From the IMG/VR virus record IMGVR_UViG_3300023179_000163, positions 1 through 48,733 of that record: 48,733 nucleotides of DNA; one strand, 5' to 3'. Each line of letters opens with the position of its first letter. The first letter of the stretch is position 1. Below, in pieces: positions 1 through 48,733 of the stretch. Position numbers and translations under genes: made by a program. This DNA is from a virus. The notes below the pieces were generated by a model. That model was not told the DNA's origin. It made no database searches and worked only from the letters and a program-made list of their open reading frames with translations.

Positions 1-1
1 C

Positions 2-1336
2 GACGTAGATCCTGACGTAGCTAACGGTGCAATATCAAATCAATTAGTTCCATTCGGATTCGCTGAATTGGCTAATCCATTACCTTCGGCATTTACCAAT
101 GTACCTGCTGCTTCTATGGTGGCAAATCAACAAATTGGTGGAATTTACAATCGTCGTAAATTTTATGGATTTGATTTTGACTTTAGTACTACAGATAACA
201 TCAATTATCTTAAAGCACTACCTGGCACTACCACTACTGGATCAAACGCAAAATTCTTATTAAGCAATTACAATCAAGAAGCCGGAGCTAATTATCCAAC
301 CGGTACACCATATACAGGTCAAATCGATTTATCAACAAATACAAAACTTGATTCTCGTAAATTTATAGTACCGTTTCAAGGAGGATTTGATGGCGCTCAA
401 CCATTTAAACGTGTGCGTGTAGGATCGAATATAATACAAACTAACACTCAAGGATTTGATTTAAAAGACTCAAGCGCAAAAGATTATTCTGTTTATAAAG
501 ATGCTATTGATATTTTATCCAATGTAGATGAAATCGACATTAACATGTTGGTATTACCTGGAGTAATTCAAAGTTTGCATAGCGCGGTAATTGATTATGC
601 ATATAATATGTGTGAAGATCGTGGTGACACTTTCATGATTTTTGATTGTGTAGAATTGGAAGACGGAATTGACGCTGCTGTCGAGGCTGTAGATGCTATT
701 GATTCTAATTACGCCGCTACTTACTATCCATGGGTGAAAATTGTCGATGCAAACATTGGAAAGCCTGTATGGGTACCACCATCCGTAGTACTTCCCGGAG
801 TTCTTGCTTATAACGATCGTGTAGCTGCTGAATGGTATGCACCGGCCGGTTTGAATCGCGGAGGACTTACAACAGTATTAGATGCGTATGTACGTCTAAC
901 TCACGCTCAAAGAGATACGCTTTATGAAGGTCGAGTTAATCCAATTGCTACTTTCCCAGGTGTCGGCGTTTGCGTATGGGGTCAAAAAACTCTTCAAGCA
1001 CGTCCATCAGCATTGGATAGAATCAATGTAAGACGTTTGTTGATTGCTTTGAAAAAATACATTGCATCTGCAACTAAATACTTAGTATTCGAGCAAAACA
1101 CCGCTGCGACTCGTAATAGATTTTTAAATATTGTTAATCCTTATTTAGAGTCAGTTCAGCAACGTCAAGGATTGTATGGATTTAAAGTAGTAATGGATGA
1201 AACAAATAACACTCCAGATTTAATTGATAGAAATATTATGTATGGACAAATATTTATTCAGCCTGCACGCACGGCCGAATTTATTATAATTGACTTCAAC
1301 ATTTTACCAACAGGCGCCGCTTTCCCGGGAGCGTAA
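2..1336 (+). CDS. Tail sheath protein (5' end cut by window edge)
   Basis: Subunit of the contractile sheath around the tail tube, which shortens on infection to drive the tube through the cell envelope. The frame is open from the first bases, so the N-terminal part lies outside the window; an internal TTG at 68 is not a convincing start. About 444 codons are visible. The C-terminal half shows sheath-family hallmarks: YYPWVKIVD, then VWVPPSVVLPGVLAYNDR, then RVNPIATFPGVGVCVWGQKTL with the following RINVRRLLIALKKYI segment and a long conserved C-terminal domain ending in FIIIDFNILPTG. It is followed by a GAAA-loop terminator. In T4-type phages the tail tube gene usually follows directly; here two small leader-bearing genes and a minus-strand homing endonuclease lie between sheath and tube. 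I am confident of the family; the full length is unknown. Confidence 0.93.
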   Translation, partial: DVDPDVANGAISNQLVPFGFAELANPLPSAFTNVPAASMVANQQIGGIYNRRKFYGFDFDFSTTDNINYLKALPGTTTTGSNAKFLLSNYNQEAGANYPTGTPYTGQIDLSTNTKLDSRKFIVPFQGGFDGAQPFKRVRVGSNIIQTNTQGFDLKDSSAKDYSVYKDAIDILSNVDEIDINMLVLPGVIQSLHSAVIDYAYNMCEDRGDTFMIFDCVELEDGIDAAVEAVDAIDSNYAATYYPWVKIVDANIGKPVWVPPSVVLPGVLAYNDRVAAEWYAPAGLNRGGLTTVLDAYVRLTHAQRDTLYEGRVNPIATFPGVGVCVWGQKTLQARPSALDRINVRRLLIALKKYIASATKYLVFEQNTAATRNRFLNIVNPYLESVQQRQGLYGFKVVMDETNNTPDLIDRNIMYGQIFIQPARTAEFIIIDFNILPTGAAFPGA

Positions 1337-1352
1337 TTAATTTAACAAAGAT

Positions 1353-1384
1353 AAAGTGGCTAGAAATAGTCACTTTTCTTTTGT
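1353..1384 (+). terminator. GAAA-loop terminator after tail sheath
   Basis: Stem AAAGTGGCTA (1353-1362), GAAA tetraloop (1363-1366), TAGTCACTTT (1367-1376), then a T-rich tract. One G-T wobble at the fifth pair from the loop-distal end. A near copy lies at 1854-1884 with the same loop, the same wobble position and the same flanks. Confidence 0.85.
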
Positions 1385-1390
1385 TTTTGT

Positions 1391-1424
1391 AATTGTTTTT
1401 TTTTCGTTACATATTTATATTAAA
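1391..1424 (+). repeat. Upstream regulatory module, copy 1
   Basis: AATTG, a run of nine T, then CGTTAC followed by the ATATTTATATTAAA motif. The same sequence with one T fewer occurs at 31293-31325, also directly before a leader-bearing gene. Confidence 0.8.
1411..1424 (+). promoter_or_regulatory. Candidate late promoter motif (class B)
   Basis: ATATTTATATTAAA, 29 bases before the ATG at 1454. This is one of about fourteen copies of an ATATTTAT motif placed just upstream of structural, leader-bearing and homing-endonuclease genes. That it is a promoter is inferred from its position. Confidence 0.55.
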
Positions 1425-1453
1425 CGTTAAACCATTAAAATAATAAAATAAAA

Positions 1454-1843
1454 ATGAAAGTATCAGAATTCAGAAATCTAATTAGAGAAGAAATTCGTAA
1501 AGTAATTAACGAAGACGAATCAGGATGGGACAATACTACAGTCGATAGGGCTTTAAAATTGTTGAAAGCTAAATTATCTCCTGAAGGATATGCTATTGTT
1601 CAAAAATTTGCTAATAGCGCAGCTACAAAAAGTATGAAAGGTAATCGATATTCGATGATTACTAATTTAGCCTATGTATTTGGACTAAAAGTAGATAGTA
1701 TAATGGATGATAAAATTGAAAAAACAAGATCTTTAAATTTAGGAGATTTAAAATCTTATGAAAACAAATCACTGTATAAATTAATTGATACTGGAGATTT
1801 AGTTCCTTCTGATATGTATAAGGGTCGATATGTCGCTAAATAA
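1454..1843 (+). CDS. Leader-bearing small protein 1, putative packaged internal protein
   Basis: 129 residues, no recognised enzymatic domain. Residues 1-20 read MKVSEFRNLIREEIRKVINE and are shared in pattern with the genes at 1927, 5298, 6963 and 31345, while the remainder is unrelated to them. Residues 18-20 (INE, followed by D) match the [I/L]xE form cut by the T4 prohead protease gp21, so I infer a capsid-targeting leader that is removed in the prohead. The mature part, about 109 residues, is lysine-rich and mostly helical by eye (residues 30-60). The gene stands alone between two terminators of the same design, with its own upstream ATATTTATATTAAA motif. It has no Shine-Dalgarno; the start is fixed by the leader alignment. 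Confidence 0.8.
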   Translation: MKVSEFRNLIREEIRKVINEDESGWDNTTVDRALKLLKAKLSPEGYAIVQKFANSAATKSMKGNRYSMITNLAYVFGLKVDSIMDDKIEKTRSLNLGDLKSYENKSLYKLIDTGDLVPSDMYKGRYVAK

Positions 1844-1853
1844 TTTAACAAAG

Positions 1854-1884
1854 AAAGGGGCTAGAAATAGTCCCTTTTCTTTTG
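1854..1884 (+). terminator. GAAA-loop terminator after leader-bearing gene 1
   Basis: Stem AAAGGGGCTA (1854-1863), GAAA loop (1864-1867), TAGTCCCTTT (1868-1877), followed by TCTTTTGTTTTT. A duplicate in design of the terminator at 1353-1384: the same flanking TTAACAAAG before and TTTTCTTTTG after, with a compensated change in the stem. Confidence 0.85.
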
Positions 1885-1899
1885 TTTTTATGAGTCTAT

Positions 1900-1913
1900 A
1901 TATTTATATTAAA
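1900..1913 (+). promoter_or_regulatory. Candidate late promoter motif (class B)
   Basis: ATATTTATATTAAA, identical to the copy at 1411-1424, 13 bases before the ATG at 1927. Confidence 0.55.
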
Positions 1914-1926
1914 TAAATTGAACTCA

Positions 1927-2175
1927 ATGAAAATACAAGAATTTCGCAATTTAATTCGTGAAGAAGTAAAAAAAGTACTATCCGAATCTATTTATGTAGG
2001 GCAAACAGTTAAAGTAAAAACTCCGGGTATGACTCATTATAACGAAATAGGTGAAGTAGTTGAGCAAGATCGCGACGGTAAATTTTTTACTGTAGAATTT
2101 TCCTTACCAGGAAATAAATCAGAGATAGCATATTATCATGTATCTGATTTAAAAGAAACTCGCCCTAGAGATTAA
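1927..2175 (+). CDS. Leader-bearing small protein 2, putative packaged internal protein
   Basis: 82 residues. The ATG at 1927 is preferred over an upstream TTG at 1918 because it aligns the leader MKIQEFRNLIREEVKKVLSE exactly with the other family members. Residues 18-20 (LSE, then S) give the putative prohead-protease site. The remaining 62 residues look like a small beta-rich domain: VGQTVKVKTPG, then GEVVEQDRDGKFFTVEF, reminiscent of an SH3-like barrel, but I cannot assign a family. It ends convergently with the minus-strand homing endonuclease, the two stop codons overlapping by four bases. Packaging in the capsid is an inference from the leader only. Confidence 0.75.
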   Translation: MKIQEFRNLIREEVKKVLSESIYVGQTVKVKTPGMTHYNEIGEVVEQDRDGKFFTVEFSLPGNKSEIAYYHVSDLKETRPRD

Positions 2176-3638
2176 ATTTTACTTGAGTTGATATAGGTAA
2201 ATTTATAATTGCCACAGTCCCATACTCTATCATAACCATTAATTTGCATATTTTCATATTCAGTTAATTGCGGGTCAAATATATCAAGTTTATCTTTTAA
2301 TGTATGTTTTTGAAATTGCTCTCGAGAATATACATTGAAATCTTTAAAATAAAAATAATTAGGACCGGTAACGTTAGTTAATTGAAAGCCAGTTTGTAAA
2401 TATAAATTACCAACACTGGTATTTCTGTCGCAATATGTAATTAAACTTTTAGGAGAATACTCTTTGACAAAATATTTTAATAATTTTGAAAACCCTCCTA
2501 TTACCGAAGTATTTAGTTTAGATGCATATCTAAGCAATTCATATTCAGAATTTTTATCATATCTAGATTTTCCAAACGTAGCTACGCTAACTAATTCATC
2601 ATTGTAATACAATCCTAAATTAATTGAAGATTTGCAAGTGCCTTGAATATGAGTATTATTTAAAAATAAATTTTTATCATACGGTTTAACTTTTTTAATG
2701 ACACATTTGCGAGCGTAAATTTTATTACTGACACCTAATTTAGACATTAACATTGACTTGATAACATTTTGTTTTTGGTGCCACTGATAATCGTATATAT
2801 GTAATAATTGCACTCCGCGCGCGGCGCATTGTATAGTCTTTTTTGTATGATACAATTTGTCTTGAATTCTAGAATTAGAATGCCAATATATTCCATTGTA
2901 TTCTATAGCTAATTTAAGCTCAGGTAAATATATATCTAATTCTTTTCCTAATAGCACGTTACGGTCTCGTTCAATAATTGTCGTTGAAGATATACTTTCA
3001 ATAAATTCAATTATTTCTTTTTCTCCTTTAGATTGTACATTAACGTTGTTTTTCATGGAACAAGCTTTGCATCTAGGAATATATCCATTATCTAAATTTC
3101 TTTCAAATTCAAATTTACATTCATTACATTGAAATTTGTATAATTGATTGTTAGACACTCCGGTGAATTCACATTCTGTAAATAAAGGGGTTAAATGAGT
3201 CCATTTATCAGTAATCGTATGATATTTTGTAATAGATCGTTTTTGCGAGCCATTATACGACTCAGTTCCATATCGAGTCAATTTGGTTTGTTTAGCAGCT
3301 GAAATATTATTGTAAGTAGCATTGCCATATTTAGTTAATTTAGTATCTTTAACTTTATCAATAAATTTTTTTTGCTGTAATGCATGATCAACTCCATAAC
3401 GACGTTGTAAAGTTTCTTTATGTCGTGTTTGAGTTGTAGCCGTTTTCATTGGATGACAACCATTGTATTTTTCATTCCATATTGTTTGTTGAGCTAATAC
3501 TATTTTAGCTTTAACTTCTGGATCTGCATTTGCGCATTTTTTACTACAATATCGTTTAGTATGTTTAGGTAAACATTCAAATGTAGTGTCACAAACTTTA
3601 CAGGCGCGAATTTCTCTAATTGATTTTTTTCTAGGCAT
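2172..3638 (-). CDS. Homing endonuclease, Vsr/EDxHD-like, with zinc finger
   Basis: 488 residues, the only gene on the minus strand. The N-terminus has a zinc-finger-like segment (residues about 13-36, CKVCDTTF...RYCSKKC). Next come several repeats of a short RYG/KYG motif (YGVDHALQ, KYGNATYNN, RYGTESYNG) typical of DNA-binding repeats in phage homing enzymes. A second Cys pair (CNEC...CKAC) precedes the nuclease core ELDIYLPELKLAIEYNG followed by YWHS, the signature of very-short-patch-repair-like homing endonucleases. The C-terminal region (GLYYNDELVSVATFGKSR...ITYCDRNTSVG) resembles a GNAT-like domain often attached to these enzymes. It lies between leader-bearing gene 2 and the tail tube gene, so it splits the usual sheath-tube pair. 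Its activity is inferred from the motif; the target site is unknown. Confidence 0.85.
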   Translation of the reverse strand: MPRKKSIREIRACKVCDTTFECLPKHTKRYCSKKCANADPEVKAKIVLAQQTIWNEKYNGCHPMKTATTQTRHKETLQRRYGVDHALQQKKFIDKVKDTKLTKYGNATYNNISAAKQTKLTRYGTESYNGSQKRSITKYHTITDKWTHLTPLFTECEFTGVSNNQLYKFQCNECKFEFERNLDNGYIPRCKACSMKNNVNVQSKGEKEIIEFIESISSTTIIERDRNVLLGKELDIYLPELKLAIEYNGIYWHSNSRIQDKLYHTKKTIQCAARGVQLLHIYDYQWHQKQNVIKSMLMSKLGVSNKIYARKCVIKKVKPYDKNLFLNNTHIQGTCKSSINLGLYYNDELVSVATFGKSRYDKNSEYELLRYASKLNTSVIGGFSKLLKYFVKEYSPKSLITYCDRNTSVGNLYLQTGFQLTNVTGPNYFYFKDFNVYSREQFQKHTLKDKLDIFDPQLTEYENMQINGYDRVWDCGNYKFTYINSSKI

Positions 3639-3724
3639 AATTAATTGTTATTTAATTGATTAGGCTCAATTGCAATAATAATTATAGTAATTTTAAATTT
3701 CAATAATTATTTTTATTCATTTGG

Positions 3725-3736
3725 ATATTTATTATT
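3725..3736 (+). promoter_or_regulatory. Candidate late promoter motif (class B) for tail tube
   Basis: ATATTTATTATT, 88 bases before the tail tube ATG. It leaves an unusually long leader that contains the hairpin at 3754-3778. Confidence 0.5.
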
Positions 3737-3753
3737 GAACCTAAAATTAAAAA

Positions 3754-3778
3754 AAATTATCTGATAATTAGATAATTT
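3754..3778 (+). other. Hairpin in the tail tube 5' leader
   Basis: AAATTATCT (3754-3762) pairs with AGATAATTT (3770-3778) around a 7-base loop. There is no T-run after it, so it is not a simple terminator; it may stabilise the transcript of this highly expressed gene. Confidence 0.5.
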
Positions 3779-3824
3779 CAAACTTGATTAACACAAAGTA
3801 TAAACCAATTAAAAACAAAATACA

Positions 3825-4313
3825 ATGGCAGATTTATTAGATCCATCAGAAATAATGTTTACGGCTTTTGAACCAAAAGTAGCAAACCGTTTCATTATGT
3901 ACATTGAAGGAATTCCTTCATATTTAATCAAAGCTTCAAACCGTCCAGGCATTACTTTCGGAGACGTAGTACTTGATCACATCAACGTAGAACGTAAACT
4001 CAAAGGCAAAGGCAGATGGAATGACGTGCAAATTACTCTTTACGATCCGGTAGTTCCTTCAGCAGCTCAAGCTACTATGGAATGGATTCGTCTTTCTCAC
4101 GAGTCTGTTACTGGTCGCGATGGATATTCTGACTTTTACAAAAAAGACATTACATTTAACGCTCTTGGGCCGGTAGGAGATAAAGTTGAAGAGTGGACGC
4201 TGAAAGGCGCGTATATCGGAGATGCTAATTTCGGTGATTTCGATTGGGCGACAGAAGACGCGATTAATATACAGCTTACGCTTAAATATGATTATGCAAT
4301 TTTGCAATTTTAG
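3825..4313 (+). CDS. Tail tube protein (gp19-like)
   Basis: 162 residues, the usual size for T4-type tail tube monomers. The protein stacks in hexameric rings to form the rigid inner tube through which DNA passes. The family pattern is visible: an N-terminal segment ending in NRFIMYIEGIPSYLIKASNRPG, a beta-rich core with VERKLKGKGRWNDVQITLYDP, a helix with AATMEWIRLSHE, and a C-terminal GAYIGDANFGDFDWATED followed by a final strand. Start ATG follows an A-rich leader without a Shine-Dalgarno. It is the late structural partner of the sheath at the window start. A strong terminator follows at 4359-4392. Assignment is by pattern recognition and position. Confidence 0.93.
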   Translation: MADLLDPSEIMFTAFEPKVANRFIMYIEGIPSYLIKASNRPGITFGDVVLDHINVERKLKGKGRWNDVQITLYDPVVPSAAQATMEWIRLSHESVTGRDGYSDFYKKDITFNALGPVGDKVEEWTLKGAYIGDANFGDFDWATEDAINIQLTLKYDYAILQF

Positions 4314-4358
4314 GTTTTTTGGAAAAAATACTTACTCAAATTTTATTGTTTCAAAAGA

Positions 4359-4392
4359 ATCCCTTATATTTATTTATATAAGGGATTTTTTT
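4359..4392 (+). terminator. Terminator after tail tube, overlapping the next gene's ribosome site
   Basis: Perfect 11-bp stem ATCCCTTATAT (4359-4369) / ATATAAGGGAT (4376-4386), 6-base loop, six T (4387-4392). The T-run ends at the ATG of the homing endonuclease (4393). The 3' arm carries AGGGA (4381-4385), a possible ribosome-binding site seven bases from that ATG, and the stem contains ATATTTAT. Confidence 0.85.
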
Positions 4393-5268
4393 ATGACTAA
4401 ATTTATTTGTAAAGATTGTAATATTGAATATAATTCGTATAAAGGGCTTCAATGCCATAATTCTAAAACGCACAAAATACCTGGTGTACAAACATACGTT
4501 AATTTTTATCTTAACGGTGAATGGCCTGTATGCAAATGTGGATGTAATGAAAAACTAAATTTTCAAGGAGGAAAGTTTGGCGAGTTCATAAGAGGCCATA
4601 AAGCTCGAATATCAGGTGGCTTTTATACTAAAGAAGGACTTGAAAAAGCATCTGCCATTAGAAAAGAACAATTTGCTTCAGGAGAACGTATACAATGGAA
4701 TAAAGGAAAGACATATACAGAAGCTCAATTAGCCGCTATACAAGAATCTGCGAAGAACCCAGAGCGAAGAAAAAAGATTTCTAATTCATTAAAAGGTAAA
4801 AAGAAATCTCCAGAGCATGTAGCAAAAATAAAAGCAGATAGAAAAAAATATTGGAGTGACAGAGAACATCAATTACAGCAGCGGGAACGTAGAATGCAAT
4901 ATATTATTAAAAATGGATTAGGGTATACATCTAATTTAGAAAAAGAATTTAAGAAAATTTTAGATGGGCTGTCAATTGAATATATAGAGCAATTTTATGT
5001 TCAAGAAATAAAAGCATTATATGACTTTAAAATTAAAGGAAAGAATATTTTAATTGAAGTCGATGGAGATTATTGGCATTGCAACCCTAACATAGAAAAA
5101 TTTAAAACACCAACTCAGCAATGGCATCATGATAATTTAAAACGTGATGCTATTAAAAATAAATGGGCAGAAGATAATGGTTACACTCTCCTACGCTTCT
5201 GGGAAAATGAAATACTTGAAACTCGTTTTCAATGTATACAAAAACTAATGGAAATTGTAACGAATTGA
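4393..5268 (+). CDS. Homing endonuclease, Vsr-like with NUMOD3 motifs
   Basis: 291 residues from the ATG at 4393; the open frame extends further upstream into the tail tube gene, but only this start follows AGGGA and gives the zinc finger at the N-terminus (FICKDCNIEY...LQCHNSKTH, a C2H2 pattern). A second Cys set (CKCGCNEKL) follows. The middle holds NUMOD3-type DNA-binding repeats (ERRKKISNSLKGKKKSPEHVAKI). The C-terminal nuclease core is YDFKIKGKNILIEVDGDYWHC, the Vsr/I-Bth0305I-like signature, followed by LLRFWENEILE. The gene is a free-standing insertion between the tail tube and a leader-bearing gene. Its ribosome site lies in the 3' arm of the preceding terminator stem, so expression may depend on where transcription starts. 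Confidence 0.87.
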   Translation: MTKFICKDCNIEYNSYKGLQCHNSKTHKIPGVQTYVNFYLNGEWPVCKCGCNEKLNFQGGKFGEFIRGHKARISGGFYTKEGLEKASAIRKEQFASGERIQWNKGKTYTEAQLAAIQESAKNPERRKKISNSLKGKKKSPEHVAKIKADRKKYWSDREHQLQQRERRMQYIIKNGLGYTSNLEKEFKKILDGLSIEYIEQFYVQEIKALYDFKIKGKNILIEVDGDYWHCNPNIEKFKTPTQQWHHDNLKRDAIKNKWAEDNGYTLLRFWENEILETRFQCIQKLMEIVTN

Positions 5269-5282
5269 TATTTATTTATAAA
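5268..5282 (+). promoter_or_regulatory. Candidate late promoter motif (class B)
   Basis: ATATTTATTTATAAA, starting at the last base of the preceding stop codon and ending 15 bases before the ATG at 5298. Confidence 0.5.
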
Positions 5283-5297
5283 AATAAAAGTAATCAT

Positions 5298-6320
5298 ATG
5301 AAAGCACAAGAATTAAGAAATTTAATTCGCGAAGAAATTCGTCGAGTAATATCTGAACAATCTTTAAATGAAGATTTTAAATCAAATATTTTACGTCGTT
5401 TACTTACTCGATTAAGTAACATAAATAGACTTGACGTAGCCAAAGCTTTTTACAACATGAGTAAAGTAGCATTGGATCAAATAGAAGATAGTGATATTAC
5501 TAAAATGACTGCAGCAGAAGCGTATCGCACTTTGAAAAAATCCAATCCGAAAGCAATAGTGTTTTACATATCAGAAAAAGGAGCAAGAAATCCATATGCT
5601 AAAGATAGTTATTTCCGTGACATCAATCCTGGATCGTTAATTGGAATAGCTTCAGGAGATAACAAATTTTATTCAGTAGAGTATAATCGTAGAGGTAATA
5701 AAGGTATCGTTACAATGGTACCTGGTACCGGAGATAATTTAGGAGTTGCTAAAACTGGGTCTGGATACGGTTCGACAGGATTGTATAATGTTAAACGAGC
5801 TTCTGAAGTAGCAGATACTGCGTATGTAATTGACTTAGCTGCTTTAAAAAGCGCAGGTAAAGGAACTGCTGAAAAGATTCAACTTCGCACCACTCAAAAA
5901 TCAGGAGCGACGGCATTTATGACTGCTAGCGATTTTAAGAAAGACAATTTGAATCGATACAATGAAATTTTAAAAACTCGAATTTCAAATCAAGGATCTG
6001 ACGCTATTGTAAAAGGAGTTCAAGAAACTATTCAAGCCGTATCAAATGCTTTATCAAAAGCAGTTGGAGAAAAGACTACAGGCCGATACAATTCTATTAT
6101 ATTAGGAGTCAACTCTAAAGGAAAGGAAGTTACAGCTTCTGACGCAGCTTATTTCTTAAGAAATCTACTTGATAATTTTGAACGATATATATCTGCATCT
6201 AATTCTGCGTCTCAAGCTGCGCAACAAGGTGATAGAAGCGATTATTATACAGAACAACAGAAAGCTTATGCGTTAGAGCTTAAAACAATGATTAGTCGTG
6301 CAGCTAATATGAATTTTTAG
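5298..6320 (+). CDS. Leader-bearing protein 3 (340 aa), putative packaged internal protein
   Basis: The largest of the five proteins with the full leader. The ATG at 5298 is chosen over 5232 because it aligns residues 1-20 (MKAQELRNLIREEIRRVISE) with the family; ISE at 18-20 is the putative protease site, and a second candidate LNE follows at 23-25. The mature protein has no motif I recognise. It contains a basic segment after the leader (ILRRLLTRLSNINRLD), a beta-rich middle with FRDINPGSLIGIASGDNKFYSVEY and a Gly-rich loop TGSGYGSTGLYN, and a helical, Ala/Gln-rich C-terminus. By size and composition it could be an injected effector or a virion protein; function unknown. Confidence 0.78.
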   Translation: MKAQELRNLIREEIRRVISEQSLNEDFKSNILRRLLTRLSNINRLDVAKAFYNMSKVALDQIEDSDITKMTAAEAYRTLKKSNPKAIVFYISEKGARNPYAKDSYFRDINPGSLIGIASGDNKFYSVEYNRRGNKGIVTMVPGTGDNLGVAKTGSGYGSTGLYNVKRASEVADTAYVIDLAALKSAGKGTAEKIQLRTTQKSGATAFMTASDFKKDNLNRYNEILKTRISNQGSDAIVKGVQETIQAVSNALSKAVGEKTTGRYNSIILGVNSKGKEVTASDAAYFLRNLLDNFERYISASNSASQAAQQGDRSDYYTEQQKAYALELKTMISRAANMNF

Positions 6321-6336
6321 ATTTTGTAAATTATAA

Positions 6337-6370
6337 TTTGGTAGATTGAATCAATTTACTTATATTTATG
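6337..6370 (+). promoter_or_regulatory. Host-type promoter (class A) for hsp20
   Basis: TTTG (6337-6340), exactly 20 bases, TATATTTATG (6361-6370). Matches the Bacteroidota -33/-7 type (TTTG ... TAnnTTTG). Confidence 0.75.
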
Positions 6371-6383
6371 TAATTAAAGTACC

Positions 6384-6395
6384 TTAAGGGCGATT
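6384..6395 (+). repeat. Inverted repeat flanking hsp20, left arm
   Basis: TTAAGGGCGATT in the 5' leader of hsp20; its exact reverse complement lies at 6887-6898, 14 bases after the stop codon. Confidence 0.85.
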
Positions 6396-6436
6396 AAGTT
6401 ACGAATTTTAAATTTTATTAACAATTAAACCATCTT

Positions 6437-6442
6437 AGGAGG
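6437..6442 (+). promoter_or_regulatory. Strong Shine-Dalgarno of hsp20
   Basis: AGGAGG seven bases before the ATG. Such a site is exceptional in this window; nearly all other genes have A-rich leaders without one. Confidence 0.85.
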
Positions 6443-6449
6443 TAAAATT

Positions 6450-6872
6450 ATGGGAACACAATTAACAACATGGGAAACACCATTTGACGTTTTATTTAAA
6501 AATTTCTTTGACCGAGATACACATTTCAATTTGCTAGTCGACAGTAAAGCGGCTCATCCGGTTGATGTATTTGAGACAGAGTCAGGATTAACTTTTGAAG
6601 TAGCTTGCACTGGCTTAACAAAAGAAGATGTTGATATTTCAATTGAAAATGACATTCTTCGTATTAAATATACCAAACAAGCTGAAACTGAAAAATCTAA
6701 TGTTAAGTATTACAATAAATCAATTGCAAAACGATCTTTCAATTTAGGATATAAAATTGCATCAAGATTTAATTTACAATCTACAGAAGCAAAAATGGAA
6801 AATGGATTATTATCAATATTCATTCCTTCTCAAGCTGATGTGATAAAAACAAAATCAATATCTATTCAATAA
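6450..6872 (+). CDS. Small heat-shock protein Hsp20 (alpha-crystallin family)
   Basis: 140 residues, normal length for the family. It is an ATP-independent holdase that binds unfolding proteins and hands them to other chaperones, presumably in the cytoplasm of the infected cell. The alpha-crystallin domain runs from about residue 35 (HPVDVFETESGLTFEVACTGLTKEDVDISIEND) to the C-terminal ENGLLSIFIP, and a short tail with KSISI could serve as the I-x-I anchor. Hsp20 genes are known from T4-type cyanophages. Regulation is distinctive here: host-type promoter, perfect Shine-Dalgarno, 12-bp inverted repeats around the gene and a perfect terminator behind it. This makes it an independent early-type unit inside a late structural region. 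Together with GroES and GroEL in this window it forms a phage-encoded chaperone set. Confidence 0.92.
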   Translation: MGTQLTTWETPFDVLFKNFFDRDTHFNLLVDSKAAHPVDVFETESGLTFEVACTGLTKEDVDISIENDILRIKYTKQAETEKSNVKYYNKSIAKRSFNLGYKIASRFNLQSTEAKMENGLLSIFIPSQADVIKTKSISIQ

Positions 6873-6886
6873 ATACTAATTAAATA

Positions 6887-6898
6887 AATCGCCCTTAA
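6887..6898 (+). repeat. Inverted repeat flanking hsp20, right arm
   Basis: AATCGCCCTTAA, exact reverse complement of 6384-6395; the two arms enclose the whole hsp20 reading frame and lie before the terminator at 6905. Confidence 0.85.
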
Positions 6899-6904
6899 CA
6901 TATT

Positions 6905-6933
6905 AAAAGCTCCTGTAAAAAGGAGCTTTTTTT
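6905..6933 (+). terminator. Terminator after hsp20
   Basis: Perfect stem AAAAGCTCCT (6905-6914) / AGGAGCTTTT (6921-6930), loop GTAAAA, and a seven-T tract ending at 6933. Confidence 0.92.
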
Positions 6934-6941
6934 ATGACTCG

Positions 6942-6953
6942 ATATTTATTATA
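6942..6953 (+). promoter_or_regulatory. Candidate late promoter motif (class B)
   Basis: ATATTTATTATA, nine bases before the ATG at 6963 and directly after the hsp20 terminator. Confidence 0.5.
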
Positions 6954-6962
6954 TATAATAAA

Positions 6963-7205
6963 ATGAAGCTGTCTGAATTTAAAAAATTAATTCGAGAAGA
7001 AATCAAATCCGTTTTAGTAGAGCGATCGCAAGATGAAATAGATTCTGATAAAAAAGCTACAGAGGCTGAAATTACTGCAGCGAAAGCGAGAATTAAAATG
7101 GCAACGGCAAATGTAAAAGTTGCTAAAGATAAGTTATCAGCACTAATAAAACAAAAATCAAATTTGAATTCAGAACAGCCGAGTTCAGATACAGCTCCAG
7201 AATAA
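6963..7205 (+). CDS. Leader-bearing small protein 4, putative packaged internal protein
   Basis: 80 residues. Leader MKLSEFKKLIREEIKSVLVE with LVE at 18-20, followed by R. The rest is a single highly charged helix by eye (DEIDSDKKATEAEITAAKARIKMA then VKVAKDKLSALIKQK, heptad-like, coiled coil) ending in a short acidic, Ser/Pro-containing tail. A mature product of about 60 residues would be comparable in size and charge to the small internal proteins of T4. It sits between the hsp20 terminator and the gp26-like baseplate gene. No enzymatic motif. The function is inferred from the leader only. Confidence 0.75.
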   Translation: MKLSEFKKLIREEIKSVLVERSQDEIDSDKKATEAEITAAKARIKMATANVKVAKDKLSALIKQKSNLNSEQPSSDTAPE

Positions 7206-7233
7206 GAATAATTTTAAACTTAAATATTTAGTT

Positions 7234-8094
7234 ATGCCAACAGTTAATGAAAACTACCCTAAATCAAATTTTGAAATTTCCGACGAAGAGTTAAAACGCA
7301 TTGCTATCCAAAACATGGAAGCGCAACAAACGCGTAATTCAGGATTTCCGACAGAAATAATTTCGCTTCCTTCACAAGGAAAAGTTTATACTGCTGAAAA
7401 TCCATTGTCTTCAGGAAAAATAGAAATGAAGTACATGACCGCACGTGAAGAAGATATTTTAACTTCACAAAATTTAATTAAACAAGGAATTGTTTTAGAT
7501 CGATTAATGCAGTCATTGATTGTATCACAAATTAAATTTGACGATTTAATCATTGGTGATAAAAATGCTGTTATGGTAGCAGCTAGAATTCTAGGGTATG
7601 GTAAAGATTACAATGTAGATGTAAAATGTCCAAAATGTAATGAAAAAAATCATATTTATATTGATTTAACTCAATTACCAGAAGAGCATATTCCAGAAGG
7701 AACTGAAATGCCGGCGCCGGGAATTTTCAAATTTACATTGCCTCAGTCAAAACGAACTGTACAATTTAGATTACTTACTACAGGAGATGATAAACGAATT
7801 TCTCGAGAATTAGAGCTTCGTAAAAAGACAGATAAGTCTGGAATTGATAGAGAATTAACTACTCGATTGAAAGCAGCTATTGTTACGGTCGACGACATTG
7901 CAGATCGCAAACATGTTGAAAATTTCGTAGACAATGAATTGTTTGCACTAGATTCTCGTTCATTACGAACATGTATAAGAGCTGTATCTCCAGATATTAA
8001 ATTTGAAGTTCCATTTCAATGCACTTCATGTAGCCACGAAGAGGAGGCGTTGGCGTTTAACATGGACACTAACTTTTTTTGGCCTAAGTCCTAA
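7234..8094 (+). CDS. Baseplate hub protein, T4 gp26-like
   Basis: 286 residues. Resembles the gp26-type baseplate/hub assembly proteins of T4-like phages: an N-terminal region with EIISLPSQGKVY and LSSGKIEMKYMTAREEDILTSQNLIKQG, a zinc-finger-like CPKCNEKNH at about residue 130, and a second Cys pair CTSC near the C-terminus, which together could bind one zinc ion. The segment KYMTAREEDILTS is the most family-typical part. It starts the tail block that continues with the tape measure. ATG follows TTTAGTT without a Shine-Dalgarno. The last codons contain a run of seven T (8074-8080) beyond which another frame stays open; see the following gene. Confidence 0.82.
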   Translation: MPTVNENYPKSNFEISDEELKRIAIQNMEAQQTRNSGFPTEIISLPSQGKVYTAENPLSSGKIEMKYMTAREEDILTSQNLIKQGIVLDRLMQSLIVSQIKFDDLIIGDKNAVMVAARILGYGKDYNVDVKCPKCNEKNHIYIDLTQLPEEHIPEGTEMPAPGIFKFTLPQSKRTVQFRLLTTGDDKRISRELELRKKTDKSGIDRELTTRLKAAIVTVDDIADRKHVENFVDNELFALDSRSLRTCIRAVSPDIKFEVPFQCTSCSHEEEALAFNMDTNFFWPKS

Positions 8095-8128
8095 ACATAA
8101 ACCGATAATACATGGTCAGCTTTTTGAT

Positions 8129-8302
8129 ATGGTGTATTACGGCAAAGGATTTAGTTGGTCTGAATTGTATGATATGCCTGTCTGGCTGCGAAAATTTTAC
8201 TATAAAAAATTAGAAGAAGCTTTAGAAAAACAGAAAAAAGCGGCAGACGAAAAAGCTCCGAAAAAGCAATTAGCAAAACCAAAAATAGCACCTAAACGAT
8301 AA
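8129..8302 (+). CDS. Small tail-assembly protein or C-terminal extension of the gp26-like protein
   Basis: 57 residues from the only in-frame ATG (8129), but the +1 frame relative to the previous gene is open well upstream, and its residues before this ATG (GLSPKHKPIIHGQLF) look like genuine protein. The visible part, MVYYGKGFSWSELYDMPVWLRKFYYKKLEEAL, is a helix pair followed by a Lys/Ala-rich tail. The seven-T run at 8074-8080, just before the upstream stop at 8092, would allow slippage into this frame. It is therefore either a separate gene with an unusual start or the second half of a frameshift product. In T4 the gene after 26 is 51, a baseplate hub assembly factor; I cannot show homology to it. 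A terminator stem spans the stop codon. Confidence 0.6.
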   Translation: MVYYGKGFSWSELYDMPVWLRKFYYKKLEEALEKQKKAADEKAPKKQLAKPKIAPKR

Positions 8303-8315
8303 TAGGTGCTATTTT
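8282..8315 (+). terminator. Terminator hairpin spanning the stop codon
   Basis: Perfect 13-bp stem AAAATAGCACCTA (8282-8294) / TAGGTGCTATTTT (8303-8315) with an 8-base loop that contains the stop codon. Only four T at the end. Confidence 0.75.
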
Positions 8316-8334
8316 CATGATTTATTGATTTTTG

Positions 8335-8348
8335 ATATTTATATTAAA
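8335..8348 (+). promoter_or_regulatory. Candidate late promoter motif (class B)
   Basis: ATATTTATATTAAA, the same 14 bases as at 1411 and 1900, nine bases before the ATG at 8358. Confidence 0.55.
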
Positions 8349-8357
8349 TCTATTTCA

Positions 8358-8747
8358 ATGAAAATTTCATTAAAAACTCTTATTAAAGAGCAAATAGCAC
8401 AAACTCGATTAGATTTATTAAGCGAATCTATAGTGTCAGATATTATGGCACTTATTCTGTCTCCGAAAGTTAAAAAAGCCGTATCAAAATTAAAAAATGA
8501 TCCGGAATATAAAGAGCTAGAGCGTCAAGCTAAATTAGCTCAGCAAGAACTCGAAGCAATTAATAAACGATTAGAACGAAATTTGTCGGAACGCGAAAAA
8601 GTCATTTCTGATATGAAACGTGCAGGAATAAAAGTCGATGTTGGTATGGATATAGATCAAGTATATACGGCATATAAAGATTGGCAATCGCACTTGAATA
8701 AATCTATAAAATCAAAATCTACATGGGAAAAGTATCTAAATAGATAA
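8358..8747 (+). CDS. Leader-bearing small protein 5 (variant leader)
   Basis: 129 residues from the ATG at 8358. The N-terminus MKISLKTLIKEQIAQTRLDLLSES is a shifted variant of the family leader: LIKEQI in place of LIREEI, and the protease-like site LSE at residues 21-23 rather than 18-20, again followed by S. The mature part is a long charged helix (residues about 45-80, LERQAKLAQQELEAINKRLERNLSEREKVI) likely to form a coiled coil. It stands between a terminator and the tape-measure gene, which begins five bases after its stop. It could alternatively be a tail-assembly protein; its leader supports membership of the packaged set but less strongly than for the others. Confidence 0.65.
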   Translation: MKISLKTLIKEQIAQTRLDLLSESIVSDIMALILSPKVKKAVSKLKNDPEYKELERQAKLAQQELEAINKRLERNLSEREKVISDMKRAGIKVDVGMDIDQVYTAYKDWQSHLNKSIKSKSTWEKYLNR

Positions 8748-8752
8748 CAATC

Positions 8753-11332
8753 ATGGCAAAAACTCCTTCTCTTAACCAATTAACAGAACTTCAAAAACGA
8801 ATGGCTCAATTTGAAAAAACAATTGACTCATTTACTTCTTCAGTTAATCGTCTTACAGAATCTTTCAATCAAAATGCAGAAAATGCTAAAAAGGCTGTAG
8901 AAGCAGCTAAAAAAGCAGAGGAAGAAAAATCAGATAAGGCGCAATCGTATATTAATTCGTTACGAGAAGAAAAAAAATTACGAGAAGAGATTAACAAACT
9001 AACTGCGAATCAGCAAGATAGAGTTAAACAACTAAGCGAAGAGTTAGTTGGTATTGTAGATAGTGACGACGAACGACTTCGAATAGCTAAAAATATAGCA
9101 CAAGAAGAAATTGATCAAGCAAAAAATACACAAAAAATTTTACGATCAAATAGAGAACAACTTACTGGCTTAAAAGATCAATTTGGTTTAAAAGAAAAAT
9201 ATATTAGCGCGTTACAAAAAGAAAATGAATTACGAGAAGAGATTGACAACCTAACTAAGAATCAACCAGATAGAGTTAAACAACTAAGCAAAGAGTTAGA
9301 AGATATTGTAACAGATGAAACTAAACGAGAGCAAATAGCTAAAAATATAGCACAAGAAGAAATTGATCAAGCAAAAAATGTACGAAAAATTGCGGCATTG
9401 GATGTAAAAAGACTTTCTATGACAAAAGAGCAGTTGAAGGCAGAAGAAGAGTTAAATGAAAAGTTGAAGCAACAAGAAACAAAACGCAAATCTATAATAG
9501 ATTCTTTAATAGGACCATTTGTAACTGGTATAACAAATCAAATAGAATCGATTCCTCTTGTCGGTAAGCCTATAAGTAAAGCGTTAGGTTTAGATACATT
9601 ACAAGATGATTTATCGAAAGCACTTCAAGATAAATTCTTTAAAAAAGCGGCATCAAATGCGGCAGATGTTGGAAAAGGAATTTCTAGTAGCGCAGCTAAC
9701 GCAGAAACTCTTGCGGCAGGAGCAGAAGCAGCGGCAGGTGGAATGACTTCTACAGCAGCAGCAGGAGCAGAAGCAGCAGCAGGAGCAGAAGCAGCGGCAG
9801 GTGGAATGGCAACGTTTGGTACTGCGTCGTTAGCAGCACTAGGTCCACTACTTTTAGTCGCTGCTGCTATAGCAGCGATAGTAGCTGCGTTTAAGGCTGC
9901 AATGGAAATTGACCAAGCTACAACAGATATAGCTAATAATATGAATGCAACTCGATCAGAGAGCGCTGCGCTTTCAAAAAATCTATCAGCTAATGGAGTG
10001 TTAATTACCGAGCAGGCAAAATATGCGAAAATGCTGTCAGATGAATTTGGAAATTTTGGAAAGCATTTATCTAGTTCAATTCCTAGAATGAGAGCTTTGC
10101 AGCATAATATGCAATTAGGAGATGATGAAATTCAAAATATTGCAGCTGCAGCTGCATTAACCGGTCAGTCTTTATCAGGATCGAGTAAAGCCGCGTCGGA
10201 ATTTGAAACTTCATTGATGAACGTAACAAAAGAATATTATGAGCAGCAAGGAGTTCAATTAACACAGGAAGAATTAGTAACTGAATTTAGAGCAAATTTG
10301 CAAGAAATAGGATCAATTTCTAAACAAAACTTAGCATTGTTCGGAAAATCAGGAAAAGAGTTGCAGCGACAAATAATGGTTGTGCGTAAATTCGGTTTAT
10401 CACTTGATCAGGTAGCTAAAACTATGCAAACCGTATTAGATATTGAGTCTTCATTGGAATCGGAAATGTCTGCGAATATTCTTTTAGGAAAGCATATGAA
10501 TTTAAACGCAGTACGTCAAGCGTCACTGTTTGGAAATGCTGAAGACGTAGCTCGAGAAATGAATAAAGTGCTTGCCGATCAAAACATCAATTTAGACTCA
10601 TTTAATAATATGCTGCCGTTTCAGAAAAAACAGCTATCAGCAGCATTAGGACTTCAAGAAGATGAGATTCAGACAATGCTTTTGAAAAACAAATTAGGAA
10701 ATGATGATTTACTTCAAAAAATAAAATCTGGTCAAGTGACTAAAGAACAATTAGTAGCTACTGGTAAGTTAACTAGCGAAGAAGCAGGAGCATTAATTAT
10801 TGCAGAACGCAGAACGTCAATTCAGCAAGACGCTGATGAAGTGCAAGCTCAGTTAACAAATACATTAAAATCTAATATGACAGGTTTACAAGGATTAATT
10901 CGAGGACTTGCAAATTTAGGAACGACAGGAGCTTGGTGGCTTGGGGATACAGAGACAGACACCGACCCAGTAATGCCTGATAAAACTGGAGATTTAGCTA
11001 TTAACGCAAACGGAGGTCCTGTCGTAATGAGTCCAAGAGAAAATGCTATATTTCAAGGTACGCAAAATGATGAAGTAGCAATGGCACCTGGAATTTTATC
11101 TTCATACTCAGGTAACGTAAAAGAAACTTCGTCAATGACGCAAGTTAATAATTCTGGAATAGAAAGTTTATTAATAGAGCAAAATAAATTACTTTCTAGT
11201 TTAATTCAAGCTACGAATCAACCGGTCAAAATAAACATAGGAAATAAAACAATAGAAGAAATAGATCGAATTTCAACGCTACGTAAAACTTACTCTACGA
11301 AAGTCGACAACGCTTATGGTACATTTGGATAA
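8753..11332 (+). CDS. Tail tape-measure protein
   Basis: 859 residues; the largest helical protein of the tail block, and position and composition fit the protein that sets tail length inside the tube. Residues 1-60 are coiled coil. Residues about 62-230 contain an 84-residue internal duplication (LREEINKLTANQQDRVKQLSEEL / LREEIDNLTKNQPDRVKQLSKEL are the cores). Residues about 310-360 are an Ala/Gly repeat (GAEAAAGGM), followed by a hydrophobic segment LAALGPLLLVAAAIAAIVAAFKAA at about 352-375 that could cross a membrane when the protein is ejected. The long C-terminal region ends in a Gly-rich part with NGGPVVMSPRENAIFQG. Family assignment is by architecture and synteny rather than by a single motif. 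Confidence 0.82.
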   Translation: MAKTPSLNQLTELQKRMAQFEKTIDSFTSSVNRLTESFNQNAENAKKAVEAAKKAEEEKSDKAQSYINSLREEKKLREEINKLTANQQDRVKQLSEELVGIVDSDDERLRIAKNIAQEEIDQAKNTQKILRSNREQLTGLKDQFGLKEKYISALQKENELREEIDNLTKNQPDRVKQLSKELEDIVTDETKREQIAKNIAQEEIDQAKNVRKIAALDVKRLSMTKEQLKAEEELNEKLKQQETKRKSIIDSLIGPFVTGITNQIESIPLVGKPISKALGLDTLQDDLSKALQDKFFKKAASNAADVGKGISSSAANAETLAAGAEAAAGGMTSTAAAGAEAAAGAEAAAGGMATFGTASLAALGPLLLVAAAIAAIVAAFKAAMEIDQATTDIANNMNATRSESAALSKNLSANGVLITEQAKYAKMLSDEFGNFGKHLSSSIPRMRALQHNMQLGDDEIQNIAAAAALTGQSLSGSSKAASEFETSLMNVTKEYYEQQGVQLTQEELVTEFRANLQEIGSISKQNLALFGKSGKELQRQIMVVRKFGLSLDQVAKTMQTVLDIESSLESEMSANILLGKHMNLNAVRQASLFGNAEDVAREMNKVLADQNINLDSFNNMLPFQKKQLSAALGLQEDEIQTMLLKNKLGNDDLLQKIKSGQVTKEQLVATGKLTSEEAGALIIAERRTSIQQDADEVQAQLTNTLKSNMTGLQGLIRGLANLGTTGAWWLGDTETDTDPVMPDKTGDLAINANGGPVVMSPRENAIFQGTQNDEVAMAPGILSSYSGNVKETSSMTQVNNSGIESLLIEQNKLLSSLIQATNQPVKINIGNKTIEEIDRISTLRKTYSTKVDNAYGTFG
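8940..9440 (+). repeat. Two direct 252-base repeats in the tape-measure gene
   Basis: TTACGAGAAGAGATT recurs at 8978 and 9230, and long stretches after it are nearly identical (AGAGTTAAACAACTAAGC in both). The period of 252 bases equals 84 codons, so unequal recombination would change tail length in frame. Confidence 0.8.
9719..9808 (+). repeat. Short in-frame repeats encoding GAEAAAGGM
   Basis: GGAGCAGAAGCAGCGGCAGG occurs twice (from 9719 and 9782), with a partial third copy between. Likely to vary in copy number by slippage. Confidence 0.75.
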
Positions 11333-11342
11333 TTATTAATAA

Positions 11343-14300
11343 ATGGCACTAGTTGATTTAAAAACTAATTTAGCAGATTGGTCTGGACTTAAAAAGCCTT
11401 CAGACGCAAATCCTGCTGCAGTTAATTTTTTCGATGCCGGAGGAGTAAATTCGACAACCGGCGCTCGAGGGTTTACTAAAAATGCTGACGATGCAAATCA
11501 ATCAGACTTTTTAGGTATTTCATCAAATAATCAGCAATATAATTATCCAGCACAAGTTCGAGGAAACCGGCTGATGAAACCGTCAGCGACAGTAACTCAA
11601 TTTCCAGGTCCGCAAAATTTTATTAATGATGCGAATTCCGGAGCTCGAGGGTTTACTTTAGGAATGAATTCAACAAGGTTTTTAGGAATTGCCAATCCTA
11701 ATCAAACAGGCCAAGTTTTCAATTATCCTAGTTCAGTTCAGAATCGTAGATTAATGCAACCTGCAGGAGCTGTATTATTTCCAGGTCCACAAAATTTCAT
11801 TAACGATGTAAATTCCGGGCATGTAGGATTTCAACTCAATGCTGACAACGTAAATCAATCTAATTTCATTGGTATTTCCGGTCAAACATATACGTATCCA
11901 AACTTGGTAAGAGGTGGAAGACTAATGGCACCACTTCAATCTACGATATTTCCAGGCCCACAAAATTTCATTAACGATCAACAGTCAGGGGCAAAAGGTT
12001 TTACTTTAGGAATGAATTCAACTCAATTTCTAGGAGTATCTTCAAATGGGCAGTCTTATACATATCCAACATCTGTATTAAATGGAAGATTGATGCAGCC
12101 TTTGAATTCAAGTGCATTTCCAGGTCCGCAAAATTTTATAAGAGATATTCCATCAGGAGCTCGCGGGTTTACTTTAGGAATGAATTCAACAAGATTTATA
12201 AATGCTAATACAGTTGCTGGTACATATACATACCCAACTTCTGTATTAAGCGGACGATTAATGCAACCTCTCGGATCGTCTGTATTTCCAGGCCCGCAAA
12301 ACTTCATTAACGATCAACAGTCAGGAGCAAATGGATTTCGTCTAAATGCTAATAACGTAAACCAATCCAATTTCATTGGTATTTCCGGACAATCATATAC
12401 CTACCCAACTTCCGTTTTAAATGGAAGACTGATGCAACCTTTGAACTCGAGTGCGTTTCCAGGACCACAAAACTTCATTAACAATTCTGCTGCGGGTGCT
12501 AATGGATTTACTTTAGGAATGAATTCAACTCAATTTCTAGGAGTATCTTCGAATGGTCAACAATATACCTATCCTCAGTCAGTATTAGGTGGACGATTAA
12601 TGCAGCCTATAGGAAGTTTAACGTTAGTGACTAACTTTCCAGGACCACAAAATTTCATAAATAATAATTTATCAGGTGCTAGCGGATTTCGATTAAATGC
12701 TGGAGATACTCCGAACCAATCAGACTTTTTAGGTATTTCTGGTCAGACATATACATATCCTCAAACTGTTCGAAACGGCAGACTGATGCGACCTTCATTG
12801 TCGACAATAGCATTTCCTGGTCCACAAAATTTCTTCAATGATCAAGAGTCAGGTGTTAACGGATTTACTTTGCGAATGGCCGATCAGCCGGGTACAGAAA
12901 AATCAAAATTCATAGGAATATCTAATAATTCATATACGGCTCCTGCTACTAATCCAGCTGCAAATACTGTATTTGTATTGCCATTAACTTCGGCTACAGG
13001 TCCGACAGGTTGGAATCAAGCTCTTGCAGTTTTAAACAACCAATTAGGTCTTGGATCGCGATTTTATTATAAAACGGCAAATGGTCTTCAGTCAAAAATA
13101 TTTTCAAAAGAAGGCTATTCTGTTGGTAACAAATACAGTGACAATGTAAAAGGCGGTAAAGATGCTAACAATAGCGAACAAAGTTTACTTTACAAAAAAT
13201 CGACAGAGAAAAATTCTCCATCGGCTCTTGAAGAACAATATTCGCTTTTCAATTTACAAGACGATAGCTATAACCCATACGGTTACTTACCTCAACCGTT
13301 TATACTTCGAGGAATACAACGAAAATCTAATAAAAAACCTCAATATTGGGGAGTGTCTCCTTTATTAGATGATGGATTAATTCGCGGCGGCTCAACCGCT
13401 GCTTTAGAAATAGGTACTATTGATTTAGTTAGACTTGGCCAATGGGCAGCGACACCTAAAGGATTACTTTGGGTCGGTAAACAAGTAGGTTTAGGACTGA
13501 CAAATCCGCAAATGGAAACTGTCAATCCAGCTAACGTCTTATCACCAACTCCTATAGGCATTAGTCAAAATAGAATTCATACAGGATTGCAATCGTTACT
13601 TTCTGTACCGACTACTGCATTTGGATTACATTTTACGAGACATGGAATTCCGTTTGTTAATTACTTAACAGATTACGAACGAGTACAAAATCAACTTAAA
13701 ACGGTATATACAAACGTTACTCCTCAAGCCAATCGTCTTGTTAAGTTGAAATCGCAATTAATTGGAAAGCCAATATTGGCAACTGCAATTCCTTTCGAAG
13801 TCTCAACTGCATTAAATGTTATCTCGACAGTAACTGGAATTTCTATTCCTACACCGCTAGCGATTCCTACAATTCCTAAAGGCATTACTATTCCTGCTCT
13901 TTCATATCTTGGAGGACCGAATTCGGCATATGGAATAGGAGTAACTAACATAAAAAGAAGTGAAGATACCGTATCAGACGCATTAACAAATGCAGCGGGA
14001 TCAAATTTCAAATTGAAATATGATTTAAACAATTCATATGGATTAGCTAAATTTGACGAATTAACGGATGATAATGGACAAACTAAACTTTTAAATTATA
14101 AAAATTCATTAACTCAGTTAACTGCTACATATTTTAATATTGCAAATCGTAATGAAAAAAATCTAGATGACGTTGAGAGAGCTTCAAATACTGTGCGCCA
14201 GGCTTTAGATCAAGCTGCAAAACCAAATCCAGAAACAAATGAATCAGGATTTAAGCCGATTTATGATATTAGAAAACGTCTAGAGGATGTCGACGATAAA

Positions 14301-15110
14301 AAGTTAAAAGATTATTTACATACAACATATGGATTTGCACGTAGCAGAAAAAAGACTACTACATCTGCAGATCTTGATCCGAAGAAATTCATAGTACCTG
14401 GAAAAGATTTCAGCGGAAATAGTCCATATCAACTGTATAGCGATCCAGAACATCGCGGAGATAAAATAAATGCTATCGACTTTATTGATCAATATAAAAC
14501 AAGTCCATATCCAGATAATGGACCAAAAGACTTTATTAAATTTTATTTTGAAGATGCCGCGGCCAATACAAATGCTATGGTATTTCGTTGTACAATTAAT
14601 GGATTTTCAGATACATTTACTCCGAACTGGTCTAATATAGAAATTTTAGGCCGACCAGAAGGAGCTTATTTATATTCTTCGTTTGAACGTCAAATTTCAT
14701 TTAATTTTACAGTAGCCGCTCAGTCTAGATCTGAAATGATTCCTATCTGGAGAAAATTAAATTATCTAGCTACCTATACAATGCCAACGTATGCCAGCAA
14801 TCAAGCTGTCAAACCTTCCGGTCCATTTATGCGAATTACGCTAGGCGATTTATTTTATCAGACTCCAGGATTTATTAATTCATTGTCATATACAGTTCCA
14901 GACGAAGCTACATGGGACATAGGTCAATATGATTCCGGAGATGTTGACGCGAAACAACTACCGACTATTGTAGATGTTGCAGTAGGATTTACGTTGATAA
15001 CAGACTACCGTCCTCAACTTAAAGGTCGTGCGTATAGTTTATCGCCCGGAGGTACCTCAGCAGCAGGTACTAACGGGCAATGGCTCGCAGATTCTATATT
15101 TGCTCAATAA
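11343..15110 (+). CDS. Large baseplate/tail protein with nine tandem repeats
   Basis: 1255 residues, unusually long for a baseplate protein. Residues about 20-535 consist of one degenerate and eight clear repeats of about 55 residues, each opening with FPGPQNF(I/F)N and closing with YTYP..V..GRLMQP. Two types of middle alternate: GFTLGMNSTxFLG and GFRLNAxNVNQSNFIGIS. The C-terminal third (from about 1050: DFIKFYFEDAAANTNAMVFRC, then FSDTFTPNWSNIEILGRPEG, SFNFTVAAQSRSEMIPIWRKLNYLA) looks like a beta-rich domain of tail-tube/baseplate proteins. The position between tape measure and gp53-like wedge corresponds to T4 genes 48 and 54 (tube-to-baseplate connection), but direct homology is not shown. 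The repeats may be a surface-exposed or length-variable part of the baseplate. Confidence 0.75.
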   Translation: MALVDLKTNLADWSGLKKPSDANPAAVNFFDAGGVNSTTGARGFTKNADDANQSDFLGISSNNQQYNYPAQVRGNRLMKPSATVTQFPGPQNFINDANSGARGFTLGMNSTRFLGIANPNQTGQVFNYPSSVQNRRLMQPAGAVLFPGPQNFINDVNSGHVGFQLNADNVNQSNFIGISGQTYTYPNLVRGGRLMAPLQSTIFPGPQNFINDQQSGAKGFTLGMNSTQFLGVSSNGQSYTYPTSVLNGRLMQPLNSSAFPGPQNFIRDIPSGARGFTLGMNSTRFINANTVAGTYTYPTSVLSGRLMQPLGSSVFPGPQNFINDQQSGANGFRLNANNVNQSNFIGISGQSYTYPTSVLNGRLMQPLNSSAFPGPQNFINNSAAGANGFTLGMNSTQFLGVSSNGQQYTYPQSVLGGRLMQPIGSLTLVTNFPGPQNFINNNLSGASGFRLNAGDTPNQSDFLGISGQTYTYPQTVRNGRLMRPSLSTIAFPGPQNFFNDQESGVNGFTLRMADQPGTEKSKFIGISNNSYTAPATNPAANTVFVLPLTSATGPTGWNQALAVLNNQLGLGSRFYYKTANGLQSKIFSKEGYSVGNKYSDNVKGGKDANNSEQSLLYKKSTEKNSPSALEEQYSLFNLQDDSYNPYGYLPQPFILRGIQRKSNKKPQYWGVSPLLDDGLIRGGSTAALEIGTIDLVRLGQWAATPKGLLWVGKQVGLGLTNPQMETVNPANVLSPTPIGISQNRIHTGLQSLLSVPTTAFGLHFTRHGIPFVNYLTDYERVQNQLKTVYTNVTPQANRLVKLKSQLIGKPILATAIPFEVSTALNVISTVTGISIPTPLAIPTIPKGITIPALSYLGGPNSAYGIGVTNIKRSEDTVSDALTNAAGSNFKLKYDLNNSYGLAKFDELTDDNGQTKLLNYKNSLTQLTATYFNIANRNEKNLDDVERASNTVRQALDQAAKPNPETNESGFKPIYDIRKRLEDVDDKKLKDYLHTTYGFARSRKKTTTSADLDPKKFIVPGKDFSGNSPYQLYSDPEHRGDKINAIDFIDQYKTSPYPDNGPKDFIKFYFEDAAANTNAMVFRCTINGFSDTFTPNWSNIEILGRPEGAYLYSSFERQISFNFTVAAQSRSEMIPIWRKLNYLATYTMPTYASNQAVKPSGPFMRITLGDLFYQTPGFINSLSYTVPDEATWDIGQYDSGDVDAKQLPTIVDVAVGFTLITDYRPQLKGRAYSLSPGGTSAAGTNGQWLADSIFAQ
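11400..12960 (+). repeat. Nine tandem repeats of about 165-180 bases in a baseplate gene
   Basis: Each clear unit begins with TTTCC(A/T)GG(T/C/A)CC(G/A)CAAAA at about 11602, 11780, 11950, 12117, 12287, 12457, 12640 and 12807; a degenerate first unit precedes. Several units share long identical stretches, pointing to recent recombination between them. Confidence 0.85.
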
Positions 15111-15126
15111 TTAAATTAAATAAATT

Positions 15127-15447
15127 ATGGCTCGATATCTTAATAATACATTTCAAAAATCAAGTCGATTAGATGAAGAAAAAAAGCAGCGAGTATACGA
15201 TTCGCTGTTAGATCCAGAATTTATACGTTCCGTAAATGACATTTACGTTGTATGTTCTTTTGGAGAGCGTTTAGATTTACTGGCATTTAAATATTATGGC
15301 GACGCAACGTTATGGTGGGTAATTGCAGCTGCTAATCCAGATCTACGAAAGGATTCGCTATATTTACAACCAGGAGTTCAAGTACGCGTTCCTGCAATAA
15401 ATGCAAATGCATATGTACAGTTACAAAATTACAATACGTCAAGATAA
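15127..15447 (+). CDS. Baseplate wedge protein, gp53/LysM-like
   Basis: 106 residues. The central part, VVCSFGERLDLLAFKYYGDATLWWVIAAANPD followed by YLQPGVQVRVP, is the LysM-like fold found in T4 gp53-type wedge proteins and in tail protein X. It would join neighbouring wedges around the hub. It begins 17 bases after the repeat-containing baseplate gene and its stop codon overlaps the start of the hub gene by one base (TAATGG), so the two are translationally coupled. N-terminus ARYLNNTFQKSSRLDEEKKQRVY is charged and helical. Confidence 0.82.
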   Translation: MARYLNNTFQKSSRLDEEKKQRVYDSLLDPEFIRSVNDIYVVCSFGERLDLLAFKYYGDATLWWVIAAANPDLRKDSLYLQPGVQVRVPAINANAYVQLQNYNTSR

Positions 15448-17498
15448 TGGCAGAGTCAATATTTTTTACGACAATTGACGAAAACGTTCGAAAAATTTTA
15501 GACGGGCGAAGTGCTGTGTATGCAAAACAAATACGAGATACCGATAGTTATCAATGGTTATATCAAAAAATGGCTTGGGCAGCTGCTATATGCACGAATA
15601 GCGTTACAGGCCGTATTAATACGTTGGATTTACCTATCGGGGCAGGTATAGGAGATCAAGGATTATTTGAAACTGTATCTAAAAAAGATAATATATATGT
15701 ACCGAAGCCACATTTAAACTCTGTTAAAATATCAAGCGATGGAGATTGGGGATCATTGAAAAAATGTGAAATTAGCTTTACTGTATATACACTTGAGCAG
15801 TTAAATGATTATCAAGTGTTTTTTGATATCGCATCTGAATTAACGGTGCAATATGGTTGGAATAAGGCCGGAGGCTTAGGCGGTACTACCGGAAATTTTA
15901 AAGGAACTGTATACAATTTTTCATATTCAGTAAATGCAAATGGAGGATTTGATTGTACAACATATGCAATGTCTGAAGGAATTAACATACTAGGTACGTC
16001 TCCATCAATTACTGCTAACCTAAATTTAACTCAAAATGATGATCAAACTTCATCTGTCATTAATAGTATATCGACATATATAGAATCTTTTACGACGACG
16101 GGCGAACTGGCAAATTTAAAATCGGGACAGACTACTGAAATTTCGCTCCCTCCGATACCGCCATTGCAACCAAAAAAAATAAAAATAGGAGTATTTTCAA
16201 TAGTACCTAATGCAGATGATGTCACTAAATCTATAGGAATTAAATATACATCGCCGACTAGTTTATATATAACATTAAACGCATTTTTTGAAATTTTAAA
16301 TACTTTTATAATAAAATCAGCGATAAACGCAAACACTCCGACATTTATATGTAATGAAAACATAACATTAGGACCCATTCCGGCGGACGTATCACATTTT
16401 ATATCTGCAGATCCAAAAGAAATAATATTTCCTAATTGTGCTCCGTATGATGGTAAGACACAATATTTTACGGACTTATCAAATTTTACGACAAATAAAG
16501 ATTGCAGTTTAATAATGATAAGCGTTGAATTTATACTATCCATAATTGATAAAATTTCAAAAGAAACGACAAAACAACAAAAATCAAGTGATATATCATT
16601 AAAATCAATTATACAACCTATATTTGATTCAATATATCGTAACAGCGGGGATAGGATAAAATTATCATTAACTGAAAATCCTAAAAATTCGACAGAAATT
16701 TTAATTGTCGATACAAATTATTTCAAAGACAATCCGACTGTATATGAAATGAAAGTCGTAACCGAAGGTGGAATATCTAGAAATCTTTCATTAACATCAA
16801 AAGTACCGCAAGAACTTCAAACAGCTGCATATGTAGTTGGATCATCAGCCGGCTCAGCCGCGACAACAGCTGCAGCAGGATTTGCTCGTATATTCGGAAA
16901 CCAAGAACCTATATCTCAAGACAAAATTAATAACTTATTCGTCAATGTCGAATCATCTATTAACAAAGTAAACTCAAGCTTAAACGATCCTACAAAATAT
17001 GTGTCGGCTACGTCAGCATTAAGATCTGCATTACGAGAATTTTACATAGCCGAAAATAACTCGCAATCAGCAGTTTCGCAAGTCATTCCATTTCCAATCG
17101 ATTTATCAGTAACTCTTGATGGAATAGAAGGTTTAGTATTTGGAAATACATTTACTGTAAATTATTTACCGGCAGTATATCAATCAGCTACGGGTAAAAA
17201 AATTGCATTTACAATTACAAAAGTTGAGCATGATATTTCTTCAAATGACTGGTCGACTACAGTGTCGACAGTCTGTAGATTAGTAATGGATGTATCTACA
17301 TCAACAAGTCCAGCTCTTACTAGAACTGATACTAAATTAGATCCAAATGCACTTAAAGAAACAGCTGCGGAATGGAGTAAGATTGTTAGCAATTCTGATT
17401 ATAGTCAGGGACTTGAAGGGCAGAAAAAACAAGAACTTGACACCTGGATAAAAGAACAAGGCGAACAATTACGTAAAAATACTCCGCCTCCGCGGTAA
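15447..17498 (+). CDS. Baseplate hub protein (gp27-like position)
   Basis: 683 residues. The N-terminal half has the pattern of phage hub proteins: PKPHLNSVKISSDGDWGSLKKCEISFTVYTLEQLN, then SELTVQYGWN, then VYNFSYSVNANGGFDCTTYAMSEG. The hub forms the threefold centre of the baseplate on which wedges assemble. A later segment, LSVTLDGIEGLVFGNTFTVNYLPAVYQ then FTITKVEHDISSNDWSTTVST, is characteristic of the closing beta domain of such proteins. A Gln/Lys-rich C-terminal tail ends in Pro residues. The gene is coupled to the wedge gene upstream. The exact T4 counterpart is inferred from order and size; I see no lysozyme domain of the gp5 type. Confidence 0.72.
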   Translation: MAESIFFTTIDENVRKILDGRSAVYAKQIRDTDSYQWLYQKMAWAAAICTNSVTGRINTLDLPIGAGIGDQGLFETVSKKDNIYVPKPHLNSVKISSDGDWGSLKKCEISFTVYTLEQLNDYQVFFDIASELTVQYGWNKAGGLGGTTGNFKGTVYNFSYSVNANGGFDCTTYAMSEGINILGTSPSITANLNLTQNDDQTSSVINSISTYIESFTTTGELANLKSGQTTEISLPPIPPLQPKKIKIGVFSIVPNADDVTKSIGIKYTSPTSLYITLNAFFEILNTFIIKSAINANTPTFICNENITLGPIPADVSHFISADPKEIIFPNCAPYDGKTQYFTDLSNFTTNKDCSLIMISVEFILSIIDKISKETTKQQKSSDISLKSIIQPIFDSIYRNSGDRIKLSLTENPKNSTEILIVDTNYFKDNPTVYEMKVVTEGGISRNLSLTSKVPQELQTAAYVVGSSAGSAATTAAAGFARIFGNQEPISQDKINNLFVNVESSINKVNSSLNDPTKYVSATSALRSALREFYIAENNSQSAVSQVIPFPIDLSVTLDGIEGLVFGNTFTVNYLPAVYQSATGKKIAFTITKVEHDISSNDWSTTVSTVCRLVMDVSTSTSPALTRTDTKLDPNALKETAAEWSKIVSNSDYSQGLEGQKKQELDTWIKEQGEQLRKNTPPPR

Positions 17499-17523
17499 AA
17501 AATTACTTTAGGTAAATAAATTT

Positions 17524-18165
17524 ATGGCACTAAGAAATAAAATATACTATCCTAAGTCACATATAACGACCAATCTTCGTACAGACGGAAATGAATGGAT
17601 GACTGAAGATGGCACGGAATATAAAGGATACTATCATAAATACATTGACGGAAAAGTTTTAACTGGAGCTGTATTTAGTGAAATAGAATCAAAAACGTTG
17701 ATTCCATACATTTCAAAAATTTCGCAACCAGAACATTTTCTTTACAATTCATTGATTGAAAAAAAAGTATTTCAAACTCCTCAATCAAGAACAAATATTC
17801 CAACATTGGAAATGTATAAAAAAGGAAAATATAATCGATTTTTTCTTCGCAGAAGAAATTTTACTTCATTTGAAGATATAATTGAAATTGACGAAGATCA
17901 ATTTAACTTGTGGAGTGTTCCGGAAACTGGAATAGACGATTCCATATACGATGCTATTTCAATTTCATGGAAATTAACAGGACCTTTAAATGACCAATTT
18001 AGCCCAAGCGGAACTGTATATGGAGTTTTAGACACCAATCGCCGTTTAGTATTTTTAAAAGATCGTACATTTCCAGGCCTTAAAAACTTTTTAACAGATT
18101 ACATAGAATATTCAATTTACGCTCGACTAACCAGCCCAGAAATAAAAAAATTATTTGTTAAATAG
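17524..18165 (+). CDS. Putative baseplate-associated structural protein
   Basis: 213 residues. No named family is recognised, but the N-terminal pattern (NKIYYPKSHITTNLRTDGNEWM, then GTEYKGYYHKYIDGKVLTG) looks like that of conserved proteins next to baseplate genes in marine T4-type phages. A segment RRRNFTSFEDIIEIDEDQF follows, and the C-terminus FTDYIEYSIYARLTSPE-like region (actual LTDYIEYSIYARLTS) may bind neighbouring subunits. It begins 26 bases after the hub gene and is the last gene of the structural block; a host-type promoter within its final codons (18154-18187) opens the replication block. A structural role is inferred from position. Confidence 0.6.
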   Translation: MALRNKIYYPKSHITTNLRTDGNEWMTEDGTEYKGYYHKYIDGKVLTGAVFSEIESKTLIPYISKISQPEHFLYNSLIEKKVFQTPQSRTNIPTLEMYKKGKYNRFFLRRRNFTSFEDIIEIDEDQFNLWSVPETGIDDSIYDAISISWKLTGPLNDQFSPSGTVYGVLDTNRRLVFLKDRTFPGLKNFLTDYIEYSIYARLTSPEIKKLFVK

Positions 18166-18187
18166 AAAACAAATACTTATATTTATG
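18154..18187 (+). promoter_or_regulatory. Host-type promoter (class A) for the family A polymerase-like gene
   Basis: TTTG (18154-18157), exactly 20 bases, TATATTTATG (18178-18187). It overlaps the end of the preceding structural gene. The ATG inside the box (18185) is therefore unlikely to be the translation start. Confidence 0.72.
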
Positions 18188-18199
18188 TATAAGGGTGTT

Positions 18200-19552
18200 A
18201 TGGAAATAATTGAGTCTGAAATCGAATTTTTTAATTTTATTGAAAAATGTAGTAAAGTTGATTGGATAGTAATACCCATATACTGTAACGGAGATAGACC
18301 TGTTTATGTAGATTCTATATCATTGGTGTATGTATATACACTTCATTTAGATAAAGACTTCATTATAGTATTCAATCACACTGAAGGAGCAAATTTATCA
18401 ATTGATCTTTTAAATAAATTTCCTACGGAAAATAAATTGTTTGTATATGACAAAAAACGATTTAAACGATCATGCACGAATAAAAATTTAATTGACATCA
18501 ATTTAATTGAATGGACGCAACGTAACAAACCTATTGATGATGAGTTTGAAACGACAGCACATGAATTTTATATAAAAAATTTCAATAAATTCAGTGATTT
18601 AAATTGCATTATTCCAATTTCAAAACATACAGAAAAATGCCAATCTATTGTCGAGAGATTTTTAAATGTATATGACTATTATCAACAAGACGAGTCATTT
18701 TCTGTATACAACGATCTTTTCATTGACAATTTATTTCAAATCGAGCAAAACGGATTGTTTACTTCATTTGATGCGTTTAAAACGAAATTCCCGCTATCAA
18801 AATTATATGATGGATTTTCATATACTGACTACAATATTTACACTACAACGGGCCGCCCTTCAAATCGATTTGATGGAATTAATTTCGCTGCTTTAAATAA
18901 AGACGATGGTACGCGCGCAGCGTTTATATCTAGATTTGGGGAAAATGGATTTATGGTGTCGTTTGATTACGATTCATACCACTTGCGATTGTTGGCAGAT
19001 TTAGTCGATTATAAATTTCCTGACAATTGTTCGGTACACGAGCATTTAGGAAAGTTTTATTTCGATAAGCAAGTTTTAAGTAAAGAAGAATATAATGAAT
19101 CGAAGGCAATATCATTTCGTCAGTTGTATGGAGGTATAGGAAAAGAGTATTTAACAATTCCGTTTTTTGCAAAAGTTTACGAATATACTAAATTGCTTTG
19201 GGAGCAATATTCAGAAAGCGGATATATAGAAACTCCTATGTTTTCTAGAAAATTATTTCAATCATTTTTTACGAACATGAATTCAGCTAAGTTGCTTAAC
19301 TACTTGCTGCAAGCATTCGAAACCGAGCGTAATATGGCCGTAATTCATAACGTACTTCAACGTACACAATCGTTTAAAAGCAAATTGGTATTATATACAT
19401 ACGATTCATTTTTATTTGATTTTAACAAAAATGACGGCGCGGAACTTATACGAATTATAAAAACTGAATTGGAACAAAATGGAAAATTTCCTACAAAAGT
19501 AGAAATAGGCCCGGATTATAACAATTTAATTTCAGTAAAAATACCAGAGTAA
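18200..19552 (+). CDS. Divergent family A DNA polymerase-like protein
   Basis: 450 residues from the ATG at 18200, which follows AAGGG by five bases; an in-frame ATG at 18185 lies inside the promoter box. The C-terminal half carries reduced polymerase I motifs. Motif A reads FMVSFDYDSYHLR with D256 in the catalytic position. Motif B reads K302AISF306RQLY310GG and fits KxxxFxxxYG, although the usual Arg four residues before the Lys is Tyr298. Motif C reads YTYD402SFLF where HDE is usual. Both metal-binding aspartates are thus present but the surroundings are much changed. The N-terminal 230 residues may derive from a 3'-5' exonuclease domain, but I cannot see its motifs. The phage also has a full family B polymerase at 39744, so this could be a repair enzyme, a primase substitute, or inactive. 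Confidence 0.75.
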   Translation: MEIIESEIEFFNFIEKCSKVDWIVIPIYCNGDRPVYVDSISLVYVYTLHLDKDFIIVFNHTEGANLSIDLLNKFPTENKLFVYDKKRFKRSCTNKNLIDINLIEWTQRNKPIDDEFETTAHEFYIKNFNKFSDLNCIIPISKHTEKCQSIVERFLNVYDYYQQDESFSVYNDLFIDNLFQIEQNGLFTSFDAFKTKFPLSKLYDGFSYTDYNIYTTTGRPSNRFDGINFAALNKDDGTRAAFISRFGENGFMVSFDYDSYHLRLLADLVDYKFPDNCSVHEHLGKFYFDKQVLSKEEYNESKAISFRQLYGGIGKEYLTIPFFAKVYEYTKLLWEQYSESGYIETPMFSRKLFQSFFTNMNSAKLLNYLLQAFETERNMAVIHNVLQRTQSFKSKLVLYTYDSFLFDFNKNDGAELIRIIKTELEQNGKFPTKVEIGPDYNNLISVKIPE

Positions 19553-19553
19553 C

Positions 19554-19564
19554 ATATTTATAAT
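19554..19564 (+). promoter_or_regulatory. ATATTTAT motif (class B) before a small gene
   Basis: ATATTTATAAT two bases after the preceding stop codon. It overlaps the open frame of the next gene if an ATT start were used, which is one reason for preferring TTG at 19574. Confidence 0.4.
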
Positions 19565-19573
19565 CGAACTGAT

Positions 19574-19975
19574 TTGAATAGATTACACGAAGTGGTACAA
19601 TTAATTTGTTTATTTACGATAGAACCGCAACTAGATCATACTATTAGTATGATTGAAAAAACGTATGAAGTTGTATATAATAGAATTTTTATATTGTCAA
19701 TTGAAACATCTGAAGAGTTAATTTGCAGCTTCAATGTAGATAAGTCAAATTGCAAAAAACAATTGCCAGGCGCAATGCTTGTACATAGAAAAAAAGACTC
19801 AAATACATTGTATACAATAAATTCGCTAAATTCTTTAATACGTAAAGAAAATAATGGAATTTTAGACACGAATTATTCAATTGATTGGTCAAAATATTCT
19901 AATTCACTATTGATTACTTCAAATAGCGAGCTTAAAGTTCTTAAAACAAAAATATATCAAATTGTAAATTTGTAA
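19574..19975 (+). CDS. Conserved-looking hypothetical protein
   Basis: 133 residues from a TTG at 19574; no ATG is available upstream, and an ATT at 19556 is the only other likely start. The C-terminal half (MLVHRKKDSNTLYTINSLNSLI, then IDWSKYSNSLLIT) looks like a small alpha/beta protein that I have the impression of seeing near replication genes in other T4-type phages, but I cannot name it. The N-terminal part is hydrophobic (VVQLICLFTIEP). It lies between the family A polymerase-like gene and the SSB gene, so a role in replication is plausible from position only. Confidence 0.6.
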   Translation: MNRLHEVVQLICLFTIEPQLDHTISMIEKTYEVVYNRIFILSIETSEELICSFNVDKSNCKKQLPGAMLVHRKKDSNTLYTINSLNSLIRKENNGILDTNYSIDWSKYSNSLLITSNSELKVLKTKIYQIVNL

Positions 19976-19980
19976 TTTAC

Positions 19981-19994
19981 ATATTTATATTAAA
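19981..19994 (+). promoter_or_regulatory. Candidate late promoter motif (class B) upstream of SSB
   Basis: ATATTTATATTAAA, directly followed by the class A promoter at 19998-20030, so the SSB operon may be read from two promoters. Confidence 0.5.
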
Positions 19995-19997
19995 ATA

Positions 19998-20030
19998 TTT
20001 GGCACTTTGTAAAAAGTATCATATATTTAG
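19998..20030 (+). promoter_or_regulatory. Host-type promoter (class A) for the SSB-UvsX operon
   Basis: TTTG (19998-20001), exactly 20 bases, TATATTTAG (20022-20030). A leader of about 100 bases follows before the SSB ATG; it contains a 21-codon frame at 20034 that I do not regard as a gene. Confidence 0.72.
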
Positions 20031-20135
20031 TTATGTTAGTTGTTGATGATGTAGATTTGACTATTCTAGACAATCACTTTTACGTTAACAATTGCTAAAT
20101 ACAAAATATCTATTAACAATTAAATTAAATTTAAA

Positions 20136-20924
20136 ATGGCTATCAATTTAGATGCTATCAAAGCAAAACTTAATTCGTTGCAAACTGCAACGACAAAATC
20201 CAATAATCTTTGGAAACCGGAACCTGGTACGCAAGTTGTAAGAATAGTTCCTTATCAACATAACAGAGAAAATCCATTTACCGAACTTTATTTTCATTAC
20301 AATTTCGGAGGCAAAAACATTGTGTCTCCAATGTCATTCGGACGTCCAGACCCAATCGTAGAATTCGCAGAAAAATTAAAATCTACAGGAAATTCAGATG
20401 ATTGGAAAGCTGGTAAAAAATTAGAGCCGACAATGCGTTGTTACGTTCCAATTATCGTAAGAGGTAAAGAGTCTGAAGGCGTTAAATTCTGGGGTTTCGG
20501 AAAACAAGTATATCAAGAACTTCTTGCATTTATCACTGACGCGGATTATGGCGATATTACAGATCCAGTAGCAGGACGTGACATTACAGTTGAATTTAAA
20601 GCAGCTGATCAGTCAGGAAAAACATATCCTGAAACGTCTATTCGCGTAAAACCAAATCAAACTCCTATTACAGACAACAAAGCAATCTTGGAGAAATTGG
20701 CAAATCAACCAAAGTTAACTGACATTTTCAAAGAACATTCCTATGATGAAATGACGAAAATGCTGCATAACTGGTTAGATCCTGAAAATGCTCAGAATCA
20801 AGAGCAGTCAGCTCCGGCATCAGAAGGCAAAGTGTCAAAAAATAAAACGGCAATTGCCGAATCAGCTCCAAGCGCAAATGTCGACGACGTAGCGTCAGCA
20901 TTTGATTCACTATTTAACAAATAA
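20136..20924 (+). CDS. Single-stranded DNA-binding protein, gp32-like
   Basis: 262 residues. Coats single-stranded DNA during replication and recombination and recruits partner proteins. Features in order: short N-terminal region MAINLDAIKAKLNSLQ with basic residues for cooperativity; a core OB-fold part with NLWKPEPGTQVVRIVPY, ELYFHYNFGGKNIVSP and TMRCYVPIIVRGKE; a Ser/Pro/Ala-rich linker; and an acidic C-terminal tail VDDVASAFDSLFNK typical of SSBs that bind partners. The zinc-binding His-Cys-Cys-Cys cluster of T4 gp32 is not seen, as only one Cys lies in the core, so this is a zinc-less variant. It heads a run with UvsX, 5' exonuclease and helicase, the classical T4 replication-recombination set. 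Confidence 0.87.
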   Translation: MAINLDAIKAKLNSLQTATTKSNNLWKPEPGTQVVRIVPYQHNRENPFTELYFHYNFGGKNIVSPMSFGRPDPIVEFAEKLKSTGNSDDWKAGKKLEPTMRCYVPIIVRGKESEGVKFWGFGKQVYQELLAFITDADYGDITDPVAGRDITVEFKAADQSGKTYPETSIRVKPNQTPITDNKAILEKLANQPKLTDIFKEHSYDEMTKMLHNWLDPENAQNQEQSAPASEGKVSKNKTAIAESAPSANVDDVASAFDSLFNK

Positions 20925-20953
20925 AATCCTTTTAAAGGACGCGCAATCTTATT

Positions 20954-22114
20954 ATGGCAAAATCAAAACAAATTGTCGAAGAAGCGCAGCTGCAGGACGA
21001 TTTAGCGTCAGTGTTAGCAGATAATCTTAATAAAAAGTTTAAAAGCTCTAATTATAAAGTAGCTTACTTTTTAGAAGGCGACTCTGACGCTCCGTCCGAT
21101 GTAACTGAGTGGATTTCGACCGGATCGACAATGCTCGATCTCGCAATCGCAAATCGACCAAATGGAGGTCTTCCTGTAGGTCGTATTATAGAAATAACAG
21201 GTTTAGAAGCCTCTGGTAAATCTTTATTAGCGGCTCATGCTCTGGCAGATACGCAGCGTAAAGGAGGCTTGGCAGTCTATATAGACACTGAAAATGCAGT
21301 ATCTCGAGAGTTTCTCGAAGCTATCGGAGTAAATTTAAAAGATATGCTGTATGTGCCATTGGAAACTGTTGAAGACATTTTCGAAGCTATTGAAAACATC
21401 ATTGAATCTATCCGTAAAGGATCGAAAGACAGAATTGTTACTATTGTTGTAGACAGCGTAGCTGGCGCATCAACAAAACAAGAAATGTCTGCAGATTATG
21501 ATAAAGACGGATGGGCAACTTCGAAAGCTATTATTCTTTCCAAAGCAATGCGTAAAATTACCAATTTTGTTGGTAGACAACGTATATGTTTAATTTTTAC
21601 AAATCAGCTTCGTACTCGCTTAGGAGTAACGTTCGGAGACCAATGGACTACGTCGGGTGGTAAAGCAGTTGCGTTTCACTCTTCAGTAAGACTTCGTCTA
21701 AAGTCTGTAGGGCAAATTAAATTAAAAGTCGATGGAGGAAGAGAAGAAGTTATGGGTATTACAACTCGTGCGCAAGTAGTTAAAAATCGAATGGGCCCTC
21801 CATTGCGAACTGTAGACTATGACATTTATTTCGATTCCGGAATTGATGATTATGGGTCATGGCTAACAATGTTGAAAACTCATAATTTAGTTTCGCAAGC
21901 CGGTGCTTGGTATACATATACTAATACAGATACCGGAGAAGTCGTTAAATTTCAGTCCAAAGACTTTAAATCAAAACTTATCGACGATCCGGAAATGAAA
22001 GCTCAAGTATATAAAACTATCTGTGAAAAGTATATATTGACTTACAAATCCGGAGAAGATTTCGGGGTTGATGATATAAAAATTGACACTGAGTTTGATT
22101 TAGAAGAATCATAA
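20954..22114 (+). CDS. uvsX: UvsX/RecA-like recombinase
   Basis: 386 residues. Forms a filament on single-stranded DNA and drives strand exchange for repair and recombination-dependent replication. Walker A GLEASGKS is at residues 83-90; the Walker B strand RIVTIVVDSVAG follows at about 155; ICLIFTNQLRTRLGVTFGDQWTTSGGKAV contains the conserved NQ sensor and the DNA-binding loop region. VVKNRMGPPLRTVDYDIYFDSGID is the typical end of the RecA core, followed by an acidic tail (DLEES). The gene lies 29 bases after the SSB, with a near-palindrome TCCTTTTAAAGGA at 20927-20939 between them, and 3 bases before the exonuclease gene. The symbol is given by analogy with T4. Confidence 0.93.
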   Translation: MAKSKQIVEEAQLQDDLASVLADNLNKKFKSSNYKVAYFLEGDSDAPSDVTEWISTGSTMLDLAIANRPNGGLPVGRIIEITGLEASGKSLLAAHALADTQRKGGLAVYIDTENAVSREFLEAIGVNLKDMLYVPLETVEDIFEAIENIIESIRKGSKDRIVTIVVDSVAGASTKQEMSADYDKDGWATSKAIILSKAMRKITNFVGRQRICLIFTNQLRTRLGVTFGDQWTTSGGKAVAFHSSVRLRLKSVGQIKLKVDGGREEVMGITTRAQVVKNRMGPPLRTVDYDIYFDSGIDDYGSWLTMLKTHNLVSQAGAWYTYTNTDTGEVVKFQSKDFKSKLIDDPEMKAQVYKTICEKYILTYKSGEDFGVDDIKIDTEFDLEES

Positions 22115-22117
22115 ATT

Positions 22118-23167
22118 ATGAAAGGTTACGTTGATTTATTACGACAAGTTCGCGAAGATCACGAAAAAGTAAGTTTAGGCCTCGATAAAAATGATAAAGT
22201 TTTAATTATCGATGGCCTAAACTCTTTTATTCGGGTATTTAGCGCATCTCCGATTGTTAACGACGATGGAGACCATATAGGCGGTTACATAGGATTTTTA
22301 CGGTCTATTGCTGCGGTTATTAGACAGTTTAAACCTACGAGATGTATAATGGTTTTTGATGGTAAAGGAGGATCTGCACGAAGAAAAAAGATGCATTCTG
22401 GATATAAAGAAGGCAGGTCAATGTCGACAAAATTTAATCGAATTGAAGACATTTCAGCTCAAACCGTAGAAGAAGAATTGGAATCTATGCGATTGCAAAT
22501 GGGTAAGCTGTCTGAATATTTGCAGTGTTTGCCAATTACAGTAATGTCGATTGATAATATCGAAGCCGATGATGCAATAGCATATTTAACGACAGAAGTG
22601 TTTCGTCCATTAAAACGAGACGTTATTATAATGTCCGATGATAAAGATTTTTTACAACTTGTAGATGCTAAAACTTCAGTTTGGAGACCTGTCGAAAAGA
22701 AATTTTATACACCAAAAGAAATTTACGAACGTTTTGGAATTCCTTCTCATAACTTTATACATTATAAAGTTTTTATGGGTGATGCTTCAGATAACATCAA
22801 AGGAATAAATGGAGTAGGAATAAAAACGCTGCAGACAAAATTTCCAATTTTATTAGGTGAAAATACAGTCTCGCTATCAGAATTAATAGAGTATTGCGCA
22901 AATCGTAAAGATGATCATAAAATTTATAAAACGGTACTTGACAGTGAGCATGTTATGCAGCTAAATTGGAAATTGATGTCTTTGGAAAATTTAGATATAT
23001 CAGCTCATTTTAAAATGTTAATTTCTGATATTGCAGATAGACCAATTCCTAAATTGGATACATATAATTTTAAAAAATTATTTATGCGAGATAAAGCATA
23101 CAGCGTAATTCCGAACGTGGACAGTTGGTTAGCTTCAGGATTTAATTCTTTATCTGCATTTCAGTAA
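22118..23167 (+). CDS. 5'-3' exonuclease / RNase H-type flap nuclease
   Basis: 349 residues. Removes RNA primers and flaps during lagging-strand synthesis. The metal-binding acidic clusters of the FEN/T4 RNase H family are present in order: VLIIDGLNSF (about residue 28), IMVFDGKGG with the following basic stretch ARRKKMHSGYKEGR, IEADDAIAYL, IMSDDKDFLQL, and FMGDASDNIKGINGVGIKTL, the helix-hairpin-helix region. It begins 3 bases after uvsX and so belongs to that operon. The N-terminal 25 residues before the first strand are longer than in typical members. A weak hairpin (TTGTTT/AAACAA) lies shortly after the stop. Confidence 0.9.
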   Translation: MKGYVDLLRQVREDHEKVSLGLDKNDKVLIIDGLNSFIRVFSASPIVNDDGDHIGGYIGFLRSIAAVIRQFKPTRCIMVFDGKGGSARRKKMHSGYKEGRSMSTKFNRIEDISAQTVEEELESMRLQMGKLSEYLQCLPITVMSIDNIEADDAIAYLTTEVFRPLKRDVIIMSDDKDFLQLVDAKTSVWRPVEKKFYTPKEIYERFGIPSHNFIHYKVFMGDASDNIKGINGVGIKTLQTKFPILLGENTVSLSELIEYCANRKDDHKIYKTVLDSEHVMQLNWKLMSLENLDISAHFKMLISDIADRPIPKLDTYNFKKLFMRDKAYSVIPNVDSWLASGFNSLSAFQ

Positions 23168-23218
23168 ACAATAATTTGTTTCTGACAAACAATTTATTAT
23201 ATTAAATAAAAAATAAGA

Positions 23219-24577
23219 ATGGATAAATTAGTAAGCTATGGGCATTCGTTTCAAATAAAAATTATAACTTCATTACTTTCAGATAAACCTTTTTTACAAC
23301 AGGTATCTGATATATTATTACCAGAATTTTTTGAGTCAGAAGCAAATCAATGGATTGTAGAAACTATTGAAAAATATTTTCAAGAATATAAATCAGCTCC
23401 TACATTAGATGTATTTAAAATCAAAGTCAATGATGTAGAGCGTGACATTGTTAAATCGTCAATAATTGAATCTTTAAAAGATTCGTATAGATATTTAGAG
23501 TCGGAAGATTTAGATTTTGTTAAAGAAGAAACGCTAAATTTTTGTAAAAATCAATGTATAAAAAGAGCAATTCTCGATTCCGTAGACTTTTTAAATAAAG
23601 GTCAATATGAATTGATAAAATCTACAATTGACTCGGCAATGAAAGCTGGTGCTGATAAAGAAGTTGGGCATGAGTATAACTCTTCTGTTGAAGATAGATA
23701 TAAAGACAATATTAGATCTACAATCTCAACTCCATGGCCAGTTATTAATGATTTATCTGACGGAGGGTTTGGAAAAGGAGAATTAGTAGTATTTGTCGCC
23801 CCGGCCGGAATAGGAAAATCATGGGGGTTAATTAATATAGGAGCTAATGCTGTTAAACAAGGGTTAAATGTAGTTCATTATACTTTAGAGTTGAATGAAG
23901 GATATGTCGGTCAGCGTTATGATGCCGTGTTAACGGGAATTGCCAATCAAAATTTAAAGTATAATATTGAGGAAGTTCAAAATACAATTAATAAACTAAA
24001 AGGAAATTTGGTTATTAAGTATTATCCGACTAAGACAGCATCTTGCTCAACCATTCGAGCGCATATTGAAAAAATGATTTTAATAGGTAAAAAACCAGAT
24101 TTGGTTATTGTCGATTATGCCGATTTGTTAAAAGGAGCAGTTTCTAGAAAAGAAATGCGTCATGAATTAGAATCTATTTATGAAGATTTACGCGGTGTCG
24201 CCGGCGAATATGAAGTTCCTTTATTTACTGCAAGCCAAGCGAATAGGTCAGCATTAGAGCAAGACGTTATTGAAGCTGATAAAATATCTGAGTCATATGC
24301 AAAAGTAATGATCGCAGATTTCGTACTTTCGCTATCAAGAAAAGTAACTGATAAAATAGCAGGTACAGGAAGATGGCACGTAATTAAGAATCGTTTTGGA
24401 CCTGACGGAATTACTCTTCCTTCGAAAATGAATATGAGTAATGGTCAAATTCATATCTATGAAGAAACGTCGGTACAAGGAAAAGATACGGCTAAACAAA
24501 TGCAAAGTGGAGAAGAACTTCTGCGAAAAAGTTTATTACAAAAATATAAAGAAGTAGCATCAGATTCTTTAGGTTAA
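23219..24577 (+). CDS. Replicative DNA helicase (DnaB / T4 gp41-like)
   Basis: 452 residues. A RecA-fold hexameric helicase that unwinds DNA 5' to 3' at the fork. The N-terminal domain (to about 150) is helical as in DnaB. Walker A APAGIGKS lies at residues 194-201 after GGFGKGELVVFV; HYTLELNEGYVGQRYDA is the H1a region with the catalytic Glu; Walker B is PDLVIVDYADLL at about 288-299; PLFTASQANRSAL is the sensor segment. The C-terminal GTGRWHVIKNRFGPDG matches the last conserved motif. No primase gene was found in the window. It is followed by the ribonucleotide reductase pair. Confidence 0.92.
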   Translation: MDKLVSYGHSFQIKIITSLLSDKPFLQQVSDILLPEFFESEANQWIVETIEKYFQEYKSAPTLDVFKIKVNDVERDIVKSSIIESLKDSYRYLESEDLDFVKEETLNFCKNQCIKRAILDSVDFLNKGQYELIKSTIDSAMKAGADKEVGHEYNSSVEDRYKDNIRSTISTPWPVINDLSDGGFGKGELVVFVAPAGIGKSWGLINIGANAVKQGLNVVHYTLELNEGYVGQRYDAVLTGIANQNLKYNIEEVQNTINKLKGNLVIKYYPTKTASCSTIRAHIEKMILIGKKPDLVIVDYADLLKGAVSRKEMRHELESIYEDLRGVAGEYEVPLFTASQANRSALEQDVIEADKISESYAKVMIADFVLSLSRKVTDKIAGTGRWHVIKNRFGPDGITLPSKMNMSNGQIHIYEETSVQGKDTAKQMQSGEELLRKSLLQKYKEVASDSLG

Positions 24578-24622
24578 TAGATAATTATAATTCCGGATAC
24601 GGAACTAATAAAAATTTTACAA

Positions 24623-25603
24623 ATGAATAATAATATATTTGCACCTAGGGTAAACATTTTACCCTACGAATATCCTTCGCTGTTATCTTTTAAAGATGCT
24701 ATTAGGCATTCATATTGGATTGACACGGAATTTAATTTCACTACTGACATCGACGACTTTAAAACGAAAATATCTGACGAAGAGCGAGCTGTCATTCAAC
24801 GAACTATGTTAGCAATCGCTCAAATTGAAGTTAGCGTAAAAACTTTTTGGGCTGATATGTATAAACGAATGCCAATAACAGAAGTTGGAGATGTAGGAAT
24901 GACTTTTGCGGAATCTGAAGTTCGGCATAAAGATGCGTATGCTCGTTTAATTCGAATTTTAGGATTAGAAGACGAGTTTCAACATGTAATTGAAATACCG
25001 GCTATAAAAGATAGAATTGCATATCTAAAAAAGTATTTAGATGGCACCCGAAGTCATGATAATAAAATGTATACAAAATCCGTACTTTTATTTTCTCTTT
25101 TCATAGAACATGTTAGTTTGTTTTCACAATTTCTTATCATGATGTCTTTTAATAAAGAACGTAATTTATTTAAAGGAATTTCCAATGTCGTTGAGGCGAC
25201 TTCAAAAGAAGAAGACATTCATGGAAATTTCGGATCAGAAATTATCAATATCATAAAAAGAGAAAATCCAGATTGGTTTGATGATGAGTTTATTTTATTA
25301 ATTTATTCTGCGTGCAAAAAAGCGTTTAAAGCTGAGTGTAAAATTTTAGATTGGATTTTTGAAAATGGCGAATTAGATTTTTTGAAAAAAGAAACTATAC
25401 GTCAATTTATAATGAATAGATTTAACAACTCGCTACAAAAAATTGGAATGGATCCTATGTTTGAAGTAGATTTTTCTGAAATTGAAAAAACATTATGGTT
25501 CGATGTAGAAATAACTTCGACAAAAGAAGGAGATTTTTTCTATAAAAAACAAATTGATTATAACAAAAAAAGTAAAAGTATTACAGAAGACGATTTATTT
25601 TAA
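24623..25603 (+). CDS. nrdB: Ribonucleotide reductase small subunit
   Basis: 326 residues. Carries the di-iron centre and the tyrosyl radical needed by the large subunit to make deoxyribonucleotides. Visible ligands: E69 (QIEVSVKTFW), E99 and H102 (FAESEVRHKDAY), then a further set in EATSKEEDIHGNFG, with the radical Tyr expected at Y106 four residues after H102. At the first ligand the usual Asp of class Ia enzymes (E. coli D84) is Glu by my alignment. The gene precedes nrdA by 5 bases, the reverse of the usual A-B order. The C-terminus ends in DDLF, an acidic tail of the type that docks to the large subunit. Confidence 0.93.
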   Translation: MNNNIFAPRVNILPYEYPSLLSFKDAIRHSYWIDTEFNFTTDIDDFKTKISDEERAVIQRTMLAIAQIEVSVKTFWADMYKRMPITEVGDVGMTFAESEVRHKDAYARLIRILGLEDEFQHVIEIPAIKDRIAYLKKYLDGTRSHDNKMYTKSVLLFSLFIEHVSLFSQFLIMMSFNKERNLFKGISNVVEATSKEEDIHGNFGSEIINIIKRENPDWFDDEFILLIYSACKKAFKAECKILDWIFENGELDFLKKETIRQFIMNRFNNSLQKIGMDPMFEVDFSEIEKTLWFDVEITSTKEGDFFYKKQIDYNKKSKSITEDDLF

Positions 25604-25608
25604 AACAT

Positions 25609-27234
25609 ATGAATAGAACAAGATATTATTGGTTAAATGAGGAAAGTCGTACATACCTTTCTCGCGGCTACATTTCTGAAAGTCCAGAACAACGAATTAA
25701 AGATATTGCCAATACAGCAGAAAAATATTTGAAGATTGAAGGCTTTGCAGCAAAATTTGAAGAGTATATGGCTAAAGGATACTTTAGTTTATCTACACCA
25801 GTTTGGATAAACTTCGGAAAAGACAAAGGTCTTCCTATTAGTTGTTACGGTTCGAATATTGACGATACGCTTGACAGTATTTTAAATGCGGCACGTGAAA
25901 TAGGGATGATGTCAAAATATGGCGGAGGCACATCAGCTTATTTAGGAAATATTAGATCTCGAGGCAGTAAAATTTCAACAGGTGGCACGGCAGATGGTCC
26001 GGTGCATTACGCGCGTATATACGATACTACAGTAGATGTATGTAAACAGTCTGAAGCTCGTAGAGGAGCGTGTGCAGTATGGCTTCCAATTGAACATGGA
26101 GATATACTTGAATTTTTAGATATTGGAATTGAAGGAAATCCAATACAAAATTTACAATATGGAGTAACTGTCACTGACGAATGGATAGCTTCAATGAAAG
26201 CCGGCGATGTAGATAAAAGAAAGATTTGGGCAAAAGTAATTCAACGTCGTAGCGAATTTGGATTTCCATATATTATGTTCAAAGACAATTCCAATAACAA
26301 TTCTCCTTATAAAGAGTTAGGTTTGGATATTACGGCATCAAATTTATGTTCGGAAATTCAATTACCGACAGACAGTTTCAATTCATTTGTATGTTGTTTA
26401 GGATCATTGAATTTATTGCATTGGGATGAAATTAAAGATACAGACGCTATTGAAATATACACTATGTTTTTAAATGCAGTAATGGATGAATTTATTAGAA
26501 AATCTTCTAACATGCCCGGTATGAAACGAGCGCATCGTTTTGCTGCAGCGCATCGAGCGATTGGATTAGGAGTGTTAGGATATCATTCATATTTTCAATC
26601 TAAATTAATTGCATTTGAATCATTACAAGCTAAACAATTAAATCATCAAATTTTTAAATTAATAAAAGATCGTAGCGAATTTGCGTCGAAATGGCTTCAT
26701 GATGAAAAAGGATATACGTCGTTACGTAATGGCTTTGCTAATACTACTTTGGTAGCTATAGCTCCTACAAAATCTAGCTCATTTATTTTAGGTCAAGTTT
26801 CAATGGGCATTGAGCCGATCAAGTCAAATTATTTTATTAAAGATTTAGCCAAATCAAAAACGATTTATAAAAATCCTTATTTAGAATCTGAATTGGAAAA
26901 GTATTCCATGAATACTCCGGAAATATGGGAAGGAATTTTAAAGAAAGACGGATCAGTACAACATTTAGATTTTCCGACCAAAGAAGTTTTTAAATCTTTT
27001 ATTGAAATTTCTCCTAAAGAAATTATATTACAAGCAGCGCAGAGGCAAAAATTCATTGATCAATCACAATCATTGAACTTAATGATACATCCTTCAGTTG
27101 CTGCAAAAGACATTAATCAATTGTATTTATATGCACATGAAGAAGGAATAAAAACTTTATACTATCAATTCAGTCAGTCATCCGCTCAGTCATTTGCTAG
27201 AAATATTTTAGAGTGTGTAAGTTGTGAATCATAA
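25609..27234 (+). CDS. nrdA: Ribonucleotide reductase large subunit
   Basis: 541 residues, short for class I because the N-terminal ATP-cone is absent: the protein starts almost directly in the catalytic barrel (YFSLSTPVWINFG). Active-site elements are present: first redox Cys in LPISCYGSN, finger-loop NLCSEIQLP with the Asn-Cys-Glu catalytic trio, partner Cys in FVCCLGSLNLL, the radical-transfer Tyr pair in KTLYYQFSQSSAQ, and a C-terminal CVSC for reduction by thioredoxin or glutaredoxin. Lack of the cone suggests loss of overall dATP inhibition, as in other phage enzymes. No thioredoxin gene is seen in the window. The dUTPase start follows within a few bases. Confidence 0.94.
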   Translation: MNRTRYYWLNEESRTYLSRGYISESPEQRIKDIANTAEKYLKIEGFAAKFEEYMAKGYFSLSTPVWINFGKDKGLPISCYGSNIDDTLDSILNAAREIGMMSKYGGGTSAYLGNIRSRGSKISTGGTADGPVHYARIYDTTVDVCKQSEARRGACAVWLPIEHGDILEFLDIGIEGNPIQNLQYGVTVTDEWIASMKAGDVDKRKIWAKVIQRRSEFGFPYIMFKDNSNNNSPYKELGLDITASNLCSEIQLPTDSFNSFVCCLGSLNLLHWDEIKDTDAIEIYTMFLNAVMDEFIRKSSNMPGMKRAHRFAAAHRAIGLGVLGYHSYFQSKLIAFESLQAKQLNHQIFKLIKDRSEFASKWLHDEKGYTSLRNGFANTTLVAIAPTKSSSFILGQVSMGIEPIKSNYFIKDLAKSKTIYKNPYLESELEKYSMNTPEIWEGILKKDGSVQHLDFPTKEVFKSFIEISPKEIILQAAQRQKFIDQSQSLNLMIHPSVAAKDINQLYLYAHEEGIKTLYYQFSQSSAQSFARNILECVSCES

Positions 27235-27244
27235 TAAAATAGTC

Positions 27245-27682
27245 ATGAAAGTAGGAATTAAAAAATTGCACCCAAACGCAGTGGTGCCGAAGTATGCAAA
27301 ATCCGGAGATGCTGGAATGGATTTAACAGCTACCGGAATTACATTTACGCCTAGCTATATTGCATATAAAACAGGATTAGCATTTGAGATACCTGAAGGG
27401 TATGTTGGATTGCTGTTTCCCAGATCAAGTAATAGCAAAAAGCAATTATTGCTAACTAACTCAGTAGGAGTATTAGATTCCGGATACAGAGGAGAAGTCG
27501 AGTTTAGATTTAAAGTAGTTGGTAATGGAGTAACGCCTGAAGGAGATTTAGACACTTATAATGTAGGGGATAAAATTGGCCAATTATTGATTATACCTTA
27601 TCCGTCAATTCAATTTATTGAATCGGATACTTTATCCGAAACAGAAAGAGGTGAGGGAGGGTTTGGATCTTCTGGAAATTAA
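27245..27682 (+). CDS. dut: dUTP pyrophosphatase (trimeric dUTPase)
   Basis: 145 residues from the ATG at 27245; a GTG at 27224 overlapping nrdA would add seven residues but is less likely. Hydrolyses dUTP to dUMP, keeping uracil out of DNA and supplying thymidylate synthesis. All five family motifs are present: AGMDLTA (I), PRSSNSKK (II), GVLDSGYRGEVEF with the catalytic Asp (III), GDKIGQLLIIP (IV) and RGEGGFGSSG (V, the P-loop-like arm). It completes a nucleotide cassette nrdB-nrdA-dut. No terminator is seen behind it; the ATATTTAT motif of the next gene follows. Confidence 0.95.
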   Translation: MKVGIKKLHPNAVVPKYAKSGDAGMDLTATGITFTPSYIAYKTGLAFEIPEGYVGLLFPRSSNSKKQLLLTNSVGVLDSGYRGEVEFRFKVVGNGVTPEGDLDTYNVGDKIGQLLIIPYPSIQFIESDTLSETERGEGGFGSSGN

Positions 27683-27705
27683 TCAATTATTTTGTTCAAT
27701 TAGAT

Positions 27706-27719
27706 ATATTTATAATAAA
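27706..27719 (+). promoter_or_regulatory. Candidate late promoter motif (class B) for the ADP-ribosyltransferase
   Basis: ATATTTATAATAAA, 25 bases before the ATG at 27745. Late expression would fit a protein packaged into the capsid. Confidence 0.5.
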
Positions 27720-27744
27720 CTAATAGGTTAAAAATAATTTTAAT

Positions 27745-28794
27745 ATGATCAAACTTATAAATTTACTAAAAGAAGCTTTAAATAAAAAATACTCATTTAG
27801 TCAATTACAAGATTTTGTTAAATTGTGGTATTTTTCTAAAGATAACGATACTGTATCTAGCGAAGAAAAAAATGCTATACAAGTTTTGAATGATATTGGA
27901 TTTTTGAAAAAATCTGATTGGTTCGATGGTCACATATACACTGACTACGATCCTGATTACAAAACTACTGACGGCAAAGATTTTGAGGATTTAAGTTACT
28001 TCGTGCAGCAGTTAATTAAAAGTAAGTATCCGCCAGTTAAGTATACAGACCCCGAACCAGTAAAAAAGAAAAAAGGTAAATTTTCATTTGATTATGGCAA
28101 TTTTTTATTTGCAGATTTAAACTTAGACGTAGCTGATAGCTCAAAACTTAAGAAGTTTCTTAAAAAATGGTATACAACAAACGAGCCTAACACTGAAGAT
28201 GAAAATGAATTTTTAAGCGATTTAAAATCATACACTTCCGATAATGAACCAGGTAATATAGAAAAAGTTCTTAAAATAGTCGCTCCATTAAAATCTAAAT
28301 TTCCAGGAATATTAGACCCGTCTAAATCTAAAAATAAAAAAACTAATTTAGTATACAGAGGTACGTATATTCCAGTTGATAGCATTTCTAAATACAATGC
28401 TAAAATTACAAAAGGTTACGCAGAATATAATAATTCAGTCGCATTAAATTTTAAGAAAAAATTTATGTCATTTTCAGTCGACTTAGCCGTAGCACATGAA
28501 TTTGCTACCGAACATGGAGATTGGGAAGAGAAGACTATAAGGTCATTGAAAAAAGGAATGATCCCTGCAATTATATGTATACCAATAACAGACCCAAATT
28601 TAATATTCAATCCTGATTTTATATCGATATTTTCTGAATATGATGATATAGAGGCGGAAACTTTTTATTTAAACAATTCAGTATCAGCATCTAAAATTTT
28701 AATACCAAATGAAATAATACGTACGATTAAAGATAACGTTAATAAAATACCCGTTAAATATAAATTAGATTACAAAAAAGTAATAAAATATTAA
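27745..28794 (+). CDS. ADP-ribosyltransferase, putative packaged effector (Alt-like)
   Basis: 349 residues. The C-terminal half has the three signatures of R-S-E mono-ADP-ribosyltransferases in the right order and spacing: R205 in LVYRGTY (NAD binding), S242-F-S244 in FMSFSVDLAVAHEF (the STS-type motif with the following helix), and E303-A-E305 in DIEAETFYL (the catalytic ExE). It would transfer ADP-ribose from NAD to a host protein. The N-terminus MIKLINLLKEALNKK has LKE at residues 8-10 followed by A, a short leader ending in the [I/L]xE form. T4 Alt, which is packaged, cut by the prohead protease and injected, is the obvious parallel. The middle (residues 60-200) is charged and of unknown role. 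The target (RNA polymerase in T4) cannot be read from the sequence. Confidence 0.82.
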   Translation: MIKLINLLKEALNKKYSFSQLQDFVKLWYFSKDNDTVSSEEKNAIQVLNDIGFLKKSDWFDGHIYTDYDPDYKTTDGKDFEDLSYFVQQLIKSKYPPVKYTDPEPVKKKKGKFSFDYGNFLFADLNLDVADSSKLKKFLKKWYTTNEPNTEDENEFLSDLKSYTSDNEPGNIEKVLKIVAPLKSKFPGILDPSKSKNKKTNLVYRGTYIPVDSISKYNAKITKGYAEYNNSVALNFKKKFMSFSVDLAVAHEFATEHGDWEEKTIRSLKKGMIPAIICIPITDPNLIFNPDFISIFSEYDDIEAETFYLNNSVSASKILIPNEIIRTIKDNVNKIPVKYKLDYKKVIKY

Positions 28795-28799
28795 ATACG

Positions 28800-28813
28800 A
28801 TATTTATTTTAAA
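28800..28813 (+). promoter_or_regulatory. ATATTTAT motif (class B) before ferritin
   Basis: ATATTTATTTTAAA, only five bases before the ATG at 28819; if this is a -10 box the transcript would be nearly leaderless. Confidence 0.45.
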
Positions 28814-28818
28814 AAGAT

Positions 28819-29364
28819 ATGGAATATCCAACATCGACAGTACAAAACGTTGTAGCCACACAATCAGAGGTGCTAAAGCCTAAAACTTTACCTGCCGATA
28901 TCGTATCTGCATTAAATGATAGAATTGCAGACGAATATACAGCACATTATTTTTATCGTTATGCAACTAATTGGTGTGCTGGAGTAAATTATCCTAACGC
29001 CGCTGCATTTTTTGCAAAAGAAGCAGCTGCTGAATTAGAGCACGCAGAAAAGCTTCAAAAGTATCTAGTAGATTGGAATGCTAATCCAATATTACCTGCA
29101 GTTAAATTTTCTGGAAAATTTGACAGCTTAATTGATATTGTTAATAAAGCGTATGCTATTGAATTTGATTTAGGAGAAAAGTACAATGAAATTTCTGTAG
29201 ATATATTTTCCATGCATTTACCGACATTTGATTTTCTTCAAGATTTTAGAGAAATTCAAACGCAATCCATTGCAGAATATTCAGATTTATTAAACGCTGC
29301 TCAGTTAATTGATGTAAGCAATAAGTTAGATTTACTCCACTATGAAGAAAGATATTTTAATTGA
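28819..29364 (+). CDS. Ferritin-like protein
   Basis: 181 residues, normal for bacterial ferritin. The protein would form a four-helix bundle that oxidises and stores iron. Ferroxidase ligands are recognisable: E39 (IADEYTAHYF), E72 with H75 (AELEHAEKL, ExxH), an acidic residue in helix C (FDLGEKYNE, E120) and in helix D (FREIQTQSIAEY, E145). The WNANPILP-like turn between helices B and C also fits. An N-terminal 20-residue extension precedes helix A. The gene lies between the ADP-ribosyltransferase and the 650-residue protein and overlaps the latter by 23 bases, so it is co-translated with putative injected proteins. Phage ferritins are uncommon; iron storage, protection of DNA from peroxide, or a structural role are all possible. 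Confidence 0.82.
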   Translation: MEYPTSTVQNVVATQSEVLKPKTLPADIVSALNDRIADEYTAHYFYRYATNWCAGVNYPNAAAFFAKEAAAELEHAEKLQKYLVDWNANPILPAVKFSGKFDSLIDIVNKAYAIEFDLGEKYNEISVDIFSMHLPTFDFLQDFREIQTQSIAEYSDLLNAAQLIDVSNKLDLLHYEERYFN

Positions 29365-31294
29365 TTTAGACGAGAAATTTTCTAAATCTACAATCAACGA
29401 AAGCGTTGCAGTGCCTGGACAAGTACCTGACGAAGTAATTGCTCGTATTGATTTAGTTGAAAAATTTTCATATGGTCAGTATGAAGTAGATCAAATGACT
29501 ACGACAGAAGTATTGCAAGAATATAACACTCAACTAACGAGTCAAATAAATTCATTGCCTGATTTAGATGCTATTCTTCAAGAATGGTCTTGGAGATGTG
29601 ATAAAGGATTTCCAGTATGGGGTAGCTCTAAAGATATGAAAGTTCTATTAGAAGTATTAAATGAAAATAATATAAAAGGATCAATAGTCGAATCTATAAA
29701 TTCATATATCACTGCTGAAGAAGTAAAATTTAATAAAAACTCACTTACTGAAACTAGTTTTGACCCAGCTAATTTAAACAAACCAAAGTACTTTCAAGGA
29801 TTTATTGATAAGATACAATCTGGGGAGCCATTCATTCTTGAAAAAGATAGATCAAAAAATGTTACTATTGATAAATCATTTCTAGAGACACTTAAAAGTT
29901 TAGAAAAAATTAAAGATTTAAACACTCGTCAAGTTAAAATGCGTGAGTTATTTGGTACAAAGCCAATTATACCTTTGACGGATGGCCAAGTAATTAAATT
30001 ATCAGATATAAGTAAAGATACATTTACTGCAAAAACGACAAAATCAGGATTAGCAGGAACCGAAACCCCAGATTTTAAAGAAGGTTTAGTAGTATTTTTT
30101 TATAGCTGTCCTCAGTCACAACTAACTGAAATACAAGAGCGTGTAATAAACAATACTCCTATAAAGTCTAATTTACGCACAGAAATTAACGCAATCAATG
30201 CAGCGTATTACGGGTCAAAATCTGCGCAATTTGTGAAAACAGGTATTGAATTATTAACAACCGCTTCTGCGTTAGATAGTAAAACAAAGAATCTTTACTT
30301 AAATGCATTATCCGCTGCCCGTACAATACAAGATCAGTTTGGGACAGGATTAGTTATTGACCGCGGTACTTTATTTGAAACTATTCGAACTACAGCATCT
30401 GAAATTACTAAAATAGCAAAAGACAAATGGTGTCCTGGAGATGTATATTTATATAATAAGTCTGCAGTTAATAGCATTAAAAAAATTATTAACGAATCAA
30501 AAACTAATAATGCAATTGTTAATATTGAAGATAAATCTGGTAAAGTACTACAAACTGGATTAAATTCATTATTTGATATTGACAACCCTTTAGTAACTGC
30601 AGTATCATTAAAGGAACAAGAAGCAGTAAGTGGTCGAGCAAAAGAATTTTTGTCAGTAAAGAATATAACTGGACAGCAATTAGGATCTGCCGAGTCTGAT
30701 TTTACAAAAGAAGAATTGCAAATATTAAAAGCGTTCGCTCCAATTACTAAAGAAGTTATTGATCTTTACACAAATCAATACGAAACATCAAAAAACAAAT
30801 ATAAACTTTCAGTAAGAAAATTTGGATATAAAAATGAATTTGGTTCAAGTAAAGTAACTAAAGAACTTGACAAAGAAGCGCTTACTAGAAATGTTATCGT
30901 AAAAACTGCAGTATATAGACTATTAACAAAATACTTTGAAACATTTGATGAGTTAAAATCTATTAACGACATCATGAAAAAGTATAAAGATCCATTTTTA
31001 GCATTAACTGCATTTGGAGTTTCGCTTAGCGGATTTAATCCTACATTTTATAAAGTCATGGCGTCTTCAAACGGAACTCTGGGACACGTTACAGAATTTA
31101 AAGGAAGAGATAGTTTAAAGGCATTAACGGATTCAGTATTAACTATTGACACTCCTACGAAAGCTGGTATTTATTTAGAGTTTATTACTAAAATGGGTAA
31201 TAAGAAATACAAAACAAAATTAGATGTTCGAGAATCTAAAGGGGGAAGTTCTATGTCAATTGCAATTATTGTAGACGAATTTAAAGAACAATAA
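29342..31294 (+). CDS. 650-residue protein of unknown function, possible packaged effector
   Basis: No family recognised with confidence. The N-terminus MKKDILIDLDEKFSKSTINES differs from the LIREEI leaders but has INE at residues 18-20 followed by S, the same position and form as the putative protease site in five other proteins. Later features: WSWRCDKGFPVWG near residue 85; a segment DKWCPGDVYLYNKSAVNSI at about 361-380 and TAVSLKEQEAVSGRA at about 420, whose D...SLK spacing resembles the core of some PD-(D/E)xK nucleases; and a basic C-terminal part (KNKYKLSVRKFGYKN). A nuclease role is only a hint. The start overlaps ferritin by 23 bases, so these genes are coupled. Confidence 0.65.
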   Translation: MKKDILIDLDEKFSKSTINESVAVPGQVPDEVIARIDLVEKFSYGQYEVDQMTTTEVLQEYNTQLTSQINSLPDLDAILQEWSWRCDKGFPVWGSSKDMKVLLEVLNENNIKGSIVESINSYITAEEVKFNKNSLTETSFDPANLNKPKYFQGFIDKIQSGEPFILEKDRSKNVTIDKSFLETLKSLEKIKDLNTRQVKMRELFGTKPIIPLTDGQVIKLSDISKDTFTAKTTKSGLAGTETPDFKEGLVVFFYSCPQSQLTEIQERVINNTPIKSNLRTEINAINAAYYGSKSAQFVKTGIELLTTASALDSKTKNLYLNALSAARTIQDQFGTGLVIDRGTLFETIRTTASEITKIAKDKWCPGDVYLYNKSAVNSIKKIINESKTNNAIVNIEDKSGKVLQTGLNSLFDIDNPLVTAVSLKEQEAVSGRAKEFLSVKNITGQQLGSAESDFTKEELQILKAFAPITKEVIDLYTNQYETSKNKYKLSVRKFGYKNEFGSSKVTKELDKEALTRNVIVKTAVYRLLTKYFETFDELKSINDIMKKYKDPFLALTAFGVSLSGFNPTFYKVMASSNGTLGHVTEFKGRDSLKALTDSVLTIDTPTKAGIYLEFITKMGNKKYKTKLDVRESKGGSSMSIAIIVDEFKEQ

Positions 31295-31325
31295 TTGTTT
31301 TTTTTCGTTACATATTTATATTAAA
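31293..31325 (+). repeat. Upstream regulatory module, copy 2
   Basis: Same sequence as 1391-1424 with one T fewer in the T-run, including the class B motif. It includes a small AACAA-TAA-TTGTT stem plus T-run (from 31289) that may end the preceding transcript. Confidence 0.8.
31312..31325 (+). promoter_or_regulatory. Candidate late promoter motif (class B)
   Basis: ATATTTATATTAAA, 19 bases before the ATG at 31345; identical to the copies at 1411, 1900, 8335 and 19981. Confidence 0.55.
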
Positions 31326-31344
31326 TTAAATCAATAGACATAAA

Positions 31345-31827
31345 ATGAAAATTACAGAATTCAAAAAATTAATTCGTGAAGAAGTTCGTAAAGTATTAAA
31401 AGAAGCAACTCTAAAAGATCTAATCAAACCATTAACTACAGAGCTAGAGTCAATGGGATATGATGTAACTTTTGGCCACCCATATGGCTTTGCGGCGATG
31501 GATGCGCGCAAAATTCTTCGAGACGGAAGTGTACTAGGAATATATTTAACTCCATCAGAAACAGAGCTACGGCAAAAAAACTACGTCGGTAGTGCTGAGA
31601 AATTTTCTACTATTGATGTAAACATTAATCATTGGTCGACAGAAGTGACAAAGAAGCTCTTTGGTTTATATAAACAAAAGAATCAAGTGTTGAATAGACT
31701 TACTGATAAAGAAGGTCAAGATATAGATTTGGGATCAGGAATGTTTGATATTCCTATAGAGCAGTCGGTGACAAAAGTAATAGGGTTGGTTAAAAAGGCA
31801 GAAGCCAAAGCAGCTACTATGAAATAG
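31345..31827 (+). CDS. Leader-bearing protein 6 (160 aa), putative packaged internal protein
   Basis: Residues 1-20 MKITEFKKLIREEVRKVLKE align without gaps to the leaders at 1454, 1927, 5298 and 6963 although this gene is more than 24 kb away from them. LKE at 18-20 is followed by A, which is the best match in the family to the T4 prohead-protease site. The mature part has a small alpha/beta look: LKDLIKPLTTELESMGYDVTFG, then DGSVLGIYLTPSETELRQKNY, then a C-terminal coiled segment rich in Lys and Ala. Function unknown. Its promoter module duplicates that of the gene at 1454, which suggests that leader and control region spread together. Confidence 0.8.
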   Translation: MKITEFKKLIREEVRKVLKEATLKDLIKPLTTELESMGYDVTFGHPYGFAAMDARKILRDGSVLGIYLTPSETELRQKNYVGSAEKFSTIDVNINHWSTEVTKKLFGLYKQKNQVLNRLTDKEGQDIDLGSGMFDIPIEQSVTKVIGLVKKAEAKAATMK

Positions 31828-31888
31828 GAGATAGAATAGGACAGTTAATCATACTGACTTATCCTTAATAAAAATAAATCTTAAACAT

Positions 31889-31919
31889 GAATGCCCCGAA
31901 TGAAAATTTTGGGGCATTC
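31889..31919 (+). terminator. Strong hairpin, probable terminator of the effector operon
   Basis: GAATGCCCC (31889-31897) / GGGGCATTC (31911-31919) with a 13-base loop that can extend the stem. No T-run follows, so termination may need a factor. It separates the effector block from the que block. Confidence 0.6.
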
Positions 31920-31939
31920 AACTATTTATATCAAACAAA

Positions 31940-31973
31940 TTTGGTTAGTTGAAAAAACTTTCTTATATTTAAG
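31940..31973 (+). promoter_or_regulatory. Host-type promoter (class A) for the que block
   Basis: TTTG (31940-31943), exactly 20 bases, TATATTTAAG (31964-31973), 17 bases before the ATG at 31991. It may drive the run up to folE. Confidence 0.72.
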
Positions 31974-31990
31974 AAATTAATAAATAAGTT

Positions 31991-32272
31991 ATGGCAAGAG
32001 AAACAAAAGCTAAATTAGCACCTAAAACGCCTCGTAATGGCAACTTAGGTACTTTTGTGGATGCAGTTACACCTGATCCTAAAATTATTACGGAAAATTT
32101 CATTAACTTTGAAAAGCTAGCAGAAATTTTGAAAAAAGCACCTGCAGAGCAAAAAGAACTTGTTAACCAAATGATTGAAATTGCACTTTCTTCAGTAAAA
32201 CAAGAGCAGTTTCTTTCTTTCGGAGAGCAAATCGCAATAAATTCATTACGCAAGCAAGGAATACTTGGTTAG
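31991..32272 (+). CDS. Hypothetical protein (93 aa)
   Basis: No recognised family. The N-terminus is basic and Pro-rich (ARETKAKLAPKTPRNG), the rest is predicted helical by eye: FINFEKLAEILKKAPAEQKEL and an amphipathic C-terminal segment. It has its own class A promoter and lies 28 bases before queD, so it is the first gene of the deazaguanine operon. Coding is supported by a normal start context, lack of a competing frame of equal quality and tight packing with the next gene. A minus-strand frame of similar length overlaps it but has no sensible context. Confidence 0.65.
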   Translation: MARETKAKLAPKTPRNGNLGTFVDAVTPDPKIITENFINFEKLAEILKKAPAEQKELVNQMIEIALSSVKQEQFLSFGEQIAINSLRKQGILG

Positions 32273-32300
32273 TAAAATAAAATTTATTATATTAAAGTAA

Positions 32301-32768
32301 ATGAAAAAATATCAATCAACAAAACTTTTCGATGGATTTAGTACAGTATTTCGGCAATGGGCTGCGGAAGGTACGCACTGTAAATATCTTCATGGCTATG
32401 ATGTAGAAATTAAAATAACTTTCGAAGGAGAGTTAGACCATCGCAATTGGGTTTGGGATTTCGGTGGAATGAAACGTGCTAAAGGAACTATTGATGGAAT
32501 GAATCCTAAAACATGGTTCGATTACATGTTCGATCATACTACCGTTATAGCTCCAGACGATCCAGAATTAGCAACTTTTCAAGAATTAGATAGGAAAAAA
32601 GTAATTCAATTAAGAATTCTTGAAGGTCCTGTCGGAGCTGAAAAATTTGCTAAATTCGTGTTTGATAAAGTTAACGCATTCATTTTAAATGAAACAAATA
32701 AAAGAGTACGAGTAGTGCGAGTAGAATTTTTTGAAAATAGAAGAAATAGTGCAATTTACGAAGAATAA
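32301..32768 (+). CDS. queD: 6-carboxytetrahydropterin synthase QueD
   Basis: 155 residues. Second step of 7-deazaguanine synthesis: converts dihydroneopterin triphosphate, made by FolE, into 6-carboxytetrahydropterin. Family marks: GTHC27KYLH31GYDVEI, with the catalytic Cys four residues before the zinc His; NWVWDFGGMK; the Asp-His pair in MFDHTTVI; GPVGAEKFAKFVFD; and the C-terminal VEFFENRRNSAIYEE ending in the pterin-anchoring Glu region. The second His of the usual HGH is Tyr33 and the first zinc His is not evident. This FRQW...THC..LHGY form is common in phage QueD proteins as far as I recall. It is followed by a small gene and queE. Confidence 0.9.
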   Translation: MKKYQSTKLFDGFSTVFRQWAAEGTHCKYLHGYDVEIKITFEGELDHRNWVWDFGGMKRAKGTIDGMNPKTWFDYMFDHTTVIAPDDPELATFQELDRKKVIQLRILEGPVGAEKFAKFVFDKVNAFILNETNKRVRVVRVEFFENRRNSAIYEE

Positions 32769-32776
32769 TTTAAAAT

Positions 32777-32995
32777 ATGAAAACAGTTTATAAAAATGAA
32801 ACTTACTATCGGCTTTCAGATAAAGAAGCTGATCGTCAAGTAAACGCTGGAATTGCGATGTATGCTCCTAAATCAGCTTGGAAAAACAAAGTACGCGACG
32901 CTAGCAAATTAATAAAAAGTCAGCCAGATCAATTAAATATTGATGAAGTTAAACAAACTAAAAAAACTAAAAATGTCAAAAATAAACGAAACTAG
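32777..32995 (+). CDS. Small basic protein between queD and queE
   Basis: 72 residues, strongly basic. The N-terminal half (VYKNETYYRLSDKEADRQVNAGIAMYAPKSAWK) looks like a small folded domain; the C-terminus is a Lys/Asn/Thr tail (KQTKKTKNVKNKRN). It starts 8 bases after queD, and its last 23 bases overlap the start of queE, so the three genes are co-translated. No family recognised; a DNA- or RNA-binding role would fit the charge but is speculation. Confidence 0.65.
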   Translation: MKTVYKNETYYRLSDKEADRQVNAGIAMYAPKSAWKNKVRDASKLIKSQPDQLNIDEVKQTKKTKNVKNKRN

Positions 32996-33824
32996 TCTGT
33001 TAATTTCATCTGACTTTTATTCGGTGCAGGGAGAAGGTATAAGTAGCGGAATACCGTCATATTTCGTTCGTTTAGGAAATTGCAACTTAACCTGTGGTAT
33101 GTCTCGTAAGTTTGCTAATCAACTAATGAAAGATCGATCTTTAGAAGACGGCGAAATTTTCGAAGGTGACTTACACAAGGAAGGAAAGGCAACATGGACT
33201 TGTGATAGTACATCTCAATGGTTATGGAGAGGTGAAGAAAAAGAGTTTCAATATTTGATTGATAGATGGAAAGAGCAAGGTATCTACGATGATATTAAGA
33301 ACGGTATTATCCATATTATTTGGACAGGTGGTGAACCTACGATCAAAGGACATCAGGAAGCAATTACAAATTTCTTAACATATTGGTATTCTCAAGAAAT
33401 ACAAAATTATGGTGTAGATTCAATACTTGCTTCATACCATGAAATTGAAACAAACGGAACAATTTATATTGAAGAACCTCTATTTAGATACTTAAATCAA
33501 ATCAACTGCTCACCTAAGCTATCTAACTCAGGTATGACTGAAAAGCAACGTATCAATCCAGACGCAATCAAGCGTATAATGCAACATCAAAACTACCAAT
33601 TTAAGTTCGTTATCAGCACAGAAGAAGACGTACAAGAATTGTTCCGTGACTTTGTAGTGCCATTTAACATACCACTTAAAAATGTAGTGTGTATGCCTGG
33701 ACTAGATGATGTAGCCAACTTCGAAGAGCGTACTCAATTCTGTCTTGAAATGGCTAAGAAGTATAAATTTAGAGGATTGACTAGATTACACATTGCCGCG
33801 TGGAATCAAGTATTAAATAAATAA
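32973..33824 (+). CDS. queE: 7-carboxy-7-deazaguanine synthase QueE (radical SAM)
   Basis: 283 residues from the ATG at 32973, chosen because it gives MSKINETSLLISSDFYSVQGEG, the standard QueE beginning; the open frame runs back to 32940. It rearranges 6-carboxytetrahydropterin to 7-carboxy-7-deazaguanine. Iron-sulfur ligands are C37 and C41 (GNCNLTCG) and probably C77 (WTCDS) after an inserted stretch, which is the long-spaced cluster seen in many QueE. IIWTGGEPTIKG is the SAM-binding GGEP motif; HEIETNGT and INCSPKLSNSG are the other conserved segments. By eye, Gly codon GGT and Phe codon TTC are more frequent here than in neighbouring genes, where GGA and TTT dominate, so it may be a more recent acquisition. 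Confidence 0.93.
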   Translation: MSKINETSLLISSDFYSVQGEGISSGIPSYFVRLGNCNLTCGMSRKFANQLMKDRSLEDGEIFEGDLHKEGKATWTCDSTSQWLWRGEEKEFQYLIDRWKEQGIYDDIKNGIIHIIWTGGEPTIKGHQEAITNFLTYWYSQEIQNYGVDSILASYHEIETNGTIYIEEPLFRYLNQINCSPKLSNSGMTEKQRINPDAIKRIMQHQNYQFKFVISTEEDVQELFRDFVVPFNIPLKNVVCMPGLDDVANFEERTQFCLEMAKKYKFRGLTRLHIAAWNQVLNK

Positions 33825-33864
33825 GTATGATATTCTTGGAATAAAACATTAAACGTATAAAAAT

Positions 33865-34452
33865 ATGAAATCAGAATTAGCAGAAAAATTAATGAATATT
33901 TGTGCCGCCGGCGCACCGCTCGGGGATGACTCCAGTTTAGATAATACTTTTGGTATAGACAATCTAACGGAAGAACAAAGACTACAAGTAGAAGCTGAAC
34001 TTATTAATCACTTTGATTTTAGTAAGATTGTATGGATGAAACTCCCATCGGGATTCACTGAAGACGGTGATCCAATTGTTGCTCAAACCATAAAAATATA
34101 CGATACATCAAATACAAAGTATACGGGTCAGGTAGGATATGTGTATAAAATATTCTTCACGCCTAAAATGTATGATCCGATGGAGTTGTATAACCCGGTA
34201 AAGGATGGCTGTGTATTTGCGCCAACCATCTACGACCCAGAAACATTTACTCCAACAAAAAGTATAACATTAACCTGGTCACCAGAATTTCCTCAAGACA
34301 TTAACGCCACTCCTAAAACCTACGAAGAAGAAAAACAAATGATTCGTAATATGCTAGAAAAAGTATTGGCAGATCCTAAGGAGTATATGCCAGTAGGTTA
34401 TAGAGCGTGTGTTGTAAGATTCGCAATCGGGAATAAAACACTCAATGTATAA
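33865..34452 (+). CDS. Hypothetical protein (195 aa)
   Basis: No named family recognised. Visible features: an N-terminal helix (ELAEKLMNICAAG), a segment DNLTEEQRLQVEAELINHFDFSKIVWMKLPSG, a beta-rich middle (QTIKIYDTSNTKYTGQVGYVYKIFF) and a C-terminal segment PVGYRACVVRFAIGNKTLNV. Base and codon use resemble queE more than the rest of the window (for example CTCGGGG, CCATCGGGA). It lies between queE and a small conserved gene in the same direction with short gaps, so it probably shares their transcript. It could be part of the deazaguanine cassette, but nothing in the sequence shows an enzymatic role. Confidence 0.65.
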   Translation: MKSELAEKLMNICAAGAPLGDDSSLDNTFGIDNLTEEQRLQVEAELINHFDFSKIVWMKLPSGFTEDGDPIVAQTIKIYDTSNTKYTGQVGYVYKIFFTPKMYDPMELYNPVKDGCVFAPTIYDPETFTPTKSITLTWSPEFPQDINATPKTYEEEKQMIRNMLEKVLADPKEYMPVGYRACVVRFAIGNKTLNV

Positions 34453-34471
34453 TTCATTTAGAAAATAAAAT

Positions 34472-34744
34472 ATGTGTACAGTATCAATGATTGGAGATCA
34501 TTTTAATGATAAATGGAATTCACCCTATTATCAACAAACATTTACTAATTTATCTCTTATTTCAAAGCAAGAGTTTGACGCTCTCAAAAAAGAAGTGGAA
34601 GATATGAAACAGCTACTTATTAGAGCTAAAATTTACGATGAAAAGAATAATGAACCTAACTGTGAAATTGAAGAAAAAATAGAAACTCTTCGCAAAATAG
34701 CAGATCTTATGGGGGTTGATTTAAATGATGTCTTTAAAAAATAA
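34472..34744 (+). CDS. Small conserved phage protein of unknown function
   Basis: 90 residues. The opening MCTVSMIGDHFNDKW and the helical remainder (SKQEFDALKKEVEDMKQLLIRAKIYDEKNNEPNCEIEEKIETLRKI, in pieces) give a pattern I recognise from small uncharacterised proteins in many unrelated large phages, often beside nucleotide or deazaguanine genes. The start Met-Cys-Thr-Val is usual for that group. The C-terminal GVDLNDVFKK ends 13 bases before groES. The Cys2 could become N-terminal after Met removal, which would suit an amidotransferase-like nucleophile, but the protein is too short for that fold; function unknown. Confidence 0.7.
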   Translation: MCTVSMIGDHFNDKWNSPYYQQTFTNLSLISKQEFDALKKEVEDMKQLLIRAKIYDEKNNEPNCEIEEKIETLRKIADLMGVDLNDVFKK

Positions 34745-34757
34745 AATTAATAAAAAT

Positions 34758-35066
34758 ATGGAAAATAAAACAATTAAGCCGTTAGGCGACCGAGTACTTG
34801 TAAAAGAGTTAAAAACTAAAGAAGATAAACGTACAGCGTCTGGAATCATTATTCCAGAAACTGTAACAGCTGATGAAGCAAAATTAGGAAGGGTAATCGC
34901 TGTAGGCGATGGATTGTATACACAAAATGGCGTGTCAATTCCGATGTCAGTTAAAGTAGATGATGAAGTGCTTCTTCCTGCATATGGCCAGGGTCAAGAA
35001 GTGAAGGTTGGAAGAGAAACGTATATTCTATATAGAGAATCTGATTTATTAGCAGTATTAAATTAA
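34758..35066 (+). CDS. groES: Co-chaperonin GroES
   Basis: 102 residues from the ATG at 34758; the open frame starts at 34725 inside the previous gene but only this start gives the GroES N-terminus (ENKTIKPLGDRVLVKEL). It caps the GroEL cavity. The mobile loop is KEDKRTASGIIIPETV with the hydrophobic III tripeptide that touches GroEL; GRVIAVGDG, KVDDEVLLPAYGQGQEVKV and the closing ILYRESDLLAVL are standard. It is not adjacent to groEL, which lies 10.8 kb downstream, unusual compared with bacterial operons. A phage-specific lid could tune the chaperonin for large phage proteins, as gp31 does in T4. Confidence 0.93.
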   Translation: MENKTIKPLGDRVLVKELKTKEDKRTASGIIIPETVTADEAKLGRVIAVGDGLYTQNGVSIPMSVKVDDEVLLPAYGQGQEVKVGRETYILYRESDLLAVLN

Positions 35067-35073
35067 TTAATCA

Positions 35074-35709
35074 ATGACCAAAACACTAAAATACGGAAAT
35101 GATTCAATATCATTATCTAATGAAGAAAAAAGTCGTATAATTACCGAAGCGGCTAAACATTACGGGGAATTTTTAAAGTCGTTAAAGTTTGAAAATTTTC
35201 AAAATGACCCTAATATGGCCGATACACCGCGTCGCGTTGCTAAAGCGTTTGTAGAAGATTTATATCAAGGCTGTTATAATGCTCCGCCAAAAATCACTGC
35301 ATTTGATAATGTTGATAAGTATGACGGAGTTGTATTTCAAGGAAATATTACGGTAAATTCTACATGCAGTCATCATGCACTTCCTTTCGTTGGATATGCA
35401 CATGTAGCTTATATTCCATCGGCCGATGGTAAAGTAATTGGATTGTCTAAACTTAATAGAATTGTAGAATACTTCTCGAGAAGACCTCAGGTTCAAGAAA
35501 ACTTAACCACGCAAATACACAATTACATTAATGAAGTATGCGAAGGAAATAAAGGAGTAGCTGTAATGGTGTCAGCAAATCATATGTGTGCGTGCGTGAG
35601 AGGAGTAAGGCACGATTCGACAATGATGACATCAAAAATGTCAGGCGCGTTTTTAGATGATCCTGCGGCTCGTAATGAATTTTATCGTTTTGTTGATCAT
35701 TTGAAATAA
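35074..35709 (+). CDS. folE: GTP cyclohydrolase I (FolE)
   Basis: 211 residues. Converts GTP to dihydroneopterin triphosphate, the first step towards both folate and 7-deazaguanine. Zinc ligands C98 and H101 (VNSTCSHHALPF) and C172 (NHMCACVRG) are present; the family segments MADTPRRVAKAF, HVAYIPSADGKVIGLSKLNRIVEYFSRR, RPQVQENLTTQI and GVRHDSTMMTSKMSGAF are intact. It lies 7 bases after groES and 1 base before the next gene. With QueD and QueE in the same run it supplies the deazaguanine pathway rather than folate, by context. Confidence 0.95.
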   Translation: MTKTLKYGNDSISLSNEEKSRIITEAAKHYGEFLKSLKFENFQNDPNMADTPRRVAKAFVEDLYQGCYNAPPKITAFDNVDKYDGVVFQGNITVNSTCSHHALPFVGYAHVAYIPSADGKVIGLSKLNRIVEYFSRRPQVQENLTTQIHNYINEVCEGNKGVAVMVSANHMCACVRGVRHDSTMMTSKMSGAFLDDPAARNEFYRFVDHLK

Positions 35710-35710
35710 T

Positions 35711-36070
35711 ATGAACGCATCGGAAAGAGAACGTAGATTAGAGCTGTTTTTATGTTTATCAGAGCAGCTTCCTAATGCAGAATCGACAATTAACGGAGTG
35801 TATGACATTGTAACTCGATTTGACGTACCTAAACATTGCACTTCAACTGAACGAGAATTTATATTTGATTGTCTGTTAATGTATTTTAGTAAACTTGAAG
35901 AATATGAACGATGTGCAATTTTACTTAATCTTAAAAACCAGCAAAATAGAAAAAAACGAATCACTGCTTCAAAATTAAATAGAAAAGATTTATTACATTT
36001 GCGAATGTTTGGCTTTGATATTTCAGACAATGTTGTAATGAAAGTATTAACAAAATCAGGATCTATATAG
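35711..36070 (+). CDS. Hypothetical protein (119 aa)
   Basis: No family recognised. A largely helical, charged protein: NASERERRLELFLCLSEQLPN, then FDVPKHCTSTEREFIFDCLLMYFSKLEEYERCAILLNL, and a basic C-terminal half (QQNRKKRITASKLNRKDLLHLRMFGF). The Cys/His content (CT, DC, RC, KHC) is mild and shows no clear zinc pattern. It starts one base after the folE stop, so it is translationally coupled to folE and is the last gene before the inverted-repeat cassette at 36075. A minus-strand frame overlaps it but has no start context. Confidence 0.6.
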   Translation: MNASERERRLELFLCLSEQLPNAESTINGVYDIVTRFDVPKHCTSTEREFIFDCLLMYFSKLEEYERCAILLNLKNQQNRKKRITASKLNRKDLLHLRMFGFDISDNVVMKVLTKSGSI

Positions 36071-36074
36071 TATT

Positions 36075-36086
36075 AGTCGTGTCAGA
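36075..36086 (+). repeat. Inverted repeat flanking a membrane-protein gene, left arm
   Basis: AGTCGTGTCAGA; exact reverse complement at 36470-36481. The arms enclose the gene at 36114-36461 and its Shine-Dalgarno. Confidence 0.85.
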
Positions 36087-36100
36087 CAACTAAAAAAAAA

Positions 36101-36105
36101 AGGAG
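36101..36105 (+). promoter_or_regulatory. Shine-Dalgarno of the membrane-protein gene
   Basis: AGGAG after a run of ten A, eight bases before the ATG at 36114. One of only two clear sites in the window. Confidence 0.8.
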
Positions 36106-36113
36106 AATTAAAA

Positions 36114-36461
36114 ATGGAAACACAAGCATTATTTTTTGCTTTAGGAATGCTAATGATTATCTTTATTGCTGTAATGGTAATAACAGTTATTAGTTTTGTT
36201 AAGGTATTAAAAATTCAAAATCGAATTAAAGAAGAATTCAATAGTCTTTGGCAAAATTCATCGAGATTAGAAGATAATTCTTATAGGAGTCAAGATCAAA
36301 TGCATCGCGATATATCTAAAGAAATAGAAGAACTTCGATCATTATTAGACACGTCAAATGAATATTGTCAAAGTAAAATAGACGAGTTGTATAGATATAT
36401 AGACTCAAGACTTGATAAGTCGCTTAACAGCATAAAATCAAAATCAGTAATTACAGATTAA
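36114..36461 (+). CDS. Small membrane-anchored coiled-coil protein
   Basis: 115 residues. Residues about 5-30 (LFFALGMLMIIFIAVMVITV then ISFV) form one transmembrane helix; the following KVLKIQNRIKEEF begins a long charged coiled coil that runs to the C-terminus (EIEELRSLLDTSNEYCQSKIDELYRYIDSRLDKSL in pieces). The pattern is that of an inner-membrane protein with its coiled coil in the cytoplasm, by the basic residues after the helix; related shapes occur in phage spanin-like and lysis-control proteins, but no signal for that is seen. It has a strong ribosome site and lies inside a 12-bp inverted repeat, as hsp20 does. Function unknown. Confidence 0.72.
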   Translation: METQALFFALGMLMIIFIAVMVITVISFVKVLKIQNRIKEEFNSLWQNSSRLEDNSYRSQDQMHRDISKEIEELRSLLDTSNEYCQSKIDELYRYIDSRLDKSLNSIKSKSVITD

Positions 36462-36469
36462 TAACAAGT

Positions 36470-36481
36470 TCTGACACGACT
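36470..36481 (+). repeat. Inverted repeat flanking a membrane-protein gene, right arm
   Basis: TCTGACACGACT, the exact reverse complement of 36075-36086, nine bases after the stop of the enclosed gene and 13 before the next ATG. Confidence 0.85.
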
Positions 36482-36494
36482 TTACTATTATTAA

Positions 36495-37889
36495 ATGAAA
36501 CGAGTAGCATTTATCATCAACGTTAAAAATTTTCGACCAAGCTCAGGTCATGGAATATTTATGAAAGGAGCCGTTGAAACGTTTCAGCGTCATGGTCATT
36601 TTATAGATATTATATGCGATGGAGATCCTGAAGATAATTTTTTAGAAAATTATCAAGTTAATATATACACGCCTTCAAAACATTTACGAACTTCTTATGT
36701 AAAACATTGCAATTTGTTTGAGTTTGAAGATTCATTTAACTATGAAAAATGTATTAATTTTCGTACTGCATTAACAACGGCACTATCTAATCATGTATAT
36801 GATTTAATTATTTGCAATGACACTGAATCTGCATTTGTATGTTATCAAATGCAGTTGTATAATAATATTGCAATTGCCACGTATGCACATGAATGTGCTT
36901 CGATAAATCCAGAACTTAAATCTGGAGTATTTAAAGATTGTTATTATGATTTAATCGATAAAATGATGTTCTGGCCTGAAATGCAAACGCTTATACAGAC
37001 CGAACAAAATCAAGAAAAGTTAACTGAAAGATTTCAAACGTCGACTAATACAAAAGTTCAGTACTATCCATTAACTGACTCAACTAATTTGCAAATTAAC
37101 ATGCGCGATGGATTGTTATTTATTGGGCGTCATGAAGATCGAAAAAATCCTGCGGAGTTTATTAAAGTTTTAAAAGGAATAAAAGAAAAATATGGCGTTG
37201 AATTGAAAGCTAATATTATGACTCGAACATCACACGTTAAAAAGTGGAAAGCAGATTTTGAATCGATTGGTCATTCAAATTATGAAATTGTAGCAGATGT
37301 AGTAGGTTATGAAAAAGAACGAATTATACAATCTTCGAAAGTAGCGTTTATGCCATATAAAAATGAATCGTTTGGAATTGCAGTTTTAGAAGCGCTTCGA
37401 TGGATGCCGACAGTTGTTATAAACAAATTTAATTGGCATTACAATTTTAAAAAATTTAAAAATTACATAGCAACTGACTCTACTAATTTAGTAGATGTTA
37501 TTTGGGATGCATATAATAACGGAGGGGCTAATCAAGTAGAAGTTGAAAAGGAATTTGAAGAGTATCAATCAAAATATGAAACAGCTCTATTAGGTCATTT
37601 TAAAGACTTTATTCGACCCGGGTCTCACGAACCAAGAAGCCGGTTATATTTAAAATTAAAAGAGAAAAAAGGAGAATGGGTTTCTTTAGAAGATTATTTT
37701 AATACAGAAAATGCTAAAGGAGTAATTTATTTAACTTCAGATATTGAATCGATATACGCAAATTTAAGTTGGTATCAAATACATCATACAAATAAATCAA
37801 CTTATTTAGGAATTGCCGACGCGTCTGGAAATATTGTAATGAAAGAAATTTCAGCTCAAAATACGCAATTATCAAGTTTTTTTGAATAA
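36495..37889 (+). CDS. Glycosyltransferase, GT-B fold (GT4-like), 464 aa
   Basis: Residues 1-190 form the acceptor domain, starting RVAFIINVKNFRPSSGHGIFMKGAVETFQRHGH, with the Gly-rich loop and helix usual for GT4-type enzymes. The donor domain starts at about 205 with GLLFIGRHEDRKNPAEFIKVLKGI; the nucleotide-sugar site is FMPYKNESFGIAVLEALRW at about 290-308, the E-x7-E motif variant (E297 and E304 region). The last 150 residues are an extra domain of unknown role. Possible acceptors are modified DNA bases or host surface sugars. It sits with two other glycosyltransferase-like genes among DNA-modification genes, which makes DNA glycosylation a fair hypothesis. Confidence 0.82.
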   Translation: MKRVAFIINVKNFRPSSGHGIFMKGAVETFQRHGHFIDIICDGDPEDNFLENYQVNIYTPSKHLRTSYVKHCNLFEFEDSFNYEKCINFRTALTTALSNHVYDLIICNDTESAFVCYQMQLYNNIAIATYAHECASINPELKSGVFKDCYYDLIDKMMFWPEMQTLIQTEQNQEKLTERFQTSTNTKVQYYPLTDSTNLQINMRDGLLFIGRHEDRKNPAEFIKVLKGIKEKYGVELKANIMTRTSHVKKWKADFESIGHSNYEIVADVVGYEKERIIQSSKVAFMPYKNESFGIAVLEALRWMPTVVINKFNWHYNFKKFKNYIATDSTNLVDVIWDAYNNGGANQVEVEKEFEEYQSKYETALLGHFKDFIRPGSHEPRSRLYLKLKEKKGEWVSLEDYFNTENAKGVIYLTSDIESIYANLSWYQIHHTNKSTYLGIADASGNIVMKEISAQNTQLSSFFE

Positions 37890-37901
37890 ATTTCAATTAA
37901 A

Positions 37902-37935
37902 TTTGTTTATTTAAAATAAAATTCTTATATTTAAG
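37902..37935 (+). promoter_or_regulatory. Host-type promoter (class A)
   Basis: TTTG (37902-37905), exactly 20 bases, TATATTTAAG (37926-37935), 12 bases before the ATG at 37948. This separates the second glycosyltransferase from the first. Confidence 0.7.
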
Positions 37936-37947
37936 AAATAATTAGTT

Positions 37948-39015
37948 ATGAAAAAAAATAAAATAATTTACATTCCATTAGAAGAGTTGCCTCAACGTTA
38001 CACTCAACTCATGAATGCAGCTATCTATCCTTTAGTAGATATTTCATTGTATCCAAAAGTTGAAATTGATACTGAAATTAAACGAGGGCAGTTTTTAGAC
38101 ATTGTCAATACCTGTAAATTCAAAGCAGCTCAATTGCAAATGATTGCGGATGAATTTAATAAAGGCACTATTGAAAATGGCGACGTTTTTTTAATCGGAG
38201 ACATTTTCTTTCCTGGAATTGAAATGATAAAATATATGGCTGAATTGCAAGACATCAATGTCAAAGTATATGCTATAAATTACGCAGGACGAGCTGATTC
38301 GACAGATTTTGTGCAAAAATTATCTTCGTGGGCTGATGCATCTGAGTTAGGATATCATATGATTTGTGATGGTATTTTTGTTGGCAGTGAAGACCATAAA
38401 CAAAATGTATGTAAGTATTTCGGCTTGAATGAAGCTATAGTGCATGTAACTGGCTTAGTATGGGACTTAAATTACATGTATAATTTAGAAAAAACTATTA
38501 CAGAAATGTATGGCAAAATTAATAAAGAAGATTTTGTAATTTGGCCTCATAGATGGTGTAAAGAAAAAGGAATTGACGAATTAATGCAATTTGCAAAACA
38601 AACTAAAAAGAAAATTATAATTACATCATCCGGACCTAAAAAAGATTTAGGAATTAAATTGCCAAAAAATGTAGAATATCGTGCAAATTTAACTAAAGCA
38701 GAATATTTCGAGCTATTGGCAAAAGCTAAATGGTATTTGTCTACGGCGTATCAAGAGACATTTGGATACAGTATCGTCGAGGCTATTTTCTTCGAATGTA
38801 ATATGTTAGTTCCAAGAAGGGCATGTTGCCCGGAAATGGTACCTAGTAAATGCGTGTACGATTCAATCGAGGATATCGATAAAAAGTTTGATACAGAAGA
38901 TTTAACAGTCCCATTTGAATGGACTGCTAGATTTCACGATAACATTAAATTAATGATAAAGATTTGCAAAGAAGAAATTGAATCAGTACCAGAAAATTAT
39001 TTTAAAGTAGATTAA
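37948..39015 (+). CDS. Glycosyltransferase-like protein, GT-B fold, 355 aa
   Basis: The N-terminal domain (residues 1-180) has IIYIPLEELPQRYTQLMNAAIYPL, then NGDVFLIGDIFFPGIEMIKYMAEL. The C-terminal domain starts with FVIWPHRWCKEKGIDELMQFAKQTKKKIIITSSGP and contains the donor site KAKWYLSTAYQETFGYSIVEAIFFECNMLVP (in parts: AYQETFGYSIVEA is the E-x7-E-type motif). CCPEMVP follows, where invertebrate and bacterial GT4 members have a Pro-Glu loop. The gene has its own host-type promoter. It is followed by a homing-endonuclease module and DNA polymerase. The acceptor is unknown; see the other two glycosyltransferases. Confidence 0.8.
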   Translation: MKKNKIIYIPLEELPQRYTQLMNAAIYPLVDISLYPKVEIDTEIKRGQFLDIVNTCKFKAAQLQMIADEFNKGTIENGDVFLIGDIFFPGIEMIKYMAELQDINVKVYAINYAGRADSTDFVQKLSSWADASELGYHMICDGIFVGSEDHKQNVCKYFGLNEAIVHVTGLVWDLNYMYNLEKTITEMYGKINKEDFVIWPHRWCKEKGIDELMQFAKQTKKKIIITSSGPKKDLGIKLPKNVEYRANLTKAEYFELLAKAKWYLSTAYQETFGYSIVEAIFFECNMLVPRRACCPEMVPSKCVYDSIEDIDKKFDTEDLTVPFEWTARFHDNIKLMIKICKEEIESVPENYFKVD

Positions 39016-39018
39016 TTA

Positions 39019-39040
39019 TTTAATAGTTTTTTTAATAGTT
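39019..39040 (+). repeat. Tandem decamer TTTAATAGTT before the HNH module
   Basis: TTTAATAGTT at 39019-39028 and 39031-39040. The GIY-YIG module at 44947 has a comparable tandem decamer (CTATTAGTAT) in the same relative position. Confidence 0.7.
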
Positions 39041-39042
39041 AT

Positions 39043-39054
39043 ATATTTATAATT
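39043..39054 (+). promoter_or_regulatory. ATATTTAT motif (class B) before the HNH module
   Basis: ATATTTATAATT, three bases before the ATG at 39058. Confidence 0.45.
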
Positions 39055-39057
39055 GAT

Positions 39058-39228
39058 ATGGGACGTAAAAAGAAATACAATACACTTGAAGAAAAAAAAG
39101 AGGCACAAAAAAAATGGTGTAAAGAGTATTATGAGCGTAACAAAGAAATTTTAGATAAAAAAGCTAAAGAAAGATACTATGAATTACGAAAAAATTTACA
39201 ATCAAATAATAGACAGAGCAAAAAATGA
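39058..39228 (+). CDS. Small Lys/Tyr-rich protein upstream of the HNH endonuclease
   Basis: 56 residues. Begins MGRKKKYNTLEEKKEAQKKW and continues with KEYYERNKEILDKKAKERYYE. It is a paralogue of the 47-residue protein at 44987: the first seven residues are identical, the KKW...YYERNKE core is shared, and the DNA around the start (ATTGATATGGGACG) is the same. The sequence is basic and helical, similar to DNA-binding repeats seen in phage homing enzymes. The last 50 bases overlap the HNH gene in another frame, so the two are translationally coupled. I infer a DNA-binding partner or regulator of the endonuclease. It was found by reading the gap between the glycosyltransferase and the endonuclease. 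Confidence 0.7.
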   Translation: MGRKKKYNTLEEKKEAQKKWCKEYYERNKEILDKKAKERYYELRKNLQSNNRQSKK

Positions 39229-39742
39229 AAATCGATTAAAAGGAAAGGGAATATATTATGAACGACACCATATTATTCCTAGATGTTTAGGAGGTTCTAA
39301 TAATAAAGATAATTTAGTACTATTAACGGCAAAAGAACATTTTATTTGTCATAAATTACTATGCGAAATTTATACGGACAATGATAAAATTAAATATGCT
39401 GCATGGATGATGTGTTCAATGATAACGTCTACCCAAACAAGGATTTATAATGTTTCTAGTAGAGAATATGAATACTATAAAAAATTAATAGCATCTGTTA
39501 AAGTAGGAAAACCTCTTAGTGAAGAAACTAAAAGAAAAATCAAAGAAAAACGAGCATTGCAAGTAATTGTTTCTAAAGGACCTAGATCAGAAGAAACTAA
39601 AAGAAAAATATCTGAAGCGAAGAAAGGGGAAGTTCGGTCTGAAGAATTTAAGAAACGAATTTCAGAATATCAAAAATCGTTATTACAGACCCCTGAAGCA
39701 AAATTAGAAAGGGCTCAGCGTCTTAAAAAAATTAATCAATAA
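39179..39742 (+). CDS. HNH homing endonuclease with NUMOD3 repeats
   Basis: 187 residues. The HNH core is at residues 28-58: ERHHIIPRCLGG (the two His), SNNKDNLVLLTAKEHFICHKLL (Asn and the closing His). The C-terminal part has two NUMOD3-type DNA-binding repeats, GKPLSEETKRKIKE and GPRSEETKRKISEAKKGEVRSEEFKKRISE, which place the enzyme on its target. It starts inside the small upstream gene and ends one base before the DNA polymerase ATG, so it is inserted directly before the polymerase gene. Homing enzymes are often found next to replication genes whose sequence they target, so the polymerase gene of related phages is the likely target. Confidence 0.88.
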   Translation: MNYEKIYNQIIDRAKNENRLKGKGIYYERHHIIPRCLGGSNNKDNLVLLTAKEHFICHKLLCEIYTDNDKIKYAAWMMCSMITSTQTRIYNVSSREYEYYKKLIASVKVGKPLSEETKRKIKEKRALQVIVSKGPRSEETKRKISEAKKGEVRSEEFKKRISEYQKSLLQTPEAKLERAQRLKKINQ

Positions 39743-39743
39743 T

Positions 39744-42347
39744 ATGGCATATCAAAATATAGCGTTTCAACGTAGTAAAAATTTAATAACAGTTTGGGAT
39801 GACAAAAATGGAATGCTGCAATTTCCATTTAAAAAGTATGCATATAAAAAAAATGCACATGGCCGTCACGTTACTCTTGACGGTTCAAGAGTTGAAAAAG
39901 TTGTAGATTGGGATGAGTCTGATATTCAACGCGGACTGATATACGAGTCAGATATTAATCCTGAAACGAGAACGTTAATTGACTTATACTTTGAAAATGA
40001 TGAACCTTCGGTAGGGCATAGAGAACTATTTATAGATATTGAAGTTTCTACCGAAGGCGGATTTGCAAATCCAGATGATCCATGGCAACCGCTAACATCA
40101 ATAGCATTTCATGATCGAGTAGGAAATAGATCAGTAGCTATCATTGTAGATAAAAAACGAAAATTAAAGCCGTATACAGATTCCAGTTTATTACTTGAAG
40201 TCGTTCAGACAGAATATGAATTAATTTCAAAGTTTCTTTCGCATTATATAGAAATACAGCCGTCTATTATTACAGGTTGGAATATTGAATTTTTCGACAT
40301 TCCATATCTTTATAACCGAATTGCAAAAGTAGCAGGTAAGCAATATGCAGACTCTATGTCTCCTTTAAATGAAGTGCTTTGGCTACCTCATCGAAACAGA
40401 TATAAAATTTTAGGAGTATCATGTTTAGATTATATGGCATTGTATAAACTATTTACATATTCTGAAGAATCAAGTTATTCATTAGAATCGATTTGTCAGA
40501 AAGAGTTAGGAAAAGGAAAAGTTAAATTTGAAGGTACTTTAGATCATTTATATAACAATGACCCTGAAAAATTTGTAGAGTATAACGTCAATGACGTAAC
40601 TCTAGTTTTAGAGCTTGACGAAAAATTAAAATTTCTTTCTCTGGCTCGAGGTATATGTCACAAAGGTCATGTCCCGTATGAAGATGTATATTTTACTACG
40701 AGATATTTAGATGGAGCATGTGTTACGTATATGAAACGTCTAGGAATTGTAGCGCCTAATCGAAAATTAAAAGATCATTCTGCAGATTCTAACGAAGAAT
40801 CATCTAATGATTTTGCTGGAGCTTATGTAAAAGATCCAATTCCAGGTTTATATGAATGGATTTTCGATGAAGATATGGCATCGCTGTATCCGTCAATTAT
40901 TCGTACATTAAATATTTCACCAGAGACAAAAATTGGCCGAGTTGAAAATTGGGATGATGTTAAAGATATTTTTTGGTCTAATTCATTAAGTAATGCAAAC
41001 GCAAAACTAAAATCAGGCTCGAAACATAATCTAATTCCAATGTCTGACTTTCGTAAATGGTTAGAAGACAATAAATTTTCAGTATCTTCAATAGGCGTAG
41101 TTTACAGCTGTCAGCAAAATGGTTTGATTCCTTCGATACTAGAAACTTGGATGAATGAACGTGAAGAGTATCGATCTTTATCAAAAAAATACGGAAATGA
41201 AGGAAATGCTGAAATGTCGAAATTTTTTGACTCTAGACAGCATACAATGAAAATTGTTAATAACAGTTTATATGGTGCGCTTGGAGCTCCTGGTTTTAGA
41301 TTTCATGATATTGACAATGCCGAGTCAATAACATTAACAGGGCAACAAGTAATTCGTCACGCAATGTCAAAAGGCAATGAATGGTTTATTAAACAGACCG
41401 GAGTTGATAAAGAGTATGTAATTTATGTCGATACCGATTCTAATTATTTTTCTGCAAAGCCAATTATCGACCTAATGGAACGTACGTTAAATAAGCAGTT
41501 AACTAAGCAAGAAAAAATAGATATAACATATAAAACTTCGCAAGTAGTTGAAAAATACATCAATGACTCATGGACTTTATTCGCTAAACATTATTTAAAC
41601 TCAGATCGTCCTTGCTTAAATATTAAACAAGAATACGTGTCTGAATCAGGAATATGGATAGCAAAAAAACGATACGCTCAAAAAATTATTTCTGAAAAAG
41701 GAATTTTAATTAAAGATTTAACTAAAGGCAAGAAAGAATGGAAGTTAGATGTAAAAGGTATGGATGTAGTTCGAAGTAACTTTCCAAAAGCATTTCGAGA
41801 GTTTATGTCTGGAATACTAGTCGACATCTTAAATATTTCTGATAAAAAGATCATTGATGATAAAGTATTAGATTTTCGTGAATCTATGAAAACTAAGCCA
41901 TTGTTTGATATTATGTTTCCGACCGGAGTTAAAGAATTAAAAAAATACTCTGTAAAAAAGTCTAAAGGTCAGACCTTTGGATTAAGACTTAAAGGTACGC
42001 CTATTCACTGTAAATCGGCATTGAATTATAATGATTTCATTGAACATTTTAACATTTCAACGACGCCTCCAATCGTTGAGGGAGAAAAAATTAAATGGAC
42101 TTATTTAAAGAATAATCCGTTTGGATTAGACACTTTAGCCGTAAAGGGTTTCGAAGATCCGGATCAAGTTATTTCATTTATTAAGCAGTATATAGACTAT
42201 GAAAAAATCTTTACAGCATCATTGGAAAATAAATTAGGAGATTTTTATAGTGCTTTGAAATGGGGGCAAATTCCAAAAAATTCAAATACATCAGACTTTT
42301 TTAGTTTTTTTATAAAATATGAATACAAAAACATTAGTAATCGTTAG
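39744..42347 (+). CDS. Family B DNA polymerase (T4 gp43-like)
   Basis: 867 residues, the main replicative polymerase. N-terminal 3'-5' exonuclease: FIDIEVS with D98 and E100 (Exo I), TGWNIEFFDIPYLYNRI (Exo II) and YNVNDVTLV (Exo III). Polymerase domain: motif A D377MASLYPSII, motif B MKIVNNSLYGALGAPGF, motif C YVD563TD565SNYFS. KGMDVVRSNFPKA follows in the thumb region. Shorter than some family members but complete in all catalytic parts, with no intein or intron. Its 3' end overlaps the second QueD-like gene by 29 bases, tying replication and base-modification genes together. A divergent family A polymerase is encoded 20 kb upstream. Confidence 0.95.
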   Translation: MAYQNIAFQRSKNLITVWDDKNGMLQFPFKKYAYKKNAHGRHVTLDGSRVEKVVDWDESDIQRGLIYESDINPETRTLIDLYFENDEPSVGHRELFIDIEVSTEGGFANPDDPWQPLTSIAFHDRVGNRSVAIIVDKKRKLKPYTDSSLLLEVVQTEYELISKFLSHYIEIQPSIITGWNIEFFDIPYLYNRIAKVAGKQYADSMSPLNEVLWLPHRNRYKILGVSCLDYMALYKLFTYSEESSYSLESICQKELGKGKVKFEGTLDHLYNNDPEKFVEYNVNDVTLVLELDEKLKFLSLARGICHKGHVPYEDVYFTTRYLDGACVTYMKRLGIVAPNRKLKDHSADSNEESSNDFAGAYVKDPIPGLYEWIFDEDMASLYPSIIRTLNISPETKIGRVENWDDVKDIFWSNSLSNANAKLKSGSKHNLIPMSDFRKWLEDNKFSVSSIGVVYSCQQNGLIPSILETWMNEREEYRSLSKKYGNEGNAEMSKFFDSRQHTMKIVNNSLYGALGAPGFRFHDIDNAESITLTGQQVIRHAMSKGNEWFIKQTGVDKEYVIYVDTDSNYFSAKPIIDLMERTLNKQLTKQEKIDITYKTSQVVEKYINDSWTLFAKHYLNSDRPCLNIKQEYVSESGIWIAKKRYAQKIISEKGILIKDLTKGKKEWKLDVKGMDVVRSNFPKAFREFMSGILVDILNISDKKIIDDKVLDFRESMKTKPLFDIMFPTGVKELKKYSVKKSKGQTFGLRLKGTPIHCKSALNYNDFIEHFNISTTPPIVEGEKIKWTYLKNNPFGLDTLAVKGFEDPDQVISFIKQYIDYEKIFTASLENKLGDFYSALKWGQIPKNSNTSDFFSFFIKYEYKNISNR

Positions 42348-42675
42348 ATTACAAATTGACGGTTGTCACAATTTTCCAAAAGCAGCTGAGCTTTTTCCGG
42401 AAGTAGACTTTTTATCTCAAAGACATAGACATATGTTTTGTTTTACAGTAGCTTGTGCAGTAACTCACTCTGACAGAGATAAAGAATTCATAATGTTGAA
42501 ACGCGATGTCATTGATTATATTAATGGACAGTATTTTGACGATTTTACGAGAACTTGTGAATTCGGTTCAAAGTCGTGTGAAATGTTAGCTGAAGAGATA
42601 TTGAAAGAATTTAATTGTGAATGGGTTGAGGTTTGGGAAGATAACGAAAATGGGGCAAAAGTAGAAAGTATATGA
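42319..42675 (+). CDS. Second QueD/PTPS-like protein
   Basis: 118 residues, a compact member of the tunnel-fold pterin synthase family by pattern. H17 (DGCHNFP) and H36/H38 (RHRHMFCFTVACAV) match the three zinc histidines, EFIMLKRDVIDYI resembles the segment after the usual DF, GSKSCEMLAEEILKEF matches the PTAEN helix and VEVWEDNENGAKV the final strand with the anchoring Glu. The catalytic Cys expected four residues before H36 is absent. It overlaps the polymerase gene by 29 bases and shares ATGA with the next glycosyltransferase. It may modify a pterin or purine, or assist the first QueD, in which Cys is present but the His triad is incomplete. Confidence 0.65.
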   Translation: MNTKTLVIVRLQIDGCHNFPKAAELFPEVDFLSQRHRHMFCFTVACAVTHSDRDKEFIMLKRDVIDYINGQYFDDFTRTCEFGSKSCEMLAEEILKEFNCEWVEVWEDNENGAKVESI

Positions 42676-43685
42676 AAACAATTTATGTTTTTATCGATAA
42701 ATTAGTATCAGAGCCCGACGCTTGGGAAACGCACGTAGCCTCGTTGTTGCAAGGTTATATTGAGTCTGTAGGGATTGACTCTAACTATACTGTCGTTGAA
42801 ACTTCAGATTTAGCTGATTTAAAATTAAAGTTTCAGACAAAAGTAATTACGATTGACGATAAATTTATCTTTCCAAATGCTTGGACGTCTGCAACCGTAT
42901 ATGTACGGCATTGGTCAGAAATTTATCAAATTCCTGTTAAATCATACGGGTTCTGGACTCGTGGATGTTACATAAATGAAGATGAAGAATATCGACCTTT
43001 AAATGATCGTAATTGGCGAAAAGTGTTTGAACGATCGAGTTATAGAAGTTTAACAAAAAGCTTTTTTATCAATGAATATTTCAAAGAGCAGTTTAGAATT
43101 TACGTTTCAAAAAATGTATTTCCGGAACGACTAAACATAATATCATTTCCTTTGGATTATTTAAACTTTGAACTTCTTTCATATAGAGAATCTTATTATA
43201 AACAAGATATTATAACATTTCCATGGTCTTCATATACTGTTCTTCAAGAGCAAATAGTATATGACTTTATTAGAGTATTTCCAAAATTTCAAGTAATTTT
43301 TGCGCAAGAACGAAAGCCATTAGAACGTAAGCAGTTACTTGCGCAAATAGCTAAATCTAAATTAGCATTTCTTCCATATAAGTCCCCGAATATCGGAAAA
43401 GAAATTTATGAATGTCTTATTTTAGATACAATTCCATTAGTACCAGATTTAGAATTGTTTAAACAATTAGTACCTGATGAATTTAGATATCCGCCGGAAT
43501 GGACTGATACAATTTTTAATTATTGTAGATATGCTCCGGAAATAATTGAAAAAATAAATAACTTAATAATTAATTACGAAAGTTACAAACCATTAATGGT
43601 TGAACATACAAATAAATTATCTAAAAAAATGTATGATTCAGTAAACATTCTTAATGAAATATTTGATAATTACAACAAAAATTAA
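42672..43685 (+). CDS. Glycosyltransferase-like protein, 337 aa
   Basis: Weaker member of the glycosyltransferase group in this window. The N-terminal domain begins MKTIYVFIDKLVSEPDAWETHVASLLQGYIE (in parts) with a Rossmann-like strand. The C-terminal part has VFPKFQVIFAQERKPLERKQLLAQIAKSKLAFLPYKSPNIGKEIYECLILDTIPLVPD in pieces; LAFLPYKSPNIGKEIYECL corresponds to the donor-binding segment of GT4-like enzymes. No DxD motif. It overlaps the QueD-like gene by four bases (ATGA) and precedes dpdA by 11 bases, so it is embedded in the base-modification genes. I infer transfer of a sugar to DNA or to a pathway intermediate, at low confidence. Confidence 0.68.
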   Translation: MKTIYVFIDKLVSEPDAWETHVASLLQGYIESVGIDSNYTVVETSDLADLKLKFQTKVITIDDKFIFPNAWTSATVYVRHWSEIYQIPVKSYGFWTRGCYINEDEEYRPLNDRNWRKVFERSSYRSLTKSFFINEYFKEQFRIYVSKNVFPERLNIISFPLDYLNFELLSYRESYYKQDIITFPWSSYTVLQEQIVYDFIRVFPKFQVIFAQERKPLERKQLLAQIAKSKLAFLPYKSPNIGKEIYECLILDTIPLVPDLELFKQLVPDEFRYPPEWTDTIFNYCRYAPEIIEKINNLIINYESYKPLMVEHTNKLSKKMYDSVNILNEIFDNYNKN

Positions 43686-43686
43686 T

Positions 43687-43696
43687 ATATTTATCT
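43687..43696 (+). promoter_or_regulatory. ATATTTAT motif (class B) directly before dpdA
   Basis: ATATTTATCT directly abuts the ATG at 43697. If it is a -10 box, the start codon would be at or before the transcript start; it may therefore be coincidental here. Confidence 0.3.
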
Positions 43697-44944
43697 ATGA
43701 ATAAAAAATTAGTCTATTTTCCTTCGCTTAGTTCTGGCGCCTACGCATCCCCTTTAACAAAGGATATGGAGGTAGCTCCTGGAGTACCGTATAGATTTTG
43801 GGATGATCGTGTACCTGAAAAATGGAGATATAAATTCTTTCTGATGACAGCGGGTCATTTGTATAAAAAGAAAGAAATACGAAAAACATGGGGGCTAGAA
43901 AACAGTTTAGTTTTCGGAGACTCCGGAGGATTCCAAATTGCTACAGGAGCCCTGAAATGGGATCTATCATTACGAGATCAAATATTCGAATGGCTTGAAA
44001 CCAACGCAGACATTGCGTGTAATATTGACATTCCACCTCGTGTAATGTATGAAGGACATTTTCAAGAAGCATTGAATATGAGTTTAGATAACTTTAAATA
44101 TTTTGAATCTAAACAATCTGGTAAAACTAAATTTCTAAATGTAGTGCAAGGATCTAATCCTGTAGAATTTACTACTTGGTATAACTCAGTAAAAGATATG
44201 CAATTCGGGGGTTGGTGTATAGGTTCTTCTAGAAGGTTGGTAGACTTCATGTATATATTAGCTCTTATGATAAAAGAAAAAGAATTCTTAAAAGAATATA
44301 ATACATGGATACATTTGTTAGGCATTTCGAAAGTATCAGACTTTTTTGTGTTAGCTCAACTTCAAAAATTAATGAATGCCTATACCGACAACAGAATTAC
44401 AATTTCAACAGACAGTTCTTCTCCGGGGCAATATCCTATTTTTGGTCAAATGGTTTGGAGTCCGAATTGGAAAGATCAAGTTTTTAATATGCTGTATTTT
44501 CCGAAAGACGGATCTAATCTTAATTATCCGACTGAAGGGCATATTCCTTCATTAATTGATCATCCAGGCGTTCCGTATTTAACTTGGGATATTGTTAAAA
44601 ATTATTCAACGGAAGCTGTAACTCGATTAACATATCATAATTTATATATGTATGTATACACTGCAGAGAATGTTGAAAAATTAGTTAATAGCTGCCCATT
44701 GGAAATATTAGCAGAACTTATTCCAAATGATCTTATTCAAGTATTAAAATCAATGGAAGAAATGTTTACCGCTCCTGATCCAATTCTTGTATTTGAACGA
44801 TATAGAAGCTATTACGTAAAATATGGCGGAGAAAATGTTACTAATATTGATAAAGTAGTAATTGATAACTTTTTTGATTTTGTACCATTAAGCGATGCTG
44901 CGCACGCAAAAGAGCAAAAAAAATTAGAGAAAAAAAATAAATAA
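43697..44944 (+). CDS. dpdA: DpdA-type DNA guanine transglycosylase
   Basis: 415 residues. Member of the tRNA-guanine transglycosylase fold that in phages exchanges guanine in DNA for a 7-deazaguanine. FGD75SGGFQ is the base-recognising Asp motif; D111 (CNIDIPP), VVQGSNP with Q151 and GGWCIGSS with G171 shape the pocket; D239 in ITISTD239SSS is the probable nucleophile. The zinc-binding Cys set of tRNA enzymes is not present, as expected for DpdA. The C-terminal tail DAAHAKEQKKLEKKNK matches a remnant sequence DAAHAKELKKQSKK-like (AHAKELKKQSKK) 880 bases downstream at 45797-45835, showing that the 3' end was replaced when the homing module inserted. Acts on phage DNA together with FolE, QueD and QueE from this window. 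Confidence 0.92.
   Translation: MNKKLVYFPSLSSGAYASPLTKDMEVAPGVPYRFWDDRVPEKWRYKFFLMTAGHLYKKKEIRKTWGLENSLVFGDSGGFQIATGALKWDLSLRDQIFEWLETNADIACNIDIPPRVMYEGHFQEALNMSLDNFKYFESKQSGKTKFLNVVQGSNPVEFTTWYNSVKDMQFGGWCIGSSRRLVDFMYILALMIKEKEFLKEYNTWIHLLGISKVSDFFVLAQLQKLMNAYTDNRITISTDSSSPGQYPIFGQMVWSPNWKDQVFNMLYFPKDGSNLNYPTEGHIPSLIDHPGVPYLTWDIVKNYSTEAVTRLTYHNLYMYVYTAENVEKLVNSCPLEILAELIPNDLIQVLKSMEEMFTAPDPILVFERYRSYYVKYGGENVTNIDKVVIDNFFDFVPLSDAAHAKEQKKLEKKNK
44899..44913 (+). repeat. 15-bp direct repeat at the dpdA 3' end, copy 1
   Basis: TGCGCACGCAAAAGA within the last codons of dpdA; copy 2 lies at 45796-45810. The pair brackets the homing-endonuclease insertion. Confidence 0.9.
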
Positions 44945-44946
44945 TT

Positions 44947-44970
44947 CTATTAGTATTTTTCTATTAGTAT
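44947..44970 (+). repeat. Tandem decamer CTATTAGTAT before the GIY-YIG module
   Basis: CTATTAGTAT at 44947-44956 and 44961-44970, in the same relative position as the tandem TTTAATAGTT before the HNH module. Confidence 0.75.
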
Positions 44971-44971
44971 A

Positions 44972-44983
44972 ATATTTATTATT
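44972..44983 (+). promoter_or_regulatory. ATATTTAT motif (class B) before the GIY-YIG module
   Basis: ATATTTATTATT, three bases before the ATG at 44987, exactly the spacing seen at 39043-39058. Confidence 0.45.
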
Positions 44984-44986
44984 GAT

Positions 44987-45130
44987 ATGGGACGCAAAAA
45001 GAAATACACCAATGAGGAGCGTGTAGAAGCTCAGAAAAAATGGTCTAAATCTTACTACGAGCGTAACAAAGAAAAAATAAATAAAAAAGCAATGGAAAAG
45101 TATTATGAAACTAGAAAAAGTAATTTATAA
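44987..45130 (+). CDS. Small Lys/Tyr-rich protein upstream of the GIY-YIG endonuclease
   Basis: 47 residues. Begins MGRKKKYTNEERVEAQKKW and continues SKSYYERNKEKINKKAMEKYYETRK. It is a paralogue of the 56-residue protein at 39058, with nearly identical DNA around the start. Its last 26 bases overlap the GIY-YIG gene in another frame, the same arrangement as with the HNH gene. Basic helical repeats (YYERNKE, KYYETRK) suggest DNA binding. The recurrence of this small gene before two nucleases of different families is the best evidence that it is a real coding unit. Confidence 0.72.
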   Translation: MGRKKKYTNEERVEAQKKWSKSYYERNKEKINKKAMEKYYETRKSNL

Positions 45131-45815
45131 AACAACAAACAATATTAATGGTAAAATTTACATAGGACAAAGTTCAAAAAATAATCCTAGATATTTAGGA
45201 TCTGGTATTAATATTCGTAATGATTTAAAGATTTACGGAGTAAGCAATTTCACTAAAGAAATTCTCGAATATTGTAATACGAAAGAAGAGCTTAATAATC
45301 GAGAAAGATATTGGATAGCATTTTATAATTCAACTTGTCCAGAAATTGGATATAATAAACATCGAGGCGGTCAAGGAAGAGATACTTTAGGAAGAAGATT
45401 AATGAATGATGGTCAAAAACATTATTATATTCATATTGATGATATTGATCAAATGCTATTAATGGGGTATGTTTTTGGACCATTGGAATCGACTATTGAG
45501 AAATGTAGAAAAGCATCTTCGGGTGTAAATAACCCTAATTATGGAAACCGTGGGGTTAGTAATATATTATATGGAAGAAAACATTCGTCTGAGACTCGTA
45601 AGAAAATGTCAGAAAATAATCATAATAGAGGTAAAAAACTTCCTGATAGCGTTATTCAAAAGCTTTCTGCGGCTAAGTTAGGAGAAAATAATCCGATGTA
45701 TGGAGTAAAACAAAAAACAACGAAGTGTCAAAATTGTGGTAAAATAATTCCAGTTAATATCCATAATAGATTTCATGGACTAAAATGTAAATCTATGCGC
45801 ACGCAAAAGAATTAA
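45105..45815 (+). CDS. GIY-YIG homing endonuclease with NUMOD3 and zinc finger
   Basis: 236 residues. The catalytic module is at the N-terminus: VIYKTTNNINGKIYIGQSS carries the GIY and YIG equivalents, ENPRYLGSG-like NPRYLGSGINI follows, then the helix with NNRERYWIAFYNS and GYNKHRGGQG. The C-terminal half holds NUMOD3 (GRKHSSETRKKMSENN) and ENNPMYGVKQ repeats and ends in a Cys finger, CQNCGKIIP...FHGLKC. It starts inside the small upstream gene and ends 23 bases before groEL. Its last codons read through the remnant of the dpdA 3' end in a different frame, so the insertion took over that sequence. The probable target is the dpdA 3' end of related phages without the insert. Confidence 0.9.
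   Translation: MKLEKVIYKTTNNINGKIYIGQSSKNNPRYLGSGINIRNDLKIYGVSNFTKEILEYCNTKEELNNRERYWIAFYNSTCPEIGYNKHRGGQGRDTLGRRLMNDGQKHYYIHIDDIDQMLLMGYVFGPLESTIEKCRKASSGVNNPNYGNRGVSNILYGRKHSSETRKKMSENNHNRGKKLPDSVIQKLSAAKLGENNPMYGVKQKTTKCQNCGKIIPVNIHNRFHGLKCKSMRTQKN
45796..45810 (+). repeat. 15-bp direct repeat at the dpdA remnant, copy 2
   Basis: TGCGCACGCAAAAGA, identical to 44899-44913, located inside the 3' end of the GIY-YIG gene. Confidence 0.9.
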
Positions 45816-45835
45816 AAAAACAATCTAAAAAATAA
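45797..45835 (+). pseudogene. Stranded 3' end of the ancestral dpdA
   Basis: Read in the frame of 45797 this gives AHAKELKKQSKK and then a stop codon, matching the dpdA C-terminus AHAKEQKKLEKKNK. Three bases later groEL begins. The simplest reading is that dpdA once ended here, directly before groEL, and that the homing module was inserted within its last codons, bringing a substitute 3' end for dpdA. Confidence 0.82.
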
Positions 45836-47455
<1,620 letters not shown>

Positions 47456-47456
47456 A

Positions 47457-47490
47457 TTTGGTAGTCTCAAATAAAATACTTATATTTATG
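47457..47490 (+). promoter_or_regulatory. Host-type promoter (class A) for the sliding clamp
   Basis: TTTG (47457-47460), exactly 20 bases, TATATTTATG (47481-47490), 16 bases before the ATG at 47507. The TTTGGTAG start is shared with the hsp20 promoter. Confidence 0.75.
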
Positions 47491-47506
47491 TATTATTAAA
47501 TAAGTT

Positions 47507-48220
47507 ATGGAAAAATCAAAATTTTTAAATTTCGTGTCTCGCTATCATTTAGCTGGTAATACAGATTCAGCTAAGTTAGTTGTTGAAGACAAAAAGCTGT
47601 CCACTAAATTTATTAGCTCGGACCAAAACGTAATCGGTGAAGTGCAATTAAAGACATTTGACTCAACTGATGCTGAATTAGGAGTATATACAACTTCGCA
47701 GCTTGTAAAAATGCTTTCGGCATTAGATGATCAAGTCGACATTACATTTGGCGAAGTAGATCGTAAAATTTATTCGATGAATTTCAAAGATAAAAATACC
47801 AATGTAACTTACATGTTGGCAGATTTGTCTGTAATTCGTCAGGTACCAAATTTAAAGACTCTTCCAGAATTCGACGTCAAAATTGAAATAAATAAAGATT
47901 TTGCTTCTTCTTTTAAGAAAGCGGCAAACGCACTTCCCGAGTCAGATAACTTCGGCGTTGAAAGTAATGGAACTGACACAAAAATTATTATCAATCACTC
48001 GAGTGTTAATACAAATAGAATTGTATTTAAAACTACTACGACTGCAGCAGCAGCAATGGATACAGTTTGCTTTTCAGCAAAACTATTCAAAGAAATACTT
48101 AATGCAAATGCTGATGCGACTGGGTTGTTAGAAGTTTCGTCTAAAGGTTTAGCTCGAGTGACTTTTGAAAATGCAGACTTCTCTTCAGTATATTATTTAG
48201 TTAAATTGACAGTTTCTTAA
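47507..48220 (+). CDS. DNA polymerase sliding clamp (T4 gp45-like)
   Basis: 237 residues, the size of T4 gp45, which forms a trimeric ring around DNA and tethers the polymerase; in T4 it also activates late transcription. Family pattern: KFLNFVSRYHLAGNTDSAKLVVEDKKLSTKF at the start, GVYTTSQLVKMLSALDDQVDITFGE, YMLADLSVIRQVPNLKTLPEFDVKIEINKDFASSFKKAANALPES in pieces, and the C-terminal strands ending SSVYYLVKLTV. A conserved-looking basic inner helix (SSFKKAANAL) would face DNA. It has its own host-type promoter. Clamp-loader genes are not in the window. If late transcription uses the clamp as in T4, this gene links replication to the class B promoters. Confidence 0.87.
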   Translation: MEKSKFLNFVSRYHLAGNTDSAKLVVEDKKLSTKFISSDQNVIGEVQLKTFDSTDAELGVYTTSQLVKMLSALDDQVDITFGEVDRKIYSMNFKDKNTNVTYMLADLSVIRQVPNLKTLPEFDVKIEINKDFASSFKKAANALPESDNFGVESNGTDTKIIINHSSVNTNRIVFKTTTTAAAAMDTVCFSAKLFKEILNANADATGLLEVSSKGLARVTFENADFSSVYYLVKLTVS

Positions 48221-48227
48221 AAAAAGT

Positions 48228-48261
48228 TTTGGTACTGTCAGAAAATTTACTTATATTTAAG
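48228..48261 (+). promoter_or_regulatory. Host-type promoter (class A) for the last gene
   Basis: TTTG (48228-48231), exactly 20 bases, TATATTTAAG (48252-48261), 31 bases before the ATG at 48293. Confidence 0.72.
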
Positions 48262-48292
48262 AATAATAATTAACCAATAACATATAATCATC

Positions 48293-48733
48293 ATGCAACA
48301 TTCACTTTCAACTTCAGGGCTTTCAATTTCGCAAGCACAATCAATTTCCAATCTTTGCAACCAACGTTGTAAAGCAATTGAAGCAAATTTTTCTTTAGTA
48401 AACAACTATTCTAAAACATTAACTGTTAATGGAACAGTTTATGTAGAAACTGTTGCTGAGCCAATTCCGACTAATACTGCAAATCTTTTAAAAGAAAAAG
48501 CTCGATTACATGCTACGCAGGCATTTTTGATGGAAAATATCAAAGCGAAAGACAAAATGCTTCAAGAAGCCCGACAAAAATCATTTGTGTATGACGTTCC
48601 AGCTCCGATTCAACCGGAATGGAAATGCATTGAAACAGTAGAGTTTGTAGAAGAGTCTTGGGGTTGGGAGCAATTGACTTCAAGTGAATATAATGAATAT
48701 CTTGAGGCTGAATCGTATGCATCGCATATTGGT
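48293..48733 (+). CDS. Hypothetical protein, cut by the right window edge
   Basis: 147 codons are visible and the frame is still open at the last base. No family recognised. The N-terminus is Ser-rich (MQHSLSTSGLSISQAQSISN) and followed by a short segment CNQRCKAIEANFSLVNNYSKTL and a helix LLKEKARLHATQAFLMENIKAK; the last visible part is acidic and rich in aromatic residues (EFVEESWGWEQL). It has its own host-type promoter, which supports early expression. It does not show a leader of the packaged-protein type. Confidence 0.7.
   Translation, partial: MQHSLSTSGLSISQAQSISNLCNQRCKAIEANFSLVNNYSKTLTVNGTVYVETVAEPIPTNTANLLKEKARLHATQAFLMENIKAKDKMLQEARQKSFVYDVPAPIQPEWKCIETVEFVEESWGWEQLTSSEYNEYLEAESYASHIG

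Follow-up and report, generated by a model that had tools for sequence, protein, structure and literature searches.

A divergent, thumb-truncated family A DNA polymerase of the divPolA1 family and its near-obligate small partner in a viral genome fragment

Introduction

Why should a virus that encodes a complete family B DNA polymerase also keep a second, highly divergent polymerase of family A? This question is raised by the gene at 18200-19552 of a 48,733-nucleotide stretch of viral DNA (IMG/VR record IMGVR_UViG_3300023179_000163; the whole stretch is referred to here as the window). A preliminary description, made from the letters alone, had read the gene as a divergent family A polymerase that opens a replication block under its own host-type promoter, and had proposed that the product might be a repair or translesion enzyme adapted to 7-deazaguanine-containing templates, or else a relic used as a scaffold. 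Here we ask to which family the gene belongs, whether its product is likely to be active, with which genes it travels, and what it might do beside a regular replicative polymerase.

Results

The gene is an intact plus-strand ORF coding for 450 amino acids, and its start codon at 18200 is in line with the starts in relatives. The product matches the Pfam family DNA_pol_A (PF00476) with 38.5 bits against a curated cut-off of 34.3 (E 8.8e-10), and scores 24 bits against the cut-off of 720 of the NCBIfam equivalog for DNA polymerase I (PolA1). Its nearest annotated relative is a protein of the Flavobacterium phage immuto, labelled ‘DNA polymerase family A’ (QQO91919), to which it is 34.8% identical; the homology is full-length, since tblastn against the immuto gene covers 92% of the query (E 2e-67). 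The immuto protein is the founder of divPolA1 (Yutin et al. 2024, Virol J 21:200; PMC11348598), a family defined as a divergent PolA that accompanies a regular polymerase, whether of family A, B or C, and in which palm residues are kept, the thumb is truncated, the 3'-5' exonuclease is inactivated and replication genes lie downstream (PMC11348598). All of these traits that can be tested in the window are found in its ORF which, judged by sequence, is a new member of this known family (Table 1). The published census of divPolA1 comprised 14 genomes of 155-190 kb (PMC11348598). The distribution of the family is wider, with at least 574 matching IMG/VR stretches, together with seven MAG contigs, the Microcystis phage Mel-JY01 and one phage of 484 kb; the window itself is a 48.7-kb fragment.

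Table 1 Features of the divPolA1 locus and of the replication genes in the window.
Feature	Position	Strand	Evidence
divPolA1, family A polymerase	18200..19552	+	PF00476, relative immuto, AlphaFold2 model
Degenerate 3'-5' exonuclease-like domain, ~residues 1-160	18200..18679	+	aligned to Klenow exonuclease domain
Truncated thumb, E182 to R219 (TGRPSN motif)	18743..18856	+	alignment and model
Motif A: D256 (18965-18967), H261 (18980-18982)	18953..18988	+	D 178/178, H 178/178
Motif B (O helix): Y298, K302, F306, Y310, G311	19091..19132	+	pooled alignment counts
Motif C: Y399-x-Y401-D402-S403-x3-D407	19394..19420	+	pooled alignment counts
sm127, 127 aa, probable GTG start	19592..19975	+	linkage to divPolA1
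gp32-type single-strand DNA-binding protein	20136..20924	+	PF08804 1.8e-13
UvsX-type recombinase	20954..22114	+	phrog_97 1.3e-72
Stand-alone 5'-3' (FEN/Pol I-type) exonuclease	22118..23167	+	PF02739 6.7e-32
DnaB-type replicative helicase	23219..24577	+	phrog_19 4.5e-78
Regular family B DNA polymerase	39744..42347	+	PF00136 2.8e-32, phrog_262 1.3e-175
Sliding clamp (processivity factor)	47507..48220	+	phrog_223 9.6e-13

To follow individual residues through the family, we pooled 179 homologues (less than 95% identity; median pairwise identity 33%) from three retrievals, which used patterns of motifs A and C, a segment outside motifs A-C, and a neighbouring gene, the latter two imposing no selection for the motif A and C aspartates. 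Profile alignment to the E. coli Klenow fragment equates D256, K302, F306, Y310 and D402 with D705, K758, F762, Y766 and D882, and reveals Y298 and Y401 as replacements of R754 and H881. The residues that the preliminary description had listed as kept (D256, D402 and K302/F306/Y310) or replaced (Tyr for the His of motif C and for the Arg of motif B) are therefore the same in this alignment. The motif A aspartate is present in 178/178 and the motif C aspartate in 177/177 of the pooled sequences, the few others being gapped there, and the counts are equally complete in the retrievals by the outside segment (78/78 and 75/75) and by the neighbouring gene (65/65 and 66/66). Free replacement of the two aspartates among homologues, which had been named as the sign of a lost polymerase activity, is thus not what this check found, and activity stands unrefuted; with the Pfam match above cut-off, the invariant aspartates bear out the reading of a divergent family A polymerase with its catalytic core kept.

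The other motif positions are conserved to differing degrees. Within motif B, K302 and Y310 are each found in 178 of the 179 homologues and F306 in 173, with Met in the remaining six (KSITMRQLYG in a small subgroup comprising loci L103, L109, L112, L123, L127 and L147), and residue 298 is Tyr in 131/179. Within motif C, Y401, D402 and D407 are found in 177/177, and residue 403 is Ser or Ala. Overall, the catalytic Asp, Lys, Tyr and Gln are invariant across 177-178 sequences. The motif C Ser is unremarkable, because several of the phage PolAs compared likewise have HDS, and because the Tt72 phage polymerase, with a natural Ser at the E883 position, is active; the Tt72 enzyme retains 76% activity with Ala at that position and 35% with Ala in place of its counterpart of E710, but cannot do without the counterparts of D256 and D402 (PMC9324360). 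Measured against a 95% identical relative, the gene has a dN/dS of ~0.055. The divPolA1 gene is thus strongly constrained and its product very probably catalytic, and we infer that divPolA1 is an active enzyme; our literature search found no biochemistry of any divPolA1. Loss of R754 and H881, together with a change of E710 to His, could lower the use of dNTPs or alter the substrate.

An AlphaFold2 model built on 54 homologues reached a mean pLDDT of 94.7. Its best fold matches in the PDB include the Klenow fragment (matched over its full length), Pol theta and Pol nu, and the structural alignments give 12-16% identity between divPolA1 and other PolAs. In the exonuclease-like domain, the positions of D355 and E357 are occupied by P26 and Y28, and the residues listed there across the 179 homologues are non-acidic; sequence does not place D424 firmly, its position falling on D84 or F88 (residue 84 varies between D, N, A, S and G), and the D501 equivalent comes from a low-confidence alignment. 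The loss of D355 and E357 alone should be enough to inactivate the 3'-5' exonuclease. In the thumb, the span from IE.NG to TGR measures 38 residues versus 128 in Klenow, the stretch from E182 to R219 has 24-44 residues in all homologues, and the model contains a single short helix (190-196). The degenerate exonuclease domain and the truncated thumb, like H261 and the partner ORF at 19592-19975, had been absent from the preliminary description.

In family A polymerases, the Glu of motif A (E710 of E. coli Pol I, E615 of Taq) acts as a steric gate against ribonucleotides. The corresponding position (H261 in the window) is His in 178/178 divPolA1 homologues and Glu in the 11 ordinary PolAs compared. 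Neither this His nor a steric gate is brought up in the main text of PMC11348598, and relative to that main text and its preprint, the sole published work that our search turned up on the family, the family-wide His is new. From an invariant His at this gate follows a clear prediction that can be put to an enzyme assay.

The genomic surroundings of divPolA1 are strikingly constant. As the preliminary description had it, the gene opens a replication block, heading genes for gp32, UvsX, the 5'-3' exonuclease and DnaB; all four lie downstream of divPolA1 in 60/66 loci, and the exonuclease does so in 63/66. The six best relatives of this exonuclease among phage records come from exactly the divPolA1 phages, after which scores drop from 226 to ~105 bits. 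A regular polymerase accompanies divPolA1 in 18 of 19 records: it is of family B in 17 and a full-length family A enzyme in immuto, and none was found in one fragment. The 484-kb divPolA1 phage has PolC in addition to family B. In the window, the family B polymerase is complete (DMASLYP, YVDTDS); it had been described as lying beside the family A gene, and in fact lies within the window at a distance of ~20 kb. The host-type promoter could not be upheld, as 17 sigma-70-like sites were found where 18.6 are expected by chance. What remains of the preliminary observation is thus the ORF, its residues, the family B polymerase and the replication block, without the promoter.

Several further observations concern these regions. 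The commonest intergenic 8-mer of the window, ATATTTAT, occurs 14 times on the gene strand and its reverse complement not once; its sites (e.g. 18179, 19554, 19981, 27706, 31312 and 47482) often lie 18-45 nt before a start codon, it also precedes sm127 in most relatives checked, and it is possibly a phage promoter element. An HNH homing endonuclease gene with NUMOD3 (39179-39742) directly precedes the family B polymerase of the window, and a GIY-YIG homing endonuclease gene with NUMOD3 (45105-45815) stands before GroEL. PolB matches are split at G011:C1:69652-71978 and W03:C1:260623-266900, one with internal stops and one extending over 6 kb, perhaps reflecting introns, inteins or split genes. 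Mel-JY01 (L010) encodes, at 13760-15046 between its sm127 homologue and gp32, a protein of 428 amino acids that matches an S-adenosylmethionine lyase domain (PF23780, E 4.4e-10). Elsewhere in the window, a 1255-aa protein (11343-15110), whose first half consists of ~60-aa repeats (FPGPQNFIND..SGA.GFTLGMNST.F), is probably structural, and a ferritin-like protein (28819-29364; PF00210, E 2.6e-20) is encoded in the phage nucleotide-metabolism region.

A small protein, which we call sm127, is encoded between divPolA1 and gp32 in the window; its GTG start is probable, as judged by the aligned start codons of relatives. Among loci with at least 4 kb of downstream DNA, sm127 lies downstream of divPolA1 in 96 of 97, and in the reverse test divPolA1 was found upstream in all 34 sm127-retrieved loci with enough upstream DNA. 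The two genes occur in the same six of 50,697 phage records, of 20 large records with divPolA1, 19 also have sm127, and 141 loci each have one homologue. Adjacency is not required, the number of genes between the two being variable. The sole divPolA1 locus with enough downstream DNA yet no sm127 is L007 (G001), where the gene is found nowhere in the 130-kb contig. We conclude that sm127 is a near-obligate partner of divPolA1, a pairing that is new relative to the main text of PMC11348598 and its preprint. Residues N48, R66, K68, Y74, N77, N80 and W99 are invariant in sm127, and a basic motif, H-R-K-K, is nearly so. Searches of Pfam, PHROGs and NCBIfam gave chance-level matches only, and neither sequence nor fold (model mean pLDDT 94.6) found a significant match in the PDB. 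Distance covariation was moderate and is confounded by shared ancestry, with partial correlations of 0.35 between polymerase and sm127, 0.37 between polymerase and exonuclease and 0.44 between polymerase and gp32 (UvsX was also in the set). The near-perfect pairing makes this unstudied 127-aa protein a concrete, testable candidate subunit.

Discussion

What, then, might a second polymerase do in these phages? That divPolA1 is kept while the regular polymerase switches family suggests a job beyond that of the standard replicases. Lacking both proofreading and a long thumb, divPolA1 alone would be expected to be poorly processive and to make errors, and genome copying therefore better fits the regular polymerase. 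The most likely reading, to which we give about even chances, is that divPolA1 is an accessory polymerase for RNA primer replacement or short gap filling. As for its make-up, the best explanation includes, at a similarly balanced level of confidence, an active, proofreading-deficient, short-thumb polymerase that works with sm127 and heads a replication-recombination operon. Under this scheme, the genome would be copied by the regular polymerase, which belongs to family B here and to family A in immuto, and which in the window would work with the sliding clamp encoded at 47507-48220; divPolA1, with low processivity and no exonuclease, would synthesise DNA over short stretches. Bacterial Pol I unites two activities in a single polypeptide, and divPolA1 and the stand-alone 5'-3' exonuclease would provide them as a pair: the exonuclease would take away RNA primers or short lengths of damaged strand, and divPolA1 would replace them. 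The partner sm127 may stabilise divPolA1 on DNA or recruit it, standing in for the missing thumb. Many T4-type phages use a 5'-3' exonuclease of the RNase H type yet have no second polymerase, and primer replacement is for this reason not proven by the exonuclease neighbour alone. Bacteria that lack Pol I mostly have a stand-alone 5'-3' exonuclease (PMC12926913).

Ranked second, and appreciably less probable, is a translesion or recombination-repair polymerase which, free of exonuclease, would extend joints made by UvsX or bypass damage. The lost exonuclease site, the truncated thumb and the UvsX and gp32 neighbours all fit such a role, as does the best fold match, to Pol theta, with Pol nu also scoring high, both of them enzymes known for bypass or end-joining. 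However, Klenow reaches scores as high as those of theta and nu, making the fold ranking unspecific, linkage to the replication genes is equally strong, and divPolA1 is kept in nearly all of the lineage, above what would be expected of an optional repair function.

It is also conceivable, though unlikely, that the His gate admits rNTPs and that divPolA1 is a relaxed-sugar enzyme whose products would be primers, short transcripts or strands of mixed composition. The family-wide His, at the very residue (E710/E615) that blocks ribonucleotides in family A and that is Glu in ordinary PolAs, points this way, as do the members with Met at the F762 position, the residue that T7 RNA polymerase has there. 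Nevertheless, most members keep Phe at that position and nearly all the equivalent of Y766; the bulk of His may still keep out a 2'-OH; a search of 20 divPolA1 records found DnaG-type primases in eight, immuto and Mel-JY01 among them; and an N-terminal domain of the ssRNAP type is absent. Profile alignment detected no homology to the single-subunit T7 RNA polymerase (hhalign probability 0.1), and the matches listed by the PDB fold search are DNA polymerases. Similarly doubtful, but bold enough to state, is the idea of an obligate two-protein polymerase: sm127 would take the place of the thumb in divPolA1, and the His would let ribonucleotides in; if true, this would be a natural family A enzyme making or extending mixed RNA/DNA strands at phage replication forks.

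It is improbable that divPolA1 acts as the main or the lagging-strand replicase, with sm127 conferring processivity and the regular polymerase in an auxiliary role. It is divPolA1, not the regular polymerase, that sits in the conserved replication operon, and the regular polymerase is of family A or B depending on the member, a point similar to one made by the discoverers of divPolA1 (PMC11348598). Yet the losses of thumb and proofreading make divPolA1 an unlikely main replicase, and the window carries genes for a sliding clamp and for an intact family B polymerase of the T4 replicase type.

Adaptation to 7-deazaguanine-containing templates, as first proposed, now seems very improbable. Homologues of QueD, QueE and FolE are encoded in the window (32301-32768, 32940-33824 and 35074-35709), which suggests 7-deazaguanine metabolism, and immuto has QueC, QueD, QueE, QueF, FolE and DpdA. 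However, a strong queE match was found in only 7 of 19 divPolA1 records, with a weak one in two, most of these records being fragments, and neither the 484-kb phage nor the complete genome of Mel-JY01 gave any; since queE is so patchy, the polymerase is not tied to the modification. With the DpdA family as query, a search of limited sensitivity found a match only in immuto and none in the window, itself a fragment (the Pfam TGT model was useless as a detector, as it misses the DpdA of immuto too). The remaining proposal, a catalytically dead relic or scaffold, draws on the replacement of several Pol I contact residues and is scarcely credible in the face of the invariant active site and the low dN/dS. 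What survives of the original interpretation is, in short, the family A enzyme with its core kept, without the relic or the adaptation to modified templates.

The accessory polymerase proposed here can be set against four known systems. With the divPolA1 proteins already described, the window protein shares the truncated thumb, the lost exonuclease site and the kept palm, as well as replication genes downstream and a regular polymerase encoded by the same genome (PMC11348598). With E. coli Pol I (Klenow), it shares the fold and equivalents of D705, D882, K758, F762, Y766, R668 and Q849, but divPolA1 lacks the long thumb helices and the acidic residues of the exonuclease, and has His for E710, Tyr for R754, Tyr for H881 and Ser for E883. 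The divPolA2 of barbaviruses is likewise a second, thumb-reduced and exonuclease-less PolA beside a regular PolB, but has a variable gene neighbourhood (PMC11348598); homology between the two families was not detectable (hhalign probability 0.4). Finally, the APEX/PolA2 of Actinobacteria is also a second PolA with an eclipsed 3'-5' exonuclease and is thought to be of low fidelity, but it is cellular, carries a beta-clamp motif in its vestigial exonuclease, and has no thumb truncation described (PMC12926913).
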